Source: Paracoccaceae bacterium
GTDB lineage: Bacteria; Pseudomonadota; Alphaproteobacteria; Rhodobacterales; Rhodobacteraceae
NCBI GenBank assembly: GCA_902573175.1
Contig: CACGIS010000010.1
Span: 1-33,299 of the forward strand
Direction of reading: 5' to 3'
DNA: 33,299 nt
Of the stretch, positions 1-33,299 are shown piece by piece. Each line of letters starts with the position of its first letter. The first letter of the stretch is position 1. The notes beneath the pieces were generated by a model. It worked only from the letters and a program-made list of their open reading frames with translations, was not told where the DNA came from and ran no database searches. A program made the position numbers and the translations under genes.

Positions 1-638
1 ACTATATTTGCCATTTTACAGCCCGGGAGTTCACTACAAATTTGCTTCATTTCCTCTTCATTTTTTGGGGCCTCAACAAACAAGATATCTGCGCCTAAAT
101 CATGAAATTTTTGCGCACGTTCTAGCGCCTCTGTTAGCCCATATGTATGATTGGCGTCAGTACGAGCCATGACTAATATATCATCACCGTTTTCACGAGC
201 ATCAACCGCTGCTTTTATTCTATCAAAGGCCTCTTCACGGCCCACTACTTCTTTTCCTGGGGTGTGGCCACATCTCTTTGGTGCTAGTTGGTCTTCTATT
301 AAAACGCCGGCGCAACCCGCTTTGGCTAGTCCTGACACTGTCCGTATGACATTCATTGCATTTCCATATCCAGTATCACCGTCTGCAATTAACGGAATAG
401 AGGTAGCATCAGTTATGTTTCTCGCATGATCAACAACTTCGCCATAAGACATTAAACCCAGATCTGGCGCTCCTATCCTCGAAGCTGATGCTGCAAAACC
501 TGACATGAATGTAAGGTTGAACCCTGCTTGTTCTATCATCTTACCGGAAAGTGCATCAAAACAGCAGGGCATTGGTAGAAATACCCCTGAACTTATTAGT
601 TCGCGTAGTTTGGTTGCTTTCGGATTACTCATAAGCAT
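1..638 (-). CDS. Isocitrate lyase / PEP mutase family C-C lyase (3' end cut by window edge)
   Basis: About 212 residues are visible; the gene enters from its start at 638 and leaves the window at base 1. An alternative ATG lies at 632, but 638 has the better placed AAAGG ribosome site. The protein has the alpha/beta-barrel motifs of the isocitrate lyase/PEP mutase superfamily: metal-binding DGDTGYGN near residues 86-93, IEDQ near 114-117, and KRCGH near 121-125. KRCGH with its catalytic Cys is typical of isocitrate and 2-methylisocitrate lyases rather than phosphonate-forming mutases, so a retro-aldol cleavage of a 2-hydroxy-dicarboxylate is likely. The start lies 9 bp after the dctM stop, so it is the last visible gene of the TRAP operon and may act on the imported acid. 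The exact substrate (methylisocitrate, dimethylmalate, oxaloacetate or other) cannot be read from the sequence. Confidence 0.88.
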   Translation of the reverse strand, partial: MLMSNPKATKLRELISSGVFLPMPCCFDALSGKMIEQAGFNLTFMSGFAASASRIGAPDLGLMSYGEVVDHARNITDATSIPLIADGDTGYGNAMNVIRTVSGLAKAGCAGVLIEDQLAPKRCGHTPGKEVVGREEAFDRIKAAVDARENGDDILVMARTDANHTYGLTEALERAQKFHDLGADILFVEAPKNEEEMKQICSELPGCKMANI

Positions 639-647
639 TTTCTACCT

Positions 648-1922
648 TTAAAGTTTGAACGGGATATAAAGTACTAAATCACTCCACACATACATTACTG
701 CGACTGTAAAAATCATTAAAAATAAAAATGGTAATACACCCTTTGCGACATCTCCTAAAGGTGCACCTGAGACAGATTGAATAACGTAAAGGTTTAGGCC
801 AACCGGTGGAGTGATTAAGGCACATTCTACCATCACGACCATAAATATCCCAAACCAGATTGGATCAATTCCCATGCCCATAGCTGCAGGAAGTAAAACA
901 GGCACCATAATCAAAACCATTGATAGTGTTTCAAAAACAAGTCCCATTGTAACTAAAACTGCGCAAACAACTACGACAAAGAGCGTTTTGCTATCGACGT
1001 AGGTTTGTATCAAATATGATATATCCTGCGGAATTCTGTATAATGTAATTGCTTTTCCAAAAATTTTTGCACCCGCAATTATAATTAAAATTGCGGCAGT
1101 TGTAATCATAGCCTCGAAAACAGCACGTTTAAAATCTTTGAAAGATAACGATCGCATTAAAACAACAGTTAAAATTATAGCTAGTGAAAACCCAACAGCT
1201 GCGGCCTCAGTTGGAGTAAATATACCTGTATAGATGCCACCTAGAATTAGTGAAGCTAAGGCAATGGTTGGAGCTACTTTAATAGAGGTTTTAATCCTTA
1301 TATCCCAAGGGGCTTTTTCGCTTGGAGTATATCCGCCAAACAAGTGAGCATAGATTATAGAATAAACTATGAAAAGTGCGATGAGGAAAAGCCCGGGGCC
1401 AATACCGGCTAGGAAAAGTGAGATCACACTTTCCTCAGTTATAAACCCGTACACTATCATAGGTAAGCTAGGTGGGATGAGAATTCCAAGAGTTCCTCCG
1501 GCAGCCAGTAGACCATAAACAAATTTTTTATTGTAACCTCGTTCAATCATTTCTGGAATTGCAACAACGCCGATTGTGGCTGCCGTTGCTACAGAAACAC
1601 CTGAGATCGCAGCGAAAATTCCGCATGAAATAATTGTTGCTATCGCCAAACCACCTGGCCAATGTCCCACCCAGGCCTGTACTGCTGCATATAAATCTCT
1701 ACCACAGCCTCCGTACAAAAGGATATTACTCATTAAAAGGAACAGCGGAACGGCGAGTAAAATAAATCCATCCAAAGTTGATAAAATTGCTTGTGGTGCC
1801 ATTAAAGGAGAGAAGCCTCCTCCCAAAAGCATACCTAAACCTAAACTACCGAGTGAAAATGCTACTGGTAGACTCGCTAATAACAAGGCAAACATTATTC
1901 CCAAGATCACAATAAGTTTCAT
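648..1922 (-). CDS. dctM: TRAP transporter large permease, DctM family
   Basis: A 424-residue, strongly hydrophobic protein with about 12 predicted membrane segments, the usual size for the DctM ion-coupled permease. Recognisable features are the N-terminal MKLIVILGIMFALLLASLPVAFSLG segment region, the GGCGRDLY stretch after the second helix, the glycine-rich GLLAAGGTLGILIPPSLPMIVYG region near residues 138-160, and the FTPTEAAAVGF motif near residues 230-240, all hallmarks of this family. It works in the inner membrane with DctQ and the periplasmic protein DctP to drive sodium- or proton-coupled uptake of an organic acid. Its ATG overlaps the dctQ stop (ATGA), so translation is probably coupled, and the lyase gene follows 9 bp downstream. 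Confidence 0.96.
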   Translation of the reverse strand: MKLIVILGIMFALLLASLPVAFSLGSLGLGMLLGGGFSPLMAPQAILSTLDGFILLAVPLFLLMSNILLYGGCGRDLYAAVQAWVGHWPGGLAIATIISCGIFAAISGVSVATAATIGVVAIPEMIERGYNKKFVYGLLAAGGTLGILIPPSLPMIVYGFITEESVISLFLAGIGPGLFLIALFIVYSIIYAHLFGGYTPSEKAPWDIRIKTSIKVAPTIALASLILGGIYTGIFTPTEAAAVGFSLAIILTVVLMRSLSFKDFKRAVFEAMITTAAILIIIAGAKIFGKAITLYRIPQDISYLIQTYVDSKTLFVVVVCAVLVTMGLVFETLSMVLIMVPVLLPAAMGMGIDPIWFGIFMVVMVECALITPPVGLNLYVIQSVSGAPLGDVAKGVLPFLFLMIFTVAVMYVWSDLVLYIPFKL

Positions 1923-2425
1923 TGAGTTTCTCCCTCAGGAATAGGCTGATCAGTAAGAAGTTTCCAAATCTCAATTATGGCTTGAATTGCCAGCATTGCG
2001 AACAAAGTGGGCACAGGTAACTCAGCGATCCATGATGGTAAATCAAGCAGGCTTCCTGTTGTTCGACCTCTTTCAAAAGAGTCATAGAAAATCTGCGCGC
2101 CAAAAACAGTAACATATGCGCAAAACCACGTTAGAACACACATTGTGGCAATACCCGTAATTTTTTGAAGCTTAGTGCTCATAAGCCCAATAACAGCATT
2201 AATTTGAATATGTTTTCGGTTTTGCAGTAACCAACAAAGAGAAAGTAGTGTGCCATAGATTAAACAAAGTTGACTGAGTTCTGCCGCCCATTTTGTTGGT
2301 GCTAAAAAAAAGTAACGGGCTACAACTTCGTAGCTGAGCATTATACCAGATAAAACAAATAGCCAGGCAGCTAACCAAGCCAGTTTAAGTGTTAAACCCT
2401 CAAAGTATTTAACAAACAATTGCAT
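1919..2425 (-). CDS. dctQ: TRAP transporter small permease, DctQ family
   Basis: A protein of 168 residues with four hydrophobic segments, the normal DctQ architecture. The reading frame is open up to 2503, but that longer form would overlap the end of dctP and read through a hairpin. The ATG at 2425 gives a normal DctQ N-terminus and has AGGA about 9 bases upstream. DctQ is the membrane partner that docks the large permease DctM in tripartite ATP-independent periplasmic transporters. The gene lies between dctP and dctM; its stop overlaps the dctM start by four bases. The hairpin just upstream (2446-2470) probably lowers its expression relative to dctP. Confidence 0.92.
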   Translation of the reverse strand: MQLFVKYFEGLTLKLAWLAAWLFVLSGIMLSYEVVARYFFLAPTKWAAELSQLCLIYGTLLSLCWLLQNRKHIQINAVIGLMSTKLQKITGIATMCVLTWFCAYVTVFGAQIFYDSFERGRTTGSLLDLPSWIAELPVPTLFAMLAIQAIIEIWKLLTDQPIPEGETQ

Positions 2426-2445
2426 TATCTTCTGTCCTGATTGGA

Positions 2446-2470
2446 AAAACCACCCTGTTTGGGTGGTTTT
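2446..2470 (-). terminator. Hairpin between dctP and dctQ
   Basis: A perfect 10-bp inverted repeat (AAAACCACCC / GGGTGGTTTT) with a 5-base loop begins about 10 bases after the dctP stop. On the minus strand the right arm ends in a short T run. It looks like an intergenic partial terminator or mRNA-end stabiliser, a usual way to make more binding protein than membrane permease. Whether it terminates or protects the transcript cannot be told from sequence. Confidence 0.7.
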
Positions 2471-2480
2471 AATTTTTAGA

Positions 2481-3473
2481 TTAATAGTTTGATGCTGCTT
2501 CAAGCAATTGGGCGCCTAGGGCTCCCGCTTTTTCTTTATAAGCATCGTAAACAGAGCCTGATGCTGCTTTGAAGGCAGCGATATCATCAGCGGAAGGTAC
2601 TACGATATTCATTCCATTGCTTTTAGCGATATCGTATGCCTCAGCTTCTATGCTGGCCATTTTATCTCGAACTGATGTTTCAGCCATCGACGCGGCACTA
2701 CTTATAATACTTCGCTGATCGTTGCTCAAACTGTTCCACCAATCTGTATTTGCTACTACGATAAATTCGATATCAGCATGGTTAGTAACGGTAATTGTAT
2801 CCATAACCTCATATAATTTTCTGGATTTTACGCCGGAAACACCAGTCATACCTACATCTACTGTACCCCGTTGATAAGCTAAGTACTGCTCTGAGCCCGA
2901 GATTAAAGTTGGAGCTCCACCAGTTGCTTCAACAAATTGGCCTAAGGTTTTACCAAAAACGCGTACTTTTTTGCCTTTCATATCGCCTGGGTTTTTAATT
3001 GCCTCTCCTTTAGACAGCATTATCGCGCCGCCGTATGCTTGCCACCACAATACAGTCGAGCCCGTATCCTTGATGGCTTCGTCAATAGGGCCACGAATTT
3101 CTGAGCCTTTTGCTACGGCTTTTCTTACTTTTGCTTCCGTATCAAAAAGAAAAGGCTGATAAAAAATATCAACAGCGGGGATATCTCCCACGTATCTTGT
3201 TAATGAAGCTACTCCCGCTTCAATTGAACCCGAGCCTACAGCTGCTGGCACTTCTTTGTCCTTGTATAACTGAGCAGAGTCATAGATCTCTATGGCTATA
3301 CTGCCTCCAGATTTGCTTTCCACCTCCTCTTTAAAAAGGAGCAGATTTTGCCCCAAGTGGCTTTTAAGTGGAAGCTGAAGCGATATCCGCATTGTAACAT
3401 CCGCACTCCATGCTGGAATTGCTATACACAAAGATACTGCGGATATTATCCAAAGTTTAATTAAAGATTTCAT
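2481..3473 (-). CDS. dctP: TRAP transporter substrate-binding protein, DctP family
   Basis: A 330-residue periplasmic solute-binding protein. The start at 3473 (MKSLIKLW) is preferred over the longer frame to 3539 because a strong GGAGG ribosome site sits 6-7 bases upstream and because it begins directly with a signal peptide (basic start, hydrophobic core, cleavage after AWSA near residue 24). The DctP fold is recognisable from SLQLPLKSHLGQNLLLFKEEV at the mature N-terminus, IYDSAQLYKDKEVP, and GKKVRVFGKTLGQFVEATGG, whose Arg normally salt-bridges the substrate carboxylate. The ligand is therefore probably an organic acid; the linked lyase suggests a hydroxy-dicarboxylate, but that is inference. 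It is the first gene of the dctPQM-lyase operon. Confidence 0.95.
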   Translation of the reverse strand: MKSLIKLWIISAVSLCIAIPAWSADVTMRISLQLPLKSHLGQNLLLFKEEVESKSGGSIAIEIYDSAQLYKDKEVPAAVGSGSIEAGVASLTRYVGDIPAVDIFYQPFLFDTEAKVRKAVAKGSEIRGPIDEAIKDTGSTVLWWQAYGGAIMLSKGEAIKNPGDMKGKKVRVFGKTLGQFVEATGGAPTLISGSEQYLAYQRGTVDVGMTGVSGVKSRKLYEVMDTITVTNHADIEFIVVANTDWWNSLSNDQRSIISSAASMAETSVRDKMASIEAEAYDIAKSNGMNIVVPSADDIAAFKAASGSVYDAYKEKAGALGAQLLEAASNY

Positions 3474-3561
3474 TATTTCCTCCCTTGTCCTTACGTAACC
3501 CAAGTTCATCATGTGAATTAAAGCAAGTAAAAAATGCAAAGGAGCTTATTTGAATAAAAAT

Positions 3562-3852
3562 CTATTCTTCGGAAAAGTAGGTAACTTTAAAGTCACCGTC
3601 CAGTCGAGGATTTAAGAAGTCCATAAGGCCATTTTCTACTCTAAAGCTCAAATAAGCTTGATGATCTTCTTTGCTATCCCATTTCTCAAACAAGTAAACG
3701 GTTTTCTTGTCTTCAGCCAAAAATGTTCGAATATCTTCAAATCCCTTATGTTGCCTTGTGATTACATACCCGTCGTCACTTTTGCTCTAATCTATAAAAT
3801 CTTGGGCTCCTTGTTTGGTTATGGGAAATTCTGCAACTATAATTACTGACAT
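3562..3852 (-). pseudogene. Small ABM-fold (quinol monooxygenase-like) gene with an in-frame amber stop
   Basis: The frame from ATG 3852 to the stop at 3562 encodes 96 residues if codon 22 (TAG, 3787-3789) is read through. The N-terminus MSVIIVAEFPITKQGAQDFID and the later segment (TRQHKGFEDIRTFLAED, then VYLFEKWDSKEDHQAYLSF) form the one-domain ferredoxin-like fold of antibiotic-biosynthesis-monooxygenase-type proteins. These are cofactor-free small oxygenases or heme/quinol-handling proteins. Both sides of the stop keep the same frame, so this is a point nonsense change, not an indel. No good restart codon follows it. It lies 88 bp upstream of dctP in the same orientation. It is either a recent pseudogene, a base-call error or, less likely, amber readthrough. 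Confidence 0.72.
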
Positions 3853-4010
3853 TTGATTGCTCCTACTTAAATGGTTCTCAGATGAATTTTCGGCTTGCTA
3901 ACATCTTTATGTCTACTAGAATTATTATTGTATAGTTAAACAAATATTACCTAAAAAATTAGAGATTATGTGACGTATCAGTAAATAAAGTTAAATCCTG
4001 GGGAAGATTA

Positions 4011-5804
4011 ATGTCTGAGGTTCAAAGAAAATTCGCAACGATTTTAGCAACAGATTGTGTTTCGTTTAGCAAACATATGGCTGAAAATGAGGCGGGAACT
4101 CTCTCAAGTTTAAACAGTTGTAGATCAATCATTGATGAATATATCGAGAAACACGGTGGTAGAATTTTCCATACGGCTGGGGACTCTGTCTTGGCCGAGT
4201 TTAATAGTCCAATTGAAACAGTAAATTGTGCAATAAGTTTTCAAGACACAATTTGTGAAAGAAACGAAACACTGACTGAAGAAAATGGCGAGAGCCCATT
4301 ACTTTGGAGAGTCGGTGTGCATTGCGATGAAGTAATCCTAGAAAATGATAATCTTTATGGGAATGGTGTAAACATAGCTGCGCGACTAGAAGCTCAATGT
4401 TCACCAGGTCAGATACTAGTATCACGCGCGATCAATGAACAAGTTGTTTCCAGAATCGAGGCAATTTCTCAGGCTGCTGGAAAAAAGAAATTGAAAAATA
4501 TCTCGGACGCTTTCGAAGTTTTTTCAATTTGCACAGAAAAAACAACAAAATTGGCTGTACCGTCAAAGCCATCGGAAATGCCACGGGAGTTAAAAAATCA
4601 AAAACCAATGATTGCTATTGTTCCCTTCAAAAACCTGAATGCTAATGAAGATAGTGCATTTCTTATCGATGGGATTTTCGAAGACATACTTACTGAGCTA
4701 TCAATGGTAAGGCAGGTTTCTGTCGTCTCAAGGCAATCGAGTATGAACTTTACTGATAGTGGCGCAAACGTGGATCAGTTCATTTCTCAATTTAATGTAA
4801 ATTTTCTTATTCAAGGTTCAATCAGGTCTGCTGGGCCCCGTGTTCGAATAACTGTTTCTCTAATCGATGCTGCCACTCAAGAGGTTTTATGGAGTAAAAA
4901 GTTTGATCGCACTCTTGATGATATTTTTGAGGTGCAAGATGAAATTGTCAGAAGTGTTATAAAGGAAATTTTAGGTGAAATTGAGCTAGCTAGTCTGACT
5001 AGGGCAAAGCGAAAGCCGACTGAAAATATGAGCTCTTACGAATTTCTCCTTAAGGGTAAGGAAGGCCATCACACAATAACTGCTGAAGCTAACGCAAAGG
5101 CACTTAAAATGTTTGATGCTGCTATTGAAGCTGATCCTGACAACGCTCAGGCTTATGCTTGGAAAGCATGTACTTTAGGACAAGCTATGATTAGAGGTTA
5201 TACCGATAAGCCAATGCAGGAAATTATGCCGGAGTTCACTAATTTAATGTCCAGCGCGCTCAGCATTGATCCTAACGATTTTGAATGTCATCGTCTTCAG
5301 TGCGCTGTGAACAAAATGATGGGTGACATGAAATCAGCATTAGAGCATGGAAAGAAGGCCTACGACCTTAATCCAAATGATCCAAGAATACTGCAGCAAT
5401 ACGGTGAAATTTTGCTAACAACGGGCAAAACGGAAGAGGGGTGTGATTTAACTTTGTTGGCATTAGAATATGATCCTGTTGCTCAAGGCCAAACGAATAG
5501 TGATAAACGAAAAAGCGATGGTGTTTTTGGTTGCGTTTTAGATGATCGTCCAGAAGTTGGTTTGGATATAGCTTCTGGAATGATAGACCGATCTGAAAAG
5601 GTTTTAGTATACTCAGCTGCGCTCGCGGTTAGTAGCGCTGGCTCGCTAGAGAATTTTTCATGGCTAATCGATGATTTAAAAGATGCAAATTTTGAACAAA
5701 TTGAAGAGGCAATTGAGGAAATGGGTAAATTCGACGTTGTGGTTCAAAGCAAATTGAAAGAGGTTTTTCTAGATCATATTTTACCATTAAGAGAAGTTGC
5801 TTAA
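4011..5804 (+). CDS. Class III adenylate/guanylate cyclase with TolB-like and TPR regulatory part
   Basis: A 597-residue cytoplasmic protein. Residues about 8-170 form a class III cyclase catalytic domain: the first metal Asp is D15 (ILATDCVSFS), the second is D58 (TAGDSVLAEF), and the transition-state Asn and Arg lie in GNGVNIAARLE. In the usual motif an Asp precedes the 'xYG' as a base-selecting residue; here the sequence is NLYG, so substrate choice is uncertain. Residues about 195-325 (IAIVPFKNLN...FLIDGIFEDILTELS) match the TolB/FlgO-like domain that often follows such cyclases. The rest is TPR-like repeats (EADPDNAQAYAWKA, DLNPNDPRILQQYGEILL). It likely makes cAMP under control of a protein partner. 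It ends convergently with the MFS gene, overlapping by four bases. Confidence 0.92.
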   Translation: MSEVQRKFATILATDCVSFSKHMAENEAGTLSSLNSCRSIIDEYIEKHGGRIFHTAGDSVLAEFNSPIETVNCAISFQDTICERNETLTEENGESPLLWRVGVHCDEVILENDNLYGNGVNIAARLEAQCSPGQILVSRAINEQVVSRIEAISQAAGKKKLKNISDAFEVFSICTEKTTKLAVPSKPSEMPRELKNQKPMIAIVPFKNLNANEDSAFLIDGIFEDILTELSMVRQVSVVSRQSSMNFTDSGANVDQFISQFNVNFLIQGSIRSAGPRVRITVSLIDAATQEVLWSKKFDRTLDDIFEVQDEIVRSVIKEILGEIELASLTRAKRKPTENMSSYEFLLKGKEGHHTITAEANAKALKMFDAAIEADPDNAQAYAWKACTLGQAMIRGYTDKPMQEIMPEFTNLMSSALSIDPNDFECHRLQCAVNKMMGDMKSALEHGKKAYDLNPNDPRILQQYGEILLTTGKTEEGCDLTLLALEYDPVAQGQTNSDKRKSDGVFGCVLDDRPEVGLDIASGMIDRSEKVLVYSAALAVSSAGSLENFSWLIDDLKDANFEQIEEAIEEMGKFDVVVQSKLKEVFLDHILPLREVA

Positions 5805-7019
5805 CCAGTTGGTTGTAAACCTTTAAATTTTGGATTTCGGTTACGCATTATTAAAAATAGGACGATACCTATATTTAGGAAATTCCATATTATACCGTTC
5901 CAAAAAGCGGCCGCGTAAGAACCTGTAATGTCGTAAATCCAGCCTGACATCCAACCACCGATAGCCATCCCCATTATGGTGCACATCATGACAAAGCCAA
6001 CGCGGGTACCAGCCTCTGCGCCTGGTAAATATTCGCGAATAATAATCGCGTAACTTGGGACGATACCACCTTGGGATAATCCGAAAACTGCTGAAACGAT
6101 GTAAAGAGATACCAATCCATCAAAAGGCAGATACAGAAAAAGTGCTATGCATTGAAGAGTAGATCCAATTAACAGGGTATAAACCCCTCCTAATTTATCA
6201 GCCAACAAGCCATTTATTAGGCGAGAAACTATGCCTCCTATCAGCATTAAGGATAACATTTCAGCACCAACAGCAGGGCCGTAACCTAAGTCAATACAGA
6301 ACGCGACGATATGAACCTGTGGCATAGACATTGCAACGCAACACCCGACTCCCGCAATCGAAAGTAAAATTGTAAGCGTTCTGGGGGATATGTTTACGCT
6401 TGATCTCCTATTCTCGGAGGCAGCATCAGATGCCCTAGAAGTCTCTTCGCTGATTTTTTTTGTAAGCAAAAACGATAATGGGATCATTATAAAAATGGTG
6501 GCTAGAGCCAGTATTCCGTATACATCTCTCCAACCATCTGATTGTAAGGCACTGTTAAAAAGGGGGGGGCCAAATTGCTCCCGAGAAGTAATTTCCGCTG
6601 GCGATTAGGGCAACGGCTATGCCCCGTCTCTTTAAAAACCAGTGGGAAGTATCTGCGATGAGTGGACCAAATGATGCGGCCGTACCAAAGCCAATAAAGA
6701 ATTGTAAAACACTAAGTAAATAAACGTTATTCACTTGCATGGCTGCGATATAGCCTACGGTGTTAATTATAGCTGCGAGAATAATTGTTTTTGTTATTCC
6801 ATGGTGATCAACAATTCGTCCCATCACTCCGTTACCAATAGCAAAGCCAACCATTGTTAAGGCGAATGGAATAGATGCTGTGCTCCGATCAATGGTAAAT
6901 TCTTGCTGTATGTCTGGTAGTATAATGACAACCACCCACATGCCTATATTGCCTACTGTCGCTACTAAAAGAGCAATAAGCAGTCGGAACCAAGAGTATA
7001 AACTATCGTGCTCTTTCAT
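5801..7019 (-). pseudogene. MFS transporter split by a +1 homopolymer shift
   Basis: Two adjacent frames are one gene. The first runs from ATG 7019 to a stop near 6555 and holds about five to six membrane segments with a MFS loop motif (MGRIVDHHG). The second resumes the family sequence through NSALQSDGWRDVYGILALA, DKLGG and six further helices to 5801. The break is a run of eight G (6562-6569; C8 on the coding strand). With seven, the frame reads IWPPLFNSALQ, the expected continuation, giving about 405 residues, a normal MFS length. It is an inner-membrane secondary transporter, probably of the oxalate/monocarboxylate-like branch, with unknown substrate. It is probably intact in the cell; see the findings. 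Confidence 0.85.
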
Positions 7020-7111
7020 AAAAACCCAGATTAAGTCTTCAAAATTAAATTTACAGAAAATTGCTTTTACTTATTTTAGACTTAAGCAAATAGTACAATG
7101 TCCTAATATCT

Positions 7112-7939
7112 TCAACTTGTTATAAAATAACTGGATCCGCGCTTCTCTAAATGAATAAATTTTGGCTCTAATATATGACCGCTGGTGCAAAGTAAATTAT
7201 CATTAGACGCCATGTCGAGTGCGTATTTTCTCGATTTAAGTGCACTTTCGGGATCTATATCAAAGAGAGTACAAATATTTGGGTCTTTCAATTGAAGATT
7301 TGGCACATGAATTATGTCGCCCATGTGAAACATACTTTGATTTTCGTCGTCGACTCTAAAACCTGCGTGGCCTGGAGTGTGTCCCGGAAGTGGTACAGTC
7401 GAAACTCCGCTAATAATATCTTTATTACTCTTTAATACTTCTAGCTGAGCATCATAGGCCGATAGAACATTTTTTGCTAAACTTGACCAATCTCTTCCGT
7501 TTATTTCGTCTGAACCAAATTCTTTTAAAGTCCAAAAATTGTGTTCTTCCTCAGCTATCTTGAAGTTTGCATTTCTAAAAACAGCAGAACCATCCTCATT
7601 AATACAACCGCCTATGTGATCTGGGTGGAAATGTGTGATAAATATATCTGTTATATCGTCAGGACCTAAACCTAGTTCGTCTAGGGCATCGATGATGAAG
7701 CCACACGTAGGCCCAAATAGGGTTCCACAACCAGTATCAACAAGCAAATTTTGCTTTCCATTTTGGATCACGCAGGCATTGAAATTTGTAAAAGTGAAGG
7801 ACTGATTTTCATCACTATTAATTCTACTAGTGTCTTCATCTGATAAATTCTTTAGGGCTTCGAGTGGAAGTGTACGTTCGCCGTCGCGTAGTGTAGTTAC
7901 CTTTATGTTGCCAACGGATGTTGTGGAGATTCTGGACAT
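7112..7939 (-). CDS. Metallo-beta-lactamase fold hydrolase
   Basis: A 275-residue protein without a signal peptide. The metal site is complete: HFHPDH at residues 103-108, PGHTPGH at 185-191 and MGD with Asp 208. The N-terminal strand pattern and VDTGCG near 67-72 also fit the MBL fold. The start at 7939 has GAGG about 9 bases upstream. The arrangement resembles lactonase-like and glyoxalase-II-like MBL hydrolases, so an ester, lactone or thioester substrate is plausible, but the specific reaction cannot be called. It lies 92 bp upstream of the MFS gene on the same strand, so the two may share a transcript. Confidence 0.93.
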   Translation of the reverse strand: MSRISTTSVGNIKVTTLRDGERTLPLEALKNLSDEDTSRINSDENQSFTFTNFNACVIQNGKQNLLVDTGCGTLFGPTCGFIIDALDELGLGPDDITDIFITHFHPDHIGGCINEDGSAVFRNANFKIAEEEHNFWTLKEFGSDEINGRDWSSLAKNVLSAYDAQLEVLKSNKDIISGVSTVPLPGHTPGHAGFRVDDENQSMFHMGDIIHVPNLQLKDPNICTLFDIDPESALKSRKYALDMASNDNLLCTSGHILEPKFIHLEKRGSSYFITS

Positions 7940-8043
7940 GAAGCAATCCTCTGTAGGTAAAACATGTTAAAAATACATTATTTTTCAATATTGGCACTAA
8001 ATTTGCAACTATTTTTGCGAAGAACTTTTTAAAACTTATAAAG

Positions 8044-8067
8044 GCCGCATAGCACATGCTATGTGGC
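8044..8067 (-). terminator. Hairpin after the 90-residue membrane protein gene
   Basis: An 11-bp inverted repeat (GCCGCATAGCA / TGCTATGTGGC, one G-T wobble) with a tight 2-base centre. On the minus strand it is followed by CTTTATAAGTTTT, and on the plus strand by TCATTTTTTG. It lies 55 bp beyond the stop of the minus-strand gene at 8123 and before the MBL gene, so it is best read as that gene's terminator. Confidence 0.55.
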
Positions 8068-8122
8068 TCATTTTTTGTTAAAATTTTTGTTGGTAATACT
8101 CCACATAATATCTAGAAATAAA

Positions 8123-8395
8123 TTAGTTGATACGGATCCTAGTTTCAACTGGGGTACATTTGTACTTTTTCATGAGGCCTTGGGCTGCCATGCTTTCACG
8201 AACCCATTTTTTCCCAGCAGGATTTATAATATGACTTTCTTGTGATAATTCAAACATCTGCCGATATTGTAGACATCCAATAGATTTATCTCTCTTTTCC
8301 TGCTGCGACTTCAGGTAAGAGGGAGCAAAAATAATGGCAAAAATCAGAGTTAGCGTTACTGCGAAAACAATGAAGCTCCATACAAATGTTTTCAT
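8123..8395 (-). CDS. Small membrane-anchored protein of unknown function
   Basis: A 90-residue frame from ATG 8395. Residues 4-28 are one long hydrophobic segment (FVWSFIVFAVTLTLIFAIIFA), followed by a charged stretch and a soluble tail with two Cys (CLQYRQMFELS near residue 41 and KYKCTP near 78-83) that could form a disulfide if the tail is periplasmic. The Shine-Dalgarno sequence is weak (AAGG about 13 bases upstream). It is divergent from the SOUL-protein gene and followed by a hairpin, so it is probably a single-gene unit. I do not recognise a family. Confidence 0.65.
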   Translation of the reverse strand: MKTFVWSFIVFAVTLTLIFAIIFAPSYLKSQQEKRDKSIGCLQYRQMFELSQESHIINPAGKKWVRESMAAQGLMKKYKCTPVETRIRIN

Positions 8396-8513
8396 GGTGC
8401 AATAGACCTTCTCTAAACTGGGACTTTATTACACAATAAGTTTTAAAAAACTTTAAATAAATACTATTTTTTTTCATTTTTTTAATCAGTTTTTTTAATG
8501 ATTTTTATAGCAG

Positions 8514-8519
8514 TATAAT
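8514..8519 (+). promoter_or_regulatory. Possible -10 box for the SOUL-protein gene
   Basis: A perfect TATAAT lies 51 bp upstream of the start at 8571, in a very T-rich divergent intergenic region. No clear TTGACA-like -35 is placed 17 bp upstream, so this is a weak assignment. Confidence 0.3.
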
Positions 8520-8570
8520 TTATTTTGATAAAACTGAGTACAAGCAAATAGAATCTAATGGGACTTAAAA

Positions 8571-9161
8571 ATGAGAGTTGGTCTAGTTTTTCTGTTAACT
8601 ATTTTCTACTTCTGGGCGAATATATCTATCGCATTAGAAGAGACTTCATATCGCGTAATTACTGCAAATCAAATTTATGAAATTAGAGAATATGATGATC
8701 GCCTTGCTGTGCAAACTAGGCAAAAAAATGGGCAAAACGGGGCCTTTAGAAAATTATTTAAGTACATTTCTGGATCAAATATCTCTTCCACAAAAATAGA
8801 GATGACGACGCCTGTCACACAGTCGATAAAAATAGATATGACCACGCCGGTTACGCAGAAGTTTCAAGATGGCGAAATAATTATGAAGTTTTTTTTGCCA
8901 AGAAAATTTCAACTAAAAACAGCACCTCAACCATTAAGTGAGGACCTATCTGTTGTCATCGTAAAAGGGGGTAAATATGCCGTTATAAAATACTCTGGAC
9001 GCTCAACTTATAAAAATTTTGAAAGGCAATCAAAAGTACTTCTCGAGGCTTTAGGTACTGACAAGATTGAAACAATTGATCAACCAATAAAGGCAACGTT
9101 TAACGGGCCTTTGACACCATTTTTTATGAGAAGAAATGAAGCGATGATTAGGATCGAGTAG
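8571..9161 (+). CDS. Exported SOUL-family heme-binding protein
   Basis: A 196-residue protein with an N-terminal hydrophobic signal segment (residues 3-21, VGLVFLLTIFYFWANISIA), so probably periplasmic. The SOUL/HBP family is recognised from YEIREYDDRLAVQT near residues 36-49, repeated MTTPVTQ motifs near 81-102, FFLPRKF, KYAVIKYSGRST, and a C-terminal segment with PLTPFFMRRNE. Family members bind heme or tetrapyrroles and have been linked to heme trafficking and stress. Here the MTTPVTQ unit occurs twice in tandem (KIEMTTPVTQS, KIDMTTPVTQK), with the DNA also repeated. GGGAC about 9 bases upstream may serve as ribosome site. It is followed by a good terminator. Confidence 0.93.
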   Translation: MRVGLVFLLTIFYFWANISIALEETSYRVITANQIYEIREYDDRLAVQTRQKNGQNGAFRKLFKYISGSNISSTKIEMTTPVTQSIKIDMTTPVTQKFQDGEIIMKFFLPRKFQLKTAPQPLSEDLSVVIVKGGKYAVIKYSGRSTYKNFERQSKVLLEALGTDKIETIDQPIKATFNGPLTPFFMRRNEAMIRIE

Positions 9162-9180
9162 TTCTAGATCTCGATGATTT

Positions 9181-9214
9181 AGCACGGGCATCTAAACATG
9201 CAAAAACCCGTGCT
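9181..9214 (+). terminator. Rho-independent terminator after the SOUL-protein gene
   Basis: An 8-bp perfect stem AGCACGGG / CCCGTGCT with an 18-base loop, followed by GATTTTTCT. It lies 19 bp after the stop at 9161 and just before the convergent gene ending at 9222. The loop is larger than ideal. Confidence 0.7.
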
Positions 9215-9221
9215 GATTTTT

Positions 9222-9845
9222 CTATTCGACCTTTACTAGCATTCTTGAAGACTTTAATGTTGCGGCCTCATGTGCAGCATTAACAATACCAAGAAATCGT
9301 TCATCGGTAACCATTTTGTCAACAGATTGTCCCCAATGAACCATGGATTCAAATCGGTACACTATTCTGAGCATTTCATGGTCATCCTTCATGATTGGCA
9401 TACCTACACCAACCTCAACTCCTAGGCTTTCCATAAGGTTTTGAAGTTCGGGCGCAAGCTCCAAGGCCTTTTGTACTGCTGATCTTGGGGTATGATAGTC
9501 GCGGTGCACCACAACTGGCTTACCGCCCTTTGGAGCGTTCCCAAATATCATTCTCCCTATCCAAGGACCTACAACTTCTCCGACGGGATCGACAGCCCGC
9601 AATTGCATTACCTTTTGGAAGTCTTCATCGGCACCAAAAGCTTCAAAAGCGGTTGCCCCTGCTTCAACAGTGTCATACCAGTTCATTAAGTCAAATCGAC
9701 CTGCCCCATCTCCAGCTACGACCTTAAATACGCTGGATTTTGCGCCATGCCGCTCCATAATGCTCGATAGTCGGAGCATCCTTTCCTGCAAAACGGCCTC
9801 TTTGCCAGTTACTGGCGTTACTTCTCTTATAGCTACATATGACAT
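9222..9845 (-). CDS. Tandem ferredoxin-like-fold protein of unknown function
   Basis: A 207-residue cytoplasmic protein. It reads as two alpha/beta halves of about 100 residues: the first from YVAIREVTPVTGKEAVLQERM to about residue 95, the second from KPVVVHRDYHTPRSAVQKA to the end. Each resembles the dimeric alpha-beta-barrel (ABM/NIPSNAP-like) fold, with a strand, a helix after 'VLQERM' or 'VQKALE', and a strand carrying DLMNWYDT or RIVYRFES. The start has a strong GGGAGG ribosome site 7 bases upstream. I cannot assign an enzyme; members of this fold bind heme or small aromatic or carbonyl compounds. It stands alone, 79 bp downstream of the secreted-protein gene on the same strand. Confidence 0.78.
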   Translation of the reverse strand: MSYVAIREVTPVTGKEAVLQERMLRLSSIMERHGAKSSVFKVVAGDGAGRFDLMNWYDTVEAGATAFEAFGADEDFQKVMQLRAVDPVGEVVGPWIGRMIFGNAPKGGKPVVVHRDYHTPRSAVQKALELAPELQNLMESLGVEVGVGMPIMKDDHEMLRIVYRFESMVHWGQSVDKMVTDERFLGIVNAAHEAATLKSSRMLVKVE

Positions 9846-9924
9846 TTTAATCCTCCCTATTTGTATCTATATGCTACTTACTAAACCAAAAATTTTCTAA
9901 TATATTTCCTCCGCAACTGTAGAA

Positions 9925-10386
9925 TTAGTTCACGGGTTTAAAATCGTAAACAACACCTCCATCTACCCGGGTCCTAGTTTTGCCTTGAAACTTAGCTCCT
10001 GTTAAAGTTGCCCACTTCCCAGTTCCCGCAATTATTGTTAGGGCAATTGTGCCGTCTGGTTGGAAAACACCATTGACTAGCGAAATGTCACCATCTGGAT
10101 CATGCGCCTGGCAAACCCCAATTCCCCCATTTGGTCGCTGTTGACCGGTAGCAAAAACCTGAAAATAATTACAGTTAACTTTCATTGCTTCGGGAAAACC
10201 TTCTGGCGGATTTTCATACATCCATATGTCGCTGGTCGTTGCCTGGACATGGTTACCAGAAGTGCCTTCAATAGTTTTTAAATCAATACGAACCCCTGTT
10301 CCAGATGCACTCAAAGCCGAATGACCTCCAGCAAAAGCAGCAAAAGGTGCAAATACCAACACTGCGGCTGCAATAATTCTTTTCAT
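9925..10386 (-). CDS. Secreted beta-rich protein of unknown function
   Basis: A 153-residue protein with a clear signal peptide (MKRIIAAAVLVFAPFAAFA, cleavage near residue 19). The mature part is polar and rich in Gly, Thr and Asp, with two Cys (VNCNYFQ and GVCQAHD) suited to a disulfide, and a motif GTGKWATLTGA typical of strands in small beta-barrels such as the allene-oxide-cyclase/dirigent-like barrel. That resemblance is by eye and weak. AAGGAAT lies about 8 bases upstream of the start. Role and ligand are unknown. Confidence 0.75.
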   Translation of the reverse strand: MKRIIAAAVLVFAPFAAFAGGHSALSASGTGVRIDLKTIEGTSGNHVQATTSDIWMYENPPEGFPEAMKVNCNYFQVFATGQQRPNGGIGVCQAHDPDGDISLVNGVFQPDGTIALTIIAGTGKWATLTGAKFQGKTRTRVDGGVVYDFKPVN

Positions 10387-10663
10387 TTTTATATTCCTTA
10401 TTTAATTGAACTTAAAGCTAGGATTTTCTGATAAAAATTATCAAGAATTACGTAACGCTATTTTTGCGCAGCATATTAATTGAACATTTTTTACGCACTA
10501 AGTATAATTTTGGGAGCAGTTTAATAAGTGATCGGTCAAGCAAATAAGTTTAAAACTTAGCATTTAGGTAAAGAATGGCCTGGGCAGTATAAAAATTTAA
10601 GATTTATATTCAAAGGTTATTCTAAATGAACTAAAGATCACATATCCAAATTGAGGTATTTTT

Positions 10664-11971
10664 ATGCAATTAGAGCGAAGAAAATGGGTACCAGAAGCCA
10701 GCGAAAATTTAGTTCAAGATTTGGCTCAAAAAGTTTCAGGATCATCTTCTAAAGAATTATTGAAACGGCTTACCTTTTTGGCTGATTTAAACAAAATAAT
10801 TCACGAGAAAGACTGTTTTAACCTAAATCCAGCTACCAATGTTATGAACCCACGGGCAGAGTCTTTTCTATCAAGCGGTATAGCGTCTCGCCCGTCGCTT
10901 GGATATCCTGGAGATAAATATGAAATGGGTCTTGAAGCTATAGAAGAAATAGAAGTTGTGGCTTCTAGTCTCGTGGCAGAAATTTTTTGCTCTAAGTTTG
11001 CCGAAATTAGAGTGCCCTCTGGTGCAATGGCAAACCTTTTTTCTTTTATGTCTATTTGCAAACCTGGAGATACAATTATTGTACCACCTGCCTCTATTGG
11101 TGGACATGTGACCCACCATAACCCAGGATGTGCAGGATTATTTGGGTTAAATATAATCGAAGCCCCTATCGATAAAGACTATTATACTGTGGATATAGAC
11201 CAACTTCGTGAACTTGCTTTGAAAGAAAAACCAAAACTTATCACACTGGGGGGTAGCCTTAATTTATTTGAGCATCCTGTTTCGGCAGTTAGTTCAATAG
11301 CCAAGGAAGTAGGGGCTAGACTTTTATTTGATGCAGCTCACCAGTGTGGGCTTATAGCAGGGAAAGTCTGGGAAAACCCACTAGATCTTGGAGCTGACGT
11401 AGTTACGATGAGTACCTACAAGAGCTTAGGAGGACCTCCAGGTGGTGCAATTATTACCAACGATGCTGGAATTGCAGAAAAAATTGATCGCATTGCATTT
11501 CCTGGCATGACAGCGAATTTTGATGCTGCTAAGTCAGCAGCTTTGGCTGTAACGATGCTGGATTGGAGGGAGTTCGGTAAAGAATACGTTGCTGAAATGG
11601 TTCTTATGGCTAAAACTCTTGCCTCATCTTTGGAAGAATACGATATCCCAATATTTTTTGGAGCCTTGGGACATACGCAATCACATCAGTTTGCAGTACT
11701 AGCAGAAGAGTATGGCGGAGGTCAGCAAGCATCTAAACTATTACGAAAATCTGGCTTTCTCGCTTGTGGAATTGGATTGCCGGTTAAAGAATTAGAGGGA
11801 GATATGAATGGTCTGAGGTTTGGCACTCCTGAATTGGTCAGGTGGGGTATGAAAGCAAAGGATTCAATCCGTTTGGCAGGATTGATTGCAAAAGCTTTGA
11901 AAGGTAAAACTCTCACAGAAGAGGTGTCAGAATGGCGCAAGACTTTTAAAAAGCTCCATTTTATCCACTAG
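10664..11971 (+). CDS. Serine-hydroxymethyltransferase-like PLP enzyme with altered active site
   Basis: A 435-residue fold-type I PLP enzyme. Alignment by eye to GlyA shows GYPGDKY near 79-85 (GlyA GYPGKRY), HVTHHNP (GlyA HLTH), FDAAHQCGLIAG (GlyA VDMAHVAGLVA), STYKSLGGPPGG with the PLP Lys at 253 (GlyA TTHKTLRGPRGG), and GLRFGTPELVRWGM near the C-terminus (GlyA GIRVGTPAITRRG). The His before the PLP Lys in GlyA is Tyr252 here and the N-terminal third is divergent, so this is probably a paralogue acting on a different amino acid (for example alpha-methylserine-type or aldolase chemistry) rather than the housekeeping GlyA. GAGG lies about 9 bases upstream of ATG. It stands alone. Confidence 0.85.
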   Translation: MQLERRKWVPEASENLVQDLAQKVSGSSSKELLKRLTFLADLNKIIHEKDCFNLNPATNVMNPRAESFLSSGIASRPSLGYPGDKYEMGLEAIEEIEVVASSLVAEIFCSKFAEIRVPSGAMANLFSFMSICKPGDTIIVPPASIGGHVTHHNPGCAGLFGLNIIEAPIDKDYYTVDIDQLRELALKEKPKLITLGGSLNLFEHPVSAVSSIAKEVGARLLFDAAHQCGLIAGKVWENPLDLGADVVTMSTYKSLGGPPGGAIITNDAGIAEKIDRIAFPGMTANFDAAKSAALAVTMLDWREFGKEYVAEMVLMAKTLASSLEEYDIPIFFGALGHTQSHQFAVLAEEYGGGQQASKLLRKSGFLACGIGLPVKELEGDMNGLRFGTPELVRWGMKAKDSIRLAGLIAKALKGKTLTEEVSEWRKTFKKLHFIH

Positions 11972-12027
11972 AATAGGATTCTGCTAATCCGGTTTTAATT
12001 TTAGCAATTGTTATTCATTTATAATGC

Positions 12028-13149
12028 TTAACTTCGCTTTAATTTCAGCTGAAAGAACGACTTATGATAACCGTTAAGCAACCAGTTCAAAGGCGTGAAC
12101 TTGATAAAAGTGTAATACAAAAATACGCAGACTATAAAACCAATGATGATTGTCAGTAAAAAATTACTGATTTGGCTCAATCCAGCCTCATAGAGGCCAG
12201 CACTGATTATAGGCAGTGGAATAACGTGCACTATGTATATGGGGTAAGAGAGTTCAACAAACCATCTAAGTGTTGCACTACTTGATTGGATAAATTTGGA
12301 TGCTAATCCAATAAAAAATAAACACCACAAGATAGTGTTGGCTCCTCTTGTAAATGCATTGAAAAGAACCTCAACGGTATCAAATTTCATAGATGTAATT
12401 TTTCTGATATCTTCTACTTCGCTGTAAAGTAAACTACCTGCATATAATTGTGCGAAATATGCCAACACAGATAGGATACCCAATAGTGTGATAGTTTTAT
12501 TCTCTGATAATTTACTGAAGATTTTTTGGTTCGAGTAAAGAAGAACGCCCAACAAAAAATATGAAAAATAATATACCAAGTTACCAGGTTTAAGACTAAA
12601 AAAAGTTTCTGACGGCATCAGTGCGTACGGATTAAACGAATTATTTAGAATGTGGGCTAAAGGTACTGTCGCAATTAACCATAAAGAAATTATGAGAAAT
12701 ATTATTGGGGAAATTATTTTACAAACAAGTTCTTTGAATACTTTGATTTTGTATAAAAGTGAGAAACACAAGACAAAAATCATTAGTTCATACAGGAACC
12801 ATAAATGCGCTGTAGTGAAATCAATCCTACCATCTAATATATCGTAAAATGCGGAAAATAATAAGCAGGTTATGCCTATTCTTATAATGCGATCCTTTAC
12901 GAAGTATGGGTTGCCTTTTTTTTCTATAACTAAAACAGCAAAAAAACCTGACAATAGAAAAAATAGAGGCATTCTCCAGTTACTGATGAAACTCATCACT
13001 AACCACCCCCAACTTTCTAGTACTGGTATATTCTCAATTTGAAAATCTCTTGCCACATCTGGCATCGTAAATAAGATAGGTGCATGAATGACTAATCCCA
13101 TCATCATTGCAAACGCTCTTAAAAAATCCAAGTTATGTAACCGTGACAT
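12028..13149 (-). CDS. Membrane acyltransferase, acyltransferase 3 family (OafA/OpgC-like)
   Basis: A 373-residue integral membrane protein with about ten hydrophobic helices. The N-terminus HNLDFLRAFAMMMGLVIHA carries the family's Arg and catalytic His, and WRMPLFFLLSGFFA near residues 60-75 is the second family signature. Such enzymes move acetyl, succinyl or similar groups onto extracytoplasmic glycans or lipids. The ATG at 13149 is chosen; the frame extends only to a TTG two codons earlier. The ribosome site is weak. The gene converges with the SHMT-like gene and is divergent from the hydantoinase region. No glycan genes adjoin it, so the acceptor is unknown. Confidence 0.9.
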   Translation of the reverse strand: MSRLHNLDFLRAFAMMMGLVIHAPILFTMPDVARDFQIENIPVLESWGWLVMSFISNWRMPLFFLLSGFFAVLVIEKKGNPYFVKDRIIRIGITCLLFSAFYDILDGRIDFTTAHLWFLYELMIFVLCFSLLYKIKVFKELVCKIISPIIFLIISLWLIATVPLAHILNNSFNPYALMPSETFFSLKPGNLVYYFSYFLLGVLLYSNQKIFSKLSENKTITLLGILSVLAYFAQLYAGSLLYSEVEDIRKITSMKFDTVEVLFNAFTRGANTILWCLFFIGLASKFIQSSSATLRWFVELSYPIYIVHVIPLPIISAGLYEAGLSQISNFLLTIIIGFIVCVFLYYTFIKFTPLNWLLNGYHKSFFQLKLKRS

Positions 13150-13516
13150 TTTCAATCTTTCTTTCGAGATTCTCAGAATTAAAAAATACTTGAGCCAATG
13201 CCAGAGACGTAATTATTACAGATTTATATTTCAAGAAAGTCTTACAGTATTGTCGGCGTTTAGGCGATTTGATTATAGTGAAAAAAGTAGCAGTGAGTGT
13301 GCCAAAGGTGGTTAAAATTAAATGTCCATAAAAACAGATACTTCTGATGGTAAATGGCAGTTCTGGATAGACTGGAGCATAATATTGAACTCTTAATAAA
13401 TGGCGAATTGGGATGTGTGGAAATATAGGTGTGCCAAATGTGGGCATCGGGGTAGCACTAAAGTATTGAAAAATAACAAGATGGTCATCAGGTGTGCTAA
13501 AGGTGTGCGAAAATAA
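13150..13516. other. 367-bp intergenic region upstream of the hydantoinase gene
   Basis: This stretch holds no convincing gene. It contains a relic of the hydantoinase 5' end (see 13297-13396) and three copies of a 14-base motif GTGTGCYAAAKGTG at 13297-13310, 13429-13442 and 13492-13505. The last copy overlaps the hydantoinase ribosome site. Confidence 0.6.
13297..13396 (+). pseudogene. Relic duplicate of the hydantoinase gene start
   Basis: From 13322 an ATG opens a 24-codon frame starting MSIKTDTSDGKWQFWID, which matches the true gene start MSIKTTTSSGKWEFWID at 14 of 17 residues, then diverges and stops at 13396. The homology also covers the leader: GTGTGCCAAAGGTG begins exactly 25 bases before this ATG, as GTGTGCTAAAGGTG does before the real start at 13517. 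The two copies are offset by 195 bases. It looks like the remains of a second hydantoinase gene or an old partial duplication. Confidence 0.8.
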
Positions 13517-16500
13517 ATGTCAATAAAAACAACAACATCTAGTGGTAAATGGGAATTCTGGATAGACCGTGGAGGCACGTTCACTGATATAGTTGCAAAG
13601 TCACCGGACGGATCTTTTAAAAACTCGAAGTATCTCTCTGAAAATCCGGAACAATATAAAGACGCTGCCATCCAAGGAATTCGTGATTTTTTGAAAATTG
13701 ATAATGATAAAAAAATCAAAGAATTGGATGTCGATTGTGTAAAAATGGGAACGACAGTGGCGACAAACGCTTTGCTGGAACGAAAAGGAGATCGAACGCT
13801 TCTTCTTATAACTGAAGGGTTCCGGGATTTACTTCGAATAGGATACCAAGCGAGGCCAAAACTTTTCGATTTCAATATTATATTACCTACTCCTATTTAT
13901 GAAATGGTTGGTGAAATCAAAGAAAGGTTAGACGCAGAAGGTGAAATAATTGAGCCATTAGATGAGGCGAAGGCTCGTGAGGGTTTGAAATCAGCTCGGG
14001 CTAAAGGAATTAAAAGTGTCGCTATCGCTTTAATGCATAGTTATTTGAACCCAATACACGAAAAGCGAATTGCACAAATAGCTGCTGATGAAGGGTTTGA
14101 GCAAATTTCAATTAGTCATGAAATTTCACCTCTTATGAAATTAGTTGGCAGGGCGGATACAACCGTTATCGATGCTTATTTATCTCCAATTCTGAAGCGT
14201 TACGTTGCTCAAATATCTTCAGAATTTGATACAGATTATGCAGCGCAACTTTTATTTATGCAGTCAAATGGTGGCTTAACAGACGCAAATATTTTCAGAG
14301 GAAAAGACGCTATACTTTCTGGCCCGGCCGGTGGAGTTGTGGGCATGGTCAAAACTGCACAAATTGCTGGATTTAAGAAATTAATTGGTTTTGATATGGG
14401 TGGGACTTCTACTGACGTCTGTCACTATAATGGCGAATTTGAAAGAAGTTTTGAAACAGAAGTTGCCGGTGCACGGGTCCGTGCTCCTATGATGGATATA
14501 CACACAGTTGCGGCTGGCGGAGGATCAATTTTACTCTTTCGAGATGGACGGTTTCAGGTTGGTCCCGAAAGTGCCGGAGCAAATCCAGGCCCTGCTTGCT
14601 ACCGAAGAGGGGGCCCATTAACGGTAACTGATTGCAACGTTATGTTAGGCAAGCTTCAGGCGCTTCATTTTCCATGTGTTTTTGGACCTAATGCCGATCA
14701 GCCAATAGATGTGTCAATTGTTGAAAACATGTTTAAAGAGTTTGCTGAAGAAATATCAATGAAAACAGGGAACAAACCTTTGCCGGCTGTAGAATTGGCA
14801 GACGGGTTTTTGCGAATAGCTGTCTCAAATATGGCCAACGCTATCAAAAAAATCTCTGTCCAAAGAGGATATGACATAACGAAGTATGCGCTACAATGTT
14901 TTGGCGGAGCAGGAGGGCAACACGCATGTCTGGTAGCTGATGCTTTGGGCATTCAAACTATTTTTATCCATCCTTTCGCAGGTGTCCTTTCAGCCTATGG
15001 TATGGGGCTAGCTGAAATTCGCTGTATGAAAGAGAGCCAATTTGAGCGTTCTCTCACTGATTATCAAGAAGCATTAGCGCTGCTTTCAGCATTATCAGAA
15101 AAAGCTACAGACCAAGTTGTATCTCAAGGGGTTCCTCACAACGACATAATTGTAAAGTGTAGAGCGCACCTACGGCTGAAAGGCTCACATCAAGCGCTTA
15201 TGGTTAGTTTTGGTAATTTGGAAGAGTTGAAAAAGCGTTTTGATGAAGCCCATCGTGCGCGTTATGGGTTTTCTAGTGATGGAAGAGAGCTCATATTTGA
15301 GGCCTTAAGTGTTGAGGCAATAGGTGGCGCATCTGAAATTAAAGAGGCGGTTTATGAAGAAGTGAAGCAAGCGCCAGTAGCAGTCGATATAGTGAAAATG
15401 ACTAGCCAAGGAGAGTTAATAAAAGCTCCACTATATGAGAGATCACTGTTGAAACCAGGGCAATGGATTTCTGGACCAGCAATTATAAAGGAACCCACAG
15501 GCACAAATATTATAGAGCCAGGTTGGAGTGCTAAAGTTAACGAATTCCGACACCTCATTTTAGAAAGAAAAGTGCCTATAAATAGAAAAGAGGCGATTGG
15601 AACGAAAGCGGATCCAATTATGCTGGAAGTTTTCAATAGCTTATTTATGTCTATAGCTGAGCAAATGGGGGCAACTCTTGCTAACACTGCATATTCTGTA
15701 AATATCAAAGAACGGCTCGATTTTTCATGTGCACTGTTCGACCCTAAAGGTGGACTAGTGGCGAACGCCCCTCATGTTCCGGTACATTTAGGAAGTATGT
15801 CTGGGTCTATTAAATCAATTATTCGACAAAATCCAAATATGAAACAGGGTGAAGTTTTTGCACTAAATGCGCCATTCAATGGGGGTACTCATTTACCTGA
15901 CGTTACTGTTATCACTCCAGTTTTTGATGATGATGGAGAGGTTCTGTTTTTTGTAGCATCACGTGGACACCATGCCGATATCGGGGGTAAAACCCCTGGA
16001 TCAGCGCCTCCTGACAGTCAAACTATTGAAGAAGAAGGTGTATTAATTGATAATTTTAGGCTAGTGGAGAATGGCAATTTCAGAAGGCAAGAAACCAAAC
16101 AACTTCTTGGTTCTGGAAAATATCCCTGCAGAAACATTGAGGAAAATCTAGCAGATTTAGCTGCTCAAGTTGCTGCAAACGAAACAGGGGTTCGAGAAGT
16201 AAACAAGATGATCGAACAGTTTGGCGTTAAAGTTGTACACTCCTATATGCGCTATGTGCAGGACAACGCCGAGGAGTGTGTTAGACAGGTTCTAGCCAGA
16301 TTGAAAGGCGGAAAGAGCGAATATGAATTGGATAACGGTAAATTCATAAGAGTATCAGTAAGCGTAGATAAAAAAGCAAGAACAGCAAAGATAGATTTTA
16401 CAGGAACAGCCGCAAAAGATCCACTCAATTACAATGCACCGCTAGCCGTTTGTCATGCTGTAGTACTATATGTTTTTCGCAGCCTCATCGGCAAAGAAAT

Positions 16501-17134
16501 TCCATTAAATGAGGGATGCTTTCGTCCGCTGACAATTATAGCACCTAAGGGGAGTATGATCCATGCTGAATATCCCTCAGCGGTTATTGCCGGAAATACA
16601 GAGGTGAGCCAGTTAATGTGCAATGCTCTTTTGCAGGCATTGGGGGTTATGGCCGGCAGTCAGGGAACAATGAATAATTTTGTGTGGGGAAATGATGAGT
16701 TGCAAAACTACGAAACAATCTGTGGTGGAAGTGGTGCAGGGTCCAATTTTAATGGATGTTCTGGTGTTCAAACCCATATGACTAACACCAGAAGTACGGA
16801 TCCCGAAATTTTAGAGTTTCGTTTTCCTGTGAGAGTTGAGGAAATGTCAATAAGGGTTGGGTCCGGTGGTAATGGAAAATTTACTGGTGGTGATGGGATA
16901 ACTCGGCGTTTGCGCTTTCTTGAGCAAATGACGGTAACAACTTTGTGTTCCCATAGGCGGGTGCCTCCAAAGGGTCTAAATGGAGGCGAAAATGGCGAGG
17001 CAGGACGCGAATGGATTGAGCGTCAGAATGGAAGTATCGATAGGCACAATGGAAATGATGAAAACGAATTATATCCTGGTGATGTATTTGTAATGCAGAC
17101 ACCTTCTGGAGGTGGGTTTGGCACTAAAAACTAA
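13517..17134 (+). CDS. Fused hydantoinase A/B (5-oxoprolinase type, ATP-dependent)
   Basis: A 1205-residue cytoplasmic enzyme. Residues about 11-190 are the HyuA N-terminal domain (WIDRGGTFTDIV near 16-27, MGTTVATNALLERKG), about 205-530 the actin-like hydantoinase A core (FMQSNGGL, ILSGPAGGVVGM, GFDMGGTSTDV near 291-301), and about 695-1195 the HyuB half (ERLDFSCALFD, NAPHVPVHLGSM, FALNAPFNGGTHLPDVT, SRGHHADIGG, SGGGFG at the C-terminus). Such fusions hydrolyse 5-oxoproline, N-methylhydantoin or related cyclic amides using ATP. AAAGGTG about 10 bases upstream serves as ribosome site. It converges with an operon encoding two amide hydrolases, 28 bp away, suggesting related substrates. Which cyclic amide is used cannot be read directly. 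Confidence 0.93.
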   Translation: MSIKTTTSSGKWEFWIDRGGTFTDIVAKSPDGSFKNSKYLSENPEQYKDAAIQGIRDFLKIDNDKKIKELDVDCVKMGTTVATNALLERKGDRTLLLITEGFRDLLRIGYQARPKLFDFNIILPTPIYEMVGEIKERLDAEGEIIEPLDEAKAREGLKSARAKGIKSVAIALMHSYLNPIHEKRIAQIAADEGFEQISISHEISPLMKLVGRADTTVIDAYLSPILKRYVAQISSEFDTDYAAQLLFMQSNGGLTDANIFRGKDAILSGPAGGVVGMVKTAQIAGFKKLIGFDMGGTSTDVCHYNGEFERSFETEVAGARVRAPMMDIHTVAAGGGSILLFRDGRFQVGPESAGANPGPACYRRGGPLTVTDCNVMLGKLQALHFPCVFGPNADQPIDVSIVENMFKEFAEEISMKTGNKPLPAVELADGFLRIAVSNMANAIKKISVQRGYDITKYALQCFGGAGGQHACLVADALGIQTIFIHPFAGVLSAYGMGLAEIRCMKESQFERSLTDYQEALALLSALSEKATDQVVSQGVPHNDIIVKCRAHLRLKGSHQALMVSFGNLEELKKRFDEAHRARYGFSSDGRELIFEALSVEAIGGASEIKEAVYEEVKQAPVAVDIVKMTSQGELIKAPLYERSLLKPGQWISGPAIIKEPTGTNIIEPGWSAKVNEFRHLILERKVPINRKEAIGTKADPIMLEVFNSLFMSIAEQMGATLANTAYSVNIKERLDFSCALFDPKGGLVANAPHVPVHLGSMSGSIKSIIRQNPNMKQGEVFALNAPFNGGTHLPDVTVITPVFDDDGEVLFFVASRGHHADIGGKTPGSAPPDSQTIEEEGVLIDNFRLVENGNFRRQETKQLLGSGKYPCRNIEENLADLAAQVAANETGVREVNKMIEQFGVKVVHSYMRYVQDNAEECVRQVLARLKGGKSEYELDNGKFIRVSVSVDKKARTAKIDFTGTAAKDPLNYNAPLAVCHAVVLYVFRSLIGKEIPLNEGCFRPLTIIAPKGSMIHAEYPSAVIAGNTEVSQLMCNALLQALGVMAGSQGTMNNFVWGNDELQNYETICGGSGAGSNFNGCSGVQTHMTNTRSTDPEILEFRFPVRVEEMSIRVGSGGNGKFTGGDGITRRLRFLEQMTVTTLCSHRRVPPKGLNGGENGEAGREWIERQNGSIDRHNGNDENELYPGDVFVMQTPSGGGFGTKN

Positions 17135-17162
17135 AGTTTATAATCTTGAGACAGAAAGATAA

Positions 17163-18317
17163 TTAGGCAATTATTACATCATCAATCGATTTTGGATGGG
17201 CCGTAAGAGGTTCCCACCCGGTTTCGGTCATAATTACGCTATCTCCGACTTGAGCTCTAAAAGTTTCTCCTGAAACAGACCCGTCCACTGCAAAAACCAT
17301 TCCTGGTTCCAGAATGGTTTTATCTCCAGTGACCAATTGAGGTTTTTCCAAAAAGCTGAAGCCTGTAGCGCGGCCACAACGAAAAGGATAATTAAAACCG
17401 GCATCTTGAATTACTGTTGCATAAGCGGCGTGTACGCTTTCTGCTGTCACACCCGGTTTAAGGACGTCCAAGGCCGCTTTCTGACTTGCTATGGCAACTT
17501 CATAAATTTTGATTTGAGATTTATCAGCAATTCTATCAATCCAAAAAGTTCTATCGAACCCAAGTTTAAATTTGTGAAAATTTGTCATACCACAGAAACA
17601 AAGAAATACCGGCTCACCGGTTTGCATTATTCGCGTGCTGGCTCTGTGGTGAGTTTTAGTGATAGCGTCCCCCGATGCCATGATTTGTAAAAAATGAGTA
17701 TTGGGTGACATAAATTTGTCTTCATATTCACTTTCTAAAATATCAGCTGCTTTTCTGGTACCAGCATTCGATGTGGCTATCGCAACTTGGTATTCCGCAA
17801 CACCGTGGCTTATAGCTTCACGACCAGCTGCCATCATTGCGGTTGCAACTTGACCTGCATCACGTGCAATTTTCAGTTCTTCTTCTGATTTTATCATTCG
17901 CATGGTACTTAGAATTGGAGTTGCGGATGTAATTCTGTCGTATGACACCTCTACATCTATATATCTCCTAACGATCGGAGGCATCTGATCTGGCTCAATA
18001 GCTATACGCTTGGATCTTTTTAAAACTTTTGGAAGTTCTTCTCTCCACTCATCTCCCATACCGTCATTCCACGCTGATATTCGATCTACGCAAGCAGTTT
18101 CCTCAGCTGTATTGAGATCTATCGTAGGAGTTATAAGCAGAGTGCCATAGTCTATTGAAATAACCAGTAAGGTTGGCCGTCCAAATTCCATATGAAGATA
18201 GTCATAATAGCCGCACAAGTAGTAAACGTTATCTTCATCCGTTATTATTGCTGTATCTATATCATTTTCTTGAAGCTTATTTTTTAATTTGGATAGTCGG
18301 CTTTCAAAAACTGTCAT
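17163..18317 (-). CDS. Creatinase / ectoine-hydrolase-like M24-fold C-N hydrolase
   Basis: A 384-residue protein with the two-domain pita-bread architecture: N-terminal creatinase domain (SRLSKLKNKLQENDIDTAIITDEDNVYYLCGY) and C-terminal M24 domain. Start 18317 is preferred over the longer frame because its ATG overlaps the upstream stop (ATGA) and AAGGA lies about 11 bases upstream. The His pair at 223-224 (THHRAS) fits the catalytic His of creatinase, but most metal ligands of M24 aminopeptidases are missing: the GHG motif is GRA (315-317), the EPG motif is DGS (345-347), and the last Glu region reads VGDS. This pattern fits metal-free creatinase or DoeA-type hydrolases better than Xaa-Pro peptidase. 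It is last in the cupin-M20D-M24 operon. Confidence 0.85.
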   Translation of the reverse strand: MTVFESRLSKLKNKLQENDIDTAIITDEDNVYYLCGYYDYLHMEFGRPTLLVISIDYGTLLITPTIDLNTAEETACVDRISAWNDGMGDEWREELPKVLKRSKRIAIEPDQMPPIVRRYIDVEVSYDRITSATPILSTMRMIKSEEELKIARDAGQVATAMMAAGREAISHGVAEYQVAIATSNAGTRKAADILESEYEDKFMSPNTHFLQIMASGDAITKTHHRASTRIMQTGEPVFLCFCGMTNFHKFKLGFDRTFWIDRIADKSQIKIYEVAIASQKAALDVLKPGVTAESVHAAYATVIQDAGFNYPFRCGRATGFSFLEKPQLVTGDKTILEPGMVFAVDGSVSGETFRAQVGDSVIMTETGWEPLTAHPKSIDDVIIA

Positions 18318-19465
18318 ACCGAATTTGATCCTTCTGTAGAAAGGCGGTTTTTTGCAAGATTGGCCCAAAAATCTGCACCAATTGGTAAAAGATCATCATT
18401 AAAATCATAATCGCTGGAATGGAGCGGTTTATTGTTTGCTCCATCTATCCCATTTCCAAAAAGGAAAAAACAACCGGGTACGGCATTACTGAAATGGGCA
18501 AAGTCCTCTGAAAAACTCATAGGTTTACAGTCAGTGACTTTAAGGCCACTTTTTTTTGCAGTTTTTAAAACTGCTTCGGTGGGTTTGATATGATTATTTG
18601 TTTCTATGAATTCAGTTTCAAAAGACACTTCAATTTCAATGTCATGTGCAGATGCTATACCACTAGTAATTTGGTGCAAGAAAAGTTCTATCTTTTTTCG
18701 ATCATCGGGTCGCCTTGTTCTTACATCACCCTTCAGAATAGTTTCACCAGGCAGAACATTTCTCTGCCCATTAGAAATAAATTCAGTTATTGAAACAACT
18801 GCGCCTGATCCAGAAGCAATTCTTCTAGAGATAATAGTCTGGAGAGCTTGGACAACCTCGGTTCCAATAGTAATAGCGTCTCGACCTAATTGCGGCATTG
18901 AGGAGTGTCCCCCCATACCCTTAATTTTTATTTCAAAGAGGCTTTCAGAAGAACAAATTACTCCAGATCGTGTTAATAGTTCTCCAGTTGGAACTCCTGG
19001 AAGGTTATGCATGCCATAAATTTCTTGCATGGGAAAATTTTCTAATAAACCCTCATCCATCATGGCTTTAGCGCCTAAACCAAGCTCTTCATTGGGTTGA
19101 AAAATAAAAACTATAGTTCCACTGAAATTTGCATTTTTAGAGAGTTTATGCGCAGCCCCCAAAAGCATAGTCATATGACCATCATGTCCACAAGCATGCA
19201 TAACACCTGTATTATTCGATACGTAATCGTGAGTGTTTGTCTCCCGAATGGGTAGAGCATCCATGTCGGCCCTTAGCCCGATGACTTTATTTCCTTCACC
19301 TGAGCGAAGGACGCCAACTATTCCTGCACCAGAATGAACGTCTAATCCCAGTTCTTTTAAATAACCAATTATTTTGTCTTTGGTTCTTTTTTCTTTGAAA
19401 CCAAGTTCTGGGAATCTGTGAAAGTCACGCCGAATTTCTACTAAATTTTCGGATTTCAAATTCAT
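18314..19465 (-). CDS. M20D-family amidohydrolase (hippurate / N-acyl-amino acid type)
   Basis: A 383-residue metalloamidase. Metal ligands are visible: HACGHDGH with Cys92 and His94, Glu126-Glu127 in FQPNEELGLG, His153 in GMHNLPG, and a late His in NKPLHSSDYDF. The RRDFHRFPELGF start and GLRADMDALPI near residues 63-73 place it in subfamily M20D, which cleaves acyl groups from amino acids (hippurate, IAA-amino acids, N-acetyl-diaminopimelate). The N-terminus MNLKSENLVEIRRDFH is normal for the family. Its stop overlaps the M24 gene start by four bases, so the two are translationally coupled and probably act on successive intermediates. Confidence 0.93.
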   Translation of the reverse strand: MNLKSENLVEIRRDFHRFPELGFKEKRTKDKIIGYLKELGLDVHSGAGIVGVLRSGEGNKVIGLRADMDALPIRETNTHDYVSNNTGVMHACGHDGHMTMLLGAAHKLSKNANFSGTIVFIFQPNEELGLGAKAMMDEGLLENFPMQEIYGMHNLPGVPTGELLTRSGVICSSESLFEIKIKGMGGHSSMPQLGRDAITIGTEVVQALQTIISRRIASGSGAVVSITEFISNGQRNVLPGETILKGDVRTRRPDDRKKIELFLHQITSGIASAHDIEIEVSFETEFIETNNHIKPTEAVLKTAKKSGLKVTDCKPMSFSEDFAHFSNAVPGCFFLFGNGIDGANNKPLHSSDYDFNDDLLPIGADFWANLAKNRLSTEGSNSV

Positions 19466-19508
19466 TGAAGCTATCTAAGAAGATTTACTGCGCTACTGGC
19501 ATGAAATA

Positions 19509-19538
19509 TCTGCGAGGAAACTTATAAGACCTCGCAGA
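19509..19538 (-). terminator. Hairpin between the cupin gene and the M20D gene
   Basis: A perfect 9-bp stem TCTGCGAGG / CCTCGCAGA with a 12-base loop, 12 bp after the cupin stop. On the minus strand it is followed by TATTTCAT, a poor T tract. It may act as a partial terminator or transcript stabiliser, raising cupin expression above the two hydrolases. Confidence 0.5.
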
Positions 19539-19550
19539 CTTCCTGGTATA

Positions 19551-19907
19551 TTATCCAGCGTCGCCCCAAATACCGTGAAATTCATACGCGATTGCTTTTG
19601 TATCGCCAACAACCCATGCGTCATGCCCAGGGTCGATTGAATATGCATCTCCTGCAGTGTAGGTGATTTCTGAGCCATCATCATGGCGGCAGGTTATTGT
19701 TCCTTCTACTATGACTCCCAGATGCTTGGCCTGGCAACTTTCAGTGCCCACTAGTGGCTTTATGTCTTTAGACCATACCCATCCTGGTTGCGCTGCAATT
19801 TTCATAACTCTATTACCGCCCACGTTTACAATTTCTACTTTAGCGTTGTTGGGTTCCATTACTTCAGCCGCTTCTGTTGCAAAGGTCTTTTTTTCAACTG
19901 ATGACAT
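19551..19907 (-). CDS. Small single-domain cupin protein
   Basis: A 118-residue protein of one cupin barrel. Motif 1 is around KHLGVIVEGTITCRHDDG and motif 2 around AGDAYSIDPGHDAWV (residues about 83-97), with His near 62, 74 and 95 as likely metal ligands. The start has a good GGAG-type site (AAGGAGAAAG about 6 bases upstream). Single cupins of this kind act as isomerases, oxygenases or ligand-binding helpers; no specific reaction is evident. It is the first gene of the cupin-M20D-M24 operon, 85 bp from the M20D start and separated by a hairpin. Confidence 0.88.
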   Translation of the reverse strand: MSSVEKKTFATEAAEVMEPNNAKVEIVNVGGNRVMKIAAQPGWVWSKDIKPLVGTESCQAKHLGVIVEGTITCRHDDGSEITYTAGDAYSIDPGHDAWVVGDTKAIAYEFHGIWGDAG

Positions 19908-20117
19908 ATTTCTTTCTCCTTATATACTTACCAAATCTTCGCATAAAAAATAAAGTTTCCAAAACTTTATTTTTCTAAAACTAACATCGTATTTGGAAAG
20001 TAAGTGAAATATGCCTGCAAAATAAAATATAAAATTTATCTTACTATCTGAAATTAGTTTTATTTTTTTATGCTTACTATAATTTAAAGTGATATTTTAC
20101 AATTGAGAGTATTGGAT

Positions 20118-20531
20118 ATGAAACTCAAACTGCACCATATAAACTTGTGTACCTCCAATGTGAAAGATATGGACAAATTCTATCGAGAAGTTTTGTGTCT
20201 GGGTGATGATGAACCTAGTAAACTACCACCAATCAATCAAAACCGTGGATTAGTGGGCGATGTTTCATTTGTTACTGATGGTGATGTCCAGATGCACCTC
20301 ACAAAAAAAGATATTCTGAATTCTTTTCGTTCGGGCCAGACAGTGAACCCTTTGGAACGTGGACATATAGCCTATAGAACTGATGATATTGAAGCCTTTA
20401 AAGTTCATCTTGATGATTTGGGTGTTCCATATTCGGACTGGGGAAGTGATGCCGTAAAAGGGTGGCATCAGGTTTTCTTTTATGATCCTGAGGGAAATGT
20501 TATTGAGGTTCACCAAATAGTAAACAATTAA
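20118..20531 (+). CDS. VOC / glyoxalase-fold protein
   Basis: A 137-residue protein of two beta-alpha-beta-beta-beta modules. The metal residues typical of the vicinal oxygen chelate family can be placed at LHHINL (His near 5-6), GHIAYRTDD (His near 85) and GNVIEVHQ (Glu near 132). The ATG at 20118 is preferred over a TTG at 20103 because the protein then begins directly with the first strand. Members include glyoxalase I, extradiol dioxygenases and fosfomycin-type transferases; this one resembles generic lactoylglutathione-lyase-like proteins. It is a single gene with AT-rich DNA on both sides. Confidence 0.88.
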   Translation: MKLKLHHINLCTSNVKDMDKFYREVLCLGDDEPSKLPPINQNRGLVGDVSFVTDGDVQMHLTKKDILNSFRSGQTVNPLERGHIAYRTDDIEAFKVHLDDLGVPYSDWGSDAVKGWHQVFFYDPEGNVIEVHQIVNN

Positions 20532-20793
20532 ATTAATCCAAAGTTACCAGCTATTCTTGATTTTTTAAAAGTAGCGAGTTCGGCAATGTTGGTGGAACAT
20601 CTGATTAAGACTGGAGAAAACCCGACCCCGCTACACGTATAGAATTTCGGAAAACATCTATTGATACAACGATTCTAGTTTAAATTATGATTGACTTTTT
20701 ATAGGTGACTAAAATTTGAGCGCTGAAACTTAATTTGAAGCCAGTATAGAAAGTTTTATCCTTCTAATCCTAATTTTCAAACCTCACTAAGAT
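20532..20793. other. 262-bp intergenic stretch without visible genes
   Basis: Between the VOC gene and the 56-residue protein. I see no coding frame with a ribosome site, no tRNA-like fold and no strong hairpin. Confidence 0.5.
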
Positions 20794-20964
20794 TTAGTGT
20801 ACTAACTGTTTCGACTCATAGACAAACTTTGCATCATCAAAAGTTTGTAGAATAGTTTCTATTGCATGGGCTTCATTATACGCAAAAACTAGTTGGTCAT
20901 CCACTTCTTCATAATGGCCATTAACGTATCCCACCAAATAAGGTTTGAGTTCTTTTTCAAGCAT
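20794..20964 (-). CDS. Small soluble protein of unknown function
   Basis: A 56-residue acidic protein starting MLEKELKPYLVGYVNGHYEEVDD. The ATG at 20964 has GGAG 7 bases upstream, which supports real translation; a TTG further upstream lies inside that leader. The pattern (two short strands, an acidic turn, then a helix around EAHAIETILQTFDDAKFVYESK) suggests a compact alpha/beta protein. It lacks a membrane segment. I do not recognise a family. It stands alone 180 bp downstream of the acyl-CoA dehydrogenase stop on the same strand. Confidence 0.65.
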   Translation of the reverse strand: MLEKELKPYLVGYVNGHYEEVDDQLVFAYNEAHAIETILQTFDDAKFVYESKQLVH

Positions 20965-21148
20965 CGTTATCTCCAACAATTATCTTTTATACAGTTAATG
21001 GAGTAATTTGGATCAATTTGGGTTTTGAATGGGACGGAATTCAGTAATGAAAATAACCAAAAAAAGCTATTTTTGAATATTTCTTTATACACATGGATGG
21101 CAAGTATTTCTGCAAGTGCCACGAAAAAAAGAACTTCAAAAGTTAAAC

Positions 21149-22309
21149 TTAGAACGACCGTGGCATCCCAAGAACATGTTCTGCAATATATGATAAAATT
21201 AAATTGGTAGATATAGGTGCTACTTGATAAAGTCGGGTTTCTCTAAACTTCCTTTCGATATCGTATTCGTGAGCAAAACCAAAACCGCCATGGAACTGAA
21301 TACAAGCATTTGCTGCCTCCCAACTAGCTTTTGCAGCCAGGTATTTTGCCATATTTGCTTCTGCAGCACAGGGTAAATCTGCATCGTAAAGTTGGGATGA
21401 TCGATATCGCATTAAATCTGCAGCTTCAATTTCGATATAAGCCTCCGTTATTGGAAACTGAACTCCCTGATTTTGACCAATTGGACGCCCAAATACCTCT
21501 CGCTGACTGACATAAGAGGTAACTTTGTCGGTAAACCAATAGCCATCCCCTATGCATTCTGCTGCTATTAAAATTCGTTCAGCATTCAATCCTGTTAAAA
21601 TATATTTAAAACCGTTACCTTCTTCTCCTATCAAGCTTTCTGAAGGTATTTCCAAATTTTCAAAAAATAACTCGTTTGTCTCATGATTTACCATGTTTTT
21701 AATTGGACGAACGGTCATACCAGACTTCATTGCAGACTTTATATCCACTAAAAAAATTGACAAACCTTCAGACTTTTTTGTGACTTCTTCTAGAGGAGTG
21801 GTTCGCGCTAGAAGGATCATCAGATCTGAGTGTTGAACTCGGCTGATCCACACTTTTTGGCCATTAATAACGTAACGATCGTCCTTTTTAATGGCTTTTG
21901 TTTTGATCTTTGTTGTGTCTGTTCCCGTTGTGGGTTCTGTTACTCCCATAGACTGGAGCCGTAATTCACCACTCGCAATTTTTGGTAGATATTTTTCGCG
22001 TTGCTCATTAGAGCCAAAGCGAACGAGAGTACTCATATTATACATTTGACCGTGGCAGGCACCTGAGTTCCCTCCGGCTCGATTAATTTCCTCCATTATT
22101 ACTGTTGCTTCAGTAAGGCTGAGGCCGGAACCTCCGTAATCTTCAGGAATTAATGCGGACATCCAACCTTCTTTTGTAAGAGCATCGACAAAATCTTCTG
22201 GATAACCTTTTTCGGCATCAATTTTTCGATGATATTCTGGAGGGAACTGATCACATAAGGCTCTTACACCCTGTCTAATTTCTAGATATTTATCTTTAAA
22301 ATTTTCCAA
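21149..22309 (-). CDS. Acyl-CoA dehydrogenase
   Basis: A 386-residue flavoenzyme. Signatures include ALIPEDYGGSGLSLTEA near 52-68, MGVTEPTTGTD near 121-131 (FAD/substrate loop), QKVWISRVQHSDLM, FGRPIGQNQGVQFPI and a C-terminal HGGFGFAHEYDIERKFRETR. The usual MCAD catalytic Glu position in the C-terminal YQVAPISTN segment is not Glu; Glu244 in NAERILIAAE matches the isovaleryl-CoA dehydrogenase-type base, so a branched or short acyl-CoA is more likely. The start is TTG at 22309: an in-frame TAA lies five codons upstream, no ATG lies nearby, and the N-terminus is full length. No good ribosome site is seen. It follows a 37-residue membrane-peptide gene by 28 bp. Confidence 0.93.
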   Translation of the reverse strand: MENFKDKYLEIRQGVRALCDQFPPEYHRKIDAEKGYPEDFVDALTKEGWMSALIPEDYGGSGLSLTEATVIMEEINRAGGNSGACHGQMYNMSTLVRFGSNEQREKYLPKIASGELRLQSMGVTEPTTGTDTTKIKTKAIKKDDRYVINGQKVWISRVQHSDLMILLARTTPLEEVTKKSEGLSIFLVDIKSAMKSGMTVRPIKNMVNHETNELFFENLEIPSESLIGEEGNGFKYILTGLNAERILIAAECIGDGYWFTDKVTSYVSQREVFGRPIGQNQGVQFPITEAYIEIEAADLMRYRSSQLYDADLPCAAEANMAKYLAAKASWEAANACIQFHGGFGFAHEYDIERKFRETRLYQVAPISTNLILSYIAEHVLGMPRSF

Positions 22310-22337
22310 TGTGATGCCAATTTAGTTGCTTGCCAAT

Positions 22338-22451
22338 TTAATAAATACTTTGACCTATAAAATAAACAATACCAACTCCAGCGCCCATAATTAATGAAAT
22401 TAAAATAAAGCTGATAGCTAAGCCTTTTAAATTACCTTTTTCTTCAGACAT
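22338..22451 (-). CDS. 37-residue single-pass membrane peptide
   Basis: ATG 22451 opens a 37-codon frame: a charged start MSEEKGNLKG followed by one hydrophobic helix from residue 11 to about 32 and the end GQSIY. AAAGGG lies about 12 bases upstream, a little far. Composition is clearly that of a small membrane protein rather than random AT-rich DNA. It is immediately upstream of and co-directional with the acyl-CoA dehydrogenase, and may share its transcript. The family is unknown. Confidence 0.6.
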   Translation of the reverse strand: MSEEKGNLKGLAISFILISLIMGAGVGIVYFIGQSIY

Positions 22452-22798
22452 TTTTTCTAAACCCTTTCAAAAATTTGATTAAACAATATTAGACCTCTTA
22501 AAAAGGTCGATAGTTTAGCTTTATATCGCATAGCGCGTTGTAGCACCAACGGCGGGCATTGAGTTATTTAACCATTACATTCTTCATTTGATCTATTATC
22601 ATATGTTTAAGTCTTTTAACTTTTTTCCTCAATAAAACTTTTCGTATCAAAAAAAGGTAAGCTTATAATTTGAAGAAATTGCCTGACCAGCTGAGGATTC
22701 AGGGAAATTTGATTTTTTTTATTAAAGAATAAATGAACGTTTTTATTTTCAAAATATTTCTGCTATATATATCCTACCAATAGTAAAAAGAAGTCATT

Positions 22799-22900
22799 AT
22801 GTTAAAGGTTTTTAGCTGGCTCCGAAAGGAAGTCCAGTATCAGCGACTGGCTTACGGTAACTTTTATAGCTGGTACATAAAAAAAGATTACAGAAAATAA
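22799..22900 (+). CDS. 33-residue basic aromatic peptide with its own terminator
   Basis: ATG 22799 opens a 33-codon frame, MLKVFSWLRKEVQYQRLAYG followed by a tyrosine- and lysine-rich tail ending KKDYRK. It has three aromatic clusters and a strong positive charge, could form an amphipathic helix, and lacks a classical signal. AAGAAG lies 6-10 bases upstream of the ATG. The stop codon directly abuts a perfect 13-bp terminator hairpin, so a short transcript ending here is very likely. It could be a true small protein or the coding-like part of a small RNA. No family recognised. Confidence 0.55.
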   Translation: MLKVFSWLRKEVQYQRLAYGNFYSWYIKKDYRK

Positions 22901-22932
22901 AAATAAGGGCGGTGGGTGAACCGCCCTTATTT
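22901..22932 (+). terminator. Strong Rho-independent terminator
   Basis: A perfect 13-bp stem AAATAAGGGCGGT / ACCGCCCTTATTT with a 6-base loop GGGTGA, A-rich before and T-rich after. It is the strongest hairpin in the window and follows directly on the stop of the 33-residue frame. The A/T flanks would let it work on both strands. Confidence 0.9.
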
Positions 22933-23065
22933 ATTTCTGTGTCACCTGAGCCAGAATCCGGTTTTTACAAAGTTGCTGAGATCAAAACTCATTTTGCAAA
23001 CTTGAAATTATGTGATATTAATAAATCAAACTGGCGTAGACCGGAATAAAAGGCAGGAAACAGGA

Positions 23066-23149
23066 ATGAAGAAATCTCCGAGGTGGCGTATCGCCATAGC
23101 TCTAAGCGCTCTTTCAATTATATTTGTATCAGCGGCTTTAGCCGGGTAG
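23066..23149 (+). CDS. 27-residue hydrophobic peptide
   Basis: ATG 23066 opens a short frame MKKSPRWRIAIALSALSIIF followed by VSAALAG and a stop. AGGAAACAGGA upstream offers a good Shine-Dalgarno (AGG 9 bases before the ATG). The basic start, hydrophobic core and ALA-type end look like a signal peptide or a one-pass membrane peptide. The glycerate kinase gene begins 123 bp downstream on the same strand. It may be a functional small membrane protein or the remnant of a larger secreted one. No family recognised. Confidence 0.5.
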   Translation: MKKSPRWRIAIALSALSIIFVSAALAG

Positions 23150-23272
23150 TTTAGACGTTTAAATACAACTACTATGTGGTTAACGTATTGGGTTTTTGTA
23201 AAATAAAATTCAATTAGGTATTACTATTGTATAAATTACTTTGCTTAAATTTTAATACAGCAGTGTGAAAAT

Positions 23273-24538
23273 ATGGAAAACAGTGATAGAGACATTTTAA
23301 GACAGTTGTTCAAAGCAGCAGTAGACGCTGCAGATCCAAAAATAACTTTAAAGTCAAATTTACCCACACCGCCAAAAGGGAGAACTATTGTTATAGGTTG
23401 TGGAAAAGGGGTGGCCCAAATGGCTTCTGCTTTAGAGCAATCTTGGGAAGGTGATTTGAGCGGAGTTGTAGTCACTCGTTATGGTTTTTCGGATAATTGT
23501 AAAAAAATAAAGGTTTTGGAAGCTGCTCACCCGGTCCCTGATGAAAATGGATTGACGGCTACTAAATGCATTTTTGATTCATTAGAGGGATTGACCGCCG
23601 ATGATCTTGTAATAGCGCTAATATGTGGTGGGGGATCAGCATTATTACCATCTCCACCGCCCGATTTTAAATTATCAGATGAGCAAGAGCTAAATAAAGT
23701 ATTACTGAATTCTGGTGCTCCAATCGGCGTGATGAACGCCATAAGAAAGCATTTTTCTCAAGTTAAAGGTGGTCAGTTGGCGCTTGCTGCGTATCCAGCG
23801 CCAGTGATAACTTTAGTTGTTTCTGATGTTCCTGGTGATGACCCCGCTCAAGTCGCATCTGGGCCGACAATAGCCGACCGGGTTTCAATACAGGATGCGA
23901 TTTCATTCATTAATGGTTATAAAATTGGCATACCTAAAAATATCAAAGATTATTTTGAAAAAGAAGATATGAATATTCCCTCGATCAATGACCAAAGATT
24001 TTCCAAAAATGAGGTCAAAGTTATTGCATCTTCTAAAATTTCTCTATTAGCAGCCGCAAAAAAAGCGGAAGAATTAGGTTTTGAATCATATATCTTATCA
24101 GATGCGATTGAGGGAAGGGCTTCGGATATCGGAATAATGCATGCTGCGTTAGCAAAGTTTAGTAAAGATGAAAATACAATCTTTCGAAGTCCCGCAGTTA
24201 TATTATCAGGTGGCGAGACGACTGTAGAAATACTTGGTAAGTCAGGCCGCGGTGGAAGAAATACCGAATTTTTGCTGTCCTTTGCATTATCTATTGAAAA
24301 TGAACCAAATATAACTGCTTTAGCCGCTGATACTGATGGTATAGATGGCTCAGAAAGCAATGCTGGTGCTTTTTGTGATGGGAATACCGCGCTAAAGATG
24401 CGTGAAAAAGGATTTAATCCTAGAATGCATCTTATACAGCACGATGCTTGGACTGCATTTAACGCCGTTGACGAACTTTTTAGTCCTGGACCAACAGGAA
24501 CAAATGTAAATGACTTTAGGGCTATCTTATTGAGTTAA
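23273..24538 (+). CDS. Glycerate 2-kinase (MOFRL / DUF4147 family)
   Basis: A 421-residue cytoplasmic kinase. The N-terminal domain shows IVIGCGKGVAQMASALE near 39-55, AAHPVPDENG near 84-93, CGGGSALL at 118-125, KGGQLA near 165-170 and VVSDVPGDDPAQVASGPT near 182-199. The C-terminal MOFRL domain carries LSGGETTVEILGKSGRGGRNTEF and DTDGIDGSESNAGAF. These are diagnostic for ATP-dependent glycerate 2-kinase, which links glyoxylate and serine-type carbon to 2-phosphoglycerate; older records call it hydroxypyruvate reductase (TtuD). It may share a pathway theme with the aminotransferases and SHMT-like enzyme here, but they are not in one operon. Shine-Dalgarno is weak. Confidence 0.94.
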   Translation: MENSDRDILRQLFKAAVDAADPKITLKSNLPTPPKGRTIVIGCGKGVAQMASALEQSWEGDLSGVVVTRYGFSDNCKKIKVLEAAHPVPDENGLTATKCIFDSLEGLTADDLVIALICGGGSALLPSPPPDFKLSDEQELNKVLLNSGAPIGVMNAIRKHFSQVKGGQLALAAYPAPVITLVVSDVPGDDPAQVASGPTIADRVSIQDAISFINGYKIGIPKNIKDYFEKEDMNIPSINDQRFSKNEVKVIASSKISLLAAAKKAEELGFESYILSDAIEGRASDIGIMHAALAKFSKDENTIFRSPAVILSGGETTVEILGKSGRGGRNTEFLLSFALSIENEPNITALAADTDGIDGSESNAGAFCDGNTALKMREKGFNPRMHLIQHDAWTAFNAVDELFSPGPTGTNVNDFRAILLS

Positions 24539-24659
24539 TGGTTAGAGGTGGTAATAAACTTTTCAATATTATTTTTCCACATCTTACTTATTGTTCAGCG
24601 TTGCTCATCATGTCGTGTTGTGTCAAAAGGCTAGAACTACGTGAATAGAGGATAACGAA

Positions 24660-25313
24660 GTGACTGATTATAAAACGCGTCGCAAAATCATGGTGGATAC
24701 TCAAATCCGACCAGCTGATGTTACCAAATTTCCAATCATCGACGCTTTTCTTTTTGTTCCTCGAGAGAAGTTTGTGCCCGATGGTAAGCGAGAGGCTGCC
24801 TACATCGGTGAAAATTTCCAAATAGGGCAAAGCCGCGTTATTCTTGAGCCTAGGACTTTAGCTAAACTTCTTGACGCGCTTGACGTAAATAATGATGAAT
24901 TGGTTTTGGATATTGGGACGGGTTTAGGTTATTCGTCAGCAGTCATTAGTCTAGTTGCGGAATTTGTCATAGCGGTGGAAGACGATAGCAGTTTGGCAAG
25001 TGAAGCTGAAGAAATTTTGTCTGAAATTGGAGCGGATAACGTAGTCGTCGAAATTAATAAACTCGAAGAGGGTGCACCTGAGCATGGGCCCTATGATGTT
25101 ATTATTATACAAGGTGGTGTTGAGGAAATTCCAGGTTCGATATTAAAACAACTTAAAAATGGTGGGAGAGTAGGTGCTATTTTTATAGAGAAGGGTCTTG
25201 GCACGGCTAAAATTGGATTTAAATTAAACGACAAAATCAATTGGCGATATTCTTTCAATGCAGCTGCTCCCGTTCTTCCAGGATTTTTTAAACAAAAAGA
25301 CTTTGCCCTATAG
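24660..25313 (+). CDS. pcm: Protein-L-isoaspartate O-methyltransferase family protein
   Basis: A 217-residue SAM-dependent methyltransferase. The start is GTG at 24660 with GAGG 8 bases upstream. Features are MVDTQIRPADVTKFPIIDAF near 11-30 and FVPREKFVP near 32-40, the N-terminal signature of the alphaproteobacterial version, and the SAM motif VLDIGTGLGYSSAV at 82-95. The family repairs isoaspartyl residues by methylating them, although this short alphaproteobacterial type is divergent. It is followed by tolC after 49 bp, an arrangement common in alphaproteobacteria. Confidence 0.9.
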   Translation: MTDYKTRRKIMVDTQIRPADVTKFPIIDAFLFVPREKFVPDGKREAAYIGENFQIGQSRVILEPRTLAKLLDALDVNNDELVLDIGTGLGYSSAVISLVAEFVIAVEDDSSLASEAEEILSEIGADNVVVEINKLEEGAPEHGPYDVIIIQGGVEEIPGSILKQLKNGGRVGAIFIEKGLGTAKIGFKLNDKINWRYSFNAAAPVLPGFFKQKDFAL

Positions 25314-25362
25314 TAAAGTCTAATAAGATAAACGGATAAACTCCCTGATTCTAGGAAAATTG

Positions 25363-26721
25363 ATGAACTTTAGAATTTTAATTTTGATTTTTGTGTTAAT
25401 AAGTAACTTCTCGTTCGCTGCTAACGCGCAAGATACACTTACAGGCGCTATGGTGAGTGCTTATAATACCAGCGGTCTGTTAGAGCAAAATAGGGCGGTG
25501 TTAAGAGCGGCAGATGAAGATGTGGCGACTGCAGCATCTCAGTTGGCTCCTGTAGTTTCATGGGCATCTTCGGCTTCACATAGCGGTAGTGATTCCAGTT
25601 CTTTTGATACTTCAGCGAGCATCTCACTTGAAGCAGACTATACTTTATATGACGGTGGGAAAAGCAGTCTAGGTTTAGAGGCAGCAAAGTTTTCAGTTCT
25701 TGCTACTCGGTCTAAGTTGGTTAGCATAGAGCAAAATGTCCTTTTTGAGGCTGTTACAGCTTACTTAGGACTTATTCGCGAAACTGAGAATGTCTCGCTG
25801 CGAGAGAATAATTTGTCTGTTATACGTGAAGAATTAAGAGCAGCAAACGACAGATTTGAAGTTGGTGAGATTACCAAAACTGATGTTGCCTTGGCAGAGG
25901 CTCGACTGGCAGCTTCAAATTCAGCGTTAGCTGTGGCTAAAGGCTCTTATGAAAAAGCTGTAGCGAGCTACGTGTCTGCAATCGGAGAAAAACCGGGTTC
26001 TCTGGAATACCCAAACTTCTTTCCAGAAGTGCCAATTTCTTTAGAAAGCGCAATTGCCATTGCGCTTACAGAACATCCATCGATCGACGAATTAAAGAAT
26101 TTAATTAAAGTATCTGAAATTAATTCTAAAATAGCTGACTTATCTACAGGTTTTACTATTTCATTGGGAAGTTCGGTATCACTTGATGAAGAAGGTGAAA
26201 CTAGTGGAAGCCTTAGCGTTTCAGCAAGTGGTCCGATCTTTTCAGGGGGTAAATTATATTCGTCATCGCGAAAGAAAATTGCTTTAAAACAGCAGACCTT
26301 GGCGAGACTTTATTCATCAAAAATCTCAATTGAGCAAAACGTCACAAATGCCTTTTCATCACTAAAAGTAGCTCAAGCAGCCAAATCGGCTGCTGAAGAG
26401 CAAATAAGAGCATCTGAGGTGGCTCTAACAGGAGTGAAAGAAGAAGCAATTCTTGGGTCACGAACAACATTGGACGTATTGAATGCGGAAAAAGATCTTC
26501 TGGATGCCCGCATGCAACTTATTTCAGCCAAGGTTGACGAAAACCTTTCTCTGTATCGATTATTGCTACAAATAGGTCGTTTGACCTCAGACTATTTAAG
26601 TTTGCCTGTTAGACAATATGACGTCAAAAAATACTACGATCTTGTCAAAAACTCACCGGCTTCCAAGACGAAAAGCGGTCGGGAGTTAGATACTATTTTA
26701 AAGTCTTTAGTTCAGGATTAA
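25363..26721 (+). CDS. tolC: Outer membrane efflux channel, TolC family
   Basis: A 452-residue outer membrane protein with a signal peptide (MNFRILILIFVLISNFSFAANA, cleavage near residue 22). Two similar halves follow, each with long alpha-helical segments and beta-strand parts: YTLYDGGKSSLGLEAAKF near 97-115, ANDRFEVGEITKTDVALAEARLA near 161-183, and in the second half GPIFSGGKLYSSSRKKIAL and EEAILGSRTTLDVLNAEKDLLDA. This is the typical TolC trimer-forming layout for drug efflux and type I secretion. AGGA lies about 8 bases upstream of the ATG; a TTG directly before it is not needed. The gene is downstream of pcm and convergent with the DUF6280-like gene. Confidence 0.94.
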   Translation: MNFRILILIFVLISNFSFAANAQDTLTGAMVSAYNTSGLLEQNRAVLRAADEDVATAASQLAPVVSWASSASHSGSDSSSFDTSASISLEADYTLYDGGKSSLGLEAAKFSVLATRSKLVSIEQNVLFEAVTAYLGLIRETENVSLRENNLSVIREELRAANDRFEVGEITKTDVALAEARLAASNSALAVAKGSYEKAVASYVSAIGEKPGSLEYPNFFPEVPISLESAIAIALTEHPSIDELKNLIKVSEINSKIADLSTGFTISLGSSVSLDEEGETSGSLSVSASGPIFSGGKLYSSSRKKIALKQQTLARLYSSKISIEQNVTNAFSSLKVAQAAKSAAEEQIRASEVALTGVKEEAILGSRTTLDVLNAEKDLLDARMQLISAKVDENLSLYRLLLQIGRLTSDYLSLPVRQYDVKKYYDLVKNSPASKTKSGRELDTILKSLVQD

Positions 26722-26738
26722 GAAACTTTAAGAGATAT

Positions 26739-27059
26739 TTAAGCAGCTTCTGCTTCCATAGCAGCGTTTCTACGCTCGCTTTCCTCGCGTGATAGCGCTA
26801 CGGATGTTCTGATGCCTTTTTCAACAAACTCCATCAAACCCTCAACTACTCGCTCATTTGGATCAATGCCGGCACAAGATAAAACTTCTCGACCATCTCT
26901 TGACCTTGCCCATCGAGCTATTTGTTCAGGTCCATTGCCATATTTCCGGTCATCTGCGATGGCATCATCCAAAGCCGCCAATACGACTGCAGCAAAAAGC
27001 TTTCTAGCGCGGTTTCCCTGCTCTGAATTAAAAGCTGTTGCGTCAACGAAATCTTTCAT
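26739..27059 (-). CDS. DUF6280-like small cytoplasmic protein
   Basis: A 106-residue helical, charged protein, MKDFVDATAFNSEQGNRARK at the start and SREESERRNAAMEAEAA at the end. The central segment LDDAIADDRKYGNGPEQIARWARSRDGREVL is well conserved, as I recall, in Rhodobacterales genomes as DUF6280; that recollection is the main taxonomic clue here. GGAG lies about 10 bases upstream. GC content and codon use look higher than the neighbours, as expected for a highly expressed conserved gene. Function unknown. It is divergent from efp across a region with a palindromic operator-like site. Confidence 0.82.
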   Translation of the reverse strand: MKDFVDATAFNSEQGNRARKLFAAVVLAALDDAIADDRKYGNGPEQIARWARSRDGREVLSCAGIDPNERVVEGLMEFVEKGIRTSVALSREESERRNAAMEAEAA

Positions 27060-27137
27060 CTCGCCGCTCCTTAATTAGAATCCTTGTTGGTGTTGGGGCG
27101 CTTATGGACCAAAAAAACTGATTCGGGTAGCTTTATT

Positions 27138-27166
27138 TTGCATATCTGATATGCAATTTTTGCATA
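27138..27166. promoter_or_regulatory. Palindromic operator-like site with a third half-site
   Basis: TTGCATATCTGATATGCAA (27138-27156) is a perfect 9-1-9 palindrome, and a further TTGCATA half-site begins at 27160. It lies between the divergent DUF6280-like and efp genes, about 80 and 100 bp from their starts. This could bind a dimeric regulator; no regulator gene is adjacent. Confidence 0.55.
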
Positions 27167-27267
27167 CCTTACCAAATAAGTCTTCAACAAGTCATATTGC
27201 CACAACAAACTGAAATAGATATAGGGTGCACGTATTAAAGGTCAACTCGAATTGAAAGCTAACTGTA

Positions 27268-27832
27268 ATGCCTAAAATTAATGGCAATGAAATTAAATCT
27301 GGAAATGTATTGGAGCACGATGGTGCATTGTGGGCAGCTGTTAAGGTTGAGCATGTAAAACCGGGGAAAGGAGGGGCGTTTGCGCAGGTTGAACTTAAAA
27401 AACCTTAGAACAGGCTCTAAACTAAATGAAAGATTTAGAAGTGCTGATAAAGTAGAGCGGGTACGGCTAGAACAAAAAGATCAGCAATTTTTATATGAAT
27501 CTGATGGCATGCTTGTTTTTATGGATGTTGAAACTTTCGAACAGGTAGAGTTACCCTCGGACTTATTAGGTAGCAGGAGACCATTTTTACAAGACGGAAT
27601 GACGATAGCTGTTGAATTCTATGACGAGGAGGCGATAAATGCCACATTGCCTCAAAAAGTAACTTGTATTGTTATTGAGACAGAACCAGTGGTAAAGGGT
27701 CAAACTGCAGCAAATAGCTTTAAGCCAGCGATATTGGATAACGGGATGAAAGTCATGGTACCGCCCTTTATCGACCAAGAAGAAAAAATTAATGTCAATA
27801 CTGAGACGCTTGAATATTCTGAGCGTGCCTAA
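27268..27832 (+). pseudogene. efp: Elongation factor P, frameshifted in an A6 run
   Basis: The gene begins at ATG 27268 ([19 protein letters not shown]) and its first 45 codons match EF-P through VKPGKGGAF, with the modifiable Lys at position 34. At A6 (27397-27402) the frame then reads two Lys codons, Pro and stop at 27406. The EF-P sequence resumes one base later ([15 protein letters not shown]) and runs to 27832 with all three domains. With A5 the frame is continuous and gives about 187 residues, the normal length. EF-P binds the ribosome E site and relieves stalling at polyproline. It is essential or near-essential in many bacteria, so the extra A is probably a base-call error. It converges with ygfZ. 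Confidence 0.9.
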
Positions 27833-28585
27833 TTAATCCTTAAAATTATTTTTTTGATAAGTAACTTCTACTTCCCCAGCCATCATTTTTTGTGAGGCAA
27901 ATTCGAACCTTAAGTACGCTAAAGCCTGATTTTTTGTGGAGGAAAATACTTTCCCAACAATTTTTTTGTGTGCATTTATTGGTGTATCAAAGGCCACACT
28001 TCCTTTGGTCCCCACGAGTGCTAACCCTTTCCTGAGCTTTGATTTATGTTTCATTCGGGCTGTGACTTCTTGGCCTACATAGCAACCTTTCTTAAAATCA
28101 ACACCATTCAAATTTTCAAAGCCATATTCCAGTATATAACTATCGCTTGATAATTCTTTACCAAATTCAGGAACTAAATTTTCAATGCGTATTTTTTCCC
28201 AATCTATATTTTTTTCGCTAAGATCTTCATTGCTGTAACAGCGCCATCCCATTTTTGGATGCCGTGGATCCTCTAAACCTTTCTGAGGTTTATTTTTAAT
28301 GCCCGAACTTACTTTTAAATCAGTTTTATCGATACTTATTTCTGCTCGTAACTTGTATAAACTTAAAAGTTTTAAGAGAGTGTCACTAACTTTAGAATTA
28401 ACATCGATTAAAACATCTTGGCCTGCGTCAACTAAAAAAAAGTCTGTGACAAGTTTACCTTGAGGCGTTAACAGTGCTGAGTAGATAATGTTGTTATTTA
28501 GCTTAGTTACATCATTTGTTACTAAATTCTGTAAAAAAGATTTGGCATCAGGGCCACTGACGCATAAAACAGTTCTATCACGCAT
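27833..28585 (-). CDS. ygfZ: YgfZ-type folate-binding Fe-S cluster maintenance protein
   Basis: A 250-residue protein of the glycine-cleavage-T-like fold. The diagnostic motif KGCYVGQE lies at residues 166-173, with the Cys required for function. The N-terminus CVSGPDAKSFLQNLVTNDV and ALLTPQGKLVTDF near 37-49 are also typical. YgfZ binds tetrahydrofolate and supports repair or assembly of some iron-sulfur enzymes. Length is slightly short, as is common in alphaproteobacteria. AGGA sits about 7 bases upstream of the ATG. Its stop adjoins the efp stop (convergent), and it is divergent from the glycosyltransferase gene. Confidence 0.93.
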   Translation of the reverse strand: MRDRTVLCVSGPDAKSFLQNLVTNDVTKLNNNIIYSALLTPQGKLVTDFFLVDAGQDVLIDVNSKVSDTLLKLLSLYKLRAEISIDKTDLKVSSGIKNKPQKGLEDPRHPKMGWRCYSNEDLSEKNIDWEKIRIENLVPEFGKELSSDSYILEYGFENLNGVDFKKGCYVGQEVTARMKHKSKLRKGLALVGTKGSVAFDTPINAHKKIVGKVFSSTKNQALAYLRFEFASQKMMAGEVEVTYQKNNFKD

Positions 28586-28648
28586 TTTATATCCTATTAA
28601 TCAGTAAATGAACTTTCATAATTAGCAAATGTCAACAAGAACTGAGCG

Positions 28649-29329
28649 ATGCCAGCCCCAATTTCTATCATTATTCCAACCCTCAACTCTGAAACTGACT
28701 TATATGAAACTCTTGGGTCTCTCTTTGAAGGGATAGAAAATGAGTTAATAAGAGAATTGATAATCTCTGATGGCGGTTCAACCGATAAAACAAAATCCAT
28801 CGCTCATGAGGTAGGGGCTGTTCTCATCGAGGGTTCCTGTGGCAGAGGTTTGCAGATTAGTAAGGGTGTAGACAAATCTCGAAGTGATTGGATTTTAATT
28901 CTCCATGCTGACACAAGCTTATCATTAGACTGGTCTGTAAACCTTCTGCAAAAAATTGATAGGAATTTTGCGTATCATTTTAAATTAAAATTTAAATCAA
29001 AATCGCTGTTTGCTCGTATTTTGGAATATTGGGTTCAAATAAGATCAAAGTTCTTGGGTTTGCCCTATGGAGATCAAGGCCTTCTAATTCATCGTGATCT
29101 TCTCAATACTTTAGGAGGATTTCCTAAAATCCCACTCATGGAGGATATTGCTTTAGCTAGAAAATTAAAAAGTAAAACCAAATTACTGGATATACTGGCT
29201 TATACGAGTGCAGAAAAATACCATAAGAATGGGTGGTTTCGCCAGAGTGTGTTAAACTTTTTTTTATTAATTCAATATCTTTTGGGTAAAGATCCACATC
29301 AATTATTTAAAGTTTATTATAAGAATTAA
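28649..29329 (+). CDS. Family 2 glycosyltransferase (TIGR04283-type)
   Basis: A 226-residue GT-A fold protein: ISIIIPTLNSETDLYETLGS near 5-24, LIISDGGSTDKT near 38-49, SCGRGLQISKG, WILILHADTSL with the metal-binding DxD-like ADT near 92, and LPYGDQGLLIHRDL with GGFPKIPLMEDIALARKLK near 167-185. The PYGDQG and GGFP..PLMED pattern is that of the 'rSAM/selenodomain-associated' glycosyltransferase 2 subgroup, linked in some bacteria to arsenosugar synthesis. No arsenic genes adjoin, so the substrate is unknown. Shine-Dalgarno is poor. It overlaps lolD by four bases, convergently. Confidence 0.88.
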   Translation: MPAPISIIIPTLNSETDLYETLGSLFEGIENELIRELIISDGGSTDKTKSIAHEVGAVLIEGSCGRGLQISKGVDKSRSDWILILHADTSLSLDWSVNLLQKIDRNFAYHFKLKFKSKSLFARILEYWVQIRSKFLGLPYGDQGLLIHRDLLNTLGGFPKIPLMEDIALARKLKSKTKLLDILAYTSAEKYHKNGWFRQSVLNFFLLIQYLLGKDPHQLFKVYYKN

Positions 29330-30009
29330 TCTGAAAAAATTTTACCATTTTTAAGTTTAATACGCCTCTTCATTTTTTTTGCCAGATTCTCATTATGTGT
29401 TGCTATCAAAGCTGCCATTCCAGAAATCTCTACAAGTGATAAAAGTGCTTCAAATACTGTGTCTGAGGTTTTCTCATCCAGATTACCAGTTGGCTCATCG
29501 GCTAGTAAAATTTTTGGTTCATTGGCTACAGCTCTACAAAATGCTACCCGTTGCTGCTCTCCACCTGAAAGTTGAGAAGGCCTATGATTAGCTCTATTTT
29601 TTAAATCTACCAATCTCAACAGCTCGGTAGCTCTTTCCGATGCCTGCTGAGGATTTTTGCCATTAATTAACTGAGGCAAAACAACATTTTCTAGTGCTGA
29701 GAATTCTGGCAATAAGTGATGAAACTGGTAAACAAACCCTATTTCACGGCGCCTAATTAGCGTCCTTGTCATATCTGACGCTTTTTGCATATCTTGGCCT
29801 AAAAAATTAATCGTCCCCTGATCACAGGTATCAAGTAAACCACAAATATGAAGAAGCGTAGACTTTCCTGCACCGGATGGTGCAGTCAGTCCAACTAGGT
29901 CTCCAGCAGCAATACTCAAATCGATTGAACTCAAAATTGTTAATTTTTCTGATCCACTGGTTTGGTAGCTTTTGCTGATTTTGTTCAGTGATAAAATAAA
30001 ATCACTCAT
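29326..30009 (-). CDS. lolD: Lipoprotein-releasing ABC transporter ATPase LolD
   Basis: A 227-residue ABC ATPase. Walker A is APSGAGKS at 43-50, the ABC signature LSGGEQQR at 147-154, Walker B ILLADEP at 167-173, and the switch His in LIATHNE. The order and the partner gene match LolD of the LolCDE system, which extracts lipoproteins from the inner membrane for transfer to the outer membrane. The ATG lies inside the end of the LolC/E gene (8-base overlap) with GAGG about 9 bases upstream, so the two are translationally coupled. Confidence 0.94.
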   Translation of the reverse strand: MSDFILSLNKISKSYQTSGSEKLTILSSIDLSIAAGDLVGLTAPSGAGKSTLLHICGLLDTCDQGTINFLGQDMQKASDMTRTLIRRREIGFVYQFHHLLPEFSALENVVLPQLINGKNPQQASERATELLRLVDLKNRANHRPSQLSGGEQQRVAFCRAVANEPKILLADEPTGNLDEKTSDTVFEALLSLVEISGMAALIATHNENLAKKMKRRIKLKNGKIFSD

Positions 30010-31288
30010 ATCTTAGCGCCTCAATTGGGTCCAATCGTGCAGCACGCCTAGCAGGGAAATAGGTTATAGAAAAAGTTAGGCCAATTGATAGTAAAACTGC
30101 AGTTATTACATCTTCCCAGCGCAATTGTGCTGGAATGGAATAAATGCCGCGAATAGTTGGATCCCAAACGTCACCACCAGATATTACGTTTATGAACGAA
30201 AATATTGTGTCGACATATACAGCAAATGCACACCCCATAAGAGTCCCGAAAAAAGTGCCTAGAATTCCAGTTATTGCACCGCATAGGAAAAAAATTCTGA
30301 GTACTGATTTCTCGGAAAGACCGATTGTTCGTAAAATAGCAATATCGCGACTTTTGTTTTTTACGAGCATAATAAGCCCAGAAATTATATTCATTGTTGC
30401 AATCAAAACCAAAATCGACATGATTACAAACATTACGTTGTCTTCTATTTCTAAAGCACGAAGATAATTTCCGGATGCATCTTTCCAAGTCCAAAAAAGA
30501 AATTTGTCATCTGTTGCACTAGACAATTCCTCGACTATCTTTTCAATTTGGTCGGGTTGATTCACAAGAACTTCAATTTCGTCTGCTAGATTATCTCTGT
30601 CAAAATATTCTTGGGCAATTCTGAACGGCATGTATATTCTGATTTTATCCATATCGTGACGTCCAGCAGAAAAAATATATTGAACCTCAAATGTTTTAAC
30701 TCTGGGACTGTCTCCAAAAGCTGTTTTTACTCCGGTTGGTGAAATTAACTTAATTTCATCTCCAACTGAAACACTTAGAGCTTGAGCCACACCAGATCCT
30801 ATGGCCAGCCCTTTTTTAAAATTATTAATGTCACCAATTGATGTTTTGGGGTCAGAGACACGTCTGATAGAGAGAATATTTTCAGGCGAAATTCCAAAAA
30901 CGTCGACGCCAGTTGTAGTTGCGTTTGCGCTTGCGATTATTTGCCCTCGTATAAGTGGAGCGGCTCTACTAACACTTTTTAGGGACGAGATTATAGAATT
31001 TGCACTCTCATAATCTTTAAACCCCCTATAAACGTTACCATTAGAATCCTTGGTGGGCTGCTTGTAAACGGTGACGTGGGCGTTAGCACCAAGAATGGTA
31101 TCCACGAGTTCAGCTCGAAAACCAGATCTGACAGAGAGTGTTGCTATTAAAGCGAAGACTGATAGAGAAATTCCAACAACGCTAATCCAAGTCATGGTGC
31201 TGACACCACCTTCAGTGCGCTTAGATCGTAGATACCGCCAAGCAATCAAAAATTCATAATTGGAAAATAAATAGATTTTCTTTGACAA
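30002..31288 (-). CDS. lolC: Lipoprotein-releasing ABC transporter permease LolC/E
   Basis: A 428-residue membrane protein with one N-terminal helix (WISVVGISLSVFALIATLSV), a large periplasmic domain and three C-terminal helices with the FtsX-like domain (NKSRDIAILRTIGLSEKSVLRIFFLCGAITGI). The EFLIAWRYLRSKRTEGGVSTMTW start is typical of LolC/E. The start codon is TTG at 31288: it has GGAG 8 bases upstream, and the first ATG further in would cut into the conserved N-terminus. In alphaproteobacteria a single LolC/E protein usually works as a homodimer with LolD. The lipoprotein export complex sits in the inner membrane. Confidence 0.93.
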   Translation of the reverse strand: MSKKIYLFSNYEFLIAWRYLRSKRTEGGVSTMTWISVVGISLSVFALIATLSVRSGFRAELVDTILGANAHVTVYKQPTKDSNGNVYRGFKDYESANSIISSLKSVSRAAPLIRGQIIASANATTTGVDVFGISPENILSIRRVSDPKTSIGDINNFKKGLAIGSGVAQALSVSVGDEIKLISPTGVKTAFGDSPRVKTFEVQYIFSAGRHDMDKIRIYMPFRIAQEYFDRDNLADEIEVLVNQPDQIEKIVEELSSATDDKFLFWTWKDASGNYLRALEIEDNVMFVIMSILVLIATMNIISGLIMLVKNKSRDIAILRTIGLSEKSVLRIFFLCGAITGILGTFFGTLMGCAFAVYVDTIFSFINVISGGDVWDPTIRGIYSIPAQLRWEDVITAVLLSIGLTFSITYFPARRAARLDPIEALRYE

Positions 31289-31405
31289 AAAGTTGCTCCA
31301 ATATTTCTCTCAAATCATTTGTAACCTGATAAAAGTTTTTAGATCAAATAGATATCAGTTAAATATTACTTGATATTTATGTTATACTTGATCTACGTGA
31401 ATGTC

Positions 31406-32512
31406 ATGACTTATCCACGATATACGTCCCTTGTTGATGATCTTCCATCTACTGTTCCTTTCGTTGGACCTGAAAGCCAAGAGAGAGAAAAAAAACTTCT
31501 GTTTGAAGCTCGGTTGGGCGCAAACGAGAATATGTTTGGGCCTTCTCCAAAAGCTTTATACGCCTTAAAAAAATATTCACATGAGCAGTGGATGTATGGT
31601 GATCCAACTAGCTTTGATTTACGATGCGCATTGGCTAAAAAGCATAACATATCCACTAAAAATATTGTCGTAGGCGAAGGAATAGATGGGCTACTTGGCT
31701 ACGTAGTTCGACTTCTTATTTCTGAGGGAGATCAAGTAGTTACTTCAAATGGAGCATATCCTACGTTTAATTATCATGTTAGCGGTTTTGGAGGAAATCT
31801 TCATAAAGTACCTTATCTTGCTGACTGTGAAGATATTGTCTCACTGATTAAAAAAGCCCACTCGGTTGATGCTAAACTGATTTATTTTGCAAATCCTGAT
31901 AACCCTATGGGCACGCATGTGCCTGGCGACATGATTGTCGAAGCGCTTAAAGATTTGCCTGAGGGATGCTTATTTATCTTAGATGAAGCGTACTCTGAAT
32001 TTGCACCAGCTGCATCACTTCCTGATTTAGCAATTACAGATACTAGAGTGGTAAGATTGCGGACATTTTCGAAGGCATATGGAATGGCTGGCGCACGCGT
32101 CGGTTATGCAATGGCAGAAGAAAACCTAATAAAATCCTTCGAAAAAGTAAGAAATCATTTTGGAATGAATAGATTAGCCCAAAAAGCAGCTTTTGAGGCT
32201 TTATCTGATAATCAATGGCTTTTGGAAATGGTAAAAAAAGTCGAAAATGGACGTCAGAGAATATACAAAATAGCCGCCAGCAATAATCTAAAATCCATCA
32301 CGTCTTCGACTAATTTCGTTGCTATAGATTGTGGCAAGGATGGAAATTTTGCACGAAAAGTATTAACGGAATTAATTTCATTAGGCATATTTGTAAGGAT
32401 GCCTTTTGTTTCTCCGCAGGATAGATGTATCAGAATAAGTGTTGGGAAAAAAAGGGATCTCGATAAGTTTGAAACGGCCTTACCAATAGCTTTAGAGCGA
32501 GCTTCTAAATAG
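31406..32512 (+). CDS. HisC-like PLP-dependent aminotransferase
   Basis: A 368-residue class I/II aminotransferase. The PLP Lys is K223 in TFSKAYGMAG, and further PLP contacts are LGANENMFGPSP near 38-48, ANPDNPMGT near 162-170 and ILDEAYSEF near 191-199. This matches the histidinol-phosphate aminotransferase family (COG0079), but no other his gene is nearby, so it may use another amino acid or an aromatic substrate. The ATG at 31406 (MTYPRYTSLV) is chosen because homologous starts begin here; upstream TTG/ATG at 31370 and 31379 are possible but only add hydrophobic residues. Shine-Dalgarno is unclear. It overlaps the convergent class V aminotransferase by eight bases. Confidence 0.9.
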   Translation: MTYPRYTSLVDDLPSTVPFVGPESQEREKKLLFEARLGANENMFGPSPKALYALKKYSHEQWMYGDPTSFDLRCALAKKHNISTKNIVVGEGIDGLLGYVVRLLISEGDQVVTSNGAYPTFNYHVSGFGGNLHKVPYLADCEDIVSLIKKAHSVDAKLIYFANPDNPMGTHVPGDMIVEALKDLPEGCLFILDEAYSEFAPAASLPDLAITDTRVVRLRTFSKAYGMAGARVGYAMAEENLIKSFEKVRNHFGMNRLAQKAAFEALSDNQWLLEMVKKVENGRQRIYKIAASNNLKSITSSTNFVAIDCGKDGNFARKVLTELISLGIFVRMPFVSPQDRCIRISVGKKRDLDKFETALPIALERASK

Positions 32513-33299
32513 AGCTCAAAATTTCACTGGCCGCTTCTAAAGCACCATTCCCGTGATTGTAGCCAATAGCCCTGAAACCAGTTTCCACGGTGCCCAATAA
32601 TGCCATTATCATTTGGGTATTAACGTGACCCATGTGGCCAAAACGAACGTAACCATCGCCGTGCGGGTCCTCAGGCTCTGACATCCCCAAGCCAATACCT
32701 ATAGTAAGGCCGGATTTAGTTTGCAGCCACTGTCTCAACCTTGTTCCATTTTTTCCTCCTAAACGGATGGACGTAACAGCATGACTGCGCTCAGACGGTT
32801 TTTTTATATTCATCGAAATATCTCCCGCTGAAGACCATCTGTCTATTGCAGCCCAAATGGCTCGACTAAGGGTTTCATGGCGTTTCCAGGTCTTTTCAAT
32901 CTCTTCTTGTTTGATCATATCTAGTGCTGTTCTGAGACCAAAAATATGGTGGGTTGGGGCCGTTCCACAAAAATATTCGTAATAAAGCTTAGGATTAACT
33001 CTGGGTTCCCAATCCCAGTAAGAACTTACATTTGTCAAACTTTTTTGTCGTTCTTTCGCTCTATTATTGAAAAAGACAAAACCTATGCCTGGAGGAACCA
33101 TAAGACCTTTCTGACAGGCGGCAACCATAATATCGACGCCCCAGGCGTCCATTTCAAATCGATCGCAGGCAAGTGATGCAATACAGTCAACTGCCAGTAA
33201 GGCCGGGCACTCGATTTCATCTAATTTTTTTCTAATACTTGCGATATCATTCTTTACAGAAGTTGAGGTATCAACGTGTGTCATCAGAATGGCTTTATA
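32505..33299 (-). CDS. Class V aminotransferase, alanine-glyoxylate type (5' end cut by window edge)
   Basis: The 3' part of the gene, 264 residues visible; the frame is open to base 33299 (YKAILMTHVDTSTSV), so the start lies outside the window. MTHVDTSTSV is an internal segment (usual THNETSTG), not a start. LLAVDCIASLACDRFEMDAWGVD holds the PLP Asp, and AACQKGLMVPPGIGFV holds the PLP Lys with the PPG of the alanine-glyoxylate / serine-glyoxylate aminotransferase family. The C-terminus has the family's GYVRFGHMGHVN. Such enzymes transaminate glyoxylate or hydroxypyruvate using Ala, Ser or Asp; the exact substrate is not clear. It converges on the HisC-like gene. Confidence 0.9.
   Translation of the reverse strand, partial: YKAILMTHVDTSTSVKNDIASIRKKLDEIECPALLAVDCIASLACDRFEMDAWGVDIMVAACQKGLMVPPGIGFVFFNNRAKERQKSLTNVSSYWDWEPRVNPKLYYEYFCGTAPTHHIFGLRTALDMIKQEEIEKTWKRHETLSRAIWAAIDRWSSAGDISMNIKKPSERSHAVTSIRLGGKNGTRLRQWLQTKSGLTIGIGLGMSEPEDPHGDGYVRFGHMGHVNTQMIMALLGTVETGFRAIGYNHGNGALEAASEILSSI

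What the first reader, a model, noticed from the sequence alone, without database searches (positions are those of the whole stretch)
13517..19907. Candidate amide-degradation locus: oxoprolinase facing a cupin - M20D - creatinase-like operon
Seen: a fused ATP-dependent hydantoinase on the plus strand ends 28 bp from a translationally coupled minus-strand operon of cupin, M20D amidohydrolase and M24-fold hydrolase. Known: ATP-dependent hydantoinases open cyclic amides (5-oxoproline, N-methylhydantoin), creatinase- and DoeA-type M24 enzymes split C-N bonds without metal, and M20D enzymes release acyl groups from amino acids. Inference: the three hydrolases act on related nitrogen compounds (cyclic imide or lactam, then linear amide, then amino acid). 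I know of no described pathway with this exact set, and the cupin's role is open.
Basis: partly seen in the sequence, partly recalled or inferred. Interest (0 to 1): 0.6.

Follow-up and report, generated by a model that had tools for sequence, protein, structure and literature searches.

The report
Metal-free hydrolase and deacylase gene pair
A marine bacterium carries two overlapping genes for a pair of enzymes that most likely break down an unidentified nitrogen-rich small molecule in two steps, resembling the known ectoine-degrading pair; the oxoprolinase gene facing them is probably a bystander.

Summary
Only M20D and the M24 enzyme ("M24a") overlap (4 bp). The cupin lies 85 bp upstream, beyond a covarying hairpin.

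The full set was found only in the window's genus (6 of 16 genomes). In 120 Rhodobacteraceae genomes, one per genus, M24a and M20D co-occur (9 of 11 M24a genomes, window excluded; Fisher p 1e-7). The oxoprolinase does not follow them significantly (7 of 11 against 40 of 108; p 0.08) and was not found beside M24a outside the genus.

M24a has none of the five metal ligands of M24 peptidases. Its model is closest to creatinase (Z 40). It matches neither creatinase (24% identity) nor ectoine hydrolase (75 bits, cut-off 613); its first metal site is cysteine in 80 of 80 relatives. In 8 of 80 loci M24a, M20D and a diaminopropionate-lyase-type gene share one neighbourhood, usually with EutA-like and transporter genes; the window's genome has lyase-, EutA- and transporter-like genes at a second locus. 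But 19 of 28 adjacent pairs show no such partner.

Best reading: an EutD/EutE-like hydrolase plus deacylase module for an unknown amidine, guanidine or amide compound. Substrate unknown.

The parts
13517..17134 (+). Fused ATP-dependent hydantoinase/5-oxoprolinase-type protein (A and B domains in one chain, 1205 aa); convergent neighbour, probably an independent 5-oxoprolinase
   Evidence: 47-68% identical full-length homologues in other families and genera; none seen near M24a outside the genus
17163..18317 (-). M24a: metal-free pita-bread hydrolase of a creatinase-like clade (384 aa, ATG at 18317)
18314..19465 (-). M20D amidohydrolase (N-acyl amino acid deacylase type, 383 aa); its stop overlaps the M24a start as ATGA
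   Evidence: (TIGR01891 302.9 bits, cut-off 153.75)
19509..19538 (-). Intergenic hairpin between cupin and M20D (9-bp stem), 3 pairs with changes on both sides among 6 sequences
19551..19907 (-). Small cupin (118 aa), seen upstream of M20D in the window's genus only; role open
20118..20531 (+). Glyoxalase/VOC-family protein, divergent from the cupin; homologues also lie near M24a in 3 loci outside the genus; membership uncertain

Best explanation
M20D (18314-19465) and M24a (17163-18317) encode a two-enzyme catabolic module that works like the ectoine pair EutD/EutE (DoeA/DoeB). M24a is a metal-free pita-bread hydrolase that adds water across a C-N bond of an imported nitrogen-rich small molecule (an amidine, guanidine or cyclic amide). 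This leaves an N-acylated amino acid, which the metal-dependent M20D enzyme deacylates. The freed (di)amino acid is then probably taken apart by a PLP lyase of the diaminopropionate ammonia-lyase family, with an EutA-like protein and a second, metal-bearing M24 enzyme. In this genome such genes stand at a second locus beside ABC transport genes. The fused oxoprolinase is a convergent neighbour, most likely opening 5-oxoproline to glutamate independently; the cupin is a genus-level addition of unknown role. Shown here: gene structure, conservation and co-occurrence of the pair, loss of metal ligands, creatinase-like predicted fold, clustering with the other enzymes in some relatives, and the second locus. 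Inferred: order of steps, chemistry, substrate class, and that the second locus serves the same pathway in this genome.
For: Pair: M20D lies directly upstream of M24a on the same strand in 28 of 80 relatives' loci (23 of 75 outside the genus). A second count with another cut-off gave 29 of 80; in 16 of these 29 the M24a match begins 4 bp inside the M20D end, as in the window (in 5 of the 16 there is no ATG at that point). Co-occurrence, one genome per genus, window excluded: 9 of 11 M24a genomes have the M20D orthologue against 8 of 108 others, p 1.2e-7. Enzyme class: prolidase metal-ligand positions D,D,H,E,E are C240,G253,R316,D345,G358 in M24a, identical in 80 of 80 loci. Closest structures are three creatinases, Z 40.3-39.7, rmsd 2.3-2.4, 368-369 aligned; next prolidase 36.9 and EutD/DoeA 36.7. 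Partners: a DAPAL-type lyase is in 8 of 80 loci (L045, L047, L052, L055, L061, L062, L065, L099); all 8 also have M20D, 7 an EutA-like gene. Near M24a in 80 loci overall: EutA-like 28 (a second EutA-like type 17), soxB-like 22, M24b 21, DMGDH-like 18, Rieske 17, Ehu-like 16 (limit 90 bits, a few of these hits weak). The M20D orthologue sits next to DAPAL in all 7 genomes (of 120) that have both. Second locus: G000 C7 holds a DAPAL-like, M24b, EutA-like, PotA-like and PotD-like gene in a row. In L045 homologues of its lyase (65%), EutA (58%), PotA (80%) and PotD (47%) stand on one strand with creatinase, M20D (64%) and M24a (70%); L055 has PotA (81%), PotD (71%), M24b, DAPAL, M20D, M24a and an EutA-like gene on mixed strands. 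EutD and EutE are described as one bimodule (PMC8739950, passages), and Gram-positive eut clusters lacking eutE carry an abgB amidohydrolase gene (PMC13188858, passages; that AbgB is M20D is recalled).
Against: No substrate is known and none was tested. 52 of 80 M24a loci lack an adjacent M20D and 40 lack one in the fetched DNA; more distant M24a relatives sit with an amidase or a C-N hydrolase. Of the 28 adjacent-pair loci, 19 show no EutA-like, M24b or lyase gene in the fetched DNA, and none shows soxB, Rieske or Ehu genes, so the link of the compact pair to those partners rests on other loci. M24a and DAPAL do not co-occur significantly (3 of 11 against 14 of 108, p 0.19). Within the genus the C7-type lyase is in 5 of 11 genomes with M24a (G000, G001, G006, G010, G014), other lyases in G009 and G011, none in G002, G003, G007, G013, and it is in G015 without M24a (incomplete genomes). 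In G010 no Pot genes follow the C7-type cluster. The C7 lyase scores 242.9 bits, below the family cut-off of 276. M20D is split between frames in L034/G014 and G011. One metal position (D345) is still acidic. The Fisher tests do not correct for kinship beyond one genome per genus. The window genome is 59% complete.
Confidence: 0.5

Rival explanations
1. One reading: oxoprolinase, M24, M20D and cupin form one pathway (cyclic imide or lactam, then linear amide, then amino acid).
For: The four genes are adjacent in 6 of 16 genomes of the genus. Chemically plausible. HyuAB is somewhat more frequent in M24a genomes (7 of 11 against 40 of 108).
Against: p 0.08, and 0.17 with M20D. No same-type HyuAB in the fetched DNA of 75 loci outside the genus, nor beside M24a in the 7 other family genomes with both. 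Four genomes of the genus keep M20D-M24a without HyuAB or cupin beside it (G003, G007, G011, G013). HyuAB is on the other strand, so it is not in the operon.
Confidence: 0.1
2. Peptide salvage: M24a is an Xaa-Pro dipeptidase and M20D a carboxypeptidase or aminoacylase.
For: Plasmid records annotate the relatives as 'Xaa-Pro peptidase family protein'. The PepQ model gives the best NCBIfam score (102.8 bits, cut-off 630). M20D also matches CpsA (298 bits, cut-off 500). The compact pair stands without EutA-like, M24b or lyase genes in 19 of 28 loci.
Against: 0 of 5 metal ligands, invariantly. All named scores are far below cut-off. In many other loci the neighbours are small-molecule catabolic genes.
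Confidence: 0.08
3. M24a is itself a creatinase (creatine to sarcosine plus urea), with sarcosine-oxidase-type genes downstream.
For: Creatinases are the closest folds and the best sequence match in the PDB (84 bits). The histidine at creatinase H232 is kept (H223). soxB-like genes lie near M24a in 22 of 80 loci.
Against: 24-25% identity to creatinase-type proteins of relatives. The Glu262 and Glu358 positions are Asp255 and Asp345 in M24a, and the first metal position (Asn in creatinase) is Cys240. Two clusters hold a separate creatinase beside M24a: that of L055 scores 493-513 bits to solved creatinases, that of L045 is 64% identical to it.
Confidence: 0.06
4. The module belongs to catabolism of an N-methylated betaine or heterocycle (homarine-like or similar): ring or C-N opening by M24a, demethylation by sarcosine-oxidase- and DMGDH-like enzymes.
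For: M24a is followed by EutA-like and soxBDAG-like genes, with a Rieske oxygenase and an Ehu-like transporter, in many roseobacters. A homarine pathway using Mgd (N-methylglutamate dehydrogenase) has been reported (cited in PMC13390433, passages).
Against: None of the 28 adjacent-pair loci shows soxB, Rieske or Ehu genes, nor does the window. The homarine paper could not be read, so no gene-by-gene comparison was possible.
Confidence: 0.15

Closest known systems
Ectoine/hydroxyectoine hydrolase-deacetylase pair EutD/EutE (DoeA/DoeB)
   Same: A metal-free M24-fold C-N hydrolase encoded next to a deacylase; EutA-like, PLP-lyase and Ehu-type genes near M24a in some relatives.
   Different: M24a scores 75.5 bits against the EutD cut-off of 613; 21-22% identity to EutD-type proteins of relatives; the EutD FFEIAG glutamate is Cys240; the deacylase is M20D, not the EutE family; no EutD over cut-off in 16 genus genomes.
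Creatinase (creatine amidinohydrolase)
   Same: Closest predicted fold (Z 40) and metal-free; histidine H232 position kept.
   Different: 24-25% identity; substrate-binding glutamates replaced by aspartates; separate creatinase genes coexist in two clusters.
DoeB2 (NF038260) and AbgB-type deacylases of variant eut clusters
   Same: Window M20D best NCBIfam match is DoeB2 (316 bits); an M20D enzyme in place of EutE.
   Different: Below the DoeB2 cut-off of 550; neighbours differ; substrate unknown.
ATP-dependent 5-oxoprolinase and caprolactamase family
   Same: A and B domains, fused in one chain as in eukaryotic oxoprolinases (PMC8453981, passages).
   Different: Below caprolactamase cut-offs (361 and 170 against 1000 bits); 5-oxoproline activity untested.

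Membership tests
M24 metallopeptidase (prolidase/aminopeptidase P) | Five metal ligands D, D, H, E, E | tested here: not met
   C240, G253, R316, D345, G358 in M24a; M24b of the same genome keeps all five; same residues in 80 of 80 loci
EutD/DoeA ectoine hydrolase | TIGR02993 score over 613 bits | tested here: not met
   75.5 bits; no genome of the genus over cut-off, 0 of 16
EutD/DoeA ectoine hydrolase | Glutamate in the FFEIAG motif (catalytic role recalled, not read) | tested here: not met
   Cys240 in M24a
EutD/EutE-like bimodule (works like) | Hydrolase gene next to a deacylase gene, co-inherited | tested here: met
   28 of 80 adjacent; p 1.2e-7 across genera; 52 of 80 not adjacent
Creatinase | Active-site His232, Glu262, Glu358 (numbers and roles recalled) | tested here: not met
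   His kept; both Glu are Asp in M24a
Creatinase | Creatinase fold | tested here: met
   Z 40.3 to 1chm, rmsd 2.3, 369 aligned; prolidases and EutD at about 36.5, so the fold alone does not separate them
M20D amidohydrolases | TIGR01891 amidohydrolase subfamily over cut-off | tested here: met
   302.9 bits, cut-off 153.75
M20D amidohydrolases | Metal-site motifs HACGHDxH and (F/Y)QPxEE (recalled) | tested here: met
   residues 90-97 and 122-127
DoeB2 deacetylase | NF038260 over 550 bits | tested here: not met
   316.2 bits
ATP-dependent 5-oxoprolinase (fused type) | Hydantoinase A and B domains fused in one chain of about 1200-1250 aa | tested here: met
   1205 aa, four Pfam domains in order
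ATP-dependent 5-oxoprolinase (fused type) | ATP-dependent opening of 5-oxoproline | not testable with these tools
   needs an assay; no curated 5-oxoprolinase model among the NCBIfam hits
Cupin_2 | PF07883 gathering score 27.2 | tested here: inconclusive
   21.8 bits, residues 62-95 only

The most novel reading that the evidence does not exclude
M24a founds a new catalytic branch of the pita-bread fold: a metal-free hydrolase in which an invariant cysteine (Cys240, at the first metal site and at the glutamate of ectoine hydrolase) forms a covalent thioester- or thioimidate-type intermediate. With M20D it opens a dissolved marine nitrogen compound that no described pathway covers.
Probability: 0.2. 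Interest if true: 0.65.

Novelty: new variant of a known kind. Interest (0 to 1): 0.42.

Why it matters
M24a occurs in about a tenth of Rhodobacteraceae genera (12 of 120) and in other lineages, mostly with the M20D partner when counted per genus, yet relatives are annotated as 'Xaa-Pro peptidase' and 'amidohydrolase'. Recognising the pair as a metal-free C-N hydrolase plus deacylase, with candidate partner genes, turns it into a testable pathway for an unidentified organic nitrogen compound. It also shows a third residue at the same active-site position of one fold (Cys, where creatinase has Asn and ectoine hydrolase Glu).

Tried and rejected
Four-gene pathway with the oxoprolinase: tested by neighbourhoods and co-occurrence; not supported. 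M24a as plain peptidase: rejected on the metal ligands. M24a as creatinase or ectoine hydrolase: rejected on identity, cut-offs and active-site residues. A simple terminator between cupin and M20D: the pattern scan reported none there (its loop limit of 8 is shorter than this 12-base loop), but folding and covariation show a hairpin; whether it terminates or protects RNA is open. One covariation measure went against it: further pair types 4, shuffled mean 5.3. The cupin gave no match at E 0.001 in the PDB sequences, and its 12 listed plasmid relatives are under 42% identical; its structure was not predicted. ORF-cluster counts for EutA-like, sox and DAPAL genes were spoilt by wrong-strand ORFs and replaced by the tblastn counts. 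My first DoeA extraction failed and was redone; a first residue count used positions one too low and was redone. The notebook entry numbers the metal-site residues one lower and wrongly pairs the first ligand with Phe; the right residue is Cys240. Genomes with only a 38-40% M24a homologue (G066, G070, G075, G128, G137, G154) were not counted as M24a.

Literature: no paper describing an M20D-M24a pair turned up in searches (listings seen; passages read of PMC12817926, PMC13390433, PMC13188858, PMC8739950, PMC5924519, PMC8453981, PMC7192451). The 2026 homarine paper is not held, so overlap with it cannot be excluded. Roles of EutD's glutamate and of creatinase residues are recalled.


Full report
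Observation. The window (contig C10 of an incomplete, 59% complete genome) holds the four genes as described. The fused hydantoinase/oxoprolinase runs 13517-17134 +. The M24-fold gene runs 17163-18317 - from an ATG, M20D 18314-19465 -, and the cupin 19551-19907 -. M20D and M24 overlap by 4 bp (ATGA). The cupin is 85 bp upstream, so it is not translationally coupled.

Cupin-M20D junction. Between cupin and M20D lies a 9-bp hairpin (19509-19538; folding z-score of the 90-base stretch -2.1). In six sequences of the genus, 98% of stem cells pair and three pairs show changes on both sides. Of 500 shuffles, 0 reached the percentage paired, the number of such cells or the covariation score, 21 reached three such pairs, and 480 reached the number of pair types (4 observed, mean 5.3), which gives no support. 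Sliding the partner destroys the stem. The sequences are few and closely related. It suggests that cupin and M20D-M24a are expressed unequally.

Who has it. Of 16 genus genomes, six carry the arrangement (G000, G001, G002, G006, G010, G014; in G002 and G006 the oxoprolinase runs off the contig). Four carry only the M20D-M24a pair, at 56-65% identity, without the oxoprolinase or cupin beside it (G003, G007, G011, G013). One has an M24a fragment at a contig end (G009). Five have none (G004, G005, G008, G012, G015; all incomplete, and G008 has part of the oxoprolinase). M20D is split between frames in G014/L034 and G011. A scan of public genomes found 221 relatives of the M24 protein; the best 80 were kept, all 67-98% identical. 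Five of these 80 (L033-L037) match the contigs of genus genomes. M20D sits directly upstream of M24a in 28 of 80, 23 of 75 without the genus. With a laxer cut-off it is 29 of 80, and in 16 of these 29 the M24a match begins 4 bp inside the M20D end. M20D lies somewhere in the fetched DNA in 40 of 80. The same-type oxoprolinase and the cupin occur in the five genus loci only; one further locus (L111) has distant hydantoinase genes at 26-32%. Many loci are cut by contig ends, so presences are lower bounds.

Co-occurrence. In 120 Rhodobacteraceae genomes, one per genus, M24a (66-100% identical, fragments in G095 and G103 included) is in 12. The M20D orthologue (E up to 1e-100) is in 18, DAPAL in 17 and the same-type oxoprolinase in 48. 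Six genomes with only a 38-40% M24a homologue were not counted. Without the window genome, M24a and M20D share 9 of 11 (8 of 108 otherwise; p 1.2e-7). M24a and oxoprolinase share 7 of 11 (40 of 108; p 0.08), M20D and oxoprolinase 9 of 17 (38 of 102; p 0.17), M20D and DAPAL 7 of 17 (10 of 102; p 0.003), M24a and DAPAL 3 of 11 (14 of 108; p 0.19). In the seven other genomes with both M24a and oxoprolinase, these lie on different contigs (six) or 1.2 Mb apart (G084). I read this as support for the pair and against the oxoprolinase as a partner. Kinship between genera is not corrected for.

The M24 enzyme. Aligned with M24b of the same genome (which keeps all metal ligands), creatinase-type and EutD/DoeA-type proteins of relatives, M24a has C240, G253, R316, D345 and G358 at the five metal positions. 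These, with H223, D255, R313 and others, are identical in 80 of 80 loci. At the first metal position M24b has Asp, creatinase Asn, EutD Glu and M24a Cys; D345 is the only acidic residue left. The AlphaFold model (mean pLDDT 83, pTM 0.80) matches three creatinases best (Z 40.3, 39.8, 39.7), then prolidase (36.9) and EutD (36.7). Identity to creatinase, EutD and M24b proteins is 19-25%, and NCBIfam EutD gives 75.5 bits against a cut-off of 613. I take M24a for a separate metal-free branch.

The M20D enzyme matches the amidohydrolase subfamily above cut-off and DoeB2 best but below cut-off; its metal motifs are intact.

Partners elsewhere. Around M24a in the 80 loci: EutA-like genes 28 (a second EutA-like type 17), soxB-like 22, M24b 21, dimethylglycine-dehydrogenase-like 18, Rieske 17, Ehu-like 16, DAPAL 7 plus one C7-type lyase, creatinase 2 (limit 90 bits, so a few, such as DMGDH-like hits at 31-40% in three loci, are distant). 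All 8 loci with a lyase also have M20D, and 7 of them an EutA-like gene. Two arrangements hardly mix. In the 28 loci with M20D next to M24a, none has soxB, Rieske or Ehu genes, 8 have an EutA-like gene, 5 M24b, one a lyase, and 19 none of these three. In the sox/Ehu arrangement M20D, if present, stands apart. Annotated records agree: Aminobacter and Roseovarius plasmids carry Ehu-type transporter, LysR, M24a, arylmalonate decarboxylase and sarcosine oxidase genes. More distant M24a relatives in Paraburkholderia and Mesorhizobium sit with an amidase and ABC transport genes, and in strain SC52 with a carbon-nitrogen hydrolase. An amide-cleaving enzyme of one family or another thus recurs beside M24a in these records; in Rhizobium CCGE532 none is annotated beside it. 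The M20D orthologue is followed by diaminopropionate ammonia-lyase in Phaeobacter, one Ruegeria and Aliiroseovarius, and preceded by it in Shinella; a second Ruegeria record had none.

Second locus in the same genome. Contig C7 (about 31982-37354) encodes a DAPAL-like lyase (242.9 bits, cut-off 276), M24b, an EutA-like protein (135 bits, cut-off 318), and PotA- and PotD-like transport proteins (the Pot names rest on likeness to each other and to L055, not on a family score). In L045 homologues of the lyase, EutA and transport genes stand on one strand with creatinase, M20D and M24a; L055 holds PotA, PotD, M24b, DAPAL, M20D, M24a and an EutA-like gene on mixed strands. In G001, G006 and G014 the C7-type cluster is followed by two further long proteins (presumably permeases, not scanned) and, on the opposite strand, a ureohydrolase (scored as agmatinase in G001); in G010 neither is there. 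In the genus the C7-type lyase is in 5 of 11 genomes with M24a and in one without it, so the link is plausible, not proven.

Mechanism. By analogy with EutD/EutE, both needed to degrade ectoines efficiently (PMC8739950, passages), I propose that M24a hydrolyses a C-N bond of an amidine, guanidine or cyclic amide. M20D then removes the acyl group, and the released amino acid is handled by the lyase and EutA-like proteins. Gram-positive eut clusters that carry an abgB amidohydrolase gene and lack eutE (PMC13188858, passages) make an M20D deacylase in this role plausible. The substrate is not identified. A homarine-type N-methyl compound is a candidate for the sox/Rieske version of the cluster, but the relevant paper was not available.

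Oxoprolinase and cupin. The fused protein resembles eukaryotic oxoprolinases in architecture (PMC8453981, passages), and its relatives are common and, as far as seen, unlinked to M24a outside the genus. It probably opens 5-oxoproline or a similar lactam by itself. The cupin's 76-77% homologues in G003, G005, G007 and G013 lie away from M20D and M24a.

Verdict. Real genes and a real, conserved two-gene module. The four-gene pathway is not supported. New variant of a known kind, substrate unknown.

Noticed in passing
window 12028-13155 and 13322-13377 vs 13517-13574: An acyltransferase gene lies in front of the oxoprolinase together with a second, truncated copy of the oxoprolinase start (81% identical over 58 bases). 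In the sister genome L034 the same upstream DNA is joined directly to the gene, while L035 and L036 have different DNA there. It looks like an inserted cassette carrying its own copy of the gene start.
   Followed up: partly
window 5801-6487 and 6555-7019, - strand: Two adjacent ORFs that look like the C- and N-terminal parts of one MFS transporter, probably a broken gene (only the first was scanned).
   Followed up: no
window 19509-19538, - strand: Covarying intergenic hairpin between cupin and M20D, possibly a terminator, attenuator or RNA processing site.
   Followed up: yes
L192 (G000 C7), 7983-13355: Second locus with DAPAL-like, M24b, EutA-like and Pot-type transport genes, possible partners of the window pair.
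   Followed up: partly
L204 14234-19826 (similar in L205, L206, partly L207): Next to the C7-type cluster in related genomes: agmatinase-family enzyme, FMN-dependent hydroxyacid dehydrogenase, ThDP enzyme, HIUase/transthyretin-like protein and a DMSP-demethylase-type protein over its cut-off (561 bits, cut-off 410; only L204 was scanned).
   Followed up: partly
window 20118-20531; L089 12644, L107 12007, L109 12008: A VOC/glyoxalase gene divergent from the cupin also has relatives (48-51%) near M24a in three loci outside the genus, so it may belong to the module.
   Followed up: no
L045 7510-8730, L055 16164-17381: Creatinase-type genes beside M24a, M20D and EutA-like genes; these clusters hold two or three different M24-fold enzymes.
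   Followed up: partly
L034 1159-2308 (G014) and L195 about 9655-10700 (G011): M20D is read in two frames or pieces in these two genus genomes, so it may be damaged or misassembled there.
   Followed up: no
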